From a virus, in IMG/VR virus record IMGVR_UViG_3300011115_000708, positions 1 to 64,000 of that record: DNA of 64,000 nt; one strand, written 5' to 3'. Positions within the stretch are counted from its first letter, which is position 1. Each line of letters starts with the position of its first letter. The translations under genes and the position numbers were made by a program. The notes under the pieces were generated by a model. That model had not been told where the DNA came from and ran no database searches. It saw only the letters and a list, made by a program, of their open reading frames with translations. This document shows positions 1-64,000 of the stretch, piece by piece.

Positions 1-1
1 T

Positions 2-340
2 CGGAGGTGGAGGGCAGACTTTGGGCATGAGGGGGCGAAGGTGTTGAGCGAGATCGAGGGCGGTGCGTGGGGTGGCAGACACACCAGGGGTGGGGGATTC
101 ACGGCAGACCTGGAGAAGTACCTGGCCGCATTCCTGAATGGGTGGACGGTGGTGAGGATCGGTGCTGGGCAGATCAACTCGGTGGTGGTGCAGGCGGTGA
201 TCGAGCAGGTGAGGACGAGGATGGGCGTGAGGGTGGGAGTGGGAGCGGCGGTGGGAGATAGCGCGGAGAGCGTGAGCCGTGGCGGTGATAGCGCCGAGAG
301 CGTAGCGGATAGCGCCGAGAGCGTGGAGTGGCTGCGGTGA
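2..340 (+). CDS. PD-(D/E)XK / VRR-like phage endonuclease, 3' part only
   Basis: The reading frame is open from the first bases of the window, so the N-terminus lies outside. The visible 112 residues read WRADFGHEG near the start, then EIEGGAW, RHTRG, LEKYLAAFLNGW and VVRIGAGQI. This matches the C-terminal half of small phage/bacterial endonucleases of the DUF559/VRR type, where an Asp and the E-x-G pair sit in the active site and the last strand reads GW-x-V-x-R. A Met at base 41 could start a shorter product, but the conserved D lies upstream of it, so I treat the gene as truncated by the window edge. After the nuclease core there is a low-complexity tail with DSAESV three times, encoded by near-identical 17-base repeats. 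The role is probably Holliday junction or branched-DNA processing; that part is inference. Confidence 0.6.
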   Translation, partial: RRWRADFGHEGAKVLSEIEGGAWGGRHTRGGGFTADLEKYLAAFLNGWTVVRIGAGQINSVVVQAVIEQVRTRMGVRVGVGAAVGDSAESVSRGGDSAESVADSAESVEWLR

Positions 341-341
341 A

Positions 342-394
342 TTTTTTTGATTTTTTTTTCGTTTTTTTTCGACCGTCGATTTTTTCTGGTTTTT
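342..394. other. Phased T-tracts (possible intrinsically bent DNA)
   Basis: Directly after the nuclease stop there are runs of 7, 9, 8, 6 and 5 thymines at 342-348, 351-359, 362-369, 380-385 and 390-394. The first three have centres about 10 bases apart, which is helical phasing and predicts curvature. No stem precedes them, so they are not a classical Rho-independent terminator. The rest of the gene-free stretch 341-636 is GC-rich with several GTCTG pentamers and holds no coding region I can support. Confidence 0.4.
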
Positions 395-581
395 CCTCCA
401 GCCTGTCTGCGCTCGGCGGCCTCGGCGGCCTCGGCGGGTGGATCGGGCGGGTTGTCGGGCGGTGATCTGGATGGATGGGGCCGCGCTGGCGCTGGGCGGT
501 GTCTGTGGGCTCGTCTGGCGGCCTGTCTGGGACTGGACAGCGGAAATGGGGTGCGGCCTGCCTGAGGGCCGTTTGCGGCGC

Positions 582-613
582 AAAAAAAGGGAGGCCGTTT
601 CGGGCCTCCCTTT
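582..613 (-). terminator. Rho-independent terminator, mainly for the minus-strand operon
   Basis: A perfect 8-bp stem, GGGAGGCC at 589-596 and GGCCTCCC at 603-610, closes a 6-base loop. It is flanked by seven A on the left (582-588), which become seven U on the minus-strand transcript, and by TTT on the right. It lies just past the 3' end of the minus-strand gene ending at 637, where a terminator for that operon is expected. It may also act weakly on transcripts from the left. Confidence 0.85.
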
Positions 614-636
614 GATGGGATGGGGGGATCGGGCCG

Positions 637-813
637 TCAGTATCGGCCTCGGGCCGTGGCGGTGAGCCAAGCGGTGGCAAGGGCCGCGATAGCGGCGGTT
701 AGCCATGCCATGGTCTGCACCACTCGGCCACTCGGCTCTGGGATGAGCTGTCTGCGACGGATGGTCGGGTCTATGATCCGAATCGGGGCGCGGTATGGGT
801 CGGGGGTGATCAT
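637..813 (-). CDS. Small single-pass membrane protein (58 aa)
   Basis: Not recognised by family. The protein starts MITPDPYRAP, has an Arg-rich middle (RIIDPTIRRRQ) and ends with one clear hydrophobic helix, AWLTAAIAALATAWLTA, before a basic tail. I chose the start at 813 because it overlaps the stop of the upstream gene in an ATGA junction, which implies translational coupling; a longer frame from 915 would run backwards through that gene. It is the last gene before the terminator. A holin-like or membrane-anchored accessory role is possible, but nothing in the sequence proves either. Confidence 0.6.
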   Translation of the reverse strand: MITPDPYRAPIRIIDPTIRRRQLIPEPSGRVVQTMAWLTAAIAALATAWLTATARGRY

Positions 814-1142
814 AGTCCTGCAGGGTTGGCGGCTAGTAGGTTGCGGATCTCGGCGAGGGCCTCGGTGGTGTCGGGGTCTGGGCTGGCCATGTCGTCGATC
901 CAGTCGGCGGCCCATTGCAGGGCCGTGACTAGGTCGCCTAGGCGGTGGAGCTGGGCTGATAGGTCTTCGATCTCCTGCAGGATCTCGTGAACGGCCACAA
1001 GGTCGTTGCCTGCGAGCTGGTAGAGTCCAGCGCCTGCGAGAATGTTAATCTCCTCGGCGATGGGGGTGCGGGGCCTGTCTGCTGGGTTGTCTGTGTCGAC
1101 GCTTGTCCAGCCTGCTGGGGTGTCTGTCGGTGGTGTTGTCAT
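810..1142 (-). CDS. Hypothetical protein, 110 aa
   Basis: Not recognised. It is acidic and mostly helical in character, with a Pro/Thr-rich first 25 residues followed by Leu- and Ala-rich heptad-like stretches (ILQEIEDLSAQLHRLGDLV), which suggests a small helical bundle or coiled coil. It lies between the 125-aa conserved gene (22 bases upstream) and the membrane microprotein it overlaps by four bases. Codon use and the CAGAC pentamer content match the rest of the operon. Confidence 0.6.
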   Translation of the reverse strand: MTTPPTDTPAGWTSVDTDNPADRPRTPIAEEINILAGAGLYQLAGNDLVAVHEILQEIEDLSAQLHRLGDLVTALQWAADWIDDMASPDPDTTEALAEIRNLLAANPAGL

Positions 1143-1162
1143 GGTGTTGTGGGGTGGGGTGG

Positions 1163-1540
1163 TTAGTATTCGGACGGCAGGAGGATCGTGGTGCCGTATC
1201 GTTCGCCGTGGCTGTTGGCGGCCTCAGTTATGATCCAGATCTTGAGGTTGTCGAACGAGGGCAGGTGGTAGGCTGAGATGATCCGTGCGCCCGTAATGAG
1301 GGCGCTCTCGTTGGCCTGCTTGTCCTCGTCGTCGAGGTCTCCCCAATCGCCGCTGATGTGGCAAAGGAGACAATGCCCGATCTCAAGCAAGGCTAGTTCG
1401 GTATGCTCAGCGATGAGGTGGCCCACCTCTTCGCTGTTGCGAATCGGGCCCGTGTCGAACTTGGATAACCCCAAGGTTGGTAGTGGCTTGGCTTGGTCTG
1501 CGGCGGCATGTTGCTCGTGGTCTGTTGCGTGGTGTATCAT
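1163..1540 (-). CDS. Conserved phage/plasmid protein (IGHCLLxH-GDWGDL family), 125 aa
   Basis: The segment LLEIGHCLLCHISGDWGDLDDEDKQANESA, seen here in pieces (GHCLLCHISGDWGDL, then DEDKQANESAL), followed by RIISAYHLP, WIITEA and TTILLPSEY, is the signature of a widespread short family on phages and plasmids. Its members are often labelled as type I restriction endonuclease subunit M, with no demonstrated activity. The family core is complete. There is no nuclease or methyltransferase motif. The gene lies in the minus-strand operon between the 283-aa ATPase partner and the 110-aa gene. I would not assign a biochemical function. Confidence 0.7.
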   Translation of the reverse strand: MIHHATDHEQHAAADQAKPLPTLGLSKFDTGPIRNSEEVGHLIAEHTELALLEIGHCLLCHISGDWGDLDDEDKQANESALITGARIISAYHLPSFDNLKIWIITEAANSHGERYGTTILLPSEY

Positions 1541-1625
1541 GTTGTTGTGTTGTTGTTTTGGTGGGATCTGTCTGCGATCCGCGAGCGCTGGGGGGTAGCG
1601 CTTTCGGCCCTCGCAAGGGGCCTCA

Positions 1626-2477
1626 TCAGGCGGTGGCGGCGGTTATGGTGAGGCCGTGCTCGGCGGCCCACCGGGTTATCGCCTGCCATGAACTGGCCGG
1701 GGTAGAGTCGTCTAGGTTGTTGGCAATCGGGAGAATCAGAGCCCCCGGCGGGAAAAGCTGGGCATCTTCGTTTGCGTCCCTTGAGAATCCGTAGCCGGAA
1801 TGAGTGAATTTTGCCCATCCATCAGATTCGTTCGCCTCCACTTGGCGGAAATATAAGCGGCGGTAAGTGGAAGGGCTGAGGGCTCCGGCTAACCTTGAAA
1901 GTTCCAGTGTATCTTCGGCCGCCTTGATTTGGATGATCACGGTTTGCTTGTGCTTGCTTGATCTGCTCGTCTCGGTCGAGAAGTGGCGGAAAAGTTCGCA
2001 GCGAATCACGTCATTTTCAAGCGCGTCAATAAGCCCACAAATTGCGGTTGCTTGGTTCGCGATGCTGCTTGCATTGGTTACGCAGCCAGAACTGCCGGGC
2101 ATGATGAGCGGCAAGACGGTTTTGCCTTTCCGCTCTCCGGGCGCTTTGCGAACCATGCTGCAAGGGTCGCCTGCTGCAGCTCGGGCTGCGTCCGGGAACA
2201 TCCCGGCAATATCGAAGCGCCGGGCGCGGCCTCGGGCTGTGGGTTTCGGCATGGCGGCCTTGGCTGTCTGGAGGGCTTTTAGCCCGGCTGGCCACCCAAG
2301 GCGCGCAAAGTCGAGTGCTTGCTGGAATGTTTCCGCCCCGGTAAAGTTGGTGCGCTCGTGGTTGTTTGTCTGCGTTCTTTGCTCGTAGCGAGCTTTGCGC
2401 CATGCTGGGCTTGCTTGGATCTTGGCGCAATCGTCTGCAAATGCTCCAAGGCTGTTGAATCGTTTGATGGTGTGCAT
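1626..2477 (-). CDS. Uncharacterised partner of the phage CobS-like ATPase (DUF7192-like), 283 aa
   Basis: This gene follows the AAA+ gene directly. Phage CobS/MoxR-like ATPases are commonly followed by a protein of this type, and the central region (GDPCSMVRKAPGE, VLPLIMPGS, IANQATAICGLIDALE) agrees with that family from memory. I chose Met at 2477 (MHTIKRFNSL), five bases after the ATPase stop. A longer frame from 2513 would overlap the ATPase by about 30 bases. No catalytic motif, signal peptide or membrane segment is visible. By analogy with MoxR/VWA pairs it may be the ATPase client or adaptor, but no MIDAS motif is present, so that is inference. Confidence 0.6.
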   Translation of the reverse strand: MHTIKRFNSLGAFADDCAKIQASPAWRKARYEQRTQTNNHERTNFTGAETFQQALDFARLGWPAGLKALQTAKAAMPKPTARGRARRFDIAGMFPDAARAAAGDPCSMVRKAPGERKGKTVLPLIMPGSSGCVTNASSIANQATAICGLIDALENDVIRCELFRHFSTETSRSSKHKQTVIIQIKAAEDTLELSRLAGALSPSTYRRLYFRQVEANESDGWAKFTHSGYGFSRDANEDAQLFPPGALILPIANNLDDSTPASSWQAITRWAAEHGLTITAATA

Positions 2478-2481
2478 GGGG

Positions 2482-3765
2482 TTAGTTTGCGAGGGTGTAA
2501 GCAAGGGTTTCACGAGCTACGGCGGTTTCATTGTCAAGCCGGGTGCGGCTGTCTGCGTCCATACCTTCGAGGGATAGGTTGACGGCATCGCCTGCGGTCA
2601 TTCCTGCCCGGAGGGCTTTGCAAGTGCGGTACGTCATGCGAGGGCTGATCACGTGGCGAATTGAGTGGAGCCGGGCAGCGGCTCGAAGTGCTTGGACGTA
2701 TTGCGCTACGGCTTGGCCGTGCTGGTGGAGCGCTCCGGCAATTGTGTTTTCAAGCTGCGGGTCGTAGTCCATCGCGATTCGAGCAAATCTGTCCATTGTG
2801 GCGGCATCCAGTTGGTTCCGCCCGACATACTCGCGGGAGGCTCCTGCGCCCCATGTGTTGGCTGAGGCGATGCACCGGAAATCTGGGTGACGCTTCACGC
2901 TGCCATCCGGGAAATCAAATTTTCCGTTCGACAAGGCGGCGTTGAATGCCAGCAGGGCGGCAGGGTCGCTAGCGTCGATTTCGTCGAATAGGAACAAGCC
3001 GCCGTGCTCGAACGCTTCGCGGAATGCGGTTCTGATGGTGCGGCCTTGGGCATCCACGAACCCGGTCAGCTTGTACTCGCTGGCCACGGCTCCGGTAAAA
3101 TAAAATGGGGTTTCGAGCGCTTCGGCGCATTGCTCGGCAATAGTGGTTTTTCCGGCCCCGGCTGGGCCTGCAAGAAAGACAGAATCAAAGGCGACAACCT
3201 GCAAAATTCTTGGAAAGGCGCAATGTCTCAGCCCGGCGGGAAGCTCCCGGCGTGTCTGCGGTGCTCCTTCCACGAAAACCGTGGTTTGAGGCGACTGCTG
3301 TGAGTGTTCCGCGATGAGTTCCAAAATTCTTTTTTCGTCGAGCATCCCGGCGGCTTCCTCGCGGATGATCCTTAAAATTTCTTCTCGGTCGAGCGCTGGG
3401 GCCGCTGGTGTGAGGGTGGCTAGGAGTGCCTCAAGGGCGGCTGATGTGGCTGGGCTTGGTGTTGTCATAGTTGCGGGTGTTGTGGTTGGTGTGGTCTGTG
3501 GGAGTTCTTGGCGGGGTGGTGTGGTTGGTGTTGGCAGGGTTTGGGTGCCGTCTGTGCCTGTCAGCGGTGGCAGGCCTCCAACGGCGCGCATGGCGTTGAG
3601 GCGGGTGTTGCTGAGGTCATTATAGACCTCGGCAAGCTCGGCGGTCGGGAGGTTTGCAATCTGGGCATATCTGAGGCCCTTGGCGGTGAGCCACTTTCGG
3701 ATTGCTCCTCTGTTGGTCGAGTTCACTACGGTATGGCCGTCTCTGGTTGGTGTTGTGTCTGTCAT
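2482..3765 (-). CDS. CobS/MoxR-type AAA+ ATPase, 427 aa
   Basis: The motor core occupies roughly residues 180-400. It shows Walker A GPAGAGKT (200-207), Walker B GLFLFDEID (256-264), sensor 1 ASANTWG with N303, and a candidate arginine finger in MDRF (R326). Around it are YKLTGFVDAQG and FDFPDGSVKRHPDFR, typical of phage CobS-like MoxR AAA+ proteins, which remodel or chelate protein/metal complexes. The first 65 residues (RGAIRKWLTAKGL, IANLPTAELAEVYNDL) form a small helical domain. They are followed by a Thr/Pro-rich linker at about 70-110 and a helical neck at 110-160. The start overlaps the stop of the 43-aa membrane protein in an ATGA junction. The phage role of this family is not established. 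Confidence 0.88.
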   Translation of the reverse strand: MTDTTPTRDGHTVVNSTNRGAIRKWLTAKGLRYAQIANLPTAELAEVYNDLSNTRLNAMRAVGGLPPLTGTDGTQTLPTPTTPPRQELPQTTPTTTPATMTTPSPATSAALEALLATLTPAAPALDREEILRIIREEAAGMLDEKRILELIAEHSQQSPQTTVFVEGAPQTRRELPAGLRHCAFPRILQVVAFDSVFLAGPAGAGKTTIAEQCAEALETPFYFTGAVASEYKLTGFVDAQGRTIRTAFREAFEHGGLFLFDEIDASDPAALLAFNAALSNGKFDFPDGSVKRHPDFRCIASANTWGAGASREYVGRNQLDAATMDRFARIAMDYDPQLENTIAGALHQHGQAVAQYVQALRAAARLHSIRHVISPRMTYRTCKALRAGMTAGDAVNLSLEGMDADSRTRLDNETAVARETLAYTLAN

Positions 3766-3893
3766 GGTCTTGTTGTGGTTGGGGTTGGTTCGTTGTGGCC
3801 GTCATCGGCAAATCCGCCGACAAGGGCAAGGAGGCCCAAGAGGGCCGCGATGATCGCGGCTAGGGCCAAGTCGTGTTTTGTGTTGGTGTCCAT
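3762..3893 (-). CDS. Membrane microprotein, 43 aa, coupled to the AAA+ gene
   Basis: This short gene reads MDTNTKHDLALAAIIAALLG and continues LLALVGGFADDG before a polar, Thr/Pro-rich end. The single hydrophobic helix covers roughly residues 9-29. Its TGA overlaps the ATG of the AAA+ ATPase (ATGA at 3762-3765), so the two are very likely co-translated. It is the first gene of the minus-strand operon. The topology would place a short N-terminus inside and about 14 polar residues outside, or the reverse. I know no family. It could anchor the ATPase complex at the membrane, which is inference. Confidence 0.65.
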   Translation of the reverse strand: MDTNTKHDLALAAIIAALLGLLALVGGFADDGHNEPTPTTTRP

Positions 3894-3903
3894 GGTCTGG
3901 GGC

Positions 3904-3920
3904 GTTGGCGCTCGGCCAAC
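3904..3920. promoter_or_regulatory. Inverted repeat in the divergent intergenic region
   Basis: GTTGGC at 3904-3909 and GCCAAC at 3915-3920 form a perfect 6-bp dyad with a 5-base spacer, 10 bases upstream of the first minus-strand gene. The 3894-4044 gap separates the minus-strand operon from the plus-strand small terminase gene, so both promoters should lie here. I see no convincing -35/-10 pair. The dyad may be an operator or a leader hairpin. Confidence 0.3.
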
Positions 3921-4044
3921 TCCGCGTGTGATACGGTTTCGAGGCCTGTCTGTCGAGGTTTTTATCTGGTTATTTTTTCTGGTGATTTTGTCGGGCTGTT
4001 TCGTGCTGGTTTTTAAGGGGTTTGAGCGTTAGTTGTCCTGGGTC

Positions 4045-4575
4045 ATGCACGAAAAAAACAAGGCGGGAGGTGGGTCTGCGGCGGCGGCTGGGGCCGTAGT
4101 CAATGGGCCTAGGGGGCGGTTTACGGGCGGGGCTGATCTCACTGACCAGCAAATTGCGTTCATTGAGCTGGTGGCCAATGGGAGGCCTCATCCTGCGGCG
4201 GCGGTGGCCGCTGGATATTCGGATTCGCGCGCTGGTTGGCGCTTACTACGCAATCCAGCCGTGGTCGCCGCCCTCAAGGAGCGGCAAGCGGCCCTCCTGT
4301 CTGGAGACCTGTCGGGCGTGGCCCTGTCTACGCTGCGCGCTGTCATGACTGACGAGACGGCCCCGGCGGCGGCGCGGGTGTCTGCGGCCAAGTGGACACT
4401 GGAGGCGGCTGGGCATGGCCTCGCGGCGGCGCTCGGGTCTGCGCGTCTGGGCCTCGACATTGCAGACAAGCCACTTTCGGCGCTCTCCCTGTCCGAGCTG
4501 GAGGCCATGGCGGAGCAAGCGGCGGCCTCGGTCGAGTCCATCAAGCGTGCGTCTGGCTCGGTGCTGGACGTTTGA
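4045..4575 (+). CDS. terS: Terminase small subunit
   Basis: The N-terminal domain reads LTDQQIAFIELVANG, AAVAAGYSDSRAGWRLLRNP and VVAALKERQAAL. This is the homeodomain-like DNA-binding fold of the Terminase_2 type, in which the phrase AAxxAGYS and a following NP-x-V-x-x-x-L are diagnostic. The second half is helical (DETAPAAARVSAAKWTLEAAG), as expected for the oligomerisation region. I chose ATG 4045 over a TTG at 4033 in the same frame. Small terminase subunits bind the packaging initiation site, which often lies in or near their own gene. The repeat-rich noncoding DNA just downstream fits that. The large subunit of this module is at 8657, separated by the fibre genes, which is an uncommon spacing. 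Confidence 0.8.
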   Translation: MHEKNKAGGGSAAAAGAVVNGPRGRFTGGADLTDQQIAFIELVANGRPHPAAAVAAGYSDSRAGWRLLRNPAVVAALKERQAALLSGDLSGVALSTLRAVMTDETAPAAARVSAAKWTLEAAGHGLAAALGSARLGLDIADKPLSALSLSELEAMAEQAAASVESIKRASGSVLDV

Positions 4576-5312
4576 CTACTAATCAAAGGCACATGCCCCG
4601 CAATTGCGCGCTAAGGGGTCTGTGGCGCGTCTGTCTGCGTTTTGGGGTATGTGTACCAATTCCAATTTCAAAGAGATTTTAGACTAACAGATCTCTAACA
4701 GATCTCTAACATGTTGAAAGTTGGCACGGAACGTGCGCGAAATGGATGTTTTCCTGTCTGCCTGCGCTCCCCGCGCGCCTGCGGCGCGGTTCCGCCTGCG
4801 GCGGGTTGGATGGTCTGCGCGGTCTGCGCGGTCTGAAAAGTCGGATGGCGGCGGAGCTCGGGGAGGCCGTCCGCCTGTCTGGGCCTGTCTGGCCTGCCTG
4901 TCTGAGCCTGCCTGTCTGAGCAGGCGGAGCCTGCGCCAAGCGGGGCGAAGCCCCGCGAGGGCGCGAAGGCGGCGGAGGCGGAGCGCGCGAAGCCGAGGCG
5001 GAGCCGAGGCGGCGCGAAATGTCGCTCGCTCGCTCCGCTCGCTCGTGGTCAGGCTCGCAGGCTCGCTTCCTGTTTTGACTTGCTCGCCTTGCTCGCTGTG
5101 AATAGCCTCACTGCGTTCGGGTGCTGTTCTGTTCTGCTCACTGCGTTCGCTTGGTTCGCTGCGCTCACTAGCCAGCGAGTGACCCCTGGCGGGGCCCCTC
5201 GGAGGATTTTCAGACTGGTTTCTTGGCCCCACCTAGAAAGTTTGGCTAGTTTGAAAGTTCCCTACTGCATTTTTTTCCTTGCATTACAGACAGCAGACAA
5301 TAATCTGCGCCC
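4576..5312. other. Noncoding, hairpin-rich region between terS and the fibre genes
   Basis: About 740 bases hold no gene I can support. From left to right there is an 11-base tandem repeat (4684-4711) and a hairpin GCACG-GAA-CGTGC (4724-4736). A dense run of GTCTG pentamers follows, eight within 4741-4920. Two adjacent perfect hairpins come next: GCAGGC-GGA-GCCTGC (4920-4934) and GCGGGGC-GAA-GCCCCGC (4940-4956). A low-complexity stretch of GCTCGCTC-type repeats runs to about 5100. Composition changes from very GC-rich to about balanced near 5200-5250. Plausible functions are a packaging (pac/cos) site, an origin, or a late leader. None is proven. Confidence 0.5.
4684..4711 (+). repeat. Iteron-like 11-bp tandem repeat
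   Basis: CTAACAGATCT occurs twice head to tail (4684-4694 and 4695-4705) and a third, partial CTAACAT follows. The 11-base period matches one turn of DNA, so a bound protein would contact the same face. It lies 110 bases after the terS stop. It could be a terminase-binding or replication-initiator site. Confidence 0.5.
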
Positions 5313-6302
5313 ATGCCAAAGCAAATTTTGAATGCCAATGGAGCAGCCGATGTGATCAATTGGTACGGCGGTGACGGAACCATGGCCGTATCTGGGCAGT
5401 TCAACAGCGGAAGCGTAAAGCTGCAAGTGTCAATCGACAATGGGGATTCCTGGTTTGATGCAAAAGATTCTGGAGGCAATTCATTGCTTTTAAGTGAAAA
5501 TGGTGCTATCAGTTTCTCAGTATCCCCATGTAAATTACGGGCAGTTATGGCGGGAGCTAGTGAAGCTGGAGGAACTCAACAAACCGAAACTCTCACTCTA
5601 GTAGGCCCATCTGCAGTGGCTGCTACTGTAGCGGTGTTGTTCCTGGCGAACCCAGCACTTGGCGACACCATCATGATTAGCAACGGAACGTCGAGAACCT
5701 ATACGTTCACATCAACAAGTGGAACCAACAACATCGTGAGGGGAGCAAACCTATCTGCCACACTCACGGCTATTGCCGCCAAGCTGGTTGCAGACGGATA
5801 CCCGACAGTGGCGAGCCTCGGAACTACCCTGACATTCACTGCGGCGACTGTTGGGACAGTAGGAAATGGTTACAATGTTCAGCTTGTAGGAGCATCACCA
5901 TTCTTCAGCGTAACTGGCAACTACAACTACTCTGGCGGGAAAGACGCTGGAGTCCTAACGGAATCTGGCAACATCACGCTTGAATTTGATTCTAGTTTCT
6001 TTGGATCATTTGTATTGTCTGTGCCAGTTCTAAAAGGAGACATCCGTGCAACCTGGGTTCAGAAGATTGCAAACGCTCTTCAGAACGAAAACCGAATTGG
6101 AAAAAATTACCAGGTCACAAACAACGGATCAATCATAACCATGACCTTCATCGGTTTAGACACATCGAATGACAGCACCTTGCGAGTAAGGGCCCTGAAT
6201 GGATCTCCAAGCCCAGGACTTCCAGCAACATACACGTCAGCAAATGGAACATTCGGTGTGACAACTCTTCCAATCGTAACGGTAGTAATCGAAGAGCGCT
6301 AA
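5313..6302 (+). CDS. Virion-associated protein of the fibre cluster, 329 aa
   Basis: Not assignable to a named family. It starts MPKQILNANG and has an N-terminal beta-rich part (YGGDGTMAVSGQFNSGSVKL, DNGDSWFDAKDSGG) of the kind seen in phage structural proteins. Two repeats of a mixed alpha/beta module follow: about residues 105-205 (GDTIMISNGTSRTYTFTS, VADGYPTV, LTFTAATVG) and 210-310 (FVLSVPVLKGDIRATWVQKI, YQVTNNGSIITMTF, NDSTLRVRALNG). It is the first gene after the noncoding region, and the leader carries CAGAC at 5287 and 5294. No signal peptide or membrane segment is visible. It is likely a tail or fibre component. The second module resembles part of the protein at 53962. Confidence 0.7.
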   Translation: MPKQILNANGAADVINWYGGDGTMAVSGQFNSGSVKLQVSIDNGDSWFDAKDSGGNSLLLSENGAISFSVSPCKLRAVMAGASEAGGTQQTETLTLVGPSAVAATVAVLFLANPALGDTIMISNGTSRTYTFTSTSGTNNIVRGANLSATLTAIAAKLVADGYPTVASLGTTLTFTAATVGTVGNGYNVQLVGASPFFSVTGNYNYSGGKDAGVLTESGNITLEFDSSFFGSFVLSVPVLKGDIRATWVQKIANALQNENRIGKNYQVTNNGSIITMTFIGLDTSNDSTLRVRALNGSPSPGLPATYTSANGTFGVTTLPIVTVVIEER

Positions 6303-6320
6303 ACGAATCCAGCACCAAGC

Positions 6321-7139
6321 ATGTCAAACAAAGGAAAGTCTGATAACCTGACTGGACTAGGACTCAACGGTGTTGGGTCTGCGGGAATGGGATATTCTGG
6401 AATGGGATACGGGGGGATTGCTGGAATGCCGACTGGAGGTCTGACAGACAGAATTGTTGCACACTGGACTTTTAATGAGACATCTGGAGTTCGGTATGAT
6501 TCAGTTGGTGTGGCAAACCTCACGCCTCAATCAATCGACTCAACAACAGCAGCTTACATCCAAGGAATAATTGGTGGTGCTGTGAGCCTTAGTAACGAGA
6601 CTTACTTGGTTGGAGAATACCTTCTTCCACTTACGGGGAGAGCCGCATCATTCAGTGTTTGGATAAAGAGAAACATAGGCGAGGAAAATGGCTATGTTGA
6701 CTACTCATTATTCCTCCTCAATGAATACCCATCATTCTACATCACTGATATAGGGAAAGTTGACATTGGAATATCTCCAGGAGGAGGAACTGAAGAATGC
6801 AGGGTGAGAAGTCAGGTTAGCATCGACGACAACCAGTGGCATCATATCGTTGGGACAAGCGATGGCGACCTTCAGAAGATGTACATTGATGGAGTCCTTC
6901 ATAGGACTGGTGGAGATGAATACACTCTCATATCAGACACTCCAGGCGTAGACATGAGTCTGACATTCCCCGATCTTCCATATCGAGATGTTATTATCAA
7001 TGCAATTCTTCCAGTAGAAGACTTTGGAACAGCCCCATGTTCGGTTGACTCTTTCTCAGTCTGGAACAGGGAACTTTCAGCGGAAGAGGTAACTCAACTC
7101 TACAACGGTGGAGATGGGCTTGACTACGTCGATTACTGA
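6321..7139 (+). CDS. LamG/concanavalin-like domain virion protein
   Basis: After a Gly-rich, repetitive N-terminus (GMGYSGMGYGGIAGMP, about residues 22-40) the protein shows a LamG-type jelly roll: VAHWTFNETSGVRYDSVG, the GGAVSLS strand, AASFSVWIKR, the WHHIVGTSDGD strand, MYIDGVLHR, and the closing DSFSVWNRELSAEEVTQLYN. These are the standard landmarks of LamG/Laminin_G_3 domains, which bind glycans. The domain covers nearly the whole protein. It sits between two other fibre-cluster genes, 18 bases after the first, so a receptor-binding or adhesin role on the virion surface is likely. The Gly-rich segment could act as a flexible linker to the tail. Confidence 0.85.
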   Translation: MSNKGKSDNLTGLGLNGVGSAGMGYSGMGYGGIAGMPTGGLTDRIVAHWTFNETSGVRYDSVGVANLTPQSIDSTTAAYIQGIIGGAVSLSNETYLVGEYLLPLTGRAASFSVWIKRNIGEENGYVDYSLFLLNEYPSFYITDIGKVDIGISPGGGTEECRVRSQVSIDDNQWHHIVGTSDGDLQKMYIDGVLHRTGGDEYTLISDTPGVDMSLTFPDLPYRDVIINAILPVEDFGTAPCSVDSFSVWNRELSAEEVTQLYNGGDGLDYVDY

Positions 7140-7164
7140 TAACCAACTTTAAGAAAAAAATCAA

Positions 7165-8622
7165 ATGAGTAGCGTACCACCAGACTATGTGAAGGCAGCG
7201 CCCTTCACCACCCTCGCCCAGCAGCCAATCACCACGGCAGGGCTTCCAGGCACACAGCTCGACAATGAGTTCGCCAACATCGCCATTACGGTGAACAAAA
7301 CAATTGATCGCCTGTCTGAACTACAGCAGGACGACGGCAAGCTCCGATCAAACGTAGTTACCATCAGATCGCTCTCGCCAGAAACAGCCGCAGCGATTGC
7401 AGCCGCAGGTTCCAACATCTACGGTGAGTGGGTGGCTGGCAAGTACTACAAACCAGGCGAAATCATCGTCTACGGATCAGACGGATACGCCTACATGGCC
7501 GCATCAGCTCACACGTCTGGGGTGGATTTCAACGCAGACTTCGCAAACAAGGTTTGGGCGATCTTGGGATGGAGGCCGACCACAAACAACCTGATCGTCA
7601 AGACATTCACTGGTGACGGAACAAGTCTCACTTTCAATCTACTGGTCAACCCAGTCAGCGAAACCAACACCCAGGTATTTGTCAATGGAGTGTACAAATC
7701 CAAGTCTGTCTATAATATCTCTGGAACCAATCTTGTCTTCACGGCAGGAAATGCTCCAGCCAATGCGGCAGCAATCGAAGTGGTGATCGGCGTAGCGGCA
7801 GAACTCATCAACAACATCGTCGACATTCCAGCAAACTCGGTCGGAAACAGTGCGATTATCGACCTAGCAGTTACGGGAGCCAAAATCGCAGACACTACCA
7901 TTACCACTGGAAAGCTCGCAGACCAGGCCGTGACTGCAGCCAAGATCGAAAACAACACCGTAACGTCAGGCAAGATTCAAGACCTTGCGGTAGTCGAGTC
8001 TAAATTGGCAAATGCAGCAGTGACAAACCAGAAGATTGCAACTGGAACCATCATCGAGTCCAACCTTGCAGATGCAGCAGTCGGATCAAACAAGATTGCT
8101 GCTGGAGCCATTGTGAACTCCAAGATGGCCTCCAACTCGGTTGGATCTACCAACTTGATTGATGGATCAGTGACAAGGTCTAAAATGGCAACAGAGGAAG
8201 TAATTCCAGTTGGGATGGTCATGCCTAGAGCTGCATATTCTGCACCAACTGGATGGTTATTGTGTGATGGATCAGCAGTTAGCAGGACGACATACTCAAC
8301 ATTGTTTTCCATTATTGGTGGGCTATATGGTGCTGGAGATGGAAGCACAACATTCAATGTTCCAAATCTTCAAGGAAAATTCCTGCGTGGATACCTATCT
8401 GGAACATCAGCAGCAATTGGGGCTACTCAAGCTGGAAATGTTGGTGACCACACCCATGATTTAAGCATACCATATGTCCAGTCTAGTCTTAGTGTTGGCA
8501 ACACGCTTGCTGGAGTGAGCCAAACAGCAAATCTTTCCAAAGTATTAACTACTGGAAATAGCAGCCAGACTGGAGAAACCCGTCCAATCAATATGGCAAT
8601 GCCATATTACATCAAATACTAA
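7165..8622 (+). CDS. Tail fibre protein with collar domain, 485 aa
   Basis: The N-terminus (APFTTLAQQPITTAGLPGTQ, LDNEFANIAITVNKTIDRL) is the virion-attachment type found in many podovirus fibres. A binding-module-like part follows (YGEWVAGKYYKPGEI, AASAHTSGVDF), then a repetitive shaft at about residues 225-355 with units such as LAVTGAKIADTTITTGKLAD, which should form a trimeric beta structure. The C-terminus is a phage tail collar domain: PVGMVMPRAAYSAPTGWLLC, DGSAVSRTTYSTLFSIIG, GDGSTTFNVPNLQGKFLRG and GDHTHD. The family is well established as fibre or baseplate tip domains. It probably contacts the host receptor together with the LamG protein. Confidence 0.88.
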   Translation: MSSVPPDYVKAAPFTTLAQQPITTAGLPGTQLDNEFANIAITVNKTIDRLSELQQDDGKLRSNVVTIRSLSPETAAAIAAAGSNIYGEWVAGKYYKPGEIIVYGSDGYAYMAASAHTSGVDFNADFANKVWAILGWRPTTNNLIVKTFTGDGTSLTFNLLVNPVSETNTQVFVNGVYKSKSVYNISGTNLVFTAGNAPANAAAIEVVIGVAAELINNIVDIPANSVGNSAIIDLAVTGAKIADTTITTGKLADQAVTAAKIENNTVTSGKIQDLAVVESKLANAAVTNQKIATGTIIESNLADAAVGSNKIAAGAIVNSKMASNSVGSTNLIDGSVTRSKMATEEVIPVGMVMPRAAYSAPTGWLLCDGSAVSRTTYSTLFSIIGGLYGAGDGSTTFNVPNLQGKFLRGYLSGTSAAIGATQAGNVGDHTHDLSIPYVQSSLSVGNTLAGVSQTANLSKVLTTGNSSQTGETRPINMAMPYYIKY

Positions 8623-8656
8623 CTCTGCACCTCTTGTGAAACCAGACAAATAATCA

Positions 8657-10246
8657 ATGGCAAAGAAAACAAAAGAGCTGACTCCACTAGAACAAGCGGA
8701 GCTCAGACTCAAGGCCACAAACCGACTCATTGCATCAAAGAAGGCCCAGGACTCGCTGATCGAGTTCGTTCGGCTAATGATGCCAGACCCAGAAGATCCA
8801 GATGACGCATCGAAGTCGCGCTACGAGGTGGCCAAGCACCACCAGGTACTGGCAGCGGCGCTGGAGGAGGTTGAGAAGGGAACGATGCCAAGGCTCATCA
8901 TCACGCTCCCACCGCGTCACGGAAAAAGCCAGATTTCCTCCAAGGCATTCCCAGCCTGGTTCATGGGCCGCGATCCATACAGACAGATGATCGTGGCATC
9001 GTACTCTGCTACCATGGCCGAGGATTTCGGTCGAGAGGTAAGATCCTACATGCAGACAACTGCGTTCCAGCAGGTATTTCCAAACTTCCAGCTCCGCAAA
9101 GGCGGCGCAGCCGCAGACCGAGTTCAGTCTGAGCAAGGTGGTATCGGTGTTTTTGTCGGTGCTGGCGGCGCTCTAACAGGTCGTGGTGCTGACTGCCTCC
9201 TGATCGACGACCCAGTTAAAGACCGCGAGGACGCGAATAGCTCAACCATGCGCGAGAAGTTGTGGGGATGGTTCACTGACGTGGCCATGACCCGTCTGAT
9301 GGGCGGGATGGGGCGCGTGGTGATTATCATGACCCGCTGGCATGAAGACGACCTTGTCGGCAGGCTCACAGATCCAAGCAACACCCACTACAATGCAGAA
9401 GAGGCAAAGCAATGGAAGATCATCTCGTTTCCAGCGTTGGCGGAGAACGACGACATCATGGGTCGTGAGTTGGATGAGCCGCTTTGGCCGACCAGGATCA
9501 CCTACGAGTTCCTCAACTCCCAGCGCCGACTCAATCCAAGAGGATTTTCAGCCCTGTACCAGGGCCGTCCTGCCCCCGAGGAGGGGGACTTCTTCAAAAA
9601 AGACTGGCTCCACACATATCAGCCACTCGACCTCCCGAAGAACCTACGATATTACTGCGCGTCTGACCACGCCGTATCTACTGCCCAAGACCGCGACCCG
9701 ACGGTATTGATGACAGTTGGGGTGGATGAGGATGACAATATCTGGGTGTTGCCAGACGTGTTCTGGCGGCGGGTCGAGACAGACGACGTTGTGGACGGCA
9801 TGATCGACCTCATGGCGAGGCACAAGCCGCTCATCTGGTGGGCGGAACGCGGCCACATCTCCAAGTCCATCGGCCCATTCCTTCGCAAGCGCATGGCCGA
9901 GGAGGGCGTTTACTGCGCCGTTGAGGAGGTCGTACCAGTAAAGGACAAGCAGACGCGTGCACAGGCCATCAGAGGCCGAATGGCAATGGGTAAGGTGAGA
10001 TTCCCAGCATTCGTTCCATGGTGGGAGGCCGCTCGCCAGCAAATGCTCACGTTCCCTGCTGGAAAGCACGACGACTTTGTTGACACCTTAGCCTACATCG
10101 GCCTAGGGCTTGGCCGAATGACATCGGCATCGTCATCCAGGAAAGTGAAACCATCTCCAGCAGTTGGAACTCTGGCCTGGGTGAAGTCTAAATCGGACAG
10201 GGATAAGAAGGATGAGTTTATGAGGAAATCCATTGCAGGATTCTGA
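8657..10246 (+). CDS. terL: Terminase large subunit (module 1)
   Basis: This is the packaging motor and nuclease. The ATPase shows Walker A LPPRHGKSQ (about residues 84-92), Walker B LLIDDP (181-186) with the following KDREDANS, and coupling motif VIIMTRWHEDDL. The nuclease half has the first Asp in YYCASDHAVS (near 330) and the C-terminal HDDFVDTLAY with its metal-binding Asp (near 480). At 529 aa it has the normal length. TerL hydrolyses ATP to drive DNA through the portal and cuts the concatemer. It is followed by a small gene and then the portal. It is unrelated at sequence level to the second terminase at 61621. Confidence 0.95.
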   Translation: MAKKTKELTPLEQAELRLKATNRLIASKKAQDSLIEFVRLMMPDPEDPDDASKSRYEVAKHHQVLAAALEEVEKGTMPRLIITLPPRHGKSQISSKAFPAWFMGRDPYRQMIVASYSATMAEDFGREVRSYMQTTAFQQVFPNFQLRKGGAAADRVQSEQGGIGVFVGAGGALTGRGADCLLIDDPVKDREDANSSTMREKLWGWFTDVAMTRLMGGMGRVVIIMTRWHEDDLVGRLTDPSNTHYNAEEAKQWKIISFPALAENDDIMGRELDEPLWPTRITYEFLNSQRRLNPRGFSALYQGRPAPEEGDFFKKDWLHTYQPLDLPKNLRYYCASDHAVSTAQDRDPTVLMTVGVDEDDNIWVLPDVFWRRVETDDVVDGMIDLMARHKPLIWWAERGHISKSIGPFLRKRMAEEGVYCAVEEVVPVKDKQTRAQAIRGRMAMGKVRFPAFVPWWEAARQQMLTFPAGKHDDFVDTLAYIGLGLGRMTSASSSRKVKPSPAVGTLAWVKSKSDRDKKDEFMRKSIAGF

Positions 10247-10281
10247 AAAATCAAGTAGAAAAATCGCAGACAACTTTCCTG

Positions 10282-10827
10282 ATGAACATTGCAGACATAT
10301 TCAGACAGATGCAGATAAGGCAGGAAACCACTCCTAGCCCGATATATACGCAGGAAAACTCATTTGGGTATCCAACAATCATGGTTGGTCAGGCAGAACA
10401 ACAAGCTGGAGGCCCTGGATTGATGAATTATTTCAAACAAAATCCACATGTTGCTGGTATGGCGTGGGGTGCTGGATCAAATGGATCTGATCCAAGCGTT
10501 CCAAGATCAGTTGTTGTAAATCCATTCAACAAGAACATGATCTTCCCAGAAAAAAGGCGTGGTCTGCAAATGATCGAGGCTGTCAGACACAAAATGGATG
10601 AAACTAACTACCAGCCAAACTTCCCAGTCTCTCCAGAGATGCAAGCATATCGTGAAGCAACATACGGCGCAAATGAGCCATATCGAACAGACGACACTGC
10701 TTTTAGGAACAGCATGATCTCCAGGGCTATGGTTGGCGATCTGCCGAAAGATCCAAGATACCCAATGCCAGCCGTAGAAAATGCAGCTCGACAATTTGAG
10801 CAAAAATACTTCCCATCACAACCGTAA
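10282..10827 (+). CDS. Hypothetical protein between TerL and portal, 181 aa
   Basis: Not recognised. It starts MNIADIFRQMQIRQETTPSP. The middle is rich in Gly, Pro and Asn (AGGPGLMNYFKQNPHVAGMA, NPFNKNMIFPEKRRGL). The C-terminal half is polar with several aromatic residues. No membrane segment or catalytic motif is visible. It is spaced 35 bases after TerL, with CAGAC in the leader, and it ends two bases before the portal start, so it belongs to the same late operon. A minor head or packaging accessory is possible. Codon use matches its neighbours, which supports it being real. Confidence 0.65.
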   Translation: MNIADIFRQMQIRQETTPSPIYTQENSFGYPTIMVGQAEQQAGGPGLMNYFKQNPHVAGMAWGAGSNGSDPSVPRSVVVNPFNKNMIFPEKRRGLQMIEAVRHKMDETNYQPNFPVSPEMQAYREATYGANEPYRTDDTAFRNSMISRAMVGDLPKDPRYPMPAVENAARQFEQKYFPSQP

Positions 10828-10829
10828 TC

Positions 10830-12971
10830 ATGATAGACGAAACCTCAATGAGTCCAGAAATGGAAGATCCTAGCGCATCACTTGGCCAAATCACTGAAGA
10901 AGTGGTGAAGAGCGGCATGGTTCGTGACAAGCCAGACATTGATAAGAGCCGCGAGGCGCTTGTCCAGAAATGGTCTGATAAAATTGCTGGAGCAAAGTCC
11001 CATTGGAGAGAAGATTTCGACCGAATGAAGGAGAACCAGGCATTTTTGCGTGGCGCTCAGTGGGATGGTGAGGAAGACGATGAAAAGTACCTAGCCAACG
11101 TGATTCAGCGGCACATCAACCAGCGCGTAGCCGCGCTCTACGCCAAGAACCCTAAGGTGGTAACCCGCAGACGGAAGACTCTCGACTTCAAGGAATGGGA
11201 CGGCAGCGTTGACTCGCTCAACACGCTCCAGGCGGCAGTACAGAACTCAATGATGAGCGGAATGCCGATTGATCCGCAGATTACCAACCTCCTCACAGAC
11301 ATCCAAAATGGATGCAATCGCAAGAAGATGATGCAGAAGGTGGCTGAAACGCTTCAGATCGTGTACGACTACACTCTGAACCAGCAGCTTCCTCCATTCA
11401 AGATCCAGATGAAGCAGCTTGTACGCCGTGTCTGCACCACTGGCATCGGCTACGTCAAACTCGGCTACACCAGGATCATGGAGCGCAGCCCAGACGACAC
11501 TGAGCGCATCAATGGAATGTCTGAACAGATTTCCAAACTTGAAGCTCTCATGGCCGACAAGAATGACGGCGAGATTGAGGATGATTCTCACAAGTTGGAA
11601 GAACTTCGCGGCATGCTGGAAGATTTTAAAACTCGGGACAAGGAAATTACCAGAGAGGGAATCACATTCGACTTCCCATCGTCAACCAGTATCATTATCG
11701 ATCCAGCATGCCGCCATCTTCGCACGTTCCTTGGAGCTCGATGGATCGCCGAGGAGTTCATCCTCACGGTTGATGACGTGAAGGAGATCTATGGCGTTGA
11801 CCTAAAGAATGCTGCAGACGTTACTAACTACGAGACTGGAATTCCAAACCTCAAGCAGAAGATCGAATCTCTGAATGGTGGACTTCGCAAGCGCGAGGTT
11901 GAGGGTGTCTGCGTATGGGTGATCTATGACAAGGGATCTGGTCAGACCATGACGATTGCGGATGGCTACAGCGATTTCCTGGTTGCTCCAAAAGAGCCAG
12001 ACGTGTTCATTGAGCGGTTCTGGCCAATCTTCCCGCTCACCTTCAACGAGGCCGAGGACGAGGAGAGCATCTTCCCACGCTCTGACGTGCATCTTCTCAA
12101 GCCACTGCAGATGGAATACAACCGCTGCCGCGAAGGATTGCGCCAGCACCGTATTGCTAGCCGTCCTAAGACGGCAGTGGCTGCAGGGCAACTTGATGAC
12201 GACGATATGGAGAAGCTCCAGTCGCACCCAGCGAATGCCGTGATTGTGCTGAACTCGCTTCCTCCAAATGGAGACGTGAATAAGCTGCTTCAGCCGATCA
12301 ACGGCCCACGCATTGACACGGCACTCTACGACACAGGCCCAATCTTTGAGGATCTTCTCCGCGTAGTCGGCCAGTCTGATGCATCCATCGGAGCTGCCCA
12401 GTCTGGCGTGACAGCAACTGGAGACTCGATTGCCGAACAGAACCGCACGGTAGCCCTAGCATCGAATGCAGACGATCTTGACGACATGCTGGTAGAACTT
12501 TCTCGCGCAGCGGGTCAGATCCTTTTGGCTGAAATGGATCAGCAGACGGTATTTAAGATCGTTGGCCCAGGCGCTGTCTGGCCTGAGTTGAGCAAGAAAG
12601 ACATTGCAGACGAGTTGATACTCGAAATCGAAGCTGGAAGCTCTGGCCGCCCAAACCGCGCAGCGGAAGTCGCCAACATGGAACGTCTAACTCCGCTTCT
12701 GCTCCAGATCCCTGGGGTTCGGCCAGACTGGCTCGTGAAGCAGATCATCAGCAGAATGGATGACCAACTTGATGTGGCTGAAGCATTTGCTGCCAATCTT
12801 CCGTCGATCATCGCCCAGAACGCCATGCAGAAACAGGCGCAAATCATGGGAGCTGGGATGCCACCAGGCCCAGGGTCGGAGGGTGGCGCTGATAACCAGG
12901 AAGCTCCACCTCAAGGCCCTGCTCCGCAGGGCGCTCCAGCTCAAATGCCGCAGACAATGGCGAATGCTTGA
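10830..12971 (+). CDS. Portal protein, podovirus type (713 aa)
   Basis: The length is close to that of the P22-type portals (about 725 aa), and its place between TerL and scaffold is canonical. Recognisable pieces are WREDFDRMKENQAFLRGAQW, VIQRHINQRVAALYAKNPKV, RVCTTGIGYVKLGY, PACRHLRTFLGARW and SQSDASIGAAQSG-like sequence near residue 515 (here QSDASIGAAQSGVTATG), typical of podovirus portals. About residues 230-270 are coiled-coil-like. The C-terminal 50 residues are Pro/Gln/Ala-rich, suggesting a flexible barrel tail. Twelve copies would form the channel at one capsid vertex, contacting TerL during packaging and the adaptor (15713) afterwards. Confidence 0.9.
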   Translation: MIDETSMSPEMEDPSASLGQITEEVVKSGMVRDKPDIDKSREALVQKWSDKIAGAKSHWREDFDRMKENQAFLRGAQWDGEEDDEKYLANVIQRHINQRVAALYAKNPKVVTRRRKTLDFKEWDGSVDSLNTLQAAVQNSMMSGMPIDPQITNLLTDIQNGCNRKKMMQKVAETLQIVYDYTLNQQLPPFKIQMKQLVRRVCTTGIGYVKLGYTRIMERSPDDTERINGMSEQISKLEALMADKNDGEIEDDSHKLEELRGMLEDFKTRDKEITREGITFDFPSSTSIIIDPACRHLRTFLGARWIAEEFILTVDDVKEIYGVDLKNAADVTNYETGIPNLKQKIESLNGGLRKREVEGVCVWVIYDKGSGQTMTIADGYSDFLVAPKEPDVFIERFWPIFPLTFNEAEDEESIFPRSDVHLLKPLQMEYNRCREGLRQHRIASRPKTAVAAGQLDDDDMEKLQSHPANAVIVLNSLPPNGDVNKLLQPINGPRIDTALYDTGPIFEDLLRVVGQSDASIGAAQSGVTATGDSIAEQNRTVALASNADDLDDMLVELSRAAGQILLAEMDQQTVFKIVGPGAVWPELSKKDIADELILEIEAGSSGRPNRAAEVANMERLTPLLLQIPGVRPDWLVKQIISRMDDQLDVAEAFAANLPSIIAQNAMQKQAQIMGAGMPPGPGSEGGADNQEAPPQGPAPQGAPAQMPQTMANA

Positions 12972-12998
12972 GAAGAAAAAAACTCAGACAATTTACTG

Positions 12999-13026
12999 TT
13001 GACATACAGACAGAAAAAATTACTCT
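12999..13026 (+). promoter_or_regulatory. Possible promoter upstream of scaffold/capsid genes
   Basis: A consensus -35 box, TTGACA (12999-13004), is followed after 16 bases by TACTCT (13021-13026), a weak -10. The CAGAC pentamer sits inside the spacer. It lies in the 61-base gap before the scaffold gene and would boost scaffold and capsid expression ahead of the terminator at 15209. The weak -10 keeps confidence low. Confidence 0.3.
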
Positions 13027-13032
13027 CTACCC

Positions 13033-14061
13033 ATGACGGACACATATGAGTCAGATTCGTCATCTGACCACACACAAAACGCAACAGACAACGCTGCAGA
13101 CACGCAAGTAGATAGCAGCACAAACCAGGACGCAGAGCATCAGACAGATTCGTCCACTGTCGGCAGCAGCGAAAAACCAGGTTCACTCCTCGATCTCGTA
13201 AAAGATGTCGTGGAAAGGAACCAGGTCGTGGAATCGCAGACCACATCGGATGAGAAATCGGCAGACCAAGTCATTTCTGATGAACCAACGAAAGAAGAAG
13301 CCAATCCCGCATCGAGTGATGAAGTGGACGCAGACGCTCAGGACGGTTCAAAGGACGACGAAAAGCTCCCATTTAACAACCACCCACGTTTCAAGGCCCT
13401 GATTCAAGAGAAGAACTCCTACAAGGAGGATGCAGCTCACTTTCGGAATTTGTCGCATTTCATGCACGTCAACAGTCTGAGCGCCGATGAGGTGAATCAG
13501 GGGTTGGAGTTCTTGGCTGCGTTAAAATCCGATCCGATGAAGGCTCGTGAGATGATTGCTGGAACCAATAAGTATTTGGATCAAGTGGCAGGAGAAATCC
13601 TTCCAGATGATGTAAATGAAATGGTCGAAAATGGCGATATTAGTGAGGAGGCGGCAAAGCAATTTTCCAAAACCAAAGCTCAGCTCGCAATTGAGCAACA
13701 ACGTCAGGCAAATTTGCAGCAGCAGCAGCAAAATTACCAAGGCGAAATGGCTCGCAATCAAATCGTAGGTGCAATTGAGCAATGGGATCAGCAAGTGATG
13801 GCTCGCGACCCTGATTATCAGTCCAAACGCCAATTGGTATTGAAGAACCTGGAACTGGCACAGATGCGTCAACCAGCTCGCACACCTCAAGAAGCACTGG
13901 CATATGCCGATGCGGCTTATAAAGAGGCAAACGAGTACTTGAAGCACCTAATGCCAAAGAAAGTTGAAATCAAGCAACCAACTAGCGCTCAATCAGTGAA
14001 CCATGCAAAAGCCAAGCCTCAAACCTTGGAAGATGTAATTCGGCTTCACGTCAACGCTTAA
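13033..14061 (+). CDS. Scaffold protein (module 1)
   Basis: Position directly before the major capsid gene and the composition both indicate a scaffolding protein. The first 120 residues are acidic, Ser/Thr/Gln-rich and disordered in character (SDHTQNATDNAADTQVDSST). The centre has helices, including a Gln run (about residues 225-235) encoded by CAG repeats. The C-terminal 30 residues are basic (HLMPKKVEIKQPT, NHAKAKPQT), as expected for the coat-binding helix-turn-helix of P22-like scaffolds. 342 aa is within the normal range. It directs procapsid assembly and leaves before or during packaging. No protease motif is seen, so it is probably not self-cleaving. Confidence 0.75.
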   Translation: MTDTYESDSSSDHTQNATDNAADTQVDSSTNQDAEHQTDSSTVGSSEKPGSLLDLVKDVVERNQVVESQTTSDEKSADQVISDEPTKEEANPASSDEVDADAQDGSKDDEKLPFNNHPRFKALIQEKNSYKEDAAHFRNLSHFMHVNSLSADEVNQGLEFLAALKSDPMKAREMIAGTNKYLDQVAGEILPDDVNEMVENGDISEEAAKQFSKTKAQLAIEQQRQANLQQQQQNYQGEMARNQIVGAIEQWDQQVMARDPDYQSKRQLVLKNLELAQMRQPARTPQEALAYADAAYKEANEYLKHLMPKKVEIKQPTSAQSVNHAKAKPQTLEDVIRLHVNA

Positions 14062-14079
14062 CCCTAACTAACTACTACC

Positions 14080-15198
14080 ATGGCCTTTACTCAGACCCAA
14101 ATGGATGCTGTTGCAAGCTACGCTCTCGACTTTTTTGTCAAAGGCGAGGCTTTCGACCAATCAATTCAAGATAAACCACTCCTTTCCGCTCTTCGCGGTA
14201 AGCAGAAAACCTTCTCAGGTGGAAAAGGAAAGATTTCCATTCCTGTTGTTGGAGACTACGCAGACACCGATGCTGGTCTTGTAACCCTCGCTCCTGGTGG
14301 AACCTTGGGTTCTGGCGATAATGCCACGAACTTCTTCAAGGGCTATCAGTACGATGATACTGTTGGATTCGTCAACCCGAACTCCGTCAAGCGTGCATCC
14401 TATGACTACGCTGAAATTCACGCTGGTATCAACGTGACATTCACCGAGCTCAAACAAGATGGTATCACCATTGTGGATAGCGCATTCGGTGACAAGACCG
14501 CAAAAGCAAGTGGTCGTGAGATCACCGCGCTGACTGGCTTGCTTGACCACAAGCTCGGATCGATGGCTGAAGGCTGGGCTCGTAAGATGAACCAGATGTT
14601 GTGGCGTACTGGAGCTCAAGACTCCAAGCAGTCGATTGGTCTTTTGGCCTTCATTGTTGATGCTCCAAGTGGATCTACGACCATCGGCGGCCTTAACCGC
14701 AGCACCTACGCATGGTGGCGTAACCGTGCCAGCCTTGGAATCTCTGCAGGTTCCGATGTGTTGACGCAAACGCTCCGTGCTGAAGTTCGCCAACTCACCC
14801 GTTATGGTGGCAAGCCAGACCTCATCCTCTGCGGATCGAAATTCCTCGATGCGCTTGAGAAAGAAGTCGCTGCCAAGGCGCTCTACTCGCAAAGCGGAGT
14901 TGCTGGAAGCAAGAACATTGCTTCGCCAAGCGTGACCATCACTGGTATCGGCACATTTGTGTACGATCCAACTCTTGATGACCTCACCGCTATCATGAAC
15001 AATACCATCGACTACTCGAAACGCTGCTACTTCATCGATACCAAGGCAATCAACCTGTACGTCATGGAAGGAGAGGACAACAAGATCCACTCCCCAGCGC
15101 GCCCAGAGACGAAATACGCTCTATACCGCTCGATGACCTGGACTGGTGGAATGGTCGCTAACCGCATGAATTCGTGCGGCGTGTACTCCATCGCCTAA
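14080..15198 (+). CDS. Major capsid protein (module 1)
   Basis: At 372 aa, directly after the scaffold and followed by a strong terminator, this is the expected HK97-fold coat protein. Supporting pieces are ALDFFVKGEAFDQSIQDKPL near the N-terminus, the E-loop-like FSGGKGKISIPVVGDYADTD, LARKMNQMLW-like sequence at about residue 170 (ARKMNQMLWRTGAQDSKQS), GGKPDLILCGSKFLDAL and the C-terminal RSMTWTGGMVANRMNS. The reading frame is compositionally homogeneous with few rare codons, as for a highly expressed protein. The start is 18 bases after the scaffold stop. I cannot place it in a named coat family with certainty. Confidence 0.85.
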   Translation: MAFTQTQMDAVASYALDFFVKGEAFDQSIQDKPLLSALRGKQKTFSGGKGKISIPVVGDYADTDAGLVTLAPGGTLGSGDNATNFFKGYQYDDTVGFVNPNSVKRASYDYAEIHAGINVTFTELKQDGITIVDSAFGDKTAKASGREITALTGLLDHKLGSMAEGWARKMNQMLWRTGAQDSKQSIGLLAFIVDAPSGSTTIGGLNRSTYAWWRNRASLGISAGSDVLTQTLRAEVRQLTRYGGKPDLILCGSKFLDALEKEVAAKALYSQSGVAGSKNIASPSVTITGIGTFVYDPTLDDLTAIMNNTIDYSKRCYFIDTKAINLYVMEGEDNKIHSPARPETKYALYRSMTWTGGMVANRMNSCGVYSIA

Positions 15199-15208
15199 AC
15201 TAACTGGA

Positions 15209-15245
15209 CAGGGGGAGAGAAATCTCCCCCTGCCCTTTATTTTCT
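15209..15245 (+). terminator. Rho-independent terminator after the capsid gene
   Basis: A perfect 10-bp stem, CAGGGGGAGA (15209-15218) and TCTCCCCCTG (15223-15232), closes a GAAA tetraloop and is followed by CCCTTTATTTT. It would partly separate the highly expressed scaffold/capsid pair from the downstream minor virion genes. Confidence 0.88.
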
Positions 15246-15269
15246 CACAAAAATACATAGACACACATT

Positions 15270-15695
15270 ATGCAAAATTGCTCAGTAATCCTATCAATCG
15301 GTGGTGATATCACCAAGACCGTTCAAGTTGACAAAGTAAATCCAGCTCATGCCCTGGTTCTCATGCGCCTTCATGGCCGTGAATCTGTAGTTCGCATGCC
15401 TGGAACAACTGATGAATCCAACGAGGTTCATATGGAAGTCATCCAGCATCTTGCCTATACTTATGGCCCAGGAGTGATCGAGGATGTTTTTGGTAAGCAG
15501 TTATATGGAATCAAACTGCCAACCCGATTCTCTGAAATTCAGCTCTCAATTGCTGGAGAAAACGAAGAATCAGCTCCAGAACCAGAAGTGGCAACGGTGA
15601 AAAGAGGGCGCAAGCCAAAGGCTGTTGTTGACTCGGAACCTGCTTCCGATGATACTGAGCCAGCCGCAGACAGCGAAGATCCTGTCGAAGCCTAA
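15270..15695 (+). CDS. Small hypothetical virion-region protein, 141 aa
   Basis: Not recognised. The first 95 residues look folded (CSVILSIGGDITKTVQVDKV, NPAHALVLMRLHGRESVVRM, EVIQHLAYTYGPGVIEDVFG). The last 45 are low-complexity with a basic patch (VKRGRKPKA) between acidic Glu/Asp/Pro-rich stretches. The short basic RGRKPK resembles an AT-hook core, but one copy is weak evidence. It lies between the capsid terminator and the head-tail adaptor, so a capsid accessory or head-completion role is reasonable. It has its own leader of about 30 bases after the terminator. Confidence 0.65.
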   Translation: MQNCSVILSIGGDITKTVQVDKVNPAHALVLMRLHGRESVVRMPGTTDESNEVHMEVIQHLAYTYGPGVIEDVFGKQLYGIKLPTRFSEIQLSIAGENEESAPEPEVATVKRGRKPKAVVDSEPASDDTEPAADSEDPVEA

Positions 15696-15712
15696 GCCAC
15701 CCATAACGATCA

Positions 15713-16393
15713 ATGTCCACCACACTTGCTGAACTCGTCACGGCTGTAAGAGCCGAAATTGGTGATTCGACAAACATGTCGATGGGCATTGATTCTCTTC
15801 CTGCCATCAGGCAGACACTCAAGCGAGTCCAGGAAACCTACTACCTAGACTACGACTGGCCTCATCTCATTATTGATCGGGATGAAGACCTAATCGCTGG
15901 AGAGCGGTTCTACACGTTCAACTCTGACGTGAATTTTGACCGTATCTTCTCTACATGGGTGCGGGATGGTGACATGTGGATCAAGATGGACTACGGTATC
16001 GACCCAGAGCACTACAACTCGTCTGATCCAGATCTCCTCCAGAACGAGCCAGTCCCAACCAGGTGGAACTACTACGAAGACAACCAGTTTGAGGTATGGC
16101 CAACCCCATCCCAAGCTGGACGCATGCGGTTCCGATGCGTGAAGGCGCTTCCTCCGCTTGTCGCAGACACAGACATCTGTGTGCTTGACCCAAACCTTCT
16201 AATCCTAACGGTGGCGGCAGAGATGCTGGCTCGTTCGCGTTCGGAAGATGCTCAGCTCAAGTTGTCGCTTGCCAATAACCACTACCAGCGAATTAAGGGC
16301 CGTCTGCAGAAAACCAGGATGTTTGAAATGGGCAAGGCTCCATATGCAAGCACCAAACCAAGAAACTGGACGATCCGAGTACCTCGTAAATAA
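15713..16393 (+). CDS. Head-tail adaptor protein (tail tubular A / gp4-like)
   Basis: 226 aa, located two genes after the capsid. The N-terminus (TLAELVTAVRAEIGDSTNM, LPAIRQTLKRVQETYYLDYD) and the central strand pattern (WPHLIIDRDEDLIAGERFYT, FNSDVNFDRIFSTWVRDGDM) match the podovirus adaptor family that docks on the portal, such as T7 gp11 and P22 gp4. PLVADTDICVLDPNLLILTVAAEML near residue 165, seen in shorter parts, is also typical. The ring it forms would join portal and tail tube. The following gene starts three bases after its stop, consistent with the usual adaptor-tail pair. Confidence 0.75.
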   Translation: MSTTLAELVTAVRAEIGDSTNMSMGIDSLPAIRQTLKRVQETYYLDYDWPHLIIDRDEDLIAGERFYTFNSDVNFDRIFSTWVRDGDMWIKMDYGIDPEHYNSSDPDLLQNEPVPTRWNYYEDNQFEVWPTPSQAGRMRFRCVKALPPLVADTDICVLDPNLLILTVAAEMLARSRSEDAQLKLSLANNHYQRIKGRLQKTRMFEMGKAPYASTKPRNWTIRVPRK

Positions 16394-16395
16394 TC

Positions 16396-18207
16396 ATGGC
16401 CTACGTTTTTGTCAGCTCGTTCAAGAACGGCATTGATGCCAGGAGGAATAAACTCAATGCTCAGCAAGGCAGTTTTGTGTCTGCAAAGAATGTGCATATC
16501 AACCGAGGTGGTGAGATTGAAAAGCGCAAGGCATTCGTTGAGAAATACGTCCTTCCAGCGGGAAAAACCAAAGGGCTATACGCCAACAATTCTGGCGTGT
16601 TCGTATTCGGAACGGATGATCTTACTGGAATCAGTTTTCCAAGAGGGCTTGAGTATTATCGAATGACTGGTCAAACATCTGGCTACTCACTAGACCAGGT
16701 GATGTCGGTGGATTCATTCAACAACAAGCCGTATGTGTCTGCAAAGCTAACCAATACAACAGGGTCATATTTTGCTCATTTTTACGAACAAACATCAGGA
16801 GGCACAACATCAAATAGCCAGGTAACCGCATGGAGCACGATTGAAGATGCATCATCTTTTGCTCCAGTAAAAGAGATTGTAAAAGAACTGTCTGAGCTTA
16901 TGGATGTCGATCCAAATGCCACAGTTCAATTTGTGACTGGATCAGTAGCATCAGCAACAAGCCCATCTATCCTGATAACTGCAAGAACGGTAAATACTCA
17001 CCTAACAATCACGGCGCTTCCAGACTCAACAGTTGGTGGTGCTCTTGATGCCACTATTACTACAATAATAGCGGCAGCTCCTGGAGTAAAGGAAGTTCAA
17101 GAGGTGTCATTTTCTGGAGCAGTTGCAATTGGGACAGTGAATACCCTATTCAAGGTGACCATTACAAATGGTACTAGCTCAAATTCTTATTCAACAAGCT
17201 CAAGAGAAACTTTCAGTACTCATTTTATCAAGACATTCAAGACGAAGATGTATGCATCGTCTGGGTCACTGATGTACTTCAGCCACACAGCATCACCAAC
17301 TGATTGGGGAATAACATCAGTAAACAAATTCTCTGGATATGAAAATCTAGCCGCACAAATCGGATCATATACAAAATCAATTGGAGCAGCCAGCTATCAA
17401 AGCTACATGGCAATCTTTGCCAGAAGAAGCACTCAGATTTGGCAGATGGTTGCTGGAGCTCCAGTTGATAACCAGGTAGCCCAATTGATGGATGGAGTTG
17501 GGGCTGTTGCTCCTGGATCAATTTCTAGCTTTGGTGAGCTCGACGTATTCTTCTTGTCTGATACTGGAATTCGCTCATTGCGAGCCAGGGACTCATCCAA
17601 TGCAGCAGTCGTATTCGACATTGGTACATCCATTGATCCAATCGTGCAGGCAAAAATGACCACCACTGGATACCGAAAAACCAAGTTGGCCAAGGCGATC
17701 ATCGAACCAACCGATGGGCGCTACCTCATTGCAATCGGCAATACTGTTTTCGTCTACTCGTTCTTTCCAGCATCTGGAATATCGGCATGGACAACCTATG
17801 ATCTTGGTTTTGAAGTGGAGGACTGGGCAGTTCAAGACAACCGACTCTACTGCCGATCTGGGGAGAAGATCTACCTATACGGTGGTGACGACAACAATAC
17901 CTACGATTCGTCAGAGGCATCCGTGGAGCTTTCCTGGCTGTCTGCAGACAAACCAGCTCATAAGAAACGCTTCTACGGCCTGGATGTCTCTTGCGAAGGG
18001 ACTTGGACGGCCCAAATCAGTACTGATCCAGTAACAAATCAGTTCGTCACTACAGGATCTGTGATCGGCCAAAACTTCAGCCAGCCAAATTTCAGGATGT
18101 CTGCGCTCGGAACCCATATTGGCTTGAAGTTCTCTACCACAGATGCATCATTCTCACGGCTCTCATCCACATGCATTCACTTTGATTTCACTGACCCCGC
18201 ACGATAA
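16396..18207 (+). CDS. Tail tube/stabilisation protein (tail tubular B / gp10-like), 603 aa
   Basis: The N-terminal 60 residues (VFVSSFKNGIDARRNKLNAQ, SFVSAKNVHINRGGEIEKRK) are the landmark of the podovirus tail proteins that open with a beta-propeller: a short start, then NxxINRGGxIEKR. Later pieces fit the propeller (MYFSHTASPTDWG, IGAASYQSYMAIFARRSTQI, FGELDVFFLSDTGIRSLRAR, AWTTYDLGFEVEDWAVQDNR, LYCRSGEKIYLYGGDD). An inserted region at about residues 135-275 has a Ser/Thr-rich alpha/beta module like those in the 5313 protein. It should extend the tail below the adaptor. Confidence 0.75.
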   Translation: MAYVFVSSFKNGIDARRNKLNAQQGSFVSAKNVHINRGGEIEKRKAFVEKYVLPAGKTKGLYANNSGVFVFGTDDLTGISFPRGLEYYRMTGQTSGYSLDQVMSVDSFNNKPYVSAKLTNTTGSYFAHFYEQTSGGTTSNSQVTAWSTIEDASSFAPVKEIVKELSELMDVDPNATVQFVTGSVASATSPSILITARTVNTHLTITALPDSTVGGALDATITTIIAAAPGVKEVQEVSFSGAVAIGTVNTLFKVTITNGTSSNSYSTSSRETFSTHFIKTFKTKMYASSGSLMYFSHTASPTDWGITSVNKFSGYENLAAQIGSYTKSIGAASYQSYMAIFARRSTQIWQMVAGAPVDNQVAQLMDGVGAVAPGSISSFGELDVFFLSDTGIRSLRARDSSNAAVVFDIGTSIDPIVQAKMTTTGYRKTKLAKAIIEPTDGRYLIAIGNTVFVYSFFPASGISAWTTYDLGFEVEDWAVQDNRLYCRSGEKIYLYGGDDNNTYDSSEASVELSWLSADKPAHKKRFYGLDVSCEGTWTAQISTDPVTNQFVTTGSVIGQNFSQPNFRMSALGTHIGLKFSTTDASFSRLSSTCIHFDFTDPAR

Positions 18208-18225
18208 CCAATACCATTTGAAAAT

Positions 18226-18924
18226 ATGAGCAGTTTATTCGGAGGCGGAAGTAATAAGGCGGCAAATGAAGCAAACAAGCTGTCCAAACAGCAGTTTCAA
18301 TACCAAAAAGATCAGGCTGCTAAGGCAGAGGCTGATGCTTTGGCAAAACGTGCAAGCATCGAGAAGGGCCTTGGTGACATCTCCAACATCTTCTCTCAGT
18401 ACAATGATCCGTACTATGCTGGAATTTCGGAGAACTACAGACAATATGCCAACCCACAGCTTGAGAAGTCATTCCAGGAATCAAGTGGGAATATCACATC
18501 GAATCTTGCAAACAGAGGAAAACTTGGATCATCCACTGCCGTAAAGCAGTACGGTGATCTTGGCAGCACTTATGGCGCGATGCGCCAGCAGTCTGAGATG
18601 AAGGCTCAGGATTATGCCAACCAGCAACGACAAGCAATCAACCAGGCTCGTTCACAGACAATCGGCCAGCTTTACTCCTCTGAGTCGCCGCAGGCGGCGC
18701 TCCAGTCGGCCAATGCTTTCGTTCCACAGCTCAACGCTGGGCCATCGTTCAGCGCCATCGGTGACATCCTGAACCAAGCATCTAAATTTGCTGCCCAAGA
18801 CTACACATCTGCTCAATTCAGACCACAGGGTGGAATGCTCTTTGCCAATGAATACACTGGAAATAGCCGAAGCAACCCGAATGTGAACAAGCAAAACAAT
18901 GTTTCCACCTATACTGGGTACTGA
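18226..18924 (+). CDS. Probable internal virion / ejection protein, 232 aa
   Basis: The protein is helical, rich in Gln, Ala, Asn and Ser, and poor in aromatic residues. SSLFGGGSNKAANEANKLSK is the typical opening of phage ejection proteins (compare gp14- and gp7-like proteins), followed by QFQYQKDQAAKAEADALAKR. Later it has GNITSNLANRGKLGSSTAVK and QQRQAINQARSQTIGQLYSS. No clear membrane helix is visible. It sits immediately after the tail gene and before three more Gln/Ala-rich genes, matching the order of internal virion genes in short-tailed phages. It is likely injected with the DNA to build the trans-envelope channel. Confidence 0.6.
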   Translation: MSSLFGGGSNKAANEANKLSKQQFQYQKDQAAKAEADALAKRASIEKGLGDISNIFSQYNDPYYAGISENYRQYANPQLEKSFQESSGNITSNLANRGKLGSSTAVKQYGDLGSTYGAMRQQSEMKAQDYANQQRQAINQARSQTIGQLYSSESPQAALQSANAFVPQLNAGPSFSAIGDILNQASKFAAQDYTSAQFRPQGGMLFANEYTGNSRSNPNVNKQNNVSTYTGY

Positions 18925-18931
18925 TGTCAAG

Positions 18932-19363
18932 ATGACCATCGACGAGTTTGAGGCTGCGATCATCGACGGCCCAAGAGTCGATTGCCCAGTCACCAACCGA
19001 TTCACCCCTGGTATGTACATCAGGGAAATCTTCATGCCAGCAGGTTCGTTTGTTACCAGCATGGAGCACAAGACCGAGCATCCTTTTGTAATCTCTAAGG
19101 GAAAAGTTATGGTCACCTCAGAAAATGAGGGCCAAGTCATCTATGAAGCGCCGCATTTAGGGATAACGGCTCCTGGAACCAGGAGAGCTCTCTACATTAT
19201 TGAGGACACTGTCTGGACAACATTCCACGTCACAGACGAGACAGACGTGGAGAAGATTGGTCTTGAAATTCTAGCTCCACACAATAACATCCTGATCGAA
19301 CCCAACCACCCATCGCTGAACGCGTGGAATGGAGGCAAGCAACCAACTAACCTCATCGAATAA
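18932..19363 (+). CDS. Cupin-like small virion-region protein, 143 aa
   Basis: The segment PGMYIREIFMPAGSFVTSME, HKTEHPFVISKGKVMVTSEN, then GVTAPGT-like sequence (GITAPGTRRALYIIEDTVWT, TFHVTDETD) has the strand order and the Pro-Gly, His and Gly positions of a single-domain cupin (beta barrel), as in small phage proteins of this type. H65/H69 (numbered approximately) could be metal ligands, but the second cupin motif lacks a clear His. I chose Met at 18932. An in-frame Met at 18899 would overlap the previous gene by 26 bases. The stop overlaps the next ATG. The function in the particle is unknown. Confidence 0.65.
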   Translation: MTIDEFEAAIIDGPRVDCPVTNRFTPGMYIREIFMPAGSFVTSMEHKTEHPFVISKGKVMVTSENEGQVIYEAPHLGITAPGTRRALYIIEDTVWTTFHVTDETDVEKIGLEILAPHNNILIEPNHPSLNAWNGGKQPTNLIE

Positions 19364-20184
19364 TGACCTGGGCAGTAACAGCAATTTCCGCAGCAGCCAT
19401 GGTGTCTGGAGCCATGGCCCAGCAGCATGCATCAAACCAGCGCAACAATGCGCTTTCAGTGGCAAGCCTTGCAGAGCAAAAGCGCCAGCGCGACATCATG
19501 CTGAAAAACTCAAGTCTGCAAAGCCAGCAGCAGCAAGATGAACTAAAAGCTCGTCAGACATTCCAGGATCAGGGGATGAAAGCGTTCGACTCCAACGCGG
19601 TAAAGTCAGACACAACTGCCCAGCAACAACAAATCGCGAATTCTCTTATTGCAGCGCAAAACGCTCAGCCAGTTGCCATCACTGGTGGCGCAACTCCCAC
19701 AGATACCGTGCAGACAGTCGGAGCAAATCCGATGGGATCAATTGGATCAAACACCTATGCTAATGACCTGGCCAAAGTGATGGCATACAACCAGGCTTAT
19801 GGAAACCAACAGGCAAATGCCCAAGCAGCACTGGCCGCCATGGATCGAGCCAACATGCTTGGCGGGGAGCGCCTCCAGCGGTCTGGAGAGCAGATCGGTA
19901 TGACCGCCAACCAGCTCAACGCACTCAATCGACCGATGCAGGCAAATCAGCTTCTCAGTAACGCATCTCAAAACCTGTACGGCAGCGATGCCAACATGGC
20001 ACAGCTCAAGGGTGGTGGATGGGATCTTTTCGGAAAGATTCTCTCAACTGCTGGCAGCGTTGGCCTTGGGGCTGCATCTGGCGGAGCGCTCGCCCCTGGC
20101 GGCGCTGGGTACAACACGGCGGCTGGACTCTACAACCAGACAGCGGGAAGATTGGGCGCAGCGCCAAAAGCATTCATCGTCTAA
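19363..20184 (+). CDS. Probable internal virion / ejection protein, 273 aa
   Basis: MTWAVTAISAAAMVSGAMAQ opens with a short hydrophobic stretch followed by a Gln/Ala-rich helical body (QHASNQRNNALSVASLAEQK, SSLQSQQQQDELKARQTFQD). The C-terminus is Gly/Ala-rich (GSVGLGAASGGALAPGGAGY), of the sort that inserts into membranes. The start overlaps the upstream stop by one base. Context and composition match podovirus internal virion proteins that enter the host envelope. A cleavable signal peptide is unlikely for a phage core protein, so I read the N-terminal helix as a membrane-active segment. No enzyme motif is visible. Confidence 0.6.
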   Translation: MTWAVTAISAAAMVSGAMAQQHASNQRNNALSVASLAEQKRQRDIMLKNSSLQSQQQQDELKARQTFQDQGMKAFDSNAVKSDTTAQQQQIANSLIAAQNAQPVAITGGATPTDTVQTVGANPMGSIGSNTYANDLAKVMAYNQAYGNQQANAQAALAAMDRANMLGGERLQRSGEQIGMTANQLNALNRPMQANQLLSNASQNLYGSDANMAQLKGGGWDLFGKILSTAGSVGLGAASGGALAPGGAGYNTAAGLYNQTAGRLGAAPKAFIV

Positions 20185-20196
20185 CAGACAAACATT

Positions 20197-21855
20197 ATGA
20201 GCAGCCTATCACCATATCAATCAGCATCACTTGGACAAGGAGTCCAGGGAGTTGGAAATGCCATCTCCACAATCTTTGACCCGCGCATTCAAATGCAGGC
20301 TCAACAAGCTCGCCTGGCTAACGAGGCCAATGCGCTTGAAGCCAAGTATAAGCCAGACGTGTACAGGTCACAGATCGCACAGAACAACGCGTCTGCGGCA
20401 GCAGCAGCAGCATCTGCAGAGAAGTATCGTGCCGAGACTGAAGCGGCTCGCCAACGTGCAGCATTTGGTCAAAGCGCTGCAAACCTTCAAGCACCACAAG
20501 GAGTTTTTCCTGGAGTTCCCTACGCTCCTGATGTTGTTGCTCCACCATCTCCTCAGGTGATGCAATCATTCCAAGACCAGAGAGCTCTTTACTCAAACCT
20601 TTATGGTGGTGGAGGAGCCAATGATCTTACTCAAGGAATGGCAAGAAATGCAGCTTTGAATGCCCAGGATGATTTAGCGGCTCGCCGTGCTGCGGTAGCA
20701 CTTAGCGGAAATCTTCCAAACATCAATCAGGCATTCATGCCAGAGTTCCAAGGTAAAGTCATTGCGGCTCAAGGAGCTAACGATATTGCTGTTCAAAATG
20801 CAAAGTCGCAAGGTGATCTTCAGAGTACTATTGCAAAGTCACAAGGTGACATGCAAAACACCATGATTGGTGATATTATCAAGGGAGCATTTGGATCTGG
20901 TGGCAGTGGATCTTCACTATCTCCTGGTATGAGCTCGATGAAACTTGAAGATCTTGACAAATACGTTCAAGGCAAGTTCTCAATTCCTGGTGAACCAATG
21001 AGTCCTGAAAACTTCCAAGCTGCGAATGCTTACAAGACAAGCATGGCTATGCTAATGGGTCAGGGAGTCGATCCAATGACCGCAGACAGCCTAGCATCTC
21101 AACATCATGGAGCTGCATCTTACTCAGATCCATTCTTTGGATCTCCACGCATGGAGACTGGCAAGGATTTCAACATGAATCCAATTAGTCCGTCAGAAGC
21201 TGCGGATATTGCTAGTAGAATCCGTGATGACAAGACGAAGGCTGGAATGGATAGAACTAGCCAAATCATGCAGATGATGTTTCAAAATGGGCAGATTCCA
21301 GGAGCTACTGGACTTGCTGCTCCAGGTGCATCAAATGTTCCTAATGTGGTTCCAGGAACTACCACACCAGCACCTACAGCTCCAAATCCAACCGTGTCTG
21401 CGGTTACTCCAGCGCCAGCCACCTTCACGCCACCGCAGACGCTTGGTCAGCAAGTTGCATCTGAAAAGAAATCAACCCAGCGCAAAAAGGATGTTGATTA
21501 CAACAAGGCCACAATGGAATCACTTAGGAAACAGGCTGATTCTGCAAAAGTTCCATTGGATCAGATTATCGCAACCGCGATGGCTGGTGGCCAGGAAAAT
21601 AAAGATGCTCTAGAAAGGGCGTTGGCTGTGCGCCCCCCATCGGTCACTACCAGTTTTGGTCAATCAGGAGCCAGTGTTGGCTTGGTTCCATTTACTAAAT
21701 ATGCTGGCCCGTCAATAAATGACATCCAGAATGCGGCAAGAGATCCAGAAATTCAAAAGATGTTTGGAATAAATCCAGATCTTGTGAATAATTACCTGCA
21801 GACAGGAAATGCTGGACAGACACAGGTTGGACGATTTACTGTGACCCCGCAATAA
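20197..21855 (+). CDS. Probable internal virion / ejection protein, 552 aa
   Basis: The first 100 residues are helical and Ala/Gln/Arg-rich (QMQAQQARLANEANALEAKY, SAAAAAASAEKYRAETEAAR). A Pro-rich linker (about 105-135) and a second helical part follow, and then a strongly Pro/Thr/Ala-rich linker at about residues 375-415. The C-terminal domain has MESLRKQADSAKVPLDQIIA and ends with GQTQVGRFTVTPQ. No catalytic site is visible. It ends one base before the giant gene. Position and composition support a capsid-internal ejection protein. Confidence 0.6.
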   Translation: MSSLSPYQSASLGQGVQGVGNAISTIFDPRIQMQAQQARLANEANALEAKYKPDVYRSQIAQNNASAAAAAASAEKYRAETEAARQRAAFGQSAANLQAPQGVFPGVPYAPDVVAPPSPQVMQSFQDQRALYSNLYGGGGANDLTQGMARNAALNAQDDLAARRAAVALSGNLPNINQAFMPEFQGKVIAAQGANDIAVQNAKSQGDLQSTIAKSQGDMQNTMIGDIIKGAFGSGGSGSSLSPGMSSMKLEDLDKYVQGKFSIPGEPMSPENFQAANAYKTSMAMLMGQGVDPMTADSLASQHHGAASYSDPFFGSPRMETGKDFNMNPISPSEAADIASRIRDDKTKAGMDRTSQIMQMMFQNGQIPGATGLAAPGASNVPNVVPGTTTPAPTAPNPTVSAVTPAPATFTPPQTLGQQVASEKKSTQRKKDVDYNKATMESLRKQADSAKVPLDQIIATAMAGGQENKDALERALAVRPPSVTTSFGQSGASVGLVPFTKYAGPSINDIQNAARDPEIQKMFGINPDLVNNYLQTGNAGQTQVGRFTVTPQ

Positions 21856-21856
21856 G

Positions 21857-24800
21857 ATGCCAATCTACAATGTCACTGACCCGACGACTGGCCAATCTCT
21901 AAAGCTCACAGGGGATTCACCTCCTACCGAGCAAGAGCTTTCCCAGATTTTTGCAGCCCAGCCACCAAAACAAGCTGAGAATCCAATTGACAGGATCTTC
22001 AGACAGGGAGAGGAGCGCAGACAGAAAGCAGCAGAAGATGCGGCCAATGCTCCATCTATGCTTGGATCGTTTGCGCGCGGCGCGCGGGAGAGCATTGGGC
22101 CTGGAATTGGATCATTGGCTGGAATGACAATTGGAGCAGCCATGGCCCCTGCCACAGGTGGTTTATCAATGCTCATACCTCTTGGTGGAACGCTTATAGG
22201 AGGCGCTTTAGGAGGTATGGGACAAGGCGTAGTTGACCCAATGACCGCAGAGCGCGAGAAGGCTCTTCAACGTGATATGGCAACCAATCCAGTATCATCT
22301 TGGGTTGGTTCTGTATCTCCTATGGTGGCCGCAATGAAACCAAATATCTCTGGTATCGGAACGGCTCTGCGCTCGATGGAGGGCGCTGCCACTGCAGCCG
22401 AAAGAGCCGCTATCAGCGGAGCCAGGATCAACATGGCAGCAGGAGCGGGTATCGGCGGAGGACTCAACCTTGGCATGAATGCTCTTCACGGACAGCTTCC
22501 AACGCCAGGTAGCTTTGCTGGTGACGTGCTGCTTGGTGCGGCATTCAATGAGCCAAACCGTCTGGGACGCGCTCTCGGAATGCACTCGTCTGTGCGGCCA
22601 GTCATGCCTGGTGAAGCAGCGCAAACTGCAGCGCCAGCGGTAGCGCAGTTAGTTGCTCCAGTGGCAACTCCAGCGGCGGAAGCAGTGGCAGCGCCACCAG
22701 TAGTGGCAGCAGCTCCAGTATCCACTCGGCCAGGCTATCTAGGCCCAGAAGCGCCAACTGGCCCAGTTGTAATGCCTCCAGTCGTTGAGGGCCCTTCTGT
22801 TGGATTCCAAGGGGTAGAAGGCCCGAATCCTGGGACAATCTTCAATCCATCTGATTCAGCCGTGGTGGTAGCACCAGAAGTTCCAGCTTCACTTGGAGCC
22901 AATGGCAAACCCAAGAAGCAATATCAACTGAAGCCAAGAGAAGAGGCTGGTATGCCACCTAAAGCAGCGGAAGCTCCACCAGTACAGACAGGAACTGGTG
23001 AGGCGCTTTCACCAAGAGATGCTGCCATGGCTAAAATCAATTCTGAATACCAAGCTGCAGTTGACAAGGCTAACAATATCGAAAACCTATACGATAAAGG
23101 GAAAGCACTCAGAACAGCAGAGTTGTTTAGGAATGGAAAAATTGATAAGCTTAACAAGAATTTCCCACCTCCAGCAGAAGCGCCACCAGTTGCAGCAGAA
23201 GCTCCGACAGCTCCACAAGCTCCAGCGGTTTTAGCAGAACCTATAGTTTCAGCACCTGCTGAAACACCCAAGTTCACTCTTCCAGCAGAATTATCAAAAT
23301 CTTCACCACGATATGGATACAAAACTTCAAACTTTACCTTGGAGTTTGCATCGGATCTAGATCGCGCGGCATATGTATTAGCCAATGATTCAATCAGCGG
23401 AAAGAAATCAAAATCTGCAGACAAGTTCAGAAAAGCTATTGCAGACGCTGGACTTGACGAAGCTGCTGTAATCGAACATGGAAAAAAAGTTCGTGAAGTT
23501 CTTAAGAAAGACGCAGAAATAGCTCATGGCTATCAAGAGGATTCGATCTACATGCCCGACCAGGGTTTTGAACAACCACCTTCCGCAGCGAAACCCGCTG
23601 CAGTTGAACCGATAGTAACCAATGAAAACCAAACCGAAAACAATGTCCAAGGGCAAGCCAATGGGCAAGGGCAAGGGGAAACCCTGCTAACACCACCTGA
23701 GCCTCCCCCCGTTGCGGGGGAGGCCGCAACTTCAGAACCACTAACCACTAAGCCAAATGCCACTCAAGAAAGGAACCAGCAAGAAAGTAATATCGGAGAA
23801 CATCAAGCGGGAAATGAGCCACGGAAAACCCCAAAAGCAGGCGGTCGCAATCGCGCTGTCGCAGGCGGGGAAAAGCCGCAAGAAGTAGTAATCGACAACT
23901 CGATTCCGAAATGGGAGGGAGAAGTTCCAGAAGCTCTTAATTCAAAAGGAACATCCATTCCGACATCAACCCTGGAAGGAAATCTGAAATATGCCAGGAT
24001 TCAATATGATAAGGTAGTTGCTGATGGACGGCAAGCTACGCCAGAGCTAAGGACAAAAATTTCTCGTCTTGAAGCTCAAATTGCTAGCAGACCAAAATCA
24101 ATTAAGAGCCAGGCAATTGATATTATTGTAAAAAGCAATGGTGAATATCCAGTTATTGATGCAGCGATTGCGGCTGGAATGAAGCCACCACCACCTGGAC
24201 TCAAGCTAATTGAAAGCCACGCAAGAAAAGGCCATAAGCTAAAAACAAAATCAATAGAAAAAAGAACAAATGCAGATTGGGATGGTCACGTTCCAATCAT
24301 CGAAGCTCCAGCAGGAGTTGCAAGAGAGGTTCTGAAAAGAGTGTATGGTGGTAAAAGATCAACTGGAAAAGAGCCATCTACTGTAGCCAGTGAACTTGGA
24401 ATGACTACCAGTGAGATGTGGGCAAAGCTAAGGGCTGAGCTCGATCTTGTCTCCAGAGGTGGAGAAACTCCGATTGAGGAGCGCATGAGCGAGTATCTCG
24501 GAAAAAATAATGCCGAAGAGCAGGCTCTAAACTTTGGTAATTCCGCATTAGAACCCTCACCTGGAAAAGAGCCAACACCTGTCAGCGCACTTGAAAAGGG
24601 CGATACCATGGTGATTGATGGTGAGGAGGTGAAGGTGGTAAGCACCACTGAAAACGCAGACGGATCGAGCACTGCGGTGTTGAGAGATGGTGAGAAATTT
24701 GGAGATCAGCGAGTGAATAGCGCAGACAACAATGATCTCTACGTTGACAAGACACCAGACCAGTTTGCCCAGGAGCAGTCTGCAAAAGCATATGACGAAG

Positions 24801-27800
24801 CCACTGCTGCTGAAAAGGAGCAGATGATGGCCGAGCAGGCAAAGCAGGAGGATAAGGCATCCGCATCAACAGAATCCAAGCCATATGATCCAAAAGCAAT
24901 CTCATCGCTTCGCGAGCAAGAACGGTATCTTGTAGATAAGCTATGGAATATGAGGAATGGCAATAAGGGAGTGCGAGTTACAGAAGAAGCCCTAGTTAAT
25001 ACGGAAAAAGCGATTGAAAGTGTTAGGGCTGATATTGAGAAATACAGCCAGCAAAATAAGCCAGTTTCACCAACTGAGGAAGCTCCAGCGTCAGCGGCAA
25101 AGCCAACCGAGTCTCCGCAGGAAATAAAGAACTTCAACAACAGATCTCTGCTTGAGCCACAGGAGGGCGGAGACGCATTTGTCCTACAACAAGAGCAGAC
25201 AGTAGATGGAGCTGCTGTCACGCAGGCTGCGGAGCAGGCAAAGGCCAATGAGGCCCTAAACAACTCTCTCCAGCGGAACATCGACTTCGACAAACCAGTT
25301 GAGCCAGGACTTCTTCAGTCGGCAATTGATGCAATTGATGGTCAAATTAAGGCTACGCAAAATTATCAAAAGTCTAATAGGGGACGAGTAAGTTCATTTC
25401 CTGTAGACATCATTGGAGCCCAGGCGTATGAGGCCGTGCTCCAGGTTCTAAAGGCATCACTCAAAGCTGGCCAATCTATCAATAAAGCCGTTGCGTCTGC
25501 GATGGCAACTATCAAGAATACCAAGATCACTAATGAAGAGCGAAGGGCGATTGAAGGAGAATTAAAGTCTCATGCCGTAAAGGTTACTGAGCTTGCCAAG
25601 GGCAATGATGCAAACATGAAGGTTCAGATCGGCCTAATCGCAGAGTCGATGAAGGATGCTACTGGTAAGCCTGGAAATAGGCTCGGTATCAAAAATGAGC
25701 TCGTCAAAAAGTTCCCAGACCAGGCTGAGTACATCAAAAAGAATCTCAACCGCATCATGGATGAGATGGTGGCGCAGGAAGACCTCATCTCAAAATCCAA
25801 GAGTGCATCATCAAAGGAATGGGGAGCATGGGGGCGCGAGCGTGTCGCTCAACTTAATGAGATCTACAGCGATGCTCGGAGCGGTCTGTCTGCAAATAAA
25901 GCTGCGAAAGCAGTTCGCGCAATCCATGATCATCTTTTTACCAATATGGGCAAAAGGATGCATGATATTGCCGATGGTGTGCAGACAGGTAGGGCCAGCA
26001 AAGCTGGAAAGACATATGCTGAAAAGCACTTTATGCTCAAGCCAGGTGAGGATGGAGTGAATATGGTTAGCACTGATATTCTCCAGGAAACCGACTCAAA
26101 CAAACTTCTCAACCAACTCGGAAGACACCTTGATGAACTCAAGGCATCACCAGATTTTGTCAGCATTGCAGACGCAAAGAAATCTGGATTCCTTGAGCGA
26201 GTGATCGAGCATGTGGTTGATCCATCGCGTGATGGAGAGCTTGCCAAAAACCCAACGCTCAAAAAGAGCGTGGAGTTCTTCTCAGCAATTCGCGGACAAG
26301 TTCTCAATTACCTCAAGCAAAACAACATCGAAATTGGTGATCTTGGCCCACGTTCAATGAGCCGATCCATGGATGCGGTTAAGGTATTTTCAAACCGAGC
26401 TGCGTTTTTGAAAGATGCTGCATCGGCTTACGAAGCGAAGTGGGGAGCGGAGCTTCGCATCCTTGCAGCAAAAGCAGCAAAAGCTGGCCCTGGAAGCAAA
26501 GAGCAAAAAGCATTCCTCAAACGTACCGCTGAAATAAACAAGCTCGACTCAAAAGAATTTGCCAACCGATACCTGACGGCCATCGAGGCAGGTGAGCGTG
26601 GTCTTACCTCAGACGGAAATGACTTTTATTCCAATGAAGGTGGCCTCACACCAAACATCTTTAAGGCTCGCGAGTTCGGCCAAGAAGCCGAAACATTCCT
26701 GAGGAAGTACATGATCAATGATCCATTTCAGATGATCAAAAATGAAGTCGTTGCCGCAACTAGGGCTGTGACAAAAGCCAGACTGCTGGGTGGCTTCAAT
26801 GAAAAAGGTGAATTTGACAATCTTGGTGGATGGAAGAAACTTCGTGCAGACCTGGAGGCTGAAGGAAATGGTGACATGGTTCCGCTGTATCAGCAGACTC
26901 TCAAAAACTATCTCAACGTCAAAGGCACAGACAACCAGACAAGCCAGAGCATACTACAAGGCATTCATGGCCTTACGCAGCTAACCTATCTATCAAGAGC
27001 CGCAGTATCATCGTTAGGAGAACCAACTATGGTTGGCGTGAGAGCTGGAAGTCTGCGAGAAGCTGCAAGAGCTAATGTTGAAACAGCAAAAAATTTCGTT
27101 AAGCTGATCCGCAGAGCAAAGCCATCTGAAAGCATCATCATTGCGGAAGCTCTAGGTGAGATCAAGATTGGCCAACATGCAATGATGGGAAGTGAGTCAA
27201 TCAACAATGCTTTCAGTGGTCGTGGGTTATTTGGGAATCTTGTTAGCCAATTCCATGAGAAGACATTTCTAACAGATTTGACAAATGCCACTATGGCCGC
27301 ATCAATGGATGTTGGTAAGGCGTTCATCAACATGAACCTCAAGCTAATAAAAGAAGGTGGAGCTCTAAGCCGTCTGTCTTTGCAAGGATTACGCGAAATC
27401 GGAATCAGCAGGGAAGATCTTCCAATGATGCAGGAGTTTGCTGCCAGATTTGATAAGGAACCAAACTGGTCAAAGCTCGTCCTGGAAGACAGCCCAGCAG
27501 CCGCGAAGTTCCGCGATGCACTCACGTTGTTCAAGCGCACTGGAGGCGCTCTTGACCCTACCAGAGCCTCGAAAACAATGGCATCTACCAATCCGCTTGC
27601 CAGTTTGTTCTATTCGTTGAGTGGATACCTTTACGAGTTCCACGACAAGATTACTAGGCGTTATTTAGCAAGAGGAAAAGCCATGATCACTGGAAAGATG
27701 ATGATGGAAGGTAAAATGCAAAAACTCAAAGGGCCAGAGCGATGGGCAATCTTTGGGGAGATTGCAAAAGGAGCCGTGGCGCTCTATTCGACCCAATATG

Positions 27801-28276
27801 CAATTCAGTTGATCCGCGAAAACCTCTACGCAGACCCAGAGCGCATCGCCAAGGATAAGCGCAGAACTCCTGGTCAAATAGCCAAGCTCAGGGCTGCCGC
27901 TGCTCTCTCGCGCTCGTCTGTGTTCGGCCCATACGACAGCATCTTCAACGCCATCACCCAAGCTCGCTACCAGCGCGATCCAGCTACCACCCTCCTTGGT
28001 GCTGAGATTGGTGGAATCTCAGACCTATTTGGCCAAGTTGCCAACATGATCCAGGGAGAGCGCAATGCTAAAGGAACCAATACCGCAGAGCGGAAATTGA
28101 CCAGAAGCCTCTACAATATGACCGTGGCTCCTGCAGTGGGAGCATTGGCGGCCACCATGCCTGGATATGCAGTTCCATCTACCCTAATTCAAGCTGCCTA
28201 CCATCCAGCAATCAGAGAACAATTTGTCAAAGGAGTGGCTGGGCCCCCAGTATTGCCTAAAATGCCAGCGAAATAA
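21857..28276 (+). CDS. Giant virion protein, 2139 aa (ejection/internal core type)
   Basis: The opening [20 protein letters not shown] followed by [15 protein letters not shown] is the characteristic N-terminus of very large internal virion proteins of short-tailed phages. Next comes a Gly/Ala-rich hydrophobic block (about residues 70-130 and 180-220) suited to membrane insertion, and then long Pro/Ala-rich linkers (about 250-300, 345-375, 430-475, 580-640). Blocks of coiled-coil character follow (about 1000-1180). A better-ordered C-terminal third (about 1300-2120) includes [20 protein letters not shown] and [21 protein letters not shown] found no lysozyme, transglycosylase or protease signature by eye. 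It probably forms the ejection channel and may carry hidden enzymatic domains. There is no sign of a frameshift. Confidence 0.7.
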
Positions 28277-28320
28277 TCTTGCAGACAGGCCATTATTCGC
28301 TAATCTCACCACGCAAACAT

Positions 28321-28485
28321 ATGAAAACCATCCTATTATCGTATCTAAAGCAAGAATCCACTTGGCGTGGACTATTCCAATTTGCTACAGCAATCGGAAT
28401 CGGTCTGCGTCCAGACCAATCTGCTGCAATTCTTTCTGTAGGAATCGCCGCCGTGGGGGCCATCAACACGTTCAAGAATAAATGA
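28321..28485 (+). CDS. Holin-like membrane protein, 54 aa (module 1)
   Basis: MKTILLSYLKQESTWRGLFQ, then a first hydrophobic helix (FATAIGIGLRP), QSAAILSVGIAAVGAINTF, and a basic end (KNK). This matches a common phage family of about 55 residues with the phrase ESTWRGL, regarded as holins. I chose ATG 28321 rather than a longer frame from 28279 because it fits the family start. Its TGA overlaps the ATG of the M15 lysin, as expected for a lysis cassette. A close relative lies at 45766-45927 on the other strand. It should permit lysin access to peptidoglycan. Confidence 0.8.
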   Translation: MKTILLSYLKQESTWRGLFQFATAIGIGLRPDQSAAILSVGIAAVGAINTFKNK

Positions 28486-29033
28486 GCGTAAAAGAGATCC
28501 AATCAAAGATTGGAGCAACTCCAGATGGTGAGTGGGGGCCTAGAAGCAAGGCTCTGTGCAAGATCCATCTCCATGATCTGATGCCATCACCAAACCCATG
28601 GCCATCAGATGACACGCTCTCTATGACGCGATTCTACGGCGAGGCTGGCGAGCGCAATCTCGTCAACCTGGACGTGTCTGAGTTTGGCGTGAAGTACGAT
28701 GGTCAGCACGTCAAAACGATTCGCTGCAACAAGAAAGTGGCCGAATCGCTGGGTCGAATCATTGAGGCTATTGCAAACAGCGAATGGGCCTACATGCTTC
28801 AGCGGTTTGATGGATGCTACAACTACCGAAAGATGCGCGGAGGAAACTCACTTTCAATCCACTCATGGGGCGCTGCGGTTGACTTCGATGCTGGCAATAA
28901 CATGAACAACCAGGCATGGCCAGAAAGCGCCACCATGCCGCTCGGTGTGATGGAGATTTTTGCTCGTGAAGGATGGATTTCGGCAGGGGCATTTTGGGGG
29001 CGTGATGCGATGCATTTTCAAGCGACAAAATAA
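28482..29033 (+). CDS. Endolysin, M15 (VanY/D-Ala-D-Ala carboxypeptidase-type) peptidase
   Basis: The zinc site is visible: H127 and D134 in SIHSWGAAVDFD and H178 in DAMHFQ, the M15 arrangement HxxxxxxD...H. The N-terminal 60 residues (VKEIQSKIGATPDGEWGPRS) form a short peptidoglycan-binding-like repeat of the QxxIGxxxDGxWGP type. 183 aa is typical of phage M15 lysins. It lies between two membrane proteins. It cleaves peptide cross-links in peptidoglycan at the end of infection. There is no signal peptide, so export depends on the holin. Confidence 0.9.
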   Translation: MSVKEIQSKIGATPDGEWGPRSKALCKIHLHDLMPSPNPWPSDDTLSMTRFYGEAGERNLVNLDVSEFGVKYDGQHVKTIRCNKKVAESLGRIIEAIANSEWAYMLQRFDGCYNYRKMRGGNSLSIHSWGAAVDFDAGNNMNNQAWPESATMPLGVMEIFAREGWISAGAFWGRDAMHFQATK

Positions 29034-29037
29034 AATC

Positions 29038-29220
29038 ATGGACGAGAACTATTCATTTGTTTTTAGGTCGGCATCCATCTCAATAATGAACTCATTGGCC
29101 GTGACAATCTCTTTTCTTCCGCAGATAGAGCAATGGCTAAGGATCACATCTTTATTAACAGCAATCACTTACACACTGATTCTCTCGGTAAAAGCCTTGG
29201 CTAAAAAAAAATCCAAATAA
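29038..29220 (+). CDS. Small membrane protein of the lysis cassette, 60 aa
   Basis: The protein has two hydrophobic segments, SIMNSLAVTISFLP and ITSLLTAITYTLILSVKAL, separated by QIEQWLR, and ends in a Lys-rich tail (AKKKSK). This is the layout of a small class II holin or antiholin. It starts four bases after the M15 stop. A similar second membrane gene lies next to the holin of module 2 (45927-46112). It might regulate lysis timing. No lipobox is visible, so it is not an obvious spanin lipoprotein. Confidence 0.65.
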   Translation: MDENYSFVFRSASISIMNSLAVTISFLPQIEQWLRITSLLTAITYTLILSVKALAKKKSK

Positions 29221-29233
29221 TTTCAGAAAGTGG

Positions 29234-29260
29234 TTGACCTACCGCAAAAAGCAGTAGAGT
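29234..29260 (+). promoter_or_regulatory. Promoter with overlapping operator-like dyad before the Cro-like gene
   Basis: TTGACC (29234-29239) followed after 15 bases by TAGAGT (29255-29260) is a reasonable promoter, though the spacing is short. Between the boxes lies a dyad, CTACCGC (29239-29245) and GCAGTAG (29251-29257), with one mismatch and an AAAAA spacer. A repressor bound there would block the promoter. The next gene (29273) is a small helix-turn-helix protein, so autoregulation of the early operon is the natural reading. Confidence 0.45.
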
Positions 29261-29272
29261 CTCCTGCTGCCG

Positions 29273-29494
29273 ATGAAACCAAAGCTGACCATAAAATCCA
29301 TCGTGAATCATTTCGGTGGTGCTACCCAGCTATCAAGACTCCTGTCAAAAGGATGTGAAGTTAGCAAATCTAGCAGAACTGTTGAATCGTGGATTTACAG
29401 GGATTCCATCCCTGCAAAGAAACTGATGGACTTGGTTTTGCTTGGTGACAAGATCGGAAAGCCGCTGGTGCTTGACCAGCACATCCAAAAATAA
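29273..29494 (+). CDS. Cro-like helix-turn-helix regulator, 73 aa
   Basis: KSIVNHFGGATQLSRLLSKG followed by SSRTVESWIYRDSIPAKKLM has the pattern of Cro/YdaS-type proteins: a first helix, F-G-G-x-x-x-L-S as helix 2, then V-x-x-W as the recognition helix and IP as a turn. The size is typical. It opens the early/replication block and is preceded by a promoter with an operator-like dyad. It probably represses its own operon or switches between early and late expression. No matching CI-type repressor is seen in the window. Confidence 0.75.
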   Translation: MKPKLTIKSIVNHFGGATQLSRLLSKGCEVSKSSRTVESWIYRDSIPAKKLMDLVLLGDKIGKPLVLDQHIQK

Positions 29495-29497
29495 AAA

Positions 29498-29908
29498 ATG
29501 ACACACACTGAAGAGTTGGTCGCTAGTCGAAAGGCTATCGAAGAGAAGATTGCGGGTTTGAAATCCGAGATCAAAGAAATTGACAGAGCACTTGAGTATA
29601 TCGCTTGGCCAGTAATGGAACAGCGTCTGCTTACAGACAACAAAGACCACGGTGAGTTCAAGCTCAATGTGGACGGGATTGTCATCAAGGGCGCTGTCAG
29701 GAAGTCAGTAAGTTGGGATTCAGAAAAGCTGAAGAGCATCGCAAGCACATTGCACCCAGAAGATGCTGCTGAGATTTTCGATGTGAAAGTCTCTATCCCA
29801 GAGAAGAATTATCAAATCCTCGTTGAATGCGAGCATCCATCTCTAGGAGACATCATGATGGCTCGCGAAGTTAAACTGTCACCATTTACCATTAAAATTG
29901 AAGCATGA
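29498..29908 (+). CDS. Early coiled-coil protein (Gp157/DUF7173-like), 136 aa
   Basis: The N-terminal half is a charged coiled coil (EELVASRKAIEEKIAGLKSE, IKEIDRALEYI). The second half is beta-rich (HGEFKLNVDGIVIKGAVRKS, VSWDSEKLKSIASTLHPEDA). Phages often encode proteins of this build immediately upstream of a Sak4-type ATPase, where they are annotated as Gp157- or DUF7173-like and are suspected to modulate host nucleases or recombination. The stop overlaps the ATPase start by four bases. The family assignment is from pattern and context only. Confidence 0.55.
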   Translation: MTHTEELVASRKAIEEKIAGLKSEIKEIDRALEYIAWPVMEQRLLTDNKDHGEFKLNVDGIVIKGAVRKSVSWDSEKLKSIASTLHPEDAAEIFDVKVSIPEKNYQILVECEHPSLGDIMMAREVKLSPFTIKIEA

Positions 29909-30801
29909 ACGGAATCGTAAAGGCTGACGACCGCCTAAAGGCTCGTCCAAAAATCAACATCGCATTGTTCGGACAAAGCGGTGTCGGCAAAACCACCCAA
30001 GCTCGTACTCTCGTTCCAGAGAGGACTCTGTTTGTGGATCTTGAAGCAGGAACCCTTGCTATCTCTGGATGGGCTGGGGACGTGTTTGACGTGCGGGAGT
30101 TCGCCAAGAACATTGGCGCTCACCCGTGGGAGATGACCCGTGCTCTCGCCGTGTACATCGGCGGCGCAGATCCAGCAGACCGTAGTGGATTCTATTCCAA
30201 GGCTGTCTACGATAAGGTGGTAGAGGTGTTCGGTGATCCTGCGAGCATGGACAAGTACGACACTGTGTTCATTGACTCCATCACCGTGGCTTCACGCTGG
30301 TGCTTCTCATGGGCACAGACACAGCCAGAGGCGATCAGTGAGAAGAATGGCAAGCCAGACACCAGAGGGGCCTACGGACTCCTTGGACGCGAAATGGTGC
30401 GCTGGTTGACCCACCTTCAGCACAGCCCTAAATCAATCATCGTGGTCGGCATCCTCGACCGAGTCGAAGACGACCTCAAGCGAGTGTCGTACTCTCCTCA
30501 GATCGAGGGCGGTAAGACTGGCCGAGAAATCAATGGGATCTTCGATCAGGTAATGACAATCGACTACCTGTACGATGATCTTGGAAAGCCAGTGATTTCC
30601 GCAGACGGAAAGAAGCAAAGGTGCATCTATTGCACCCAGGACAACAAGTTCAACTTCCCAGCTAAGGATCGGTCTGGACGACTCGACTCAATCGAGCCGC
30701 CAGACATCGCCTATCTGATGAACAAGATCCACAATGGCCCTCGTCTCGACGAAAAAATCATCACCACAATCCAAACACCAACAGTCTCATCTGACCAATA
30801 A
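29905..30801 (+). CDS. Sak4-type RecA-like ATPase (recombination), 298 aa
   Basis: Walker A FGQSGVGKTT (residues 22-31) and Walker B DTVFIDSIT (119-127) lie in a RecA-like core of the AAA_24/Sak4 family. TLFVDLEAGTLAISGW after the first motif and EINGIFDQVMTIDY later are family landmarks. These proteins act with a single-strand-binding or annealing partner in phage homologous recombination. The next gene (DUF669) is the usual companion. The C-terminal Thr/Ser-rich tail is short. The gene is translationally coupled to the preceding one through an ATGA overlap. Confidence 0.85.
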   Translation: MNGIVKADDRLKARPKINIALFGQSGVGKTTQARTLVPERTLFVDLEAGTLAISGWAGDVFDVREFAKNIGAHPWEMTRALAVYIGGADPADRSGFYSKAVYDKVVEVFGDPASMDKYDTVFIDSITVASRWCFSWAQTQPEAISEKNGKPDTRGAYGLLGREMVRWLTHLQHSPKSIIVVGILDRVEDDLKRVSYSPQIEGGKTGREINGIFDQVMTIDYLYDDLGKPVISADGKKQRCIYCTQDNKFNFPAKDRSGRLDSIEPPDIAYLMNKIHNGPRLDEKIITTIQTPTVSSDQ

Positions 30802-30819
30802 CCAAACCAAACTACTACC

Positions 30820-31407
30820 ATGTTCAACTCAAAATCTGGAATCCAAGAATCGGCTGCAATTATCCCAGCAGCTACCACATCCAAGGCCGTTCTCATCGTC
30901 CGCGAGCTTAAGACCTCGCAGAAGAGTGGAGCAACCTACCTCGACATCGAGCTTCGATTGGTGGGAGGAAATTACGAAGGCCGCCGTGTCTATGACATGA
31001 TCATGAATCCATTCTGCCCACTCGCCAGCGAAGGTGGAAAGAAAATGGGAATCCTTGGACTCACCCGTATTTGTGAGGCAATCGGAATCTTCAAGATTGG
31101 AGATGAAGCATCCTACACACGCTATGAAGGTCGTGGAATCCATGACGTAATCAACGATATTGAAGGTCAAACCGTAGCGGTGAAGCTCAAGATCGAGAAG
31201 GGTGAGGATGGCCGCGCAGACCGCAACAAGGTCAGCGAATGGCTTACACCTAACCCGCTGTCTGGCGGAGCGCACAAGTCGTGGGTAGAGCTTCATACTG
31301 GAACTCCCAATCCAGCGACTCGCTCAACGGCATTCACTCCGAATCCAACCAGCCAAAATGGAGACACCCCAGCATGGCTAAATGGCCCAGGGAAAGATCC
31401 GTTTTGA
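30820..31407 (+). CDS. DUF669-type single-strand-binding-like protein, 195 aa
   Basis: The family signature is visible: KTSQKSGATYLDIELRLVGG, YEGRRVYDMIMN and, later, GILGLTRICEAIGI, with DVINDIEGQTVAVKLKIEKG. DUF669 proteins sit beside Sak/Sak4 or Erf recombinases and replication helicases in many phages and are predicted OB-fold ssDNA binders. The C-terminal 50 residues are Pro/Thr/Asn-rich and end in DPF, similar to the flexible acidic or aromatic tip by which SSB proteins recruit partners. It lies 18 bases after the ATPase. Confidence 0.8.
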   Translation: MFNSKSGIQESAAIIPAATTSKAVLIVRELKTSQKSGATYLDIELRLVGGNYEGRRVYDMIMNPFCPLASEGGKKMGILGLTRICEAIGIFKIGDEASYTRYEGRGIHDVINDIEGQTVAVKLKIEKGEDGRADRNKVSEWLTPNPLSGGAHKSWVELHTGTPNPATRSTAFTPNPTSQNGDTPAWLNGPGKDPF

Positions 31408-31490
31408 TATGATAAATTGAAAAAATTGGCAGCAAATGCAGACAGAAGTGAAATTGCACTCGCATTTGTTGCCAAATACTTACAAACTAC

Positions 31491-31580
31491 AGCGTCCAGC
31501 AGTCAGAGATGGTGTCTGGGGAGAACCCAGAACGGGTATTTCTCGTGCGATTCCTTGTGAAATACTGACTGCTGGACGCT
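31491..31580 (+). ncRNA. Structured RNA candidate: three-way junction closed by a 16-bp stem
   Basis: A perfect 16-bp inverted repeat (left arm AGCGTCCAGCAGTCAG, 31491-31506; right arm 31565-31580) encloses 58 bases that hold two more perfect helices. P2 is TCTGGG (31515-31520) with CCCAGA (31526-31531), loop GAGAA. P3 is TATTTC (31537-31542) with GAAATA (31559-31564), loop of 16. P3 abuts P1 with no unpaired base. Junction strands are 8 nt (AGATGGTG) and 5 nt (ACGGG). It occupies the only sizeable gap in the early operon, 15 bases before the next ATG, and lacks a U tract, so it is not a plain terminator. I do not match it to a known riboswitch or ribozyme consensus. Confidence 0.55.
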
Positions 31581-31595
31581 CTTCTTTACAAAAAG

Positions 31596-31913
31596 ATGAG
31601 AAAAATCGAATTCGCCATTCAAATTACGAATTGGCTCGCAAGACAGGACGACTTCAGTCCAATCCACGCACTCTGTTTGATGTGCGTTTCAGACGGTAGA
31701 ACCACAGTTGCTCGCATCCTCGGCAGAATAAGCGGAGTTAATGAGGTTGACATGAGAGATGCCGTTATTGACCTCCACAAATCTGGCTACATCGAATGTG
31801 ATCACGGCAAGAAGAATCACATTGGATCTCCCAAGTGTGAATGCTGGCTCTCGACTCGGGGAGCAATTGTGATTTCAAAAATCCTTAACCCAGCAAAAAA
31901 AGATGCAGCTTAG
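31596..31913 (+). CDS. Winged-helix DNA-binding protein, 105 aa
   Basis: IEFAIQITNWLARQDDF, RTTVARILGRISGVNEVDMR and DAVIDLHKSGYIECDHG have the helix-turn-helix and wing pattern of MarR/Rrf2-like proteins: helix, L-x-x-x-x-x-V as the recognition part, then L-x-x-x-G-Y-I. It sits between the structured RNA and the helicase and overlaps the helicase start by 11 bases. It could regulate the early operon or help load the helicase. Cys residues (HIGSPKCECW) hint at metal binding but are too few to claim. Confidence 0.65.
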   Translation: MRKIEFAIQITNWLARQDDFSPIHALCLMCVSDGRTTVARILGRISGVNEVDMRDAVIDLHKSGYIECDHGKKNHIGSPKCECWLSTRGAIVISKILNPAKKDAA

Positions 31914-33573
31914 ACCACGGCAAGTAACATTCGTTGACCGCTGCCATGCCGCACTGGAATCCAAGGGGAACACCATCGGTGTGGCCACGGTTGGATTCGG
32001 CAAGACGATTGCGTTGTCTGCGCTCGCAGCCAAGTACAAAACTGGGGTGATCCTCCAGCACCGAATCGAACTGCTTGAGCAGAATCGTGACAAGTTCAAG
32101 CGGGTGGCCCCAGGAATGAAGGTGGCCACCTTTGCCGCAGACCACAAACGGTGGGCCGAGGACGGCCATACGTTTGCCATGATGCAGTCGCTTGTGGGAA
32201 ACCTAGATATGATGAAGCCAGTGGACATCGTCGTCATCGACGAGTCACACCATGCCGAATCCAGTTCGTACAAGAAGATCGTGTCTGAGTGCAAGAACCT
32301 CAACCCAGACGTGAAGATCCTGGGAGTGACGGCTACGCCTGAGCGCGGTGACGGCAAGGGGCTGAAGTCCATCTTCTCCAATGTCGCAGACATCGTCACA
32401 CTCCAAGAGATGATTGACTCACGCTTCCTAGTGAAGCCGCGCACCTACATCATCGACATGGGTGTGAAGGACAAGCTGGGGGATTTGAAGAAGGGCAGCG
32501 CTGAATTTAACATGGATGCTGCCGCCACTCTCATGGATGTGGAACCAGTCACCACTGAGGTGATAAAGAACTGGATGACACTGGCACAGGATCGTCGGAC
32601 GATTGGCTTCGCCACCACAGTGGCTCACTCGATCAAGATGACCGAGGCATTCGTACAGGCTGGTGTGAGAGCAGAACACGTCGATGGGACTACGCCATCC
32701 AGAGAGCGCAAAGCAATCTGGAAGCGTCTGCGGACAGGTGAGACTCGCGTTGTCTGGAACTGCGCCGTGGCAACCGAGGGATTCGACGAACCAGGAATCG
32801 GCTGCGTCATCCTCAATCGGCCATCAATGCACCGATCCACGATGATCCAGATGATCGGTCGCGGTCTGCGTACCATTTCTGAGCCACAAAACTACCCTGG
32901 ACTCATCAAAGACGACTGCATCATACTGGACTTTGGTGCTTCGCTTCTCACTCATGGAAGCCTAGAAGCCAATACCAGCATTGAGGAGAATGTCTTCAAG
33001 GATGGCGAGGCTCCAACGAAGGAATGCCCAGAGTGCAATTCCGAGATTCCATCTGGATGCAAAACCTGCCCGATCTGTGAGTACGAGTTTCAGACAGGGC
33101 CGAAATCCGAGAAGGAACAGTACGGAAATTTTGAGATGACCGAGGTGGATCTTCTCAAGCTGTCGCCGTATAGATGGGAGGAAATCTTCACAAACCAAGT
33201 CATTGTTGCAGAAGCAATGACAGCAAGCGCGATTCTCGTTAATTTTCGAGGCACATGGATGGCCTACGGCTTTCGTCTCGACGGTGATCGCAAGACAATG
33301 AAGCTCATCACTGTGAGCCATGAGCGCTTAAACGCGCTGTCGATGGCAGACGACTTCCTCCGCGAGTTCGGTGACGCTACAGCAGCCAAGAAATCAAAGC
33401 GGTGGCTAAATGAGCAGTTATCTGACAAGCAAGCTGCAGTTCTTGGGATAGTAGCCGATCCAACAAAATCAGTGTTTGCCCTAAAGATGAATCGTTATGA
33501 GGCATGCTGTAGAATCACTTGGAAGTTTAATGAGGAAAAAATAAAGAGAAGTATTATGGCGATAAATTCTTGA
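31903..33573 (+). CDS. SF2 (DEAD/DEAH-box) DNA helicase with zinc ribbon, 556 aa
   Basis: Helicase motifs in order: Q-like LRPRQ (3-7), motif I GFGKT (31-35), motif II DESHH (113-117), motif III VTATPERGD (142-150), motif V region ATEGFDEPG, and motif VI QMIGRGLR (316-323). A Cys4 ribbon follows with C375, C378, C389 and C392, and then a C-terminal domain of about 150 residues. Phage helicases of this kind belong to the RecG/UvsW/Res-type superfamily 2 and remodel forks or recombination intermediates. It is placed between recombination and primase genes. The zinc ribbon suggests DNA or partner binding. Confidence 0.9.
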   Translation: MQLRPRQVTFVDRCHAALESKGNTIGVATVGFGKTIALSALAAKYKTGVILQHRIELLEQNRDKFKRVAPGMKVATFAADHKRWAEDGHTFAMMQSLVGNLDMMKPVDIVVIDESHHAESSSYKKIVSECKNLNPDVKILGVTATPERGDGKGLKSIFSNVADIVTLQEMIDSRFLVKPRTYIIDMGVKDKLGDLKKGSAEFNMDAAATLMDVEPVTTEVIKNWMTLAQDRRTIGFATTVAHSIKMTEAFVQAGVRAEHVDGTTPSRERKAIWKRLRTGETRVVWNCAVATEGFDEPGIGCVILNRPSMHRSTMIQMIGRGLRTISEPQNYPGLIKDDCIILDFGASLLTHGSLEANTSIEENVFKDGEAPTKECPECNSEIPSGCKTCPICEYEFQTGPKSEKEQYGNFEMTEVDLLKLSPYRWEEIFTNQVIVAEAMTASAILVNFRGTWMAYGFRLDGDRKTMKLITVSHERLNALSMADDFLREFGDATAAKKSKRWLNEQLSDKQAAVLGIVADPTKSVFALKMNRYEACCRITWKFNEEKIKRSIMAINS

Positions 33574-33598
33574 CTTTAATTCTAGGAAAAAATAGAAC
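33570..33598 (+). promoter_or_regulatory. Promoter candidate before the DnaA-like gene
   Basis: TTGACT (33570-33575), a 17-base spacer and TAGAAC (33593-33598) match the sigma70 consensus at 5 of 6 and 4 of 6 positions, with ideal spacing. It starts inside the helicase stop region and lies 10 bases before the next ATG, so the transcript would have a very short leader. It would drive the DnaA-like, nuclease and primase genes. Confidence 0.5.
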
Positions 33599-33607
33599 CT
33601 CCGAGAC

Positions 33608-33943
33608 ATGAAATTATTCAAGCCGAAAAGCCAAGACATGGGCGAAATTCATCTTGCTATTGCCAAGGAAATCTTGTCCCTAATCGACCCGCCAATCTCA
33701 ATTGCATTGGTATTGAAGAACAGGCCGAGCCACTACATCTCCTCATGGAGAAATGTGCTCTTCCACGTCTTTAACAAGAACATGGGAGTCAACCAGTCAT
33801 CAATCGCCATGTGGTTCAAGGTGACAGAACGCACGGTGTGCAGGGGAATCAATCTCACAAAAGAAGTGCTCTCAAAAGAATCAGATGAGGCACAGCAACT
33901 GAAAGAAATCATCAAAAAATCAATCGAGAAAACAACAAAATGA
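33608..33943 (+). CDS. DnaA domain IV-like DNA-binding protein, 111 aa
   Basis: The second half, RPSHYISSWRNVLFHVFNKN then MGVNQSSIAMWFKVTERTVC and RGINLTKEVL, resembles the DnaA C-terminal DnaA-box-binding domain: an early helix with R..Y/W, then a helix-turn-helix ending in a T-V-x-x-x-I/L pattern. There is no ATPase domain. Such stand-alone DnaA-like or replication-initiator proteins occur in phage replication modules. It overlaps the nuclease gene start by four bases. It could bind the phage origin. The match is by pattern only and a generic homeodomain-like fold is the alternative. Confidence 0.5.
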   Translation: MKLFKPKSQDMGEIHLAIAKEILSLIDPPISIALVLKNRPSHYISSWRNVLFHVFNKNMGVNQSSIAMWFKVTERTVCRGINLTKEVLSKESDEAQQLKEIIKKSIEKTTK

Positions 33944-34689
33944 TCCAGGAACAAATCGACAAAGCAATGATCGCCAAGCAGATGGCGCAAGAAAAAAGAA
34001 CCTACCTTGGAGCCTCGCGTTGGGGTGAAGAGTGCATGAGAAGGTTGGCTTACGAGTATCACCACACTCCCGCAGACGGAGAGGAAGACTTCCCAGGCAA
34101 GATCCTGCGAATCTTCGACATGGGACATGATGGTGAGACTCGCATGACCGAGTACATGCGTCTGGCTGGATTCGATCTTATCACCGAGAAGGCGAACGGC
34201 GGACAGATGGGATTCTACGCCATGGACGGCAAGCTAAAAGGACATTGCGATGGGGTTATTACAGGAGGCCCAGTGGATCTGCCGTATCCGCTAATCTGGG
34301 AGCACAAGGCGCTCAACGACAAAAGCTGGGCAGACACGAAAAAGAAGGGCGTGAAGGAAAGCAAGCCAGTTTACTGGAGCCAGATCCAAACCTACTGCGC
34401 CTACCTCGATATTCCCAATGGCGGTCTGTTCACGGCCATCAACCGCAACACAGGGGAAATCTACTCAGAGCACGTCGAATTTGACCCAGTTGCGGCACAG
34501 GCGCTTTCAGACAAGGCAATTAGGATCGTACAGACACGAATCCCAGAAGAGATGCCAAAGATGAGCAATGATCCGTGCTTCTTCAAATGCGGTTGGTGCT
34601 CATTTAGAAAGCGTTGCCACAACATCAAGGAGATGACCATCTCAACTCCAGCCGCAGCAGCTAAAGAATTTCCATCCTGGCTCAAATGA
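33940..34689 (+). CDS. Cas4/RecB-like PD-(D/E)XK nuclease with Fe-S cysteines, 249 aa
   Basis: The catalytic core is visible: D104 in GHCDGV, E121 and K123 in WEHKAL, and QIQTYCAYL with the motif IV glutamine near 148-150. One Cys near the N-terminus (C32 in EECMRR) and three near the C-terminus (C217, C220 and C226 in FKCGWCSFRKRC) reproduce the split 4Fe-4S pattern of Cas4 and AddB nucleases. An upstream H63 in MGHDGE also fits the family. It should be a single-strand exonuclease making recombinogenic ends for the Sak4 system. There is no Cas1 nearby, so this is a phage recombination enzyme and not CRISPR adaptation. Confidence 0.85.
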   Translation: MIQEQIDKAMIAKQMAQEKRTYLGASRWGEECMRRLAYEYHHTPADGEEDFPGKILRIFDMGHDGETRMTEYMRLAGFDLITEKANGGQMGFYAMDGKLKGHCDGVITGGPVDLPYPLIWEHKALNDKSWADTKKKGVKESKPVYWSQIQTYCAYLDIPNGGLFTAINRNTGEIYSEHVEFDPVAAQALSDKAIRIVQTRIPEEMPKMSNDPCFFKCGWCSFRKRCHNIKEMTISTPAAAAKEFPSWLK

Positions 34690-36965
34690 TCAACCAAGAG
34701 GACATCACCACTTACTTGTCCTGCCTATTTGCCAATCATGTCTGGGACAAGGACGAGTTCCTTATTACCAGAGGAGTTGGCGAGAAAGGTACGAGACAAG
34801 AGGGAATTTACGCTGAAGACCAGCATTTCCAGCCAGCCTTATTCTCGATCACAGACGCGTTGTTCTCCAGCGCCGAGCGGTATCGGGATCACTTAGTCGG
34901 CATGTTTGTCATCCCTGCAATCTTGAACGATTCAAGGGCCAAGGAGGAAAATGTGAAGCTGCTTCCAGCACTCATCCTTGATCTGGATGATGTGCCAGCA
35001 CAGCAGGCGATTGAGTGGCTTGAGGAAGAAATTGGATCGCCGTCGATGGTGGTGGCAAGCGGAGGCAATAATCAGTACGGCCCAAAGCTCCACGCCTACT
35101 ACGTCTTTGACGAGCCGCTTCCACCAGCGAACGTACTGCCACTGGTGACCAACCTAGCATCCATGCTTGGAGCAGACCCGAGTTTTGCCAGAAGGACTCA
35201 ACCGATCCGAATCCCAGGAACGATCCACCAGAAGAATGGAGAAGCGAGCTCAGTCAAGTTGTTGTCATGGAGCTCAGACACGTTCTCAGAGGATGAACTG
35301 ATCGAGAAGATCAAGAAGGCCGACCCATCGCCATGGGCATCTTCCAAGACGATGATGCCGATTGTATCGGCTGGCGTATCGTTCTCATCCACGACATCAA
35401 CAGACAGCTCGGCCTTGCTAACCACTACCATCCGCGAGGGTGGAATGGATGGGATCACTCGATGGGATGCCTTCTCAAAGGTGGCTGGACACTACCTCAG
35501 GGTGTGCCGCGAAGGCGGCATAAGCGAAGCGGAAGCATTCGCTGCTGTCTGCGGATGGACACTGGCTCACATGAGCCCACCGTGGCCAGAGGATCGTATT
35601 AAGCAGGAGTTCCGCGCTCTTCTCACAAGGGAGGTTGGAATCCGTGGCCCAATGCCAGAGATGAAGGCGTACCAGCCAATCGTGTCGGCATCTCACAAAT
35701 CAGATGGACTTAAAGCCTGGGCCGCTCACCGATGGGTGACCGCACCAATTCCGCAACACACGTTCCTGGTGGATGCACTTGTCATCAAGGGCGAGCCACA
35801 CTTGTTTGTTGCCGAGGGCGGTGCTGGAAAGACATTCCTCATCGCAGACTTGGCTATGAAGATCGCAGCTTGGCAGGATGGTGACGACACCGACTGGTGC
35901 GGCCAGAAGATCAAGAGCGGTGGTACATCAGTGCTGATCCTATGCGAGGACTCGCAGACAGAGATGCATATTCGCCTGATGGAGTTGGACAAGACTGGCC
36001 TGATCCAGAAAGCTGGTGACAAGCTCATCGTGATGCCGATGACGGCAATCGGCGGATCATTCCCGCTCACCGAGCGGAATCCAAAGACTGGACTCTCCAC
36101 CACCAGCCAGCGCTGGAGCGAAATGCTTGGTCTGTTGAAACAGCTACCAGACATCGCGCTGGTTGCCATCGACACGCTCAATTCGATCACCCACGGCGAT
36201 GAGAACTCGGCAGTGATTATCTCCGAGATGATGCGTGAGGCACACCGTGTATGCGGCGAGCTTGGCGCTGCCCTTGTGATCAACCACCACCTTCGTAAGT
36301 CGAACGAGCCGATCAAGAGCCTAGAGGATCTGCGGGATTCAATCCGTGGATCTACTGCTATTCCATCCTACTTCCGAATCAATTTCGGGATGTTCAGAGC
36401 GAATGACTGGGAGCGCAGATGCAAGGCGCTCAACGTGAAGCCAAATAAGAATGCGATCTGGCGCATGGGAATCGCCAAGTGTAACATCATGGGTCTAATT
36501 GAAGATGAGCGCACCTTGGTGCGAGTCAATGGCGGCGTAGTGGACATGACCAAGCAAGATCCATTCTCCAAGGCAGACACTGGAGAGCGAGTTTCCTGGC
36601 TCGTCTTAGCATCACAGATTGCGGCCCAGGATGGATATCCATTCAGCATGGGCGGCAAGGGGGCATCCAACGGCTACTATGTCAGACGGAACCAGCTTCC
36701 AGAGATGCTAGTGAAGCTAGGGCCAATCGAGATTGGCAAGATATTCGATGCGGCCATGGCTGGAAAGCAGCTCGTATTCGCAACTGCAAAAGGTGGAGCG
36801 TCTGCGAAATGGATCGATGTCCCCAGCGGCCCATACGCCAAGAATGACTCTGGTGAGGAGCTTGCCAAGGGTTCTTGGAAGTTCCCAGACTGGAACGAGT
36901 GGGTTTACGATCCATCTCAAGGAATCTGCGTGAAGAAAAAGAAAAATAACGAGATGACTTTGTGA
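34686..36965 (+). CDS. Primase-helicase fusion (AEP-like primase plus RecA-fold helicase), 759 aa
   Basis: N-terminal part: ALILDLDDVP carries the D-x-D metal pair (about residues 99-101). ASGGNNQYGPKLHAYYVF (about 124-141) has the S-x-H-type site. RTQPIRIPGTIH (170-181) is a third AEP primase landmark. A linker of about 150 residues with a small helical domain follows. C-terminal part: Walker A AEGGAGKTF (376-384), Walker B ALVAIDTLNS (491-500) and NHHLRKS, characteristic of the RepA/AAA_25 hexameric helicases. One polypeptide thus offers primer synthesis and unwinding. The last 90 residues are an extra domain of unknown role. Confidence 0.85.
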   Translation: MINQEDITTYLSCLFANHVWDKDEFLITRGVGEKGTRQEGIYAEDQHFQPALFSITDALFSSAERYRDHLVGMFVIPAILNDSRAKEENVKLLPALILDLDDVPAQQAIEWLEEEIGSPSMVVASGGNNQYGPKLHAYYVFDEPLPPANVLPLVTNLASMLGADPSFARRTQPIRIPGTIHQKNGEASSVKLLSWSSDTFSEDELIEKIKKADPSPWASSKTMMPIVSAGVSFSSTTSTDSSALLTTTIREGGMDGITRWDAFSKVAGHYLRVCREGGISEAEAFAAVCGWTLAHMSPPWPEDRIKQEFRALLTREVGIRGPMPEMKAYQPIVSASHKSDGLKAWAAHRWVTAPIPQHTFLVDALVIKGEPHLFVAEGGAGKTFLIADLAMKIAAWQDGDDTDWCGQKIKSGGTSVLILCEDSQTEMHIRLMELDKTGLIQKAGDKLIVMPMTAIGGSFPLTERNPKTGLSTTSQRWSEMLGLLKQLPDIALVAIDTLNSITHGDENSAVIISEMMREAHRVCGELGAALVINHHLRKSNEPIKSLEDLRDSIRGSTAIPSYFRINFGMFRANDWERRCKALNVKPNKNAIWRMGIAKCNIMGLIEDERTLVRVNGGVVDMTKQDPFSKADTGERVSWLVLASQIAAQDGYPFSMGGKGASNGYYVRRNQLPEMLVKLGPIEIGKIFDAAMAGKQLVFATAKGGASAKWIDVPSGPYAKNDSGEELAKGSWKFPDWNEWVYDPSQGICVKKKKNNEMTL

Positions 36966-37007
36966 AAAACGATTGACAGATAACTATGAAAAGCTCTCGA
37001 TAGGCAT

Positions 37008-37202
37008 ATGGAACGTAGCGAATATAAAGGGCGCAAGTTTTTTGTTGCCTATCGAGAACAAGACCGATCTTTTCGGGTTGACACTCCAGATGGATATTTC
37101 ATCTTCGACAAGAAAACCACACCAAGAAGCGCACAGCTTCAAGCCGATTACCTGAAACAAAAATATGAGCGATCCACACAGCGCAGGGAAGGGGACGAAT
37201 AG
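37008..37202 (+). CDS. Small hypothetical protein, 64 aa
   Basis: Not recognised. It starts MERSEYKGRKFFVAYREQDR and has a beta-rich first half with alternating aromatic residues (FRVDTPDGYFIFDKK) followed by a basic helix. A TTGACA sequence at 36973-36978 lies 30 bases upstream but has no convincing -10. It overlaps the next small gene by 38 bases. It is a typical early phage microgene. Confidence 0.5.
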   Translation: MERSEYKGRKFFVAYREQDRSFRVDTPDGYFIFDKKTTPRSAQLQADYLKQKYERSTQRREGDE

Positions 37203-37359
37203 ACGAGCCTATAGCTCTCAAGCATGGCATGACAACTTTGACAAGATTGACTTCTCAAAGAAGCCATTCATGGATGAGGTGAAGAAGGTCTGCAATACGG
37301 TTGGAAACTGTCAGTGTGCAGATACAGGAAACGAGATGACCCTTGATGAGATTAAGTGA
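37165..37359 (+). CDS. Small hypothetical protein, 64 aa
   Basis: Not recognised. It is polar, with Ser/Lys/Asp-rich sequence (SDPHSAGKGTNRRAYSSQAW) and a Cys-x-Cys pair near the end (NCQCADTG), which could bind metal only as a dimer. It overlaps the preceding gene in another frame by 38 bases, so one of the two may be wrong. The composition of both is plausible. There is no membrane segment. Confidence 0.45.
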   Translation: MSDPHSAGKGTNRRAYSSQAWHDNFDKIDFSKKPFMDEVKKVCNTVGNCQCADTGNEMTLDEIK

Positions 37360-37381
37360 TGAAAGTAAAACAACAGACAAC

Positions 37382-37495
37382 ATGAAAGAAATACTAACAT
37401 ACGCAGGAATATGGGTCGTTGCATCAATCGTGACGATGGTCTTCTGGAATAAATTCGTGGATCATGATGACGAAGATAACTGGCCCAAAATATGA
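37382..37495 (+). CDS. Membrane microprotein, 37 aa
   Basis: MKEILTYAGIWVVASIVTMV then FWNKFVDHDDEDNWPKI: one hydrophobic helix at about residues 5-22 and an acidic C-terminal tail. The TGA overlaps the ATG of the DUF5664 gene (37492-37495), which supports translation. The leader contains CAGAC at 37374-37378. The function is unknown. Superinfection-exclusion peptides have this build, but nothing proves it. Confidence 0.5.
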   Translation: MKEILTYAGIWVVASIVTMVFWNKFVDHDDEDNWPKI

Positions 37496-38136
37496 AAAAC
37501 AATGATCCAAAGGGTGCAATTGGCGACACCAAATCACCGCTAGGGCTAATTCCATCCTGCGCGATGGAACAGACAGCGTGGGTACATAAACTTGGAGCCA
37601 AGAAATACGGCCCATACAACTGGCGCAAGACTGGTGTCTGCGCTACTACCTATGTCAATGCCATCATGCGGCATCTCAATGCCTGGAAGGACGGCGAAAC
37701 ACTAGATCCAGAGAGTGGTTTCTCCCACCTGGCTCACATTGCCGCATCCTGCAATATCTTGATGGACGCAGACCACTGTGGAACTCTTGACGATGACCGA
37801 GACATTACCCCAGACAATCAGGTAGCATTCGATGATTTAACTCCTGTGAAGTCGTTGCCAGACGAGATGTACGACTTCATGAAAGAAGGTGATCGTGTCT
37901 GTGAAGGTGATGAAGGGTATTCTGATACTGGAGACTATTGGTTTGTCACCGCCTTCAAGACTAAGGACAACTACCGAGTTCCGAAAGGAAGAAAGTACCG
38001 CCGTATAAAGAATGGTGGATTAGAGAAAGAAAGCGTGTCTGCAGATGAATGCAAATGCGGTAGAATCAAGATCAAGCATTTCCTTTTAGGAGTAATCTGC
38101 GAAGACTGCGAAGTAAAATGGCAAGACCCATACTAA
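37492..38136 (+). CDS. DUF5664-like protein (dATP/dGTP pyrophosphohydrolase type) with zinc ribbon, 214 aa
   Basis: The first 100 residues carry the family landmarks: DTKSPLGLIPSCAMEQTAWV, then HKLGAKKYGPYNWRKTGV and YVNAIMRHLNAWKDGETLDP, and HLAHIAASCNILMD. This helical domain is found in phage proteins annotated as dATP/dGTP diphosphohydrolase N-terminal and resembles MazG/HD-like nucleotide hydrolases with acidic and His residues in helices. The C-terminal 40 residues have two Cys pairs (ECKCGRIKIK and GVICEDCEVK), a likely zinc ribbon. It may adjust nucleotide pools during infection. The substrate is inferred from the family. Confidence 0.75.
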   Translation: MKNNDPKGAIGDTKSPLGLIPSCAMEQTAWVHKLGAKKYGPYNWRKTGVCATTYVNAIMRHLNAWKDGETLDPESGFSHLAHIAASCNILMDADHCGTLDDDRDITPDNQVAFDDLTPVKSLPDEMYDFMKEGDRVCEGDEGYSDTGDYWFVTAFKTKDNYRVPKGRKYRRIKNGGLEKESVSADECKCGRIKIKHFLLGVICEDCEVKWQDPY

Positions 38137-38294
38137 TGAAACACCCATGCTCACTTTGCGGATCAACGAATTGGCCCGATCCAGAATCACTTTGTCCGTT
38201 ATGCGATGGGCCTGCCGAACCTGGCCCAGATCCAGATGAGGACTGCCCAGACCACGACTCGCATGACGAAACTATTTATCAAGAAAATATATGA
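38136..38294 (+). CDS. Zinc-ribbon microprotein, 52 aa
   Basis: MKHPCSLCGSTNWPDPESLC then PLCDGPAEPGPDPDEDCPDH shows two Cys-x-x-Cys pairs (C5/C8 and C20/C23), a classical short zinc ribbon, followed by an Asp/Pro-rich acidic tail. It overlaps the upstream stop (TAATG) and its own stop overlaps the next start (ATGA at 38291). It is clearly part of the coupled microgene chain. The role is unknown; it may contact RNA polymerase or DNA-bound proteins. Confidence 0.6.
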   Translation: MKHPCSLCGSTNWPDPESLCPLCDGPAEPGPDPDEDCPDHDSHDETIYQENI

Positions 38295-38602
38295 GTGATA
38301 CACCAGAAACAGATAATCAATCATTCGTTGCAGAACATAACCTCGGTAAAGAACTATGCGTCGAGGCGTGGTTTTGTGAAATCATGGAACGCGAACGAGA
38401 TGCGTGGAAATTGAACTCTCAATCAAATCGTGATGAATATCATAGATTGATGATTGAAGTAGATGATCAGAATTTTCTAATTAAGAACATCATCAAATTA
38501 CTGGAAATACCGGAGAATCTATCTAAGGCAGAACATGGTGCTAAAATACATAGAACCATCAAAGAACTGCTTGAGATAAAAAAATACTGCAAAGTACCCT
38601 AA
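38291..38602 (+). CDS. Hypothetical coiled-coil protein (MSDTPETD family), 103 aa
   Basis: The start MSDTPETDNQSFVAEHNLGK and the later MERERDAWKLNSQSN belong to a common phage type in which an MSDTPETD opening precedes a segment like ARxLERERDxA and a coiled coil. A second gene with the same opening lies at 39663. Function is unknown for the family. It overlaps the zinc-ribbon gene by four bases. Confidence 0.6.
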   Translation: MSDTPETDNQSFVAEHNLGKELCVEAWFCEIMERERDAWKLNSQSNRDEYHRLMIEVDDQNFLIKNIIKLLEIPENLSKAEHGAKIHRTIKELLEIKKYCKVP

Positions 38603-38613
38603 CACAACCAGCG

Positions 38614-38721
38614 ATGGACTTGATCGAAGTCGCCTCGACCGATAAACGAGGAAACGCAGGTAGAGAATCCTGCTCGCTGACCACTTTTATGAGAGAACAA
38701 AACAACGACGACGAACCATGA
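38614..38721 (+). CDS. Putative microprotein, 35 aa
   Basis: The frame reads MDLIEVASTDKRGNAGRESC then SLTTFMREQNNDDEP. It is polar and unrecognised. Support comes from its four-base overlap with the next gene (ATGA at 38718) and from filling an otherwise empty gap. It could also be a leader whose translation re-initiates on the next gene. Weak call. Confidence 0.35.
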   Translation: MDLIEVASTDKRGNAGRESCSLTTFMREQNNDDEP

Positions 38722-39080
38722 ACAATCCACCAATGACCGAACCCGAAGCGAGAACCGTGGCACTCCTTCGGATGCACTTTGGCTGCACTTTCGGAAAACT
38801 CGCTATGTGCTGCCAAGCATTATGGGATGCTAACCGCTGTGAGGAAATTACTGGATACCGATATGGCTCCCCAATGGGGCAAGCTATGGTAATCGCAATG
38901 GAAGATCACTTCCAGCTAGAACGCTGCGAGTCTGACAACATGAGCATGGGCGAGCAACGATGCGCAACTTGCGGACTGTCTCAGGTGGCAATTAGCCGAT
39001 CGCACGATACGCCCAAGCAATGCGGGTTCTGCGGAGAGTTTGCTTCGATGTGGAATTCTATCAATCCGAACGAACCATGA
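38718..39080 (+). CDS. Zinc-finger-like hypothetical protein, 120 aa
   Basis: The C-terminal half has two Cys pairs, RCATCGLSQ and KQCGFCGEF, spaced by about 22 residues, a probable zinc ribbon. The N-terminal half is helical (EARTVALLRMHFGCTFGKLA, WDANRCEEITGYRYGSPMGQ) with three more Cys. No enzyme motif is visible. It overlaps both neighbours by four bases, consistent with coupled translation through the chain. Confidence 0.55.
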   Translation: MNNPPMTEPEARTVALLRMHFGCTFGKLAMCCQALWDANRCEEITGYRYGSPMGQAMVIAMEDHFQLERCESDNMSMGEQRCATCGLSQVAISRSHDTPKQCGFCGEFASMWNSINPNEP

Positions 39081-39403
39081 ACATTATCCTAAATAAAGAA
39101 CAGGAAGACAGCATTGTTATAAGCTATCAAGAAGCTATTACTGCTGCAATTAAAGCTGCAGTAGATAAAGAACTTAGCTCAATTAGGAATGATTGGAAAA
39201 TTCATGATCAAGTTCAACAATTTGTGCGAAAACAGTTTGGAGAAATGTTGAACTCAATTATTGCTGAAAAGCTAATAGAACGAGAGTTAGTTGAAGAACT
39301 GGTTAAAGAAAAACTAGCATCCTCAATTAAAAGTCGTCTTACCAAACAACTAAATGCTTTGTCAAAAGCAGAAATAGCAATTGAACACGAAGGAGATTTA
39401 TGA
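39077..39403 (+). CDS. Hypothetical helical protein, 108 aa
   Basis: It is almost entirely predicted helix, rich in Glu, Lys, Ile and Ala (QEAITAAIKAAVDKELSSIR, IAEKLIERELVEELVKEKLA). Heptad spacing suggests a coiled coil. I chose Met 39077 because of the four-base overlap with the upstream stop; a longer frame from 39020 would intrude on that gene. It is AT-richer than its neighbours to the left. The function is unknown. Confidence 0.55.
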   Translation: MNIILNKEQEDSIVISYQEAITAAIKAAVDKELSSIRNDWKIHDQVQQFVRKQFGEMLNSIIAEKLIERELVEELVKEKLASSIKSRLTKQLNALSKAEIAIEHEGDL

Positions 39404-39666
39404 ATAAAGAAAACGCACATTTATACCTACCGCTTGTGCAAGCACTGGCAGAAGGGAAAACGATTCAATTCAATCAAGGCGACGCATGGATAGACGCTGC
39501 AACTAATGCTGATTTCAAGTGGTTGGACAGTCCTGACAATTACCGCGTGAAGCCAGAACCGCGCACATGGAGTTTCTGGTTAGATAAAAAAGGAAATTTG
39601 TGGCATTACCACATAACTCCACTTGCTGATTGGAAACGCATCACCGTGCAGGAGGTGCTGGAATGA
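39400..39666 (+). CDS. Conserved phage hypothetical protein, 88 aa
   Basis: YLPLVQALAEGKTIQFNQGD, AWIDAATNADFKWLDSPDNY, then RVKPEPRTWSFWL is a widely shared phage pattern: a helix, then QxxxGxWxD, F, PxxYRxKPEPR. These small proteins are usually annotated as unknown and carry a beta-strand pair with a Trp signature. It overlaps both flanking genes by four bases. Confidence 0.65.
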   Translation: MNKENAHLYLPLVQALAEGKTIQFNQGDAWIDAATNADFKWLDSPDNYRVKPEPRTWSFWLDKKGNLWHYHITPLADWKRITVQEVLE

Positions 39667-39863
39667 GCGACACGCCAGAAACAGATGCGGCAGAAATCGT
39701 TCTTTCTCCATTAGAAGGCGATCAGTGGGTTCGAGCTGACGTTGCCCGTAGGCTAGAACGCGAGCGTAATATAGCTTTTGCTGACATCAATTTGCTTTGC
39801 GACAAAGTATTGGAATTGAATACACTGCTGCAAGCACATGGAATTATCGAACACGAAAACTAA
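39663..39863 (+). CDS. Hypothetical protein (MSDTPETD family), 66 aa
   Basis: It opens MSDTPETDAAEIVLSPLEGD, then VRADVARRLERERNIAFADI, and ends in a short coiled coil. It is the same type as the gene at 38291 (identical first eight residues), so the pair may be paralogues or two independent members of a common phage family. I chose ATG 39663 for the ATGA overlap with the upstream gene. Confidence 0.6.
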   Translation: MSDTPETDAAEIVLSPLEGDQWVRADVARRLERERNIAFADINLLCDKVLELNTLLQAHGIIEHEN

Positions 39864-39864
39864 A

Positions 39865-40215
39865 ATGACTGACAAACAAATAAACCAACGGATCGCGGAA
39901 GCGTGTGGGTGGAAATTGAAATCAAATGGATTAAATCCCATGTGGTCTTGGCAAAATGAATCTCTAACTCACAGAATAAAGTGGGTAGCTAACAAAGAAA
40001 TGGCTTCTCAAGGAGTATTGCCAAACTATGTAAACGACCTAAACGCCATGCACGAAGTTCAGAAGGTGCTAACAAATACTCAATGGGGAGTTTATGTTAA
40101 TTACCTAACTGCTACCACAAAACATGATTACAGACGAGCGTGTGCTGAGGCATCCGCTCGCCAACGAGCAGAAGCCTTCCTAAGGACACTTGGAAGATGG
40201 GAGGAGGAAGTATGA
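39865..40215 (+). CDS. Phage ABA-sandwich-domain protein (DUF2591-like), 116 aa
   Basis: MTDKQINQRIAEACGWKLKS, PNYVNDLNAMHEVQKVL and RACAEASARQRAEAFLRTLG match the phage ABA sandwich pattern: an INxxIAEACGW opening, PxYxxDLNAMHE in the middle and an ASAxQRAEAFLR end. The function is unknown, but the family is very common among early phage genes. I chose ATG 39865, two bases after the previous stop, over a longer frame from 39838. Confidence 0.75.
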   Translation: MTDKQINQRIAEACGWKLKSNGLNPMWSWQNESLTHRIKWVANKEMASQGVLPNYVNDLNAMHEVQKVLTNTQWGVYVNYLTATTKHDYRRACAEASARQRAEAFLRTLGRWEEEV

Positions 40216-40294
40216 ATGCGAAACATCACGCTTTCAGGAGAATCAATACTTTCAGCATTTGCTGAAATCGACAAAACTTACCAAACACAAAACG

Positions 40295-40546
40295 ATGGAA
40301 ATTGAACTACAAATCTGGAAATCAAAAGCAGAAGGTTATTTGCAAGACTACCTCGATGCTCTGAAGCGCATGGATAAGATCTCAGCCGATCGCGACCTCT
40401 GGAAAGCTGAAGCGACTCGCTGGCGCGATATGTATCTCCAGTACGACGAAATGCTGGAGGGACAAGTGCAAGAATCAGTGAACAAGATCAACAAGATCTG
40501 GGAAGATCTCAATGAGCTCAAAAAGAAAGTCGAGGACGAACTGTGA
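40295..40546 (+). CDS. Small coiled-coil protein, 83 aa
   Basis: MEIELQIWKSKAEGYLQDYL, DALKRMDKISADRDLWKAEA then VNKINKIWEDLNELKKKVED: charged heptads throughout, with Trp at regular intervals. An upstream in-frame start at 40190 would overlap the previous gene and has a different composition, so I prefer 40295. Its stop overlaps the GTG start of the zinc-finger gene. It is unrecognised and may be a structural or regulatory early protein. Confidence 0.55.
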   Translation: MEIELQIWKSKAEGYLQDYLDALKRMDKISADRDLWKAEATRWRDMYLQYDEMLEGQVQESVNKINKIWEDLNELKKKVEDEL

Positions 40547-41124
40547 GAATAAACCCAATACACGCGCAGCGTGACCTAGATAAAGTCAAGATGCAGTGGT
40601 GTAGGACTTGCAAGACTGATAAGCCTACATCGGCATTCTATAAGTGCCATCGCACCAAGTGCATGGACTGCAAGCGTGAGGAGAAACGACTGAAGCTACG
40701 CAACACAGTCAAAGACTTCTGTCACTCATGCAGCACATGGAAACCAGAGACATCGTTCGGAGTAAATACCCGAGGTGATGAGCGACTGAAGACCTGCAAG
40801 TCATGCACAAAGGCAAAGGATGATCGGATGCCAGCAAGCATTAGAGAGATCCAGATTAAGCCACTGCCGGTCATCTCTAAGGAGAATCGATGGCATCTGC
40901 ACCAAGGTACTGTGACGCTCTTCATCGTAGGCCCAGGAGAGTTCGCCATGCACAAGTGTTCCGAGCCAGTTTACCGAGGAAAAATTGGCACTCCCGAGGA
41001 GCGGGAGATTGCCAAGACCGCGATTGCCATGCTCAATGCCGACATCCAGAATAATCTTGACGCTGGGCCGGAAGCAATTCAAGAAACACTCATCAAGGCG
41101 AAAGCCAAACATCAAACAAAATGA
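40543..41124 (+). CDS. Zinc-finger protein with two Cys4 clusters, 193 aa
   Basis: Starts at GTG overlapping the previous stop. Two clusters are clear: QWCRTCKTDKPTSAFYKCHR with TKCMDCKREE, and DFCHSCSTWKPETSF with LKTCKSCTKAKD. Each has two CxxC pairs about 15-20 residues apart. This HNH-like ribbon layout (CxxCKxxKPxxxFYK) is common in phage proteins upstream of endonucleases or methyltransferases. The C-terminal half (GTVTLFIVGPGEFAMHKC) is unrecognised. The lack of an HNH triad argues against nuclease activity. It may be a DNA-binding or recruiting factor for the methyltransferase that follows. Confidence 0.65.
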   Translation: MRINPIHAQRDLDKVKMQWCRTCKTDKPTSAFYKCHRTKCMDCKREEKRLKLRNTVKDFCHSCSTWKPETSFGVNTRGDERLKTCKSCTKAKDDRMPASIREIQIKPLPVISKENRWHLHQGTVTLFIVGPGEFAMHKCSEPVYRGKIGTPEEREIAKTAIAMLNADIQNNLDAGPEAIQETLIKAKAKHQTK

Positions 41125-42122
41125 CATGGATACTACCAAAGCAGTTACACACGTTAGCCTCTGTGCAGGGTACGGAGGCATTGATCTCGGACTCAACAGA
41201 GCAATCCCAAATTTACTCACAGTTGCTTTTAGTGAGATCGAAGCATTCGCCTGTGCAAACTTGGTCTCGAAAATGGAAGCGGGACTCATGGACTGCGCTC
41301 CTGTGTGGACGGATCTTAAAAACTTCCCATACGAGCAATTTCACGGACGAGTGGACATCCTTTCTGGGGGTTACCCATGTCAGCCATTCTCAGCAGCAGG
41401 GAAGCGAGCGGGAGCAGACGACCCAAGACACCTCTGGCCTTTTATCGCAGAAGGAATTCGACTTATGCGACCCAAGATGTGCTTCTTCGAGAATGTCGAA
41501 GGACACATTACGTTGGGACTCTCCAGCGTCATCAGCGACTTGGAAGAACTGGGTTACAAGGTGTCGTGGGGAGTATTCAGCGCGGCTGAATGCGGTGCGC
41601 CACACCAACGGAAGCGTGTCTTCATCTTGGCCTACTGCCAGCAGCAGGGATTGGAAGGATTCAGCGGGCATGGCAACCTCGTCAATCAACAAGGATGGAT
41701 CGGACAGGAACCGGATCGATCAACTGCCAAGGGCAGTATTTCACGATCATGGGAGGTCGTTAGTTGGGCAGCCGACTGCAATGAGGATGACGAATGCTCA
41801 ATCTGCGGACTTGAATACGCAGAAGAATGCCAATGCTTTGGCCCAACGCAAGACGGCATTGAGTATGAAGAATTCGATGGGGTCTTGTATGGGCGACCAG
41901 AACAATTCTGGCCGAGCAGACCAACTCAGCCACAATTTCCAGGAGAACCACCAAGAGTCAATCAAGCTCAATCCACGTTGGGTAGAGACATTGATGGGAC
42001 TTCCAGTAGGATGGACACTCCCGAGTTGTACACAACCTGTGACAATCGAACCGACGAGTTACGATTGCTTGGCAACGGAGTCGTGCCAGCAGTTACCGAG
42101 CGAGCATTTAGAACTCTTTTAA
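41121..42122 (+). CDS. Second long reading frame over the methyltransferase: companion protein of phage Dcm-type genes, 333 aa
   Basis: This frame lies almost wholly on top of the methyltransferase in another frame. Its start makes an ATGA overlap with the upstream gene. It is not random sequence. SSSWPTASSRDWKDSAGMA, then DQLPRAVFH and near the end LNPRWVETLMGLPVGWTLPS, are landmarks of a conserved phage protein type usually annotated next to or as part of cytosine methyltransferases. GEYSARLNAVRHTNGS upstream also fits. There is no methyltransferase motif I in this frame. Function is unknown. If translated, about 1 kb of DNA encodes two conserved proteins at once. The alternative is a decayed or artefactual frame. 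Confidence 0.55.
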   Translation: MTWILPKQLHTLASVQGTEALISDSTEQSQIYSQLLLVRSKHSPVQTWSRKWKRDSWTALLCGRILKTSHTSNFTDEWTSFLGVTHVSHSQQQGSEREQTTQDTSGLLSQKEFDLCDPRCASSRMSKDTLRWDSPASSATWKNWVTRCRGEYSARLNAVRHTNGSVSSSWPTASSRDWKDSAGMATSSINKDGSDRNRIDQLPRAVFHDHGRSLVGQPTAMRMTNAQSADLNTQKNANALAQRKTALSMKNSMGSCMGDQNNSGRADQLSHNFQENHQESIKLNPRWVETLMGLPVGWTLPSCTQPVTIEPTSYDCLATESCQQLPSEHLELF

Positions 42123-42142
42123 CTGAACTACTCAATGACTGA
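41126..42142 (+). CDS. C5-cytosine DNA methyltransferase (Dcm type), 338 aa
   Basis: Motifs in order: I SLCAGYGGIDLGL (11-23), IV GGYPCQPFSAAG with the catalytic C85, VI ENVEGH (122-127), VIII QRKRVFILAY (161-170), and X LRLLGNGVVPAVTERAFRTL near 314-334. The variable target-recognition part (about 175-300) is short and contains a Cys cluster (DECSICGLEYAEECQCFG). It transfers a methyl group from SAM to cytosine in a specific site, probably protecting the phage genome from host restriction. No partner restriction enzyme of classical type is adjacent. I chose ATG 41126, just after the zinc-finger gene. The longer frame from 40985 overlaps that gene. Confidence 0.9.
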   Translation: MDTTKAVTHVSLCAGYGGIDLGLNRAIPNLLTVAFSEIEAFACANLVSKMEAGLMDCAPVWTDLKNFPYEQFHGRVDILSGGYPCQPFSAAGKRAGADDPRHLWPFIAEGIRLMRPKMCFFENVEGHITLGLSSVISDLEELGYKVSWGVFSAAECGAPHQRKRVFILAYCQQQGLEGFSGHGNLVNQQGWIGQEPDRSTAKGSISRSWEVVSWAADCNEDDECSICGLEYAEECQCFGPTQDGIEYEEFDGVLYGRPEQFWPSRPTQPQFPGEPPRVNQAQSTLGRDIDGTSSRMDTPELYTTCDNRTDELRLLGNGVVPAVTERAFRTLLTELLND

Positions 42143-42416
42143 ATCACAACTAGAAAAGAAGGTCTGTGCATGGGCCAAGGACTGTGGCATCTCGACGCTA
42201 AAGCTCTCTGGGCCAAATGACCGAGGAAAAGCAGACCGGATGTTCATGAAGCATGGTAAGATCATGTTCTTGGAGTTCAAAGCAGCAGGTAAGAAACCAA
42301 CTGCACTTCAGCAACGATTCCTCAAGCAACGCGTGGACGATGGGTTCGTCGCTGGATGGACTGACGACTATGTTGAGGCAATCGACATCCTCTGCAAATT
42401 CTTCCTGTATGAGTGA
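42135..42416 (+). CDS. VRR-NUC domain nuclease, 93 aa
   Basis: The core is complete: TESQLEKKVCAWAKDCG with the first Glu, GPNDRGKADRMFM with the Asp, FLEFKAAGKKPTALQQRFL with the E-x-K pair and downstream Gln, and the closing GFVAGWTDDYVEAI. The stand-alone phage VRR-NUC family is a PD-(D/E)XK endonuclease acting on branched DNA such as Holliday junctions. The length is normal. It overlaps the methyltransferase by eight bases upstream and the helicase by eight bases downstream. Confidence 0.88.
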   Translation: MTESQLEKKVCAWAKDCGISTLKLSGPNDRGKADRMFMKHGKIMFLEFKAAGKKPTALQQRFLKQRVDDGFVAGWTDDYVEAIDILCKFFLYE

Positions 42417-43758
42417 AGATTTCAAACCATTCCCATACCAACCTGCGATGGTCGATTGGTGTGTCGATAATTCATCCTCGGCATTGTTCGTATCTCCAGG
42501 CAAGGGCAAGACAGTCTGCACACTCGCGGCGATCGACCGATTGATGCGGTCTGGCGAAAGCCGAGGTGCGCTCATCATCGCCCCGCTGCGCGTCTGCTCG
42601 ATTACTTGGCCAAACCAAGTCGAGCGTTGGAACCACTCAAAACGGTTCCGCGTTGCCCACCTGCGGACGAAAGAAGGGATGCAAGCATGGCAAGATGGGT
42701 CTGCTGATATCTACCTCATCAACTCCGAGCAACTGATCGCCAAAGCACCGATCCTGTTCAAGGGCAAGGTGCTGCCAGTAGACACTTTGGTCATCGACGA
42801 GTTAAGCCTCGCCAAGAACCCAACTAGCAAGCGGTTCAAGACGCTGCGGAAGTACCTGCCGATGTTCAAGCAGAGAATCGGGTTGACCGGCACTCCTGTG
42901 CCGAACAATTATCTCGACCTGTACGGACAGATCCGTCTGCTCGATGACGGCAAGCGACTCGGAAAGTCATTTTCTGAGTACAAGAGTAAGTTCTTTTACC
43001 CTGCGGACTATATGGGCTATACCTTCAAACTTAGCCCAGGAGCGAAGGAGGAGATCGATGCGCTCCTCAGCGACCTCTGCTTGGTCATCATTGGCGACGA
43101 GAGCGACCTTCCAGCATCCTCGGTGGTCGATGTGCCAGTAACCCTCCCAACAGACGCTAGGAAGGCGTACAGGACGCTTGAGAAGGAGTTGTTGATCGAG
43201 ATCAAGGACAAGGAGGTTGTCGCCCTCACAGCAGCAACCTTGTGCAACAAACTGCTCCAGATCACCGGAGGCGCGGTCTACGACGACGAGAAATCGGTCG
43301 TGCCTATCCACACTGCCAAGATCGAGGTACTGCGGAAGATCCGCAAGCAGCACAAGGACGAGCCGATCCTCGTCTTGACTGCGTTCAAGCATGAGTCTGC
43401 TCGGATCTTGGCTGAGATCGAAGGAGCCGAGATGTTCGATGAACGCCGGTTGCAGGACTGGCAGGATGGCAAGATCAAGACATGGGTGGCAGACCCTCGT
43501 AGTTTGTCACATGGGATCGATGGACTCCAGAAGTCCGGAAGGATAGCAGTCTGGTTTACGCTGACGTACTCCAACGAGACGTACATCCAGACCAATGCTC
43601 GATTGATCCGTACTGGTCAGTCTGCTGAGACGCTGATCTACCGGCTAACCGCGACCAACACGATCGACGATGCAGTAGCCGAGGCACTGCGGGAGAAGAC
43701 CAACACGCAGAGCGGTCTGATGAGTGCGCTCAAGGCACTCCAGACGATGCAGGGATAA
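42409..43758 (+). CDS. SNF2-type SF2 helicase/translocase, 449 aa
   Basis: FKPFPYQPAMVDWCVD is the Q-like entry, then motif I SPGKGKT (29-35), motif Ia IIAPLRVCSITWPNQVERW, motif II VIDELS (128-133, in place of the usual DEAH), motif III GLTGTPVPNN (158-167), the SNF2 stretch DLYGQIRLLDDGKRLG, and a C-terminal lobe with FTLTYSNETYIQTNARLIRT-like motif VI sequence. Phage SNF2 helicases are paired with VRR-NUC genes in many early regions and probably process forks or recombination intermediates. I chose ATG 42409 (MSEDFKPF), overlapping the nuclease stop. It is the last plus-strand gene. Confidence 0.88.
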   Translation: MSEDFKPFPYQPAMVDWCVDNSSSALFVSPGKGKTVCTLAAIDRLMRSGESRGALIIAPLRVCSITWPNQVERWNHSKRFRVAHLRTKEGMQAWQDGSADIYLINSEQLIAKAPILFKGKVLPVDTLVIDELSLAKNPTSKRFKTLRKYLPMFKQRIGLTGTPVPNNYLDLYGQIRLLDDGKRLGKSFSEYKSKFFYPADYMGYTFKLSPGAKEEIDALLSDLCLVIIGDESDLPASSVVDVPVTLPTDARKAYRTLEKELLIEIKDKEVVALTAATLCNKLLQITGGAVYDDEKSVVPIHTAKIEVLRKIRKQHKDEPILVLTAFKHESARILAEIEGAEMFDERRLQDWQDGKIKTWVADPRSLSHGIDGLQKSGRIAVWFTLTYSNETYIQTNARLIRTGQSAETLIYRLTATNTIDDAVAEALREKTNTQSGLMSALKALQTMQG

Positions 43759-43764
43759 AAGGCT

Positions 43765-43786
43765 GAGATCGCCCTAAGACGATCTC
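43765..43786 (+). terminator. Hairpin after the plus-strand operon
   Basis: GAGATCG (43765-43771) and CGATCTC (43780-43786) form a perfect 7-bp stem with an 8-base loop, six bases after the helicase stop. No T run follows, so as an intrinsic terminator it is weak. It may protect the 3' end of the message or act with a factor. Confidence 0.4.
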
Positions 43787-43815
43787 GAAAGCTCATTTCA
43801 CACATGGTGGATGAG

Positions 43816-43866
43816 CAGAAAAAATGCAGGGGCAGTCACCTATCACCCGATAGAACCACCCCTGCA
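43816..43866 (-). terminator. Compound hairpin terminator of the minus-strand late operon
   Basis: The outer stem TGCAGGGG (43825-43832) with CCCCTGCA (43859-43866) encloses an inner hairpin CTATC-ACCC-GATAG (43840-43853). On the minus strand the outer stem is followed directly by a run of U (A-run just left of 43825). It lies 75 bases beyond the endolysin stop, between two convergent operons. The nested form is more elaborate than a plain terminator. The rest of 43867-43941 holds only a 19-codon frame at 43870 that I do not call. Confidence 0.7.
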
Positions 43867-43941
43867 CCCATGAACATGAAACAAGAAACAGAAACGCTAG
43901 TCTCCAAAACGGAAGATACTCGGATCTAGCCTCTTGTCAAC

Positions 43942-44415
43942 TTAAACAGTAAAGCGGATCACCGAGCGGATCTTGCTCGCATCCCTGCGCTTCCTGTAGA
44001 CTCCATCTCCCTCTCTATCACCACCAGAGTTAGTGTTGCCTTCCACGGTCTGAACCATGCCGTTCTTGTCGATGTCGGCAACGCAAATTCCTATGTGCGA
44101 GAAGGTAAATACGACGATGTCTCCTCTGCGGATGTCGTTCTTGTGGGGCTTATGCAACTTGACCGAATCATCGACCGATAAGCACCATTTCTCGAAATCC
44201 CATGCTCCAGCAGTCTCTGGGCGCGGGAACGTGTATTTCTCGCCACCGAGAGAATGCTCTACGCACCAGCATACGAATGCGGCACACCATGCCCAAGGCC
44301 CAGAAGGCAACCATGTCGAGCGTTGGTATTCCTCGATCTTGGCCCCGCCATTGGTTTTCGTCTCACGCACACCCACCTGCGATTCCGCGGTCTTCGCTAG
44401 TTGTTCAGCAATCAT
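43942..44415 (-). CDS. CHAP-domain endolysin, 157 aa (module 2)
   Basis: SQVGVRETKTNGGAKIEEYQ then GPWAWCAAFVCWCVEHSLGG gives the CHAP entry with catalytic C44. FTFSHIGICVADIDKNGMVQ gives H107, followed by TVEGNTN, which closes the papain-like Cys-His-Asn/Glu site. There is no separate wall-binding domain. CHAP enzymes cut peptidoglycan amide or endopeptide bonds. It is the last gene of the second late operon, next to the terminator. It is mechanistically unrelated to the M15 lysin of module 1. Confidence 0.9.
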   Translation of the reverse strand: MIAEQLAKTAESQVGVRETKTNGGAKIEEYQRSTWLPSGPWAWCAAFVCWCVEHSLGGEKYTFPRPETAGAWDFEKWCLSVDDSVKLHKPHKNDIRRGDIVVFTFSHIGICVADIDKNGMVQTVEGNTNSGGDREGDGVYRKRRDASKIRSVIRFTV

Positions 44416-44642
44416 GCCTTTCGGTAAAGGTTGGCAAGACTACCGTCAATCGAAATTTTCCGTTTAGTGAGCATTCCCTGCGCGACAAGACGAGCAAGTT
44501 GCTGCTGTGCCGTATGTCTGTTAATCCGAGTTTTGACGATGTACTCAGCAAGTGTGAACTCATCATCCATCCTGTCATGGCTGATGTGCTGAGAGATTGC
44601 AAACTCAAGGCTGGATAATGCTTTTTGCGTTTTAGTTTTCAT
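44412..44642 (-). CDS. Small winged-helix protein, 76 aa
   Basis: FTLAEYIVKTRINRHTAQQQ then LARLVAQGMLTKRKISIDGS and LANLYRKA is a helix-turn-helix followed by a two-strand wing, as in small MarR-like or replication-regulator proteins. It overlaps the endolysin start by four bases (ATGA), so the two are co-translated. It could regulate late or lysis genes. The 91 bases upstream (44643-44733) contain AT-rich sequence but no clear promoter. Confidence 0.65.
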   Translation of the reverse strand: MKTKTQKALSSLEFAISQHISHDRMDDEFTLAEYIVKTRINRHTAQQQLARLVAQGMLTKRKISIDGSLANLYRKA

Positions 44643-44733
44643 ATGTCAATGTTTTGGCGATTTGTTTACACGTCTGTAATAACGTATAAAGAATTGGACG
44701 AAAAGTGGGTGTATTCGGGTATTGTATCACACG

Positions 44734-45465
44734 TTACAGAACTCCCATCGGAGAGATCCATTGTCCACCCTCATTGATGACGTGCCAGGCGTTCCACTGT
44801 CCGGTCTTGCTGTTGATCATTCCGTACAACCATCCTTGTCGCCACGCGAGTTTGGCAGGAGTTCGATCTGCATAGGTCATCAAGTCGATGTCAGCAAGGC
44901 ATCCTACCGAGTATGATGCTTGACCGTCAATGTGTCTGGCAATATATGTATCTGGACGGTGACAATGACCGCAAATGTTCGGCCCCCAATTATCATGGTG
45001 TGATCGAGAAGGAGATACCGTAGCGCGGAACCCATGAATGAGTTTCGGGCCGCCCTCGGGCATCTGGAGATACTTGGAGACGTGGTACGGAACCCACTTG
45101 ATCTTGAGCTTGCGGAACTCTTGCTCTGCTGCCTCCGCGAGGTTAGCGCAATGCTCACGCAAGATGCCGTCGGAACAATGAGTAGAGTGCAGCCATATCC
45201 TGTCATCATGATTTCCCAAAGTAAGGAATCCTGGCCGATACTCGGACAAGAACTGCATACCTGCATTGAAGTCCTCGGAGATTCCAAGTGCCTTCTCCTC
45301 GACCGAGCATCCTCGCCTCAGACTAGGAGCGTCGATGAAGTCACCGAGGTGAATCCGGTGATGCGGTTTCCATTCGGCAACGAAGTCGAAGAACTTCTTC
45401 TTTGCGCTCTCGCACACTAGGTTTCCATGCGAGTCACCGCAGACAACGAATTTTTTCCAACTCAT
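44734..45465 (-). CDS. Calcineurin-like metallophosphoesterase, 243 aa
   Basis: Metal-binding motifs in order: GDSHGN (D11, H13), HLGDFID (D42), GNHDDR (84-89), then HGFRA and GHCHRPDTY (H167 and H169 region). This is the complete two-metal site of the phosphoesterase superfamily. Phage members can act on nucleotides, on nucleic-acid ends or on host signalling molecules. The substrate cannot be told from sequence. The stop-start overlap with the SprT-like gene (ATGA at 45462-45465) places it in the late operon. Confidence 0.88.
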   Translation of the reverse strand: MSWKKFVVCGDSHGNLVCESAKKKFFDFVAEWKPHHRIHLGDFIDAPSLRRGCSVEEKALGISEDFNAGMQFLSEYRPGFLTLGNHDDRIWLHSTHCSDGILREHCANLAEAAEQEFRKLKIKWVPYHVSKYLQMPEGGPKLIHGFRATVSPSRSHHDNWGPNICGHCHRPDTYIARHIDGQASYSVGCLADIDLMTYADRTPAKLAWRQGWLYGMINSKTGQWNAWHVINEGGQWISPMGVL

Positions 45466-45764
45466 GATTTACTGATTTTGTTCATTAACGTATCTAACGC
45501 GGGAAAGAAAATGTTCTCGATTGAACGAACGATTGGTTCCTCTTCGATCCGTTCAGACCATGAATGCCCTGCTACAGCTAGTGATGCGTGTAGCATCTCA
45601 TGCCTAATCGTGTCAAGGAGCATCTTGTCGCTCTTTAGGCACTCGCGGGAGATTCTGATCTCCTTATCGTCGAACGACATCTCACCATAGTCGTCCATCT
45701 TCTTGATGACGATACGGAATCGAATCCCACCTATACAGATGGATCTTGGTGGCTTGAATGCCAC
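45462..45764 (-). CDS. SprT-like zinc metallopeptidase, 100 aa
   Basis: DTIRHEMLHASLAVAG carries H55-E56-x-x-H59, a gluzincin-type HExxH site, and ERIEEEPIVRSIENIF downstream offers the third Glu ligand. EIRISRECLKSDKMLLDTI before it is the usual strand and helix of short SprT/ImmA-like phage proteins. Possible roles are cleavage of a host repressor or of a phage structural protein. The target is unknown. It lies between the holin and the phosphoesterase. Confidence 0.75.
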   Translation of the reverse strand: MAFKPPRSICIGGIRFRIVIKKMDDYGEMSFDDKEIRISRECLKSDKMLLDTIRHEMLHASLAVAGHSWSERIEEEPIVRSIENIFFPALDTLMNKISKS

Positions 45765-45765
45765 A

Positions 45766-45927
45766 TCAGTCCTTCTTAAAGGCGTTGATCAAGCCAACGA
45801 GTGCAGTACCACCGGCAATGATCGCAGCAGCCTGTGCAGGTTGAAGGATGATGCCGAACGCAGTGGTGATCTGGATAAGTCCGCGCCATGTGGACTCCAT
45901 TTTCAAGTAATCGATCAAGGTCTTCAT
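45766..45927 (-). CDS. Holin-like membrane protein, 53 aa (module 2)
   Basis: MKTLIDYLKMESTWRGLIQI, then TTAFGIILQPAQAAAIIAGG, then TALVGLINAFKKD. It shares MKT, YLK, ESTWRGL, AxGIxL, AAI, and VGxINxFK with the 54-aa holin of module 1 at 28321, clearly the same family. It has two hydrophobic segments and a basic C-terminus. Its start overlaps the stop of the next upstream gene, and its stop lies one base before the SprT-like start. It should release the CHAP lysin. Confidence 0.8.
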   Translation of the reverse strand: MKTLIDYLKMESTWRGLIQITTAFGIILQPAQAAAIIAGGTALVGLINAFKKD

Positions 45928-46112
45928 TATTTTAGGTTCTTACGAATGATTGATGCGGCTGAGAGAACTGAGACAAGGATACCTGCAACAAGAGCAACGG
46001 TCTGCAACCAAGGGTTGAGATCGCCTGGGAGAGTTGCGACAATGCTGGCAAGCGGTGCTGATACACCAACGATTCCTTTGCCGGCGAGTGGCAGATGATC
46101 AAATGGATTCAT
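45927..46112 (-). CDS. Second small membrane protein of the lysis region, 61 aa
   Basis: MNPFDHLPLAGKGIVGVSAP followed by a hydrophobic stretch (LASIVATLPG) and a second (VALVAGILVSVLSAASI) ending RKNLK. The layout is like the gene at 29038 in module 1. I chose Met 46112, which overlaps the upstream stop by 14 bases; a longer frame from 46163 would intrude further. It is likely a holin partner or antiholin. No lipobox is visible. Confidence 0.65.
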   Translation of the reverse strand: MNPFDHLPLAGKGIVGVSAPLASIVATLPGDLNPWLQTVALVAGILVSVLSAASIIRKNLK

Positions 46113-46419
46113 CAGCAGGTTGAACGAGTTCGACAACTGGCGCGACGTACAGCACACTGCCATCCGGTTGCGGTTGGTAGATACTCAGATCAAACGCAGG
46201 AGCGGTGTGGTCGAGCTTGGCTACGGTGAGCGCAGCGTGGAACGCAGAATAAGCGGTGAGTGCAGCAACCGCGTTCTTACCGAACACCTCCAGCACCGCT
46301 GGATCAGCAGCGAGCGAATGCAGGTGTTTGAGTCGAGCTTCAACGAACGAGATCGTGTCGGCAGTTACCTGCTCGATCTCAGCGGCAGCGCGGAAGGCGG
46401 GAGTGATTGAGGTGTACAT
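46099..46419 (-). CDS. Hypothetical late protein between fibre and lysis genes, 106 aa
   Basis: It is helical and Ala-rich (PAFRAAAEIEQVTADTISFV, EARLKHLHSLAADPAVLEVF) with a beta-like end (DLSIYQPQPDGSVLYVAPVV). Not recognised. Its position after the fibre gene and before the holins suggests a fibre chaperone or lysis accessory. It starts nine bases after the fibre stop. Confidence 0.6.
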   Translation of the reverse strand: MYTSITPAFRAAAEIEQVTADTISFVEARLKHLHSLAADPAVLEVFGKNAVAALTAYSAFHAALTVAKLDHTAPAFDLSIYQPQPDGSVLYVAPVVELVQPADESI

Positions 46420-46428
46420 GAGTGTTAA

Positions 46429-48852
46429 TTATACTGGTTGGACAAAACGGATATTTGCCACCATATAGGCAAATGAAGCAAGTGGAGATGAGACATTGTT
46501 AATTGCTGCTCGCATACACGCACCAGATCTAACATTAAGATTGTTATGAAGTCGATTGATTCCAGTAATGGATAATACTACCGTACCACCAATCGACAAT
46601 TCACAACCGTAAGTAGATCCGCTAACCGTATTACGCAACTGGATATCATAAGCTTGTCCAGCAGTTATTTCAACAGCAGTAGAAGAAATTTTTGAAAATG
46701 CTCCATTTGAGGTAAATGCACCGTTGCCTGTTGACCCTACTAGATTAAAAGTCGTTGAAGTAACACCAGCAACTTCAAAAATTCCGTTTGCAGCAGTGTT
46801 ACCACCTACGTTTACAACCTCAACAAAGTCACCATTTGCTAATCCGTGTGACGAGCAAGTGATTTGAATTGGAGATGCGTTTGTCGCTCCAGTAATAAAG
46901 TTTGACTCATAACCCGCTCTTACTTTACCAATTACTCGCGCTTGATAAATTGTTGTGCTGCCAGATTTTTTGTTGAGCCGTATTCCAAAACCATTGCATC
47001 CAAATGCGGGAACAGTTAATCCACCAGCAAAAAGCTCTCCTACCGCAATGCGAAGAATATCATCTTCCGCAGTGCTACGAGCAAGTATTAGCTTGAAGTA
47101 TACAGACCAAGGAATCGAGAAATCAATAATAGTTCCATTTCCAGTTTCGGGAAAGTAGGTATAACTTTTGCCAGTCTCAACGATTGAAGGAGTCTGGATT
47201 ATAATTCCGTACTGACTGCCAGCAGTAGTTCCTGCTGCGTATCCAACGACGTAAGTCGGCCCCGTATAACTTCCAATACCAATACCGTTTACCGCTGTGC
47301 TTATTGCAGAAGGTGTGGAGGTAACAGGAAACTCTGCGATTGTTTTGTATCGAGCATCCCCATCATTGCGGTTAATCAGATCAGTTGCTCCTGCTGTGCC
47401 AGTTACATTTACTGCTGTTGGGCGAGCGGTGTTCGTAAACGCTGCGGTTCCAGCAAATGTCTGGTTGCCAGAGAACGACTGGTTATTGGAGAGTGTTGCA
47501 GTCTGGCGAGTAGTGCCGTTGATCTGCACAAACGATCCAGCAGTTGTAGTCCATACATCTCCATTTACAGGCGATGTTGGTGCTGCGCCGTGCGGCAGCT
47601 TTAAGTTGGCAGTAGTAGTAGTTGATGCAACAGTTGCCAGTATTCCACCAACATTCAAATTTTTTGTGATATAAGCTCCACCAGTCATCCGCAATGCGCC
47701 ACTTGAAAATGACGTTGATTGCTCTGGATTACTGAGCGAAACTATTTGGTTGAATGTCTGATCAGCAGTAAATGTCTGCGATTGATTGCTTAGAGCAATA
47801 GTTCCAGTTGCCCATGACGGAAATGAATATGAATAAGTACTTCCAATCGAATTAGAGAAATTGATTGATCTGTTTATGTTTAGCTCAATACTACCAGCAG
47901 TAGTTCCGATAGAGAAACTTCCACCAGCAACTCCACCTTCAGCAAATTCATCAAGTATTTGATCGTAAAGATTCAAATTTGATGCGCTAACATTTGTTGC
48001 TGATACATCTACTGCATTTACAGTATTAAAAGATGAATCGCCCAAATGATTTCTCAGTACTATAGTATCAATAGTTGCAGCAGAAGCAGCATCCGTAATA
48101 TCTGTACTGACAAGATAACGATTTTCCCACAGGGTAGCTCCACGCATCAATGCTTGTCCTTCAAGCGGAGTGGTGATGTCCACATCAGAAAGCTCGGTAA
48201 GCTCAAATCCATTCTGCACATGGACGTTAAGCTCAACGATCGTGTTGCCATTGATTCGGGTAATCACACCGAGATAGACTTGGTGGTAGGGAGCAGATGG
48301 TTTATTCGCCAATCCAAACAGCAGTCCACCAGCAGTAGTTGGTGAGAGCCAGATCGGATCTCCCTCGACGATGCCTGTTGGCTTAGAGATGCTCACCGTC
48401 AATCGACCCTCGGTTACAACGTAGCCGAACGCATTGTTGGCAAGTGTGGAGACGTTGATGCCGATCGTCTTGCTTGATGTCGCCTCAACGTCTGCCTTGG
48501 CGAGACCAATGATGATATTGGCTCCAGACGCTCCAGTGACGTATACAGCTTGTCCAGCAGCGATTGATTGTCCTGCCTTGGCGTAAAGCTCGAGACCAGT
48601 TGCCTTGCCTTCCACATGAGGTGCTGTGACCGTGCCAGTGAAGATTGGCGATGCGAGGTTGGCTTTTAGGTCAAGCGCAGTCTGGAGGTCGGTCTGGCTC
48701 GACAACGTGCCGGTAATCGATCCCCATGTATTGATGCCAGCAGCACCGGTTGGGCCTTGATTGATATAGACGATCGTTGGTTGATTGCCACCACCGATCA
48801 AGACCGAGGTAGGCCCAGAGAACGCTTCGATCTCAACAGTTTGAAGACTCAT
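46429..48852 (-). CDS. Tail fibre / receptor-binding protein, 807 aa (module 2)
   Basis: The first 250 residues have the phage fibre attachment style (IVYINQGPTGAAGINTWGSI, TDLQTALDLKANLASPIFTG) and a capsid-decoration-like segment (YAKAGQSIAAGQAVYVTGAS). A repetitive shaft follows (FTADQTFNQIVSLSNPEQST, FSGNQTFAGTAAF), then DLINRNDGDARYKTIAEFPV, a common transition before the tip. Near residues 665-730 there is a module like the FCCH-type insert often found in phage fibres: ASPIQITCSSHGLANGDFVE then VTSTTFNLVGSTG. The C-terminal part is beta-rich. It probably determines host recognition for the siphovirus-like particle. Confidence 0.8.
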   Translation of the reverse strand: MSLQTVEIEAFSGPTSVLIGGGNQPTIVYINQGPTGAAGINTWGSITGTLSSQTDLQTALDLKANLASPIFTGTVTAPHVEGKATGLELYAKAGQSIAAGQAVYVTGASGANIIIGLAKADVEATSSKTIGINVSTLANNAFGYVVTEGRLTVSISKPTGIVEGDPIWLSPTTAGGLLFGLANKPSAPYHQVYLGVITRINGNTIVELNVHVQNGFELTELSDVDITTPLEGQALMRGATLWENRYLVSTDITDAASAATIDTIVLRNHLGDSSFNTVNAVDVSATNVSASNLNLYDQILDEFAEGGVAGGSFSIGTTAGSIELNINRSINFSNSIGSTYSYSFPSWATGTIALSNQSQTFTADQTFNQIVSLSNPEQSTSFSSGALRMTGGAYITKNLNVGGILATVASTTTTANLKLPHGAAPTSPVNGDVWTTTAGSFVQINGTTRQTATLSNNQSFSGNQTFAGTAAFTNTARPTAVNVTGTAGATDLINRNDGDARYKTIAEFPVTSTPSAISTAVNGIGIGSYTGPTYVVGYAAGTTAGSQYGIIIQTPSIVETGKSYTYFPETGNGTIIDFSIPWSVYFKLILARSTAEDDILRIAVGELFAGGLTVPAFGCNGFGIRLNKKSGSTTIYQARVIGKVRAGYESNFITGATNASPIQITCSSHGLANGDFVEVVNVGGNTAANGIFEVAGVTSTTFNLVGSTGNGAFTSNGAFSKISSTAVEITAGQAYDIQLRNTVSGSTYGCELSIGGTVVLSITGINRLHNNLNVRSGACMRAAINNVSSPLASFAYMVANIRFVQPV

Positions 48853-49187
48853 GCTGGTCGTGTTACGAGTTTGCGGAATTTAGCAGTGCCTCCTGCAATG
48901 AAGATCACGTTGCCGGTTGGAGTGTCGAGGACAACGTCCCAGTAGTAAGTGCCAGGATCGACCGCGAGAGTCTGCTCATCGGTCTTGCTTACCAAGATCA
49001 CTCCGTTGTCCGGTGTTGGGATTGTCGGTGACAGGTCGAGGGTGACCGTGGACGAGGTAACGCTAGAACGGATCTGACCTCGGGCTGAGTAGCCGGTCAG
49101 CGGGAATGCCGCTCCTGTTTCGTCCTTGCATGAGAACGTCATTGTGAGCGTCTCTCCGCTGTAAAAGTCAAGATTCGTCCCCGCCAT
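48849..49187 (-). CDS. Small tail-tip/baseplate-like protein, 112 aa
   Basis: The beta-sandwich pattern FYSGETLTMTFSCKDETGAA, FPLTGYSARGQIRSS, GTYYWDVVLDTPTGNVIFIA, then GTAKFRKLVTRP is typical of small phage proteins that sit on the baseplate or head surface (Ig-like, BppU-N style). It overlaps the fibre start by four bases. I infer an adaptor between tail tip and fibre. Confidence 0.65.
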   Translation of the reverse strand: MAGTNLDFYSGETLTMTFSCKDETGAAFPLTGYSARGQIRSSVTSSTVTLDLSPTIPTPDNGVILVSKTDEQTLAVDPGTYYWDVVLDTPTGNVIFIAGGTAKFRKLVTRPA

Positions 49188-49240
49188 GACGCATCGTTAT
49201 CGTAAAGGAACCTAGATTGCAAGGGAGACGAGGATCGTCT

Positions 49241-50515
49241 TCATTTCCAGAGCAGTGTTCCTTCGTGGATCTGCTGGATGATTCCATCGCTATCGCAATA
49301 GCTCAGAGGGATGTATTTGACGGTGCTTGTGTTGGCTGGCAGAGTTGGCTCAGAAAAAGGCCCACGAACCCCTGTGACGCTACCAGCCGCTAAGTCTAAG
49401 GCGATGAACGTGTAAAGCGAAAGTGGAGAAGCGGCATTGAGCTGTATTACAACTGAGAAGTCTTCACCGCTGTTGAATGTGTCTTTTCCGTAAGTGGTTG
49501 CAATATAGATTCCACTAGGGTCGATCAGCTTCGATTCAGCACGCTGGGCGATTACTGATCCATAGTCAGTTAGCGTTGCAATGCCAGAGTCATTGATGGC
49601 TACGTTGTATGTGCCATCAGTCCATTTTTGAGATGACACCTCGGTCATCTCTGTGGGAAATGACATTACGTCAGAGTAAGCTGAGAGTTCTGTGTAAACT
49701 GAACCACCTTCATAGACGACCTGAACAGTGAAGGGCAAGCCTCCGGTATTAAGTGAGTCTCCATAAGCTGTTGAAGTTCCTGTGAATGTATTTCTCCCAG
49801 ATGGGGTAATGTAAGGAGGAGATGCCCCGCCAGGACATGACAATGTAAAATCCCAAGCAGTCCCCGCCAGCGGAGCTTCTACAATAACCTTCGCCCAAGT
49901 GGGTGATGCAGTCGTCTTCGTGAATGACGCAGTACCAGAACCAGAAACTGATCCAGTATTGATGACTACAGAACCATTGTACTCAACCTTAAAGGTGTCT
50001 GGAATAGGGTTTGCCTCGTAATACAGGGTAACGACGCCAGTGTCTGCCCCTAGGTCTACGATGAACTCTCCACCGCCTACACCACCATTCTGCTGCGAGG
50101 CATTGCACGCTATTCTTCCGTAGATCGGAATTGATCCTGCTGGCGCGGTAAAGATTACGTCGTCTGAGTCTCTAAACTCAACAACTCCAGTAGATGCATT
50201 GATGGTCAAATTGAATGGCACATCGGTTCTTGAGCTTATGTCTTCAGAACTCCATGTTTGATTAGTGAACTGCTTCATCCATCCATATGGGATTGTTGAG
50301 TTGGGAGAGTTCTTGATGAATAGGTTCCTTCCCGACCCACCTGCAAATCGAGGTGCAAAAGTTGTGGCTGTAGTATCAGGGTCTGGCGATGCGGCTTGAA
50401 CATCAGTTTTGCCAACGAAAAAGCTCCCAGTTGTCGCTGATGTGATGTCGATAACACTTCCAGTGTTTACCGTTAAGTCACCTATCGGGTCCCTGTTTAT
50501 CGTGAATTGTGGCAT
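49241..50515 (-). CDS. Tail-tip structural protein, 424 aa
   Basis: It is beta-rich throughout with low charge. A module at about residues 150-235 (DLGADTGVVTLYYEANPIPD, TFKVEYNGSVVINTGSVSGS, then WDFTLSCPGG) is a jelly-roll-like domain often seen in phage tail-tip proteins. GRNLFIKNSPNSTIPYGWMK and IPIYGRIACNASQQNGG precede it. It is not assignable to a named baseplate component. It lies between the hub-like gene and the small tail-tip gene. Confidence 0.65.
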   Translation of the reverse strand: MPQFTINRDPIGDLTVNTGSVIDITSATTGSFFVGKTDVQAASPDPDTTATTFAPRFAGGSGRNLFIKNSPNSTIPYGWMKQFTNQTWSSEDISSRTDVPFNLTINASTGVVEFRDSDDVIFTAPAGSIPIYGRIACNASQQNGGVGGGEFIVDLGADTGVVTLYYEANPIPDTFKVEYNGSVVINTGSVSGSGTASFTKTTASPTWAKVIVEAPLAGTAWDFTLSCPGGASPPYITPSGRNTFTGTSTAYGDSLNTGGLPFTVQVVYEGGSVYTELSAYSDVMSFPTEMTEVSSQKWTDGTYNVAINDSGIATLTDYGSVIAQRAESKLIDPSGIYIATTYGKDTFNSGEDFSVVIQLNAASPLSLYTFIALDLAAGSVTGVRGPFSEPTLPANTSTVKYIPLSYCDSDGIIQQIHEGTLLWK

Positions 50516-50517
50516 GG

Positions 50518-52212
50518 TTAAACGTAGACGATATTGTCCTGTGAGGTTTTTCTGATCTTGTCAACGATCGTTCGGTAGTCGTTTCGAGGAGGACATCCAA
50601 GGTTGATCGTAGTAGATCCTGTCTTAATATCAAGTATCTCGCTCTCAACAAGTGCGCCCATGGATGTGAATGCTGGCAGCGAGTTGCTGATGTTGATTCT
50701 ATTGCCTCGGTATCTTGTGCCGCCAACGTCCTCTTGGACAAGATTGATTGATCCTTCGTACGGCAGCCAACTCTGTGCTGCTTGAAGGAATGCAGCGAGT
50801 CCTGCTGGCGGGAAGATGAAGGAGTAATCTGATGGAGCGTACACGGTCCCGCCAGTTGCTGTAGTTGCCTTAACAGCCATGCTGAATGGCGTTGCTCTTA
50901 TTAACAATGATCGATTTTCTGGGTAAGCACCAGTCCCTTGAAATCCACTTGTATTTATTGACCAACCAATAGTTTTAGAAAAGTAATCATCAGGTATTGA
51001 GATTGATGGTGTTCCATACCCATTATCTCTGTATTGCGCCCAAATTAGCCAACCGCTTAGAGTGGCATCAATAACTGGGGTGGTTATCCATGAGGGAACT
51101 GAGGCAGTTGTTAGGATCTTGTATGTCGAATTGAGTTCTGTACCTTGTGCGTTTTTTAATGAGTTACCAGGTAATGAAAAGGCATTTAATGTTGCGTACC
51201 TTGCCTGACCAAACTCTTGTCTGATGTTCCATAGATTTGCTGCATAATACCCAAATCCAATTGGCATATGCGCAACACCGGCATTGGCTTTTGCAATATC
51301 AAGCATTTGGCTTGATGACCTGTCAACAACGGTGATGTTGGCTGTGTCGTACTTGAAGTTTGGTAGGTAGGTATCAAGCTCAGGCCCAGAGATAGTCAGA
51401 ACCTGCCTTGTTTCTCTAGGCCCAGATCCAGATTCCTGCTTGACGAATTGTGTGAGTCCAGTGCTAGATCTTGTGACGTATGGTAATGACACGTTCGACA
51501 CTTGAAGCTCGATGATGGGATTGATGTCGATCGATGTAATCGGATCGGTTGCAGCATTGAATGTGACGGAGCCAGCACTTGCCGTCCTACGCTCAACGTA
51601 CATTCTGGCTGGGGTTACCGAGTAGTCGAACCAGACCATAGTATCTGGCACAAGTCTCACAAGCTCAGATAGAACCTGCCCGCAGGTTGACTGGTTGAGC
51701 GTGATCCTCGGGAAGGTGGTCATCGTTGCGCAGTTTGATCCAGCACCGGTCGTAGCAACTGGAACTCCGAGTGCTGCACATCGGTCGATCACAGAGTGAA
51801 TGCTTGTCCTTAGATCTTGACCAGTGGACGCAGAGCCAAAGACTGCGCTCAATCGTTCAGCGGTGTTACCCGCGCCGTCCTGTAAGTTCGTTGTGAACCC
51901 AATGCGCTCCATCCACCACCAAGGCCCAGAGACGGTTACCTGGACTTGCTGTGAATCGCTGCTGATCGCGTTACGCACGTTGGTCACAGTGCCGTGGAAG
52001 AACTGTACACCATCACGATACAACGTCATCGACTGCTTCAGTTCTGGGATCGTAGCCGAGGTGATCGCCTCTGGTGAAATCGAGAACGTGAAGGTGTCCT
52101 CGGCAAGAGACTTGAATGCAAGTTGCGCTGAGTCGATCTGAGCAGCCTCAAGAGAACGGACTGTTGCGTCGAACGTCTTCCCTGACTCTCCTTTGATTGT
52201 CCATGCGATCAT
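50518..52212 (-). CDS. Tail hub/distal tail protein, 564 aa
   Basis: Its position right after the tape measure gene and the N-terminal pattern (IAWTIKGESGKTFDATVRSL, EAAQIDSAQLAFKSLAEDTF, TLYRDGVQFFHGTVTNV, VTVSGPWWWMERIGFTTNL) match phage tail hub proteins of the gp27/Tal N-terminal type, where a VxGxxWxLxR/ER-like segment is common. NQSTCGQVLSELVRLVPDTM and the following YSVTPARMYVERR fit the same fold. It would cap the tail tube and carry tip and fibre proteins. Confidence 0.7.
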   Translation of the reverse strand: MIAWTIKGESGKTFDATVRSLEAAQIDSAQLAFKSLAEDTFTFSISPEAITSATIPELKQSMTLYRDGVQFFHGTVTNVRNAISSDSQQVQVTVSGPWWWMERIGFTTNLQDGAGNTAERLSAVFGSASTGQDLRTSIHSVIDRCAALGVPVATTGAGSNCATMTTFPRITLNQSTCGQVLSELVRLVPDTMVWFDYSVTPARMYVERRTASAGSVTFNAATDPITSIDINPIIELQVSNVSLPYVTRSSTGLTQFVKQESGSGPRETRQVLTISGPELDTYLPNFKYDTANITVVDRSSSQMLDIAKANAGVAHMPIGFGYYAANLWNIRQEFGQARYATLNAFSLPGNSLKNAQGTELNSTYKILTTASVPSWITTPVIDATLSGWLIWAQYRDNGYGTPSISIPDDYFSKTIGWSINTSGFQGTGAYPENRSLLIRATPFSMAVKATTATGGTVYAPSDYSFIFPPAGLAAFLQAAQSWLPYEGSINLVQEDVGGTRYRGNRINISNSLPAFTSMGALVESEILDIKTGSTTINLGCPPRNDYRTIVDKIRKTSQDNIVYV

Positions 52213-53960
52213 CGTGCTGGTAAAGTATTTGATTTCGTTGCTTGCAAGTTATCGAGCTTGCGATTGAGTGCATCGTAATCAAGTTTCATCTTGGAGAAAT
52301 CAGTAATCATTCTGGTGATTACTTGAGTTTGACCACTATTTGCTTCATTGATTTTAGCAGATAGTGTTGCCAATGATGCAGCAGTTTGAGTTGCTTCGCC
52401 AACTTTGATCTCATGGTCAGCAACTGCTGTTTTGAGTTGCTCCATCGCTTGCTTCTCACCAGTTGTCTCTGGCTTTACACCATCAATCAATTTTGTGATT
52501 GTCTCAGCTTTTGCCTTTCCTTCTTCTTCAATCTTGGTAATGCTTGCAATTACATTATCTTGATTGAAGGTATTAGCGAGAGTTGTGAGTTGCATCGACA
52601 CCTGTTGTGCCGTTGATTCAAAATTGGTCTTTGCGTTTTGGGATTCAACAAGTGCTATGTTTAAATCTTTAGTAAGAGATCCATTGTCACTTACTTGACT
52701 CTGAAGTTCTTTGATTGCTGCTTCAAGAACAGGAATTCTTTGGACGAATTCTGGATTTTTCATTTCCCTTTGAGCATTCTTTGCAGCTTCGCTAGGGAAT
52801 TGTGATCTAATAAGTCCTCCAATGGCACCACCATATGATGCTGCTTTTGCTATTTCAGCTTGAGTAGCTTTTTGCTCAGATATATTTTGAAGAACTGTCA
52901 ACTGGTTCTTTAAATTCTCAAGCTCCTTCTCGCTTTCAGATAGAATCTTTTGTTGTTCTGCGAATGCTTGAGTTTTCTGAGCAAGTGTATCATCTGCTGC
53001 TTTCTTTGTTTTTTCAGCAGCAGATTGCTTTGCTTTTTCTTCAGCAACCTTATTGTTGTACTCTTGCGTTCTTATCGCTTCATTCTCTGCTGCATAGAAA
53101 TCGATGATCTGTTTTGGATCATAGGTCTTACCCATCATCTCCTGCAACTTGATCTGAGCAGCATTTAGCGATTTGGAGTTCTGCAATGCAGCAAGTGAAA
53201 ATTCGCCTTCAGCTTTTGCGATTTCAACGAATTTCTGTCTAAGTGCTTCTGCTATCGATTGAGAGTTAGACAATGCGGAATAACCCATATCGTAATCCTC
53301 ACTCAATGTTTTTGCCGCAAGTGCTGCACCTTCATCAATGGCTTTAGCTAGGAAGTCTGCGCGTTCCTTAGCCTTCTCCATCGAGTCACCAATGCCACTG
53401 AATACCTTGTATGCCACAAGACCAACAGCAACAAGCGCACCAGCGATTGCTCCTTGTGGCCCAAATGCTCCGAGGAACTGCGGAAGTTGTTGACCTAATG
53501 CAGTAAGTGCAGATGTTCCAGCAGATACCTGTGTAGCAAAGTCAGCAACCTGGTAGCCTGCTTGTTGAACCTTGATTGCAGCACCTCTTGCTGATTTAGT
53601 TGAGGATACTGAATCTTCTCTTGCAGCATTCTCTGCTGCTTTACTAGCCTTCTTTTCTTCTGCGGCTTGCAGTCGTTCTACTGCTGCTTGCTCACGCTTG
53701 AGTGCTGCCTCCTTGCGTTGAGATGCCATCTCAGCCTGTTTGGCCTCACGTTCTGTCCTGCGTTGAGCAACTCCTGCTGCACGTTCGGCAGCAGCCTCTG
53801 CGCGTGCTTGACGAGCAGCATCACGTTCGGCCTTTGCTTGTGCCGTTGCCTCAGCCTTAGCTATTGCAGCCTCAGTCTGCTGAATGCTTTTCGTAGCCTT
53901 ATCAGCACCAGACGTGTTTGCCGTGGTGTTGATGTTGATGTCAATTTTCTTGTTCGCCAT
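52209..53960 (-). CDS. Tape measure protein, 583 aa
   Basis: The first 150 residues are a long Ala/Lys/Glu coiled coil (AKAEATAQAKAERDAARQAR, EAAAERAAGVAQRRTEREAK), then a Gly/Ala-rich hydrophobic part (PQFLGAFGPQGAIAGALVAV), then further coiled coil (QKTQAFAEQQKILSESEKEL). That is the tape measure layout. At roughly 0.15 nm per residue the tail would be near 90 nm, typical of siphoviruses. It overlaps the hub gene by four bases. The hydrophobic block may enter the host membrane during DNA ejection. Confidence 0.85.
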   Translation of the reverse strand: MANKKIDININTTANTSGADKATKSIQQTEAAIAKAEATAQAKAERDAARQARAEAAAERAAGVAQRRTEREAKQAEMASQRKEAALKREQAAVERLQAAEEKKASKAAENAAREDSVSSTKSARGAAIKVQQAGYQVADFATQVSAGTSALTALGQQLPQFLGAFGPQGAIAGALVAVGLVAYKVFSGIGDSMEKAKERADFLAKAIDEGAALAAKTLSEDYDMGYSALSNSQSIAEALRQKFVEIAKAEGEFSLAALQNSKSLNAAQIKLQEMMGKTYDPKQIIDFYAAENEAIRTQEYNNKVAEEKAKQSAAEKTKKAADDTLAQKTQAFAEQQKILSESEKELENLKNQLTVLQNISEQKATQAEIAKAASYGGAIGGLIRSQFPSEAAKNAQREMKNPEFVQRIPVLEAAIKELQSQVSDNGSLTKDLNIALVESQNAKTNFESTAQQVSMQLTTLANTFNQDNVIASITKIEEEGKAKAETITKLIDGVKPETTGEKQAMEQLKTAVADHEIKVGEATQTAASLATLSAKINEANSGQTQVITRMITDFSKMKLDYDALNRKLDNLQATKSNTLPAR

Positions 53961-53961
53961 C

Positions 53962-54753
53962 TTATGGTGAGGTGAGTCGTCCTTTGACTGAGGTATTCAA
54001 GATCACTGATGTGCCGATCTGGGTAACTGCCACATCGACGCTGGCATCGTAGAAAAGCATATCGTTCATCAATGTCCATTCTGATGCTGCTGTTGTAGAT
54101 GCTGATGTTGGAGCAGCAGTAATTCCAGTGCAAGTCCCATTTGCAATCGCTATATTCAATGTTGAATCATTTGCAGCATATGGACTCTTGCGAGTAAGCA
54201 CAAGATCTGCTCCAGTTCCACTCACATTAAAATATTGCTGGACTGGAGGATATGTTAAAAAAAACAATCTTACAGTTTCCATCCATTGGGATGGTGTTTG
54301 ATTAACAGTAACGGGAATTGAAAAAATAAATGACGCAAAATCAAGACCTGCTCCTGTTAAAGTAACATAAGCATTACCTGCTCCTGTAATAGTACCTAAT
54401 CCAGTTGCAGTCTCGACTTGGCGCGTCCCCATTGTTGTTGGGTATGGTTGGCTGAGTCTCACAGTCAATCCAGACTGATTCGATAATCGAACCGGCATGG
54501 TCTGCACGAAGTAAGAAACCCAGCGTTGATACTGATATGACGATCCATCGATAAGTTGGAACCTCGATGTGAACGAGGCAGATACCATCGTGCCAGGACG
54601 AAAGAACTGACGACCATATGTCCCGCCAATGTACGAGACATCTTGGAAGCTGTAGTTGCTGCTGATGTTGAGACCAGATGTCTCTGCGCCTTGACCTTGA
54701 TCCCATCCGGCAAGGTCAATTATCTTATCTCCTATGAATGCGGCTGCATACAT
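53962..54753 (-). CDS. Tail protein upstream of the tape measure, 263 aa
   Basis: The N-terminal half is a beta-rich tail protein (AFIGDKIIDLAGWDQGQGAE, DVSYIGGTYGRQFFRPGTM, YQYQRWVSYFVQTMPVRLSN). The C-terminal half contains a module (SFIFSIPVTVNQTPSQWMET, FNVSGTGADLVLTRKSPYAA, NDSTLNIAIANGTCTGI) similar to the second module of the module-1 protein at 5313. In siphoviruses this slot normally holds the tail assembly chaperones. I see no frameshift pair here, so this gene seems to replace or follow that function. It lies two bases from the tape measure gene. Confidence 0.6.
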   Translation of the reverse strand: MYAAAFIGDKIIDLAGWDQGQGAETSGLNISSNYSFQDVSYIGGTYGRQFFRPGTMVSASFTSRFQLIDGSSYQYQRWVSYFVQTMPVRLSNQSGLTVRLSQPYPTTMGTRQVETATGLGTITGAGNAYVTLTGAGLDFASFIFSIPVTVNQTPSQWMETVRLFFLTYPPVQQYFNVSGTGADLVLTRKSPYAANDSTLNIAIANGTCTGITAAPTSASTTAASEWTLMNDMLFYDASVDVAVTQIGTSVILNTSVKGRLTSP

Positions 54754-54755
54754 TA

Positions 54756-55667
54756 TTAGACTGCTGCAATCGTGAACAATGCGTTCGGAACTCCAGAAGT
54801 GAACGTGCGCTTCGCTGCCATCGTCAACTTGCCAAGGCGATTCTCAGTTGGTGAGAATCTGCGATCGATGCTGATGATTTGCACCGTAGCATCGTAGTTG
54901 AGACCACCAGTTACGCTTGTCGAAACGTCTAGTGTGACCGCTGATAACTCCTCACCGGCATCGAGTGAGTCGAAGTAGGTATCAAAGAACGAAGAACTCA
55001 CACCAATCGGTGTACAACTGATCGTTGATCCGATATTGCCAAGTGCCATCGTGACGGTTCCAATTCCATCGACAACCACTGGAGTCAATGCAAGATCAAA
55101 TGAGATCTCGAATCCATCAGACGAATAGAATGGCGTTCCAGCGGCAAGAGTTGCAGCGTAGGGAGCAGCAATAATCAATGCTGGATCAAATGCTGTTCCA
55201 ATTGAGTTCCCACCAGTACCAACGTAGGTATAGTACGATGTGAGAGCATTTGGGTTAGCCGAATTCTTGACTAGGCCGGTGAACTGAACCGATCCAAGTT
55301 GCGTATTGTTTGCCGTGCAGCGCAGTGTCGGCAGCTTGGTGATCGCGGCGTTGTGGATCGTATAAATTGCATCAACCGAGGTGATTACAAGTGCCTTATC
55401 GCTTGCTCCGTAGATCGATGTGCCAATCGTAGTATTTCCGTATGGGAAGAGAGTTGTGAGTGCTTCGATCTCGCCAACTGGCTCAAACTCGATAACGACC
55501 TGCATATCGGTCTTGGACTTGCCAACCATACCATAAGCATCGACTTCCTTATCGAAGGTCGATTGGTTCATGGTGAGAGTCACTCCACCTTTAGAGTAGA
55601 AGGTTGCAGAATCGTAAACGATCTTGCATGGGCCGCGAACAATGGTAGTGCGATCAAAAGTTGCCAT
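54756..55667 (-). CDS. Probable major tail (tube) protein, 303 aa
   Basis: Position between the tail-completion gene and the tape measure side, and the composition, suggest the tube protein. MATFDRTTIVRGPCKIVYDS, GGVTLTMNQSTFDKEVDAYG, KTDMQVVIEFEPVGEIEALT resembles tube proteins, which open with a short strand, a GxGxV-type loop and a DxxG segment. The FYSKGGVTLTMN phrase is common in phage proteins of this slot. The C-terminus has a second beta domain (ALDVSTSVTGGLNYDA-like). Hexamer rings would stack to form the tail. Confidence 0.65.
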   Translation of the reverse strand: MATFDRTTIVRGPCKIVYDSATFYSKGGVTLTMNQSTFDKEVDAYGMVGKSKTDMQVVIEFEPVGEIEALTTLFPYGNTTIGTSIYGASDKALVITSVDAIYTIHNAAITKLPTLRCTANNTQLGSVQFTGLVKNSANPNALTSYYTYVGTGGNSIGTAFDPALIIAAPYAATLAAGTPFYSSDGFEISFDLALTPVVVDGIGTVTMALGNIGSTISCTPIGVSSSFFDTYFDSLDAGEELSAVTLDVSTSVTGGLNYDATVQIISIDRRFSPTENRLGKLTMAAKRTFTSGVPNALFTIAAV

Positions 55668-55672
55668 AATAC

Positions 55673-56152
55673 TTATCTAGTTGGGGATGTGTTGCTTAGT
55701 CCGATTGGAATTGTGAATGAGACTGCTTGCTGAAGCATTGAATCATTCGATTGCTGTGAAACTGAGTTGAAGAGCATAACACCACCGGAGAGAGGTTGAT
55801 CATCAGCATCCATCGGTTGAGTGTGATGGATGATGCGGCATACTGCCTCAGCGATCTCGGTTGCGCTAGGAACTTTCGCTGCCTTAGACCTCCAAACTGA
55901 TGGTATTTCAGAGACTGTCACTCTGAACTTCGCATCTGACAAGTATGGGCCAGGCGTGTTCTGACTGTCGGTCTCTGCTGACTCGAAATTGACAAGAACG
56001 AATGCACCGGCAGTCTGCATCGCGTTGAGGATGGATTTCTCGACATCCTTGTGATCCTCGACGAGTACTGGGATCTTTGGTGCTGTTCTAAAGTAGTCGT
56101 GAGTTGCGAGGGTCTCAGCAATGCTCTCGACGATTTGACGTATGATGGTCAT
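55673..56152 (-). CDS. Tail completion/terminator protein, 159 aa
   Basis: IIRQIVESIAETLATHDYFR then TAPKIPVLVEDHKDVEKSIL and PYLSDAKFRVTVSEIPSVW and EIAEAVCRIIHHTQP match the small alpha/beta fold of phage tail terminators and minor tail proteins of the gp37/gpU class. The order connector, terminator, tube in this operon supports it. It overlaps the upstream gene by four bases. Confidence 0.65.
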   Translation of the reverse strand: MTIIRQIVESIAETLATHDYFRTAPKIPVLVEDHKDVEKSILNAMQTAGAFVLVNFESAETDSQNTPGPYLSDAKFRVTVSEIPSVWRSKAAKVPSATEIAEAVCRIIHHTQPMDADDQPLSGGVMLFNSVSQQSNDSMLQQAVSFTIPIGLSNTSPTR

Positions 56153-56601
56153 GGTGCGCTTGTGAAGTCCATGAGTGCCGCTCCACCGTATCTGAACGGT
56201 GACGAGCTTGAGTAGGCAAATGCGGACGATCCAGCGTCATCTGAATCGGCATCGTTCTTCGATAGGTCGTCCAGATAGTTCTCAGCAGACTCAACCGAGA
56301 TCTTGCGATCTTCACCATTGAACTCAGCGAGTGATGGGAATGCTTCCGAGAGGAGACGACGAGCAAGTGCGTAGCCGTGTCTGTGCGCCCCAGGAGGGAC
56401 GTAGAGACCCGTGTTGGTAACTTGTACCAGTCCACGCTTTCTACGTCCCGCATTGACCCGTGAGACAATCTCTTGGGCGATCTGCCCGAGGATGTCGTTT
56501 AGTTTGGTTTCTGGCGTTGGTGACTCTGCAAGTAATGCTTCAAACTCGTCAGATGCGAGTCTGTCCTTGATGCCATCAATAGTCAGTAGAGTCCAAGCCA
56601 T
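56149..56601 (-). CDS. Head-tail connector (gp36/DUF1320-like), 150 aa
   Basis: LLTIDGIKDRLASDEFEALL, KLNDILGQIAQEIVSRVNAG, then HGYALARRLLSEAFPSLAEF and SVESAENYLDDLSKNDADS fit the helical connector proteins that bind below the portal in Mu-like and other phages, in which a phrase with ARR and AEN-Y-L is common. The C-terminus is Ser/Ala-rich and ends GGAALMDFTSAP. A stable hairpin lies just upstream of its start (56612-56653). Confidence 0.7.
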   Translation of the reverse strand: MAWTLLTIDGIKDRLASDEFEALLAESPTPETKLNDILGQIAQEIVSRVNAGRRKRGLVQVTNTGLYVPPGAHRHGYALARRLLSEAFPSLAEFNGEDRKISVESAENYLDDLSKNDADSDDAGSSAFAYSSSSPFRYGGAALMDFTSAP

Positions 56602-56611
56602 ATAAAAGAGT

Positions 56612-56653
56612 GCCTCGGACTAGGGGAAAAACGACAAAACCCTAATCCGAGGC
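56612..56653 (-). promoter_or_regulatory. Stable hairpin in the leader of the connector gene
   Basis: The arms 56612-56625 (GCCTCGGACTAGGG) and 56640-56653 pair over 14 bp with one mismatch and a 14-base A-rich loop. On the minus strand the helix ends ten bases before the ATG at 56601, and the only purine-rich Shine-Dalgarno-like sequence (GAGG) lies inside the stem. It could be an attenuator or a translation control element; the weak U run (CUUUUAU) makes a simple terminator less likely. Confidence 0.5.
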
Positions 56654-56665
56654 TATATTTGTTCC

Positions 56666-57067
56666 TTAGAACAAGAGTTTAGCTACCATGTTGCCAGCAA
56701 TCGTTCCAGCACTTAGAGTCATCGTTTGCGCGATGCGAACATAGCGTCGAGTGTTTGCAGGAACGCGGAAGCGAATAGTCTTAGCTGCAACTCCGACACC
56801 ACCAGCGGCAGTTTGAGTTGTAGAGATTGCAGGATCTACAGCAGCAAAGGTCACATTATCAGCACTGTCTTCCAGTGCGTAAGTGATAATTTTTGCGTTA
56901 GTAATTCCAGAAGAAGCAGGAGCAGAAAGCTCGAAAACGACTTTCTCTACATCGCCACCAATGACCTGTTCAAGGTCAAAGCCAGCGGTGTTTGCTCCAG
57001 CTTGAGCGATTGCGACCGTACTTGTAAAAGCAGCGTCTTGATTATTGCGATTGAATTCGTATGCCAT
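56666..57067 (-). CDS. Small capsid-associated protein (decoration-like), 133 aa
   Basis: AYEFNRNNQDAAFTSTVAIA, GFDLEQVIGGDVEKVVFELS, DNVTFAAVDPAISTTQTA and TRRYVRIAQTMTLSAGTIAG are typical of small beta proteins encoded right after capsid genes (Bbp16-like). It has almost no Cys or Trp. It lies 19 bases downstream of the capsid gene. A decoration or minor capsid role is likely. Confidence 0.65.
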   Translation of the reverse strand: MAYEFNRNNQDAAFTSTVAIAQAGANTAGFDLEQVIGGDVEKVVFELSAPASSGITNAKIITYALEDSADNVTFAAVDPAISTTQTAAGGVGVAAKTIRFRVPANTRRYVRIAQTMTLSAGTIAGNMVAKLLF

Positions 57068-57086
57068 ATAGGTGTTCTATTTAGAG

Positions 57087-58022
57087 TTAGGCGAATGTCT
57101 CGGTATCGGAGATCGAGTCCGTGACGATGATTGGAATTCCGAACGACTCAGTTGCAAGACCATTGAGAAGACCACCGAAGGACTCTTGCTTGGTGTTGGG
57201 AGTAGTGGAACGACTGATTGACAACTGGAATGCCGAGCGACGACTCATCAAGAAGTGAGTAGGCTTGACACCAACTGGGAACTGACGAAGCAGATCGAGC
57301 AACTTGGCATCGGTGCAGGTTGTTCCAGTAGCAGTACCAAGGTTCTTGATACGACCGACAGCATACTTGTTGGCGCACTGAAGACCAACCCATGCGGTAA
57401 GGTCAGCAATGTAAGCAGCGAAGCGTTTGCCATTTCCATCAGATGCGTCACCTTCGCGGAATGCGCTCAGATCGATGGTCGTGTTCTGACCATAGACGTA
57501 TTGCACACCTTGCGAACCAGCAGCGATTGCGTATACAGACGAGCAAGCACTACCGGAACCTTGTGTTCCATCAACAACAACACTACCAAGAGTGCTGACG
57601 AGTGCTTGAAGACCAGGGAATCCTTTTCCGTCTTGTGACGTTCCGTAGATGGTTTGTTGACCGACTTTGTACAGGGCTTCAGCCATGACACCGCGTGCTT
57701 CAAGTGCTTGATAAGCAACTGCACCGTCGATATAGGCGTTTGCAGCAGCCTTATCACACTCAACGCGAGCGGACAGGAGGAATGCTTCGATCGTGCGTTC
57801 GGTGAACTGCGATTTCACTGCGTCCGTTCCTTCGTTCAAGGCGCGGAAAGCAACCGTAGGACGACCGGTACGAGCGGAGATCTTGTAGGATGTACCAGGA
57901 ATGGTACGAGCAGGGATGATCGTAGTTTCTGGTGCAACGGTGGCGACTTCTTCGATCAAGCCCACTGCCATATCAGCAGAGTTGAGCTTGGCGAGGTCTA
58001 ATAGGGTAAGGTTATTAGCCAT
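57087..58022 (-). CDS. Major capsid protein (module 2)
   Basis: 311 aa, directly after the Mu I-like protease/scaffold gene. Landmarks: LTLLDLAKLNSADMAVGLIE, EVATVAPETTIIPARTIPGT, SYKISARTGRPTVAFRALNE, a strand typical of HK97-fold coats of siphoviruses, then GQQTIYGTSQDGKGFPGLQA and KPTHFLMSRRSAFQLSISRS. The end GFGIPIIVTDSI-like (SFGIPIIVTDSISDTETFA) is the C-terminal domain often seen. It has no similarity visible to the capsid of module 1. Confidence 0.85.
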   Translation of the reverse strand: MANNLTLLDLAKLNSADMAVGLIEEVATVAPETTIIPARTIPGTSYKISARTGRPTVAFRALNEGTDAVKSQFTERTIEAFLLSARVECDKAAANAYIDGAVAYQALEARGVMAEALYKVGQQTIYGTSQDGKGFPGLQALVSTLGSVVVDGTQGSGSACSSVYAIAAGSQGVQYVYGQNTTIDLSAFREGDASDGNGKRFAAYIADLTAWVGLQCANKYAVGRIKNLGTATGTTCTDAKLLDLLRQFPVGVKPTHFLMSRRSAFQLSISRSTTPNTKQESFGGLLNGLATESFGIPIIVTDSISDTETFA

Positions 58023-58034
58023 TGGTGTTGTGTA

Positions 58035-59000
58035 TTAGGATTGAGATTGTGCGCGGATCGCTGCTTCAACGCGAGCGAGACCGGTGAGTTGTGGTGCATC
58101 CTCGGTACGACCAGCGAGGATCGTGTTGCCCGAGAGAGCATCTTTGCCTGGAAGTGAAGCAAGCACTTTGATTGCCTTCTCGTCAGCAAGGATCGAGTTA
58201 AGCCAGAATGACTTGGCATCTTCGTCTTGTGGAGCGATGCGACCAGCAAGAATAGCTTCTTCGATCGCGTGTTCAGCAGATGCTGATGCTTTCGACGAGA
58301 GTTGCTTCTTGAGAGCAGCGTTCTCTTCTTCGAGTGCCATGAACTTGTCCTTCAAGGTGGTGTAGTCATTGCTTGCAGCAACTGATGCTGCCTCGACGGT
58401 TTCGGCATTGAGAGCAACTTCGCGGAGATTGGCGAGTGCTGCTTTCGCGGTTTCCAAGGCAGTTTCTGGCGATTCACTCGCTTCGACAAGCCCCAGTTCG
58501 ACTAGGTGGTTGATATCCATAATTAGTTCTGTGTGTGATGCGGCGATGCGCGGGATTTCTTCAAACGCTGGATCATTGACCAACGAGCCAATCTCACCGC
58601 GAGGTGGGAGACCAGATGGAACACCAGTATCTGAAAGCAGAAAAGTCGGGGAGAAGTACGAGTAGTCTTTGCCTTCGATCGCCTTGCGACCGGCTTCCGT
58701 CCATTCGACATCGAGGACAAGACCTACCCCAGACTCGTAGCGAAATTCTTTAGGAATGAATGAAGCTGGGCCTTGCTTGTGATCGAATCCGGCGAATGGA
58801 CGGACATTGGATTCAAACCTCTTGCCAAGATCTTCAGCGAAGGATGCAGCGATGCGCTCATCGATCTGAACGTCAACACGCTTAGGCTTGCCTCCAACAG
58901 TAGCGGAGATTGAGTGATGACCTTCTGGAAGATATACGATAGTTCCTTCTGACGTGGAAATGTCAGATTGGAATGCTGCTTGCGTAATTGATCCACTCAT
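58035..59000 (-). CDS. Mu I-like prohead protease/scaffold, 321 aa
   Basis: The N-terminal half, IVYLPEGHHSISATVGGKPK then VRPFAGFDHKQGPASFIPKE and GVGLVLDVEWTEAGRKAIEG with YFSPTFLLSDTG, is the signature of Mu gpI-type proteases, including the FDHK histidine. The C-terminal half is Ala/Glu-rich coiled coil (DYTTLKDKFMALEEENAALK), the scaffold part. I chose Met 59000; the open frame extends to 59099 but would overlap the preceding gene. An internal Met at 58520 begins the scaffold half and could be a second start, as Mu gene Z does, though no good ribosome site precedes it. Confidence 0.85.
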   Translation of the reverse strand: MSGSITQAAFQSDISTSEGTIVYLPEGHHSISATVGGKPKRVDVQIDERIAASFAEDLGKRFESNVRPFAGFDHKQGPASFIPKEFRYESGVGLVLDVEWTEAGRKAIEGKDYSYFSPTFLLSDTGVPSGLPPRGEIGSLVNDPAFEEIPRIAASHTELIMDINHLVELGLVEASESPETALETAKAALANLREVALNAETVEAASVAASNDYTTLKDKFMALEEENAALKKQLSSKASASAEHAIEEAILAGRIAPQDEDAKSFWLNSILADEKAIKVLASLPGKDALSGNTILAGRTEDAPQLTGLARVEAAIRAQSQS

Positions 59001-59043
59001 CGGGTCTTCATTACCACATAACTTGGAAAAACCCAAATGGAAC

Positions 59044-59664
59044 TTACTGAAGATTGGAGAGGATGTGATCAACTGCTGAATCGATGAAGATATTGACATA
59101 GGTTTCTTCTGGTGGGAGTGCTGTGGGCCAAGGCTTTTGATTGACTGACTTCCTTAGCGAGTAGATCGGTGTGATTCCACCTTGCTCATCCTTGCGAGCA
59201 AGAACTCCCTTGGCAGCGAATAGTGGTGCGATCGATCGTGAGTAGTCTTTTGCGAGTACTCCATGAGCAGTTGGATGGATTGGGATCGTGAGGAACTTCT
59301 TGCGCTTTGCAGTGATCACTCCACCAGTCACTTTGTGAGCAAATCCAGTAGTGCTATTCGATATTGTTGCTGTTTGGCTAGTGACTCTTCCTACGTTCCA
59401 TCCAGACTCAACTAGCTTCCACCAGTCTGTCAGCTTGCGTCCTGGTCCATGAGTCGGCAACGATGTGTTGAGCCATGTGGCTCTACCTGCCGTCGTGTAG
59501 TATCCCTTGATCGCGATCAATGCGGACTGCGCTCCAACCTTTAGTGCCTCTTGGCGAACAGTAGGAGACATCGCTTGAATGAGATCTGTCTTGATCTCGT
59601 CAAGTCCAGAGACGTTGATGTTGATACCAACGAACCCTTTACCGATTGTCGAGCTTGTCTGCAT
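59044..59664 (-). CDS. Mu G-like virion morphogenesis protein, 206 aa
   Basis: GININVSGLDEIKTDLIQAM, TTAGRATWLNTSLPTHGPGR, WWKLVESGWNVGRVTSQTAT and GFAHKVTGGVITAKRKKFLT, then IPIHPTAHG, resemble phage virion morphogenesis proteins (Mu gpG family), which have an N-terminal helix pair and a KxFLxIP-like strand. The operon order portal, small gene, G-like, I-like protease agrees with Mu-type head modules. Confidence 0.65.
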   Translation of the reverse strand: MQTSSTIGKGFVGININVSGLDEIKTDLIQAMSPTVRQEALKVGAQSALIAIKGYYTTAGRATWLNTSLPTHGPGRKLTDWWKLVESGWNVGRVTSQTATISNSTTGFAHKVTGGVITAKRKKFLTIPIHPTAHGVLAKDYSRSIAPLFAAKGVLARKDEQGGITPIYSLRKSVNQKPWPTALPPEETYVNIFIDSAVDHILSNLQ

Positions 59665-59897
59665 TATTGATCGAGACCGGCGATGATCGAGTTTGCGATT
59701 TCGTTCTCAAGCGCATCAGTCAGTGCCTTGGTATCCAACTGACCGAATAGTTGTGGGATCTTCTCAACCACTGACTCAACCTCCTTGTAGAACGCACCAA
59801 CCGTCATCCGCTCGCTCTTGTCGAGCAAGTCGGCAATGATTGAATCGATTGGATTCAACCATGCACTTGCCACATCGAGTATCTCTTGGTCATTCAT
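59664..59897 (-). CDS. Small hypothetical head protein, 77 aa
   Basis: The protein reads MNDQEILDVASAWLNPIDSI then IADLLDKSERMTVGAFYKEV and is acidic and helical. I prefer Met 59897, just inside the portal stop; Met 59909 in the same frame is also possible. In Mu-like head modules a segment like this is found at the C-terminal end of the F or portal proteins, so it may be a split-off domain. The stop overlaps the start of the G-like gene by one base. Confidence 0.55.
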   Translation of the reverse strand: MNDQEILDVASAWLNPIDSIIADLLDKSERMTVGAFYKEVESVVEKIPQLFGQLDTKALTDALENEIANSIIAGLDQ

Positions 59898-61575
59898 TGC
59901 GTTGAGCATTTAGGATCTTCTTCGCCCATGCGAATCCTTCATCACCACCCCATCCGTTCCATGCTTGCCATCCTTTGCCCTTCTCGTCCCATGTCGATCC
60001 CTGCTTATCCACTTCGTGACGAGCGAAGAACGATAGCATCCGCTTGACCGTGTCGGTAGATAGCTCGACGCGGTTGGAGATGTCCCTTGCGCGAGCGAGA
60101 CCAACGCCGGTCATACCACGCTCACTCATCGGCTTGATCCTGCGGATCTCAAGTGCCTTGCGGGCGTTCTCAGCCATTGCCTCAGTTGGTTGAAAGCCTG
60201 TGGCAGCACTCTCAACTTGCATTGTCAATGGGTCGATGCCTGGATCTGATGGTGGCAGATCAAGTGGAACTCCAAGATCCGTTGGAGATGGCATCGGTGA
60301 TGCAACTGGTGGAATATCTCCTGTGAACAATGGTTCGCCTGGGATCGGCTCGGGAATACCTAGTTCCTCGTAGACATACTTCAATGTCATCGGCACACCG
60401 ATCTCCTTGTAGATCTTCATCCGTTCTGCGATCGCCTTTTGATCCTTCGCGTGTGGGATCTCCAAGCAGCAGTACGGCATATCCTCGGCAGATACTTCGC
60501 CAAAGTTCATGCGGACAATCGCTGGGATCAACTGGCTGTTGATGATCGATGCAACCCACTCGGATACCATCTTCAAGACATCTGCGCGAATGCCAGCGTG
60601 GACATCACCCAATGCTCTAGATCCTGTATTCGTATTGTCAGTCGTGAGCGTTTGGCCGAGGAGCAAGATGTCGCAAGCCTTGTCAGCAACATCCATCAAG
60701 TGCGACTGCGGCAAGTTCGATGCGTCTCCATTGGCTGCTGAGTGGATCTCGTACTCCACTCCTGGCCCAAACGCTGCCCAACCGCTTGAGCCGATCGACT
60801 CCAGCATCTCCTGTGCCTTGTTGAGTGCGTCCTCAGTGCCGTCGGTCTTCGCGGTACGCGTTGGAATACCGAACAACTGAGCATACTGCATCAACCATCC
60901 GAGACCATAGACTGCTCCGAGCCAATGCTTCGTGAGCGTCCGTAAGTTTGCAGCATGGATCGGGTGTGTGCCACCTTGACTCCAGACACCGATCAAGAAG
61001 CGATCAAGTGGAAAGTCCTCAAGCGTTGAGTAGTTGACACCGAGTGGAGCGATCATCAGACGATCGATCTCCATGTTCATCGATGGGTAGGCCAAGTATT
61101 TCGCTGGAACCGGCGCATAGCATCGAGGTGACACAATCCCATTCTCGATCTTCCAGATGATCTCAAGCACCGAGATGCCCTTGGCATATGCGTCGATCAG
61201 TGCCTTGACCATGCCCGAGTTGTCGAGTTCCCAGTATCCTGGGCGCGGCGCGAATGACTCCATCGCACGTTCGACTGTCTCGTAGATCAAGAGTGCTTGT
61301 GGAGTTGCCTCCTCCATGCCTTCGCGGATGCCTGGCTTGATCTCGATCTCAAGTCGTGCAACAGCACCGGAAATCTCATTGAGTGCCTTGCGAAGTCTAG
61401 GCCAAGTATCTAGCATCAAGCGGAATAGACGGTCTTGGTCTTCCAGTTTGCCTGTGCGAACATTACGCAGAATTGCGCGGATCTGATCTGGCGTTACGTT
61501 CGCCAAATCATAGTCGTTTGTCCTATAGTTTACTGGAATAGGCCAAACTACACCCTTACGCTCATCCTTGGTCAT
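59890..61575 (-). CDS. DUF935-type portal protein with an extra C-terminal domain, 561 aa
   Basis: The portal core (about 1-400) shows LFRLMLDTWPRLRKALNEIS, GYWELDNSGMVKALIDAYAK, GISVLEIIWKIENGIVSPRC, THPIHAANLRTLTKHWLGAV and LLGQTLTTDNTNTGSRALGD, the standard DUF935 (Mu gp29) landmarks. After a Pro-rich linker (about 425-455) there is an additional domain at about 475-560: RGMTGVGLARARDISNRVEL, STDTVKRMLSFFARHEVDKQ, WNGWGGDEGFAWAKKI. This domain is known as a separate or fused unit in other phage head proteins. It lies directly downstream of TerL. Confidence 0.88.
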   Translation of the reverse strand: MTKDERKGVVWPIPVNYRTNDYDLANVTPDQIRAILRNVRTGKLEDQDRLFRLMLDTWPRLRKALNEISGAVARLEIEIKPGIREGMEEATPQALLIYETVERAMESFAPRPGYWELDNSGMVKALIDAYAKGISVLEIIWKIENGIVSPRCYAPVPAKYLAYPSMNMEIDRLMIAPLGVNYSTLEDFPLDRFLIGVWSQGGTHPIHAANLRTLTKHWLGAVYGLGWLMQYAQLFGIPTRTAKTDGTEDALNKAQEMLESIGSSGWAAFGPGVEYEIHSAANGDASNLPQSHLMDVADKACDILLLGQTLTTDNTNTGSRALGDVHAGIRADVLKMVSEWVASIINSQLIPAIVRMNFGEVSAEDMPYCCLEIPHAKDQKAIAERMKIYKEIGVPMTLKYVYEELGIPEPIPGEPLFTGDIPPVASPMPSPTDLGVPLDLPPSDPGIDPLTMQVESAATGFQPTEAMAENARKALEIRRIKPMSERGMTGVGLARARDISNRVELSTDTVKRMLSFFARHEVDKQGSTWDEKGKGWQAWNGWGGDEGFAWAKKILNAQRNE

Positions 61576-61620
61576 TGGAACGCTTTACACTAATTGATTG
61601 AAGTTGTCACGCATAACGCT

Positions 61621-62985
61621 TCAGAACTTGTTGAACCCACCGACGATCGGTGCTGTGAACGGAGTGCGACCAACCCTAGTGATAGCTTGGCCGGTGATAG
61701 CTCCGTTCATCTCTGGGCCACAGACGATGCACCCGAGAAGTGCGTCAGCACGGTCGGGTGACTTGAGTCCCATGATGCGCATCGTCTCCTTCGCTTGTAC
61801 ACGCAACTTGCCATTCTCACTCCACTCGGTCTTCCGCGTGGTCAACTGGTTGAATGTGATCGGATCAAGGTTGCCGAGGTTCACTCGTCCTCGCTCGATC
61901 TCACGACATCCAACGTGCCAGACCTCACCAATCAAGTTCGCGTACTCGTTCGGTTCACGACTTCTCGATCCTCCATGAAACCGATTGATCCTCCACCCTT
62001 GCTCTGCCATCGCATCTATCATCACTGAGCCGAGACCATCGGCATCACCCCAGATCATCGATGGTTTCAGTTGTTCCTTCTCGAATAGCTTGATGAACTG
62101 ACGAACGCCCTGCATCGTGTCTTTCTCGACCCATGTGCGCGAGATCCGAGCCGAGTTACCTCTTCGGACTGCAAGCACGTTCTCGTCTCGACCGGCAGCG
62201 AAGTCACAGAACGCAACGATGTGACCATCGAGCGGTTCGGGTTGCTCGTCGATCGCCTTGAGAAGCCTATCACTTGATATCAGAAGTCGGTCGATGTCCT
62301 CCGCAAACTCAGCTAAGTGCATCGACCTGTAGATCGGATGGTTCTCACCATAGATCGACAAGTCTCGATCACGTTTCTCCTGCGGAATGTGAGCGCACTG
62401 GTCAGACCGAACCTTCACCCGCTTCCAGTGCGATGCTTCTTCAAACTGCGACCTATAGAACCAACCAACTGGTGCGCCTGGACTCGATGTCGCTAGGATG
62501 CGCGAGCAAGTACAGCGATCGACCGCGGTCTTGATGCTGTCTGGGATTGTCTTCGCCTCGTCAAGAACGTACAGCACCGGCGAGTCGGCAGTTGCGTGGT
62601 AGCCTTCCGCTCGTCCCGCGTTATCAGTCGAGAACCCGCTTGCCCATCCACCTTGCGGAGTCTTGATCTCGGCTTGGTTCCAGATCCACCCGTCGAACAT
62701 CGGGTTGCCTCGGTACAATTCCATCGCGGGCCAAAGTTGCAGCAATACCTGCCTCCACGACCCAGACGTGATGACAACCCTCCCTTTCGGGTAGTTCGCA
62801 AGGAACCACAAGATCGTCGGTGCAATGATCGCCGCAGTCTTCCCCGATCCGTTCGCAGCAACCACAGATGTCCGAACGTCGTCGTTGATATAACGGAACG
62901 CTTGCATCTGCCAATCGTATGGCTTTAGACCGAGTACGCCAAACGCGAATGGGCCTAGCTCAATAGTCGGTTTCGGTAGTTGCAT
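61621..62985 (-). CDS. terL: Terminase large subunit (module 2)
   Basis: Walker A VAANGSGKT (42-50), Walker B LYVLDEAK (138-145), and the coupling motif ATSSPGAPVG. The RNase H-like nuclease has D261 in FCDFAAGRDE, D314 in WGDADGLG and the last Asp in SPDRADALLG (near 427). 454 aa is normal for Mu-like and siphovirus terminases. It is preceded by TerS with a short overlap. Packaging specificity should differ from the module-1 terminase since the two share only the generic motifs. Confidence 0.95.
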   Translation of the reverse strand: MQLPKPTIELGPFAFGVLGLKPYDWQMQAFRYINDDVRTSVVAANGSGKTAAIIAPTILWFLANYPKGRVVITSGSWRQVLLQLWPAMELYRGNPMFDGWIWNQAEIKTPQGGWASGFSTDNAGRAEGYHATADSPVLYVLDEAKTIPDSIKTAVDRCTCSRILATSSPGAPVGWFYRSQFEEASHWKRVKVRSDQCAHIPQEKRDRDLSIYGENHPIYRSMHLAEFAEDIDRLLISSDRLLKAIDEQPEPLDGHIVAFCDFAAGRDENVLAVRRGNSARISRTWVEKDTMQGVRQFIKLFEKEQLKPSMIWGDADGLGSVMIDAMAEQGWRINRFHGGSRSREPNEYANLIGEVWHVGCREIERGRVNLGNLDPITFNQLTTRKTEWSENGKLRVQAKETMRIMGLKSPDRADALLGCIVCGPEMNGAITGQAITRVGRTPFTAPIVGGFNKF

Positions 62986-63451
62986 CCCAACGCTTTCTGA
63001 AGTCTTCCAACTGCTTGTTCTCGATCTGGACGTTCTCCATCGACGACGTGTTCACGTTCACCATGATGTCTGGGTTCTTGCCAACCTCAGACCAACGCGC
63101 ACGACACTTCATCCAGAAGATACACGCTGGCAATGCCGTGCGCTTGTCGTCTCCCATCGCAATGTCGTAAAGTCGTTGTGCAACCGAGGTCGTCGCCTTC
63201 GTCTGTCCCAGAAGGAACTCTTCCTTGTAGTGACGCTCGATCGTGTTGTCGTCGATGCCGATCTGCGCTGCCATCATCCGCAGTGGGATGCCGAGACCTG
63301 CCATCTTCTCGACCAACGCACTGTTGATCTCGGTCTTGACGTGCGGCTTGAACTTACCGTCTGGAAGTCGTTCAATCTTCTTCCCATCAACCTCGGTAGC
63401 TTCTACCTCGATGATGTGTGGCTCTGGATCTAGCTTTTTTCTCTTACTCAT
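62960..63451 (-). CDS. terS: Terminase small subunit (module 2)
   Basis: The segment LVEKMAGLGIPLRMMAAQIG then IDDNTIERHYKEEFLLGQTK and ATTSVAQRLYDIAMGDDKRT, ALPACIFWMKCRARWSEVG is a typical phage TerS/DNA-packaging pattern: an HTH with I-x-x-x-T-I-x-x-H/Y, then a helical oligomerisation part with AQRLYDIAxG and IFWMKxRARW. The N-terminal 45 residues are charged and probably disordered. It overlaps TerL by 26 bases. Confidence 0.85.
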   Translation of the reverse strand: MSKRKKLDPEPHIIEVEATEVDGKKIERLPDGKFKPHVKTEINSALVEKMAGLGIPLRMMAAQIGIDDNTIERHYKEEFLLGQTKATTSVAQRLYDIAMGDDKRTALPACIFWMKCRARWSEVGKNPDIMVNVNTSSMENVQIENKQLEDFRKRWDATTETDY

Positions 63452-63454
63452 AGA

Positions 63455-64000
63455 TTACCTTCCCATCTTGCTACGCAGAAAGTCAAGCGACACCGATCCG
63501 TCGGCGTTCAAGACCTGCTGACCAAACCGATCAACGAGACGCTGACGTGCCTTGATCGCAATGTCGTCTGGTACGTCCTTCATCTCTGCCTTGACTCCGC
63601 TCATCATCGCTTGCGCTGGCTTTACCCCGAACATCGATACGTTCGGTGGGTTGATCCGCTGACCATCTACAATCACACCAAGACGGATTGCCTCGCGTCT
63701 TGAGATAAATTCTTGCACCATGTACGAGTTGAACCCATACGGCCCCCAAGGGACAACGAACCCACCAATATCAGCACCATTCTGGAATAACCAGAAGTTG
63801 AAGTCGTCCAACCGACGAACCTCACCCTCAGCCGCAACGTGCCTCGGACGCTTGATGATCGCACCTGGCCGCCGAACGAACCGAGCCGCAGGGAAAGCAT
63901 TGAGCAGCGTAGGGTCTCCCACGATCCTCTGCCAGTTAGCGAACGTCTGCGCTTGCTCGATGTTCGTGTTGAAGATTAGCTTGAGCCGTGATGCACCGGC
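63455..64000 (-). CDS. Mu F-like head morphogenesis protein, partial at the window edge
   Basis: The frame stays open to the right end of the window, beyond the Met at 63922, so the gene is cut. RLKLIFNTNIEQAQTFANWQ, RPRHVAAEGEVRRLDDFNFW, then WGPYGFNSYMVQEFISRREA and IRLGVI match the C-terminal part of the Mu gpF/SPP1 gp7 family (RxxTxx...H...DG...DDPFW...PPxGYNCRCxxxxLSxxEAxRxG), with the usual Cys-Arg-Cys replaced by NSYM. 182 residues are visible. Its place upstream of TerS is unusual, as F-like genes normally follow the portal. Confidence 0.7.
   Translation of the reverse strand, partial: AGASRLKLIFNTNIEQAQTFANWQRIVGDPTLLNAFPAARFVRRPGAIIKRPRHVAAEGEVRRLDDFNFWLFQNGADIGGFVVPWGPYGFNSYMVQEFISRREAIRLGVIVDGQRINPPNVSMFGVKPAQAMMSGVKAEMKDVPDDIAIKARQRLVDRFGQQVLNADGSVSLDFLRSKMGR

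Follow-up and report, generated by a model that had tools for sequence, protein, structure and literature searches.

The window analysed here is a 64,000-nucleotide stretch of viral DNA, in which a six-gene operon runs along the minus strand from position 3893 to 637. The preliminary description had reported this operon with gene overlaps at both of its ends, and the reading frames were found just as it gave them. In order of transcription, the genes encode a 43-aa single-helix membrane peptide (3762..3893), a 427-aa AAA+ ATPase (2482..3765), a 283-aa putative VWA-like adaptor of the DUF7192 family (PF23822, phrog_1909; 1626..2477), a 125-aa protein (1163..1540), a 110-aa soluble protein (810..1142) and a 58-aa peptide (637..813). 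The ATPase and 43-aa genes share the 4 nt ATGA, and the 58-aa gene overlaps the 110-aa gene by the same length. The listed frame of the DUF7192 gene is 295 aa long and starts at an upstream GTG; the protein is taken as 283 aa. Behind the last gene stands a strong intrinsic terminator (582..613, minus strand), a hairpin followed by seven T residues with a folding energy of −20.8 kcal/mol (z −3.35). The divergent neighbour on the plus strand (4033..4575) encodes the terminase small subunit, terS, with matches to phrog_641 and phrog_51 at 1.3e-7, and the same divergent arrangement is present in the three nearest relatives of this locus (L001-L003).

A codon-usage model trained on the ATPase and partner genes was applied to the 43-, 125-, 110- and 58-aa genes, each of which scored positive in its annotated frame alone, all five alternative frames being negative. 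A search of positions 1-5400 revealed no sigma-70-like promoter. The leaders of the operon genes are A/C-rich and lack a clear Shine-Dalgarno site; an AGGA does precede the 58-aa gene, but lies only 2 nt from the start. A search for over-represented words that could serve as an uptake or recognition signal gave nothing strong.

The ATPase matches Pfam AAA_5 at 7.6e-12 and phrog_249 at 7.3e-54. Its model (pLDDT 84.7) comprises an N-terminal helical segment (residues ~9-66), a low-confidence linker (66-125) and an AAA+ module (~173-423) with Walker A, a helix-2 insert hairpin, Walker B, a pre-sensor-1 hairpin, sensor 1, an Arg finger and sensor 2. The helix-2 insert is seen as model strands 236-237/243-244 within helix 2, and the pre-sensor-1 β-hairpin as strands 282-285/288-291; across 36 sequences, residues G200, G203, G205, K206, D261, E262, N303, R326 and R376 are invariant. 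Foldseek returned NorQ and CbbQ as top matches, with E values down to 6e-14, and VIA gave Z scores of 21.4 for CbbQ2 and 20.9 for NorQ, while a profile search against PDB sequences retrieved midasin, CobS, CbbQ and NorQ. With its Walker, sensor and Arg-finger motifs and both hairpins, the protein is a MoxR-like ATPase of the CbbQ/GvpN/NorQ/CobS type.

Relatives of the ATPase at E 1e-5 occur in 422 of 50,697 phage records. Of 80 viral loci, 78 carry the ATPase and DUF7192 genes together, the contigs of the other two ending inside the ATPase, and so do 24 of 27 loci from prokaryote genomes; the three misses are one locus cut by a contig end (L090) and two with distant ATPases (L108, for which a self-match was dropped, and L109). 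The Pfam DUF7192 model confirmed the partner in 9 of 10 viral records (the miss being L045) and in all 10 bacterial genomes tested. In the five annotated ATPase-bearing phages that were opened, the partner gene always follows the ATPase, with two small ORFs between them in P106B. Carriers of the pair include phages that grow on laboratory hosts, such as LeBron of Mycobacterium smegmatis and phiM5 of Sinorhizobium meliloti. A search of genome contigs with the present DUF7192 protein found no relatives, and the 27 genome loci come from alignment of the ATPase. Among 197 genomes of the bacterial family to which the Epilithonimonas locus belongs, DUF7192 was detected at E 1e-3 in just three, two of them above the cut-off and both of these being the seeds, so the pair is rare in that family. 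The preliminary description was right that the ATPase is CobS/MoxR-like and that its partner is conserved.

The partner itself matches Pfam DUF7192 at 2.7e-30, a family named in no paper of the literature searched. Its model (pLDDT 84.9, pTM 0.82) gave four top Foldseek rows in the PDB that are all NorD VWA domains, the best at E 2.3e-3 and none below 1e-3. By VIA, the NorD VWA domain scored Z 8.2 (177 residues, whole-chain rmsd 9.1 Å), near what unrelated folds can reach, and the MIDAS domain of Rea1 scored Z 7.7 and, in row 6qtb_D with 145 residues at 3.5 Å, Z 7.0. Ku, TFIIH and integrins in the VIA lists are unrelated VWA folds and were counted as sharing the common VWA core only; absence of a family from these lists was not read as excluding it. 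Against a viral library, the model found DUF7192 first and then phage CobT/VWA proteins at E ~1e-4. A profile comparison of DUF7192 with 20 CobT VWA domains aligned the likely finger and the MIDAS strand. Its score was 34.3, whereas 200 column shuffles reached at most 26.0 and the reversed profile gave 13.7, and the HHalign probability was only ~31%; the partner profile had no match among PDB sequences at E up to 10. Where a canonical MIDAS would have DxSxS, the partner has a degenerate PGSSG (residues 127-131), and in 40 members of the family the first residue of this motif is most often N (17), D (10) or P (7). Residues G92 and G103 are invariant and fall in the segment that aligns to the part of CobT preceding the MIDAS strand; model confidence is low there, as it is throughout the likely finger segment (residues ~80-118).

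These modest fold scores and the low-confidence loop would suit a partner with some other α/β fold, making the pair a different kind of AAA+ system. We consider that improbable: VWA domains of MoxR partners make up the top four PDB rows as well as the next viral relatives, and the profile comparison beat all 200 shuffles. The models of the ATPase and of DUF7192, searched separately, match the two halves of one known machine, so DUF7192 appears to be a compact partner of VWA type whose metal site is degenerate.

The preliminary description had viewed the operon as framed by coupled membrane peptides, and held that homologous loci lacking them would refute its reading; such loci were found. The 43-aa peptide has a clear helix (best 19-residue hydropathy 2.60). 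It is absent upstream of the ATPase in L001-L003, where a soluble ORF of 80-83 aa instead ends 28 nt ahead of the ATPase, and among the compared loci no similar ORF was found. Small hydrophobic ORFs within 400 nt upstream of the ATPase occur in 2 of 39 dereplicated viral loci, compared with 8.6% of random windows; a looser cut gave 10 of 77 loci, one of which (L009) has a 29-aa peptide whose ORF stops 21 nt short of the ATPase. The N-terminal half of the 58-aa peptide is basic, and its C-terminal part carries a hydrophobic stretch of marginal hydropathy (1.45, with 2.32 for its positional counterpart in L001). L001-L003 keep the ATPase, DUF7192, a 125-aa-type protein and, behind the gene for the latter, a tail-anchored peptide of 57-59 aa. 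These positional counterparts are weakly similar to the 58-aa peptide, the alignment score being reached by 8 of 2000 part-wise shuffles. In the 1500 nt that follow the pair, small hydrophobic ORFs occur in 16 of 34 loci, compared with 37 of 191 behind other genes. This excess looked significant against generic windows, but the better-matched control, same-strand windows further downstream, did not bear it out (p 0.07-0.21). Membrane peptides are supported only for the present clade, where alone a membrane location of the machine is plausible; as a general feature, framing is rejected on the upstream side. Framing is not the essence of the operon, whose core is the ATPase with DUF7192, and the small membrane proteins around the pair are mostly a local addition.

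Relatives of the 125-aa protein were found by tblastn in 154 of 72,556 plasmid records and 3 of 50,697 phage records, and some of the plasmid records name the family a type I restriction endonuclease subunit M. Among ten plasmid loci, a gene for a zincin-like metallopeptidase lies beside it in three and mobC is near in two. In the viral loci, a homologue is found in 9 of 80, downstream of the pair on the same strand. Nine of the 11 viral loci whose ATPase has the N-terminal helical segment also have the 125-aa protein, as do 0 of the 69 others, the phages concerned being related. An obligate tie of this family to the motor is unsupported: ATPase and DUF7192 are lacking in the phage locus L135 and in two plasmid loci, all of which have the 125-aa protein; these two plasmid loci were searched by profile, the other eight having been read by annotation. 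Neither the 110-aa nor the 58-aa protein had relatives in the viral contigs, and the 110-aa protein had no Pfam, PHROG, NCBIfam or PADLOC match.

Among known systems, NorQ-NorD (PDB 9qh4-9qhg) is a top structural match for both proteins, and shares the gene order of ATPase followed by VWA partner and, putatively, the position of a finger segment before the MIDAS strand. Unlike NorD, DUF7192 lacks an N-terminal target domain and linker and has a degenerate metal site, whereas in NorD target activation is reported to require an intact MIDAS; nor is a nitric oxide reductase involved here. CbbQ-CbbO, CobS-CobT and Rea1/midasin likewise join an AAA+ module of this clade to a VWA/MIDAS partner or domain, but the present partner is a stand-alone domain of 283 aa. 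The p618/p892 pair of Acidianus two-tailed virus (ATV) and the haloviral aaa/vwa genes are, by their description, also virus-encoded MoxR-type ATPases with a VWA protein; their VWA proteins are canonical MIDAS proteins, as reported for halovirus Hardycor1.

Viral cobST genes have been suggested (PMC8651126) to raise cobalamin synthesis by hijacking the host CobN, and the present pair could be read as such a cobaltochelatase of CobS/CobT type, given that phrog_249 is labelled porphyrin biosynthesis and the ATPase profile matches CobS. This is very improbable. The ATPase scores 29.2 bits with NCBIfam CobS (TIGR01650), far under the cut-off of 558.55, and the best structural matches are CbbQ and NorQ. 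DUF7192 has neither the N-terminal part of CobT nor DxSxS, and neither CobN nor ribonucleotide reductase turned up in the 81-kb record, whose assembly is uncertain and whose Mu-like block may be a chimera. Cobalamin synthesis as a role of the pair is unsupported here.

The operon probably encodes a remodelling motor of MoxR/CbbQ type with a VWA-like adaptor, akin to those with which bacteria reshape stubborn protein complexes. Upon what is shown, namely the operon and terminator, the conserved linkage, the folds as modelled and the invariant AAA+ residues, we build the motor by analogy with NorQD (PMC13036017, PMC9976466). The ATPase would assemble as a hexameric ring. DUF7192 would be its dedicated adaptor, a VWA domain cut down to the fold and a ring-inserting finger, and would plug the ring pore. 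ATP hydrolysis would then rotate (twist) or pull the adaptor and in this way remodel a bound protein complex in the course of infection. The additions of this clade, i.e. the N-terminal helical segment of the ATPase, the 125-aa protein and the tail-anchored 58-aa peptide, would probably choose or localise the target.

As to that target, the motor might help virions to assemble, as a chaperone whose substrates are packaging, head or tail proteins, a role that has been proposed for ATV p618/p892; we regard this as possible, though only tentatively. According to a review (PMC4124505), p618 is part of the virion and binds tail proteins as well as the VWA protein p892. Of 40 dereplicated viral loci, 24 have packaging or tail genes (three unrelated terL families, terS, portal and collar) upstream of the pair and on the other strand, and 1 has them downstream; here, terS is the divergent neighbour. 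Against this, transcription of the pair leads away from the structural genes, the six Bacteroidota chromosomal loci that were read have no evident phage genes, and packaging clusters are shared by 0 of 23 dereplicated genome loci. A rather doubtful proposal is an early-acting machine for remodelling a host complex, perhaps at the membrane via the 58-aa peptide, in takeover, exclusion or counter-defence. The operon is the first beyond terS, the C-terminal membrane peptide is retained in L001-L003, the 125-aa family is otherwise found mainly on plasmids, at times near a metallopeptidase gene or mobC, and two bacterial loci have restriction genes next to the pair. The order of DNA entry is assumed, however, and membrane peptides do not recur upstream or, to a significant degree, downstream. 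PADLOC gave the ATPase only weak, short P-loop matches, to IetA and PDC-S01, which place it in no known defence or counter-defence system, and gave the partner and the 125-aa protein none. Of the readings weighed, this is the closest to the preliminary description. A more elaborate version is a long shot: DUF7192 would be a VWA adaptor of minimal form, without MIDAS, and would serve a separate lineage of AAA+ motors found in phages and, sporadically, in Bacteroidota chromosomes beside restriction genes; the early-entering operon across from the packaging start would disarm or rebuild a host complex, with the tail-anchored microprotein bringing the ring to the membrane.

Both proteins of the proposed remodelling motor belong to existing families (PHROG 249, and PHROG 1909/Pfam DUF7192), which have either no function or the porphyrin biosynthesis label that the present evidence does not support. 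The pair is widespread in phages and at times labelled a vitamin B12 gene, and the porphyrin label can feed cobalamin stories in viral ecology. Once the gene next to the ATPase is seen as a VWA-like adaptor, an unknown pair becomes a testable remodelling machine.

Six tightly packed minus-strand genes, with 4-nt ATGA overlaps at two junctions, make up the operon at the start of the 81,028 bp IMG/VR source record (the window being its bases 1-64000). The ORF calls are, in order, a 43-aa gene (3893-3762), the AAA+ ATPase (3765-2482), a DUF7192 protein (2477-1626), and genes for 125 aa (1540-1163), 110 aa (1142-810) and 58 aa (813-637). For each of the four small genes, codon usage supports the frame as annotated, and folding places a terminator, consisting of a strong hairpin and a T-run, at the operon end (613-582, minus strand). 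A terminase small subunit gene (4033-4575, plus strand) lies next to the operon and is transcribed divergently from it. Because G+C is 0.58-0.62 in window 1-6000, against 0.43-0.55 in the remainder, the operon and this terminase gene may have been acquired recently.

The core of the operon is the ATPase and DUF7192 pair. Using iterated profiles, a DUF7192 gene was found after the ATPase in 78 of 80 viral loci, which are the 80 best of 92 relatives; in the two exceptions (L059 and L072) the contig terminates within the ATPase. Dereplicated at 85% ATPase identity, 38/40 viral loci have the pair. Of 10 viral records tested with Pfam's own DUF7192 model, 9 matched; the sole miss (L045) was the weakest scorer in the iterated profile too. 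We also see the pair in 24/27 loci from prokaryote genomes and in all five annotated phages opened that carry the ATPase (phiM5, LeBron, Tunturi_4, P106B and Staphylococcus phage vB_Sau_S24), with two small ORFs separating the two genes in P106B. Mycobacterium phage LeBron (L134) has two DUF7192 genes, gp127 adjoining the ATPase gp128 and gp120 lying ~3 kb off.

In the PDB, the ATPase model (pLDDT 84.7) matched NorQ and CbbQ best, and its catalytic AAA+ residues are all invariant in 36 sequences. For the DUF7192 model (pLDDT 84.9, pTM 0.82), the first four PDB matches are the NorD VWA domain from NorQ-NorD complexes, with the Rea1 MIDAS and further VWA domains following; among viral models, phage CobT/VWA proteins come next after DUF7192 itself. 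Against profiles of VWA domains from 20 alphaproteobacterial-class CobT loci (the class of the L105 genome), DUF7192 scored 34.3, compared to ≤26.0 for 200 column shuffles and 13.7 for the reversed profile, and the alignment covers the segment with the invariant glycines and the MIDAS strand. This metal site motif is degenerate, its first position being N or D in 27/40 members and P in the window protein. On these models, with modest structural scores, DUF7192 looks like a compact, MIDAS-degenerate VWA adaptor.

The "porphyrin biosynthesis" label used in some phage records originates from PHROG 249, and viral CobST was proposed by Liu and co-workers to hijack host CobN (PMC8651126, in extract). 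Cobalamin synthesis is not supported for the window operon: the ATPase falls far under the CobS cut-off, and CobT has an extra domain and a metal site, whereas DUF7192 has neither. CobN and ribonucleotide reductase were not found in the virus record.

In NorQD, as described in extracts of two papers, the VWA finger inserts in the ring pore and is rotated on ATP binding (PMC13036017), and the NorD MIDAS is required for target activation but dispensable for ring binding (PMC9976466). By analogy, DUF7192 would plug the ATPase ring and transmit force to the target. As the MIDAS used by NorD for target activation is lost in DUF7192, the latter would grip its target otherwise, perhaps via the N-terminal segment of the ATPase or the additional proteins of the operon. 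Virus-encoded MoxR-VWA pairs are already known (PMC4124505, PMC7911831 and PMC2147016, each in extract), as are the families PHROG 249, PHROG 1909 and DUF7192. No description of DUF7192 as a compact MIDAS-degenerate VWA adaptor was found in the literature searched, which was partial in coverage.

The preliminary description had the operon framed by membrane peptides. In the three nearest viral relatives (L001-L003), whose ATPases are 68-69% identical to that of the window in the best segment, the ATPase and DUF7192 genes are followed by one for a 125-aa-type protein and then by one for a 57-59-aa peptide that has a helix at its C-terminus; the 43-aa peptide is absent, as is any relative of the 110-aa protein. 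The score of the 58-aa protein against the L001 peptide was reached by 8/2000 part-wise shuffles, and tblastn found no relative of it in viral_contigs. Because such a peptide is kept in L001-L003 and the 58-aa protein is like that of L001, it is probably typical of this clade that the operon ends with a tail-anchored peptide. The 43-aa peptide has been seen so far in the window only.

The 125-aa family, present in 9 of the 80 best of 92 viral loci and in 154/72,556 plasmid records, could belong to the accessory or anti-restriction genes that mobile elements carry. Members are ~100 aa long, and some plasmid records name them type I restriction endonuclease subunit M. In ten plasmid loci opened (L136, L137, L141-L148), a zincin-like metallopeptidase gene lies near the homologue in three and mobC in two. 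Phage locus L135, opened for its 125-aa homologue, has neither ATPase nor DUF7192 within 12 kb.

The record holds two phage structural modules, on the plus strand (4033-36965) and the minus strand (44000-64000). The former is podovirus-like, with TerL (phrog_38), portal (phrog_12082) and a packaged-DNA-stabilisation-like protein; the latter includes, all on the minus strand, Portal_Mu (59890-61575), a Mu-like protease (58035-59099) and a GP7-type capsid protein (57087-58022). Either the assembly would be chimeric, or a Mu-like block would sit inside another phage. The ends of the 81-kb record (window 2-678; locus L082 14028-17028) are near-repeats (638/690 positions, 92%), identical over the last stretch, which includes the terminator and the 58-aa gene end; such ends suggest that the genome is circular or terminally redundant and that two strains contributed to its assembly. 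Shine-Dalgarno-like cores precede 1/30 starts of plus-strand ORFs (window 5313-43758), against 14.7% of random positions, and these leaders are A/C- or A-rich. The scarcity of cores points to a host not using Shine-Dalgarno sites.

The motor could serve the virion or act on the host. In 24/40 dereplicated viral loci, with three unrelated terL families among them, the upstream region carries packaging or tail genes on the opposite strand; such genes are downstream of the pair in L005 only. This arrangement points to a fixed site at the edge of the structural module. This position favours a role in virion assembly, for which the MoxR-VWA pair of Acidianus two-tailed virus offers a precedent (PMC4124505, in extract). 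However, operon transcription runs away from the packaging and tail genes, and the pair also occurs on chromosomes of Bacteroidota, with no obvious phage genes around it in the six loci read. Five flavobacterial loci have a response-regulator-like gene 114-133 nt upstream of the pair, and a sixth has one ~2 kb upstream (Pfam-checked in L098 only). Near the bacterial pairs we also see McrBC in L098 and HsdR in L100, and defence-island membership is possible for these two; DUF7192 is over cut-off in only 2/197 genomes of their bacterial family, both being the seeds. Between these readings, we give slightly more weight to a role of the motor in virion assembly.
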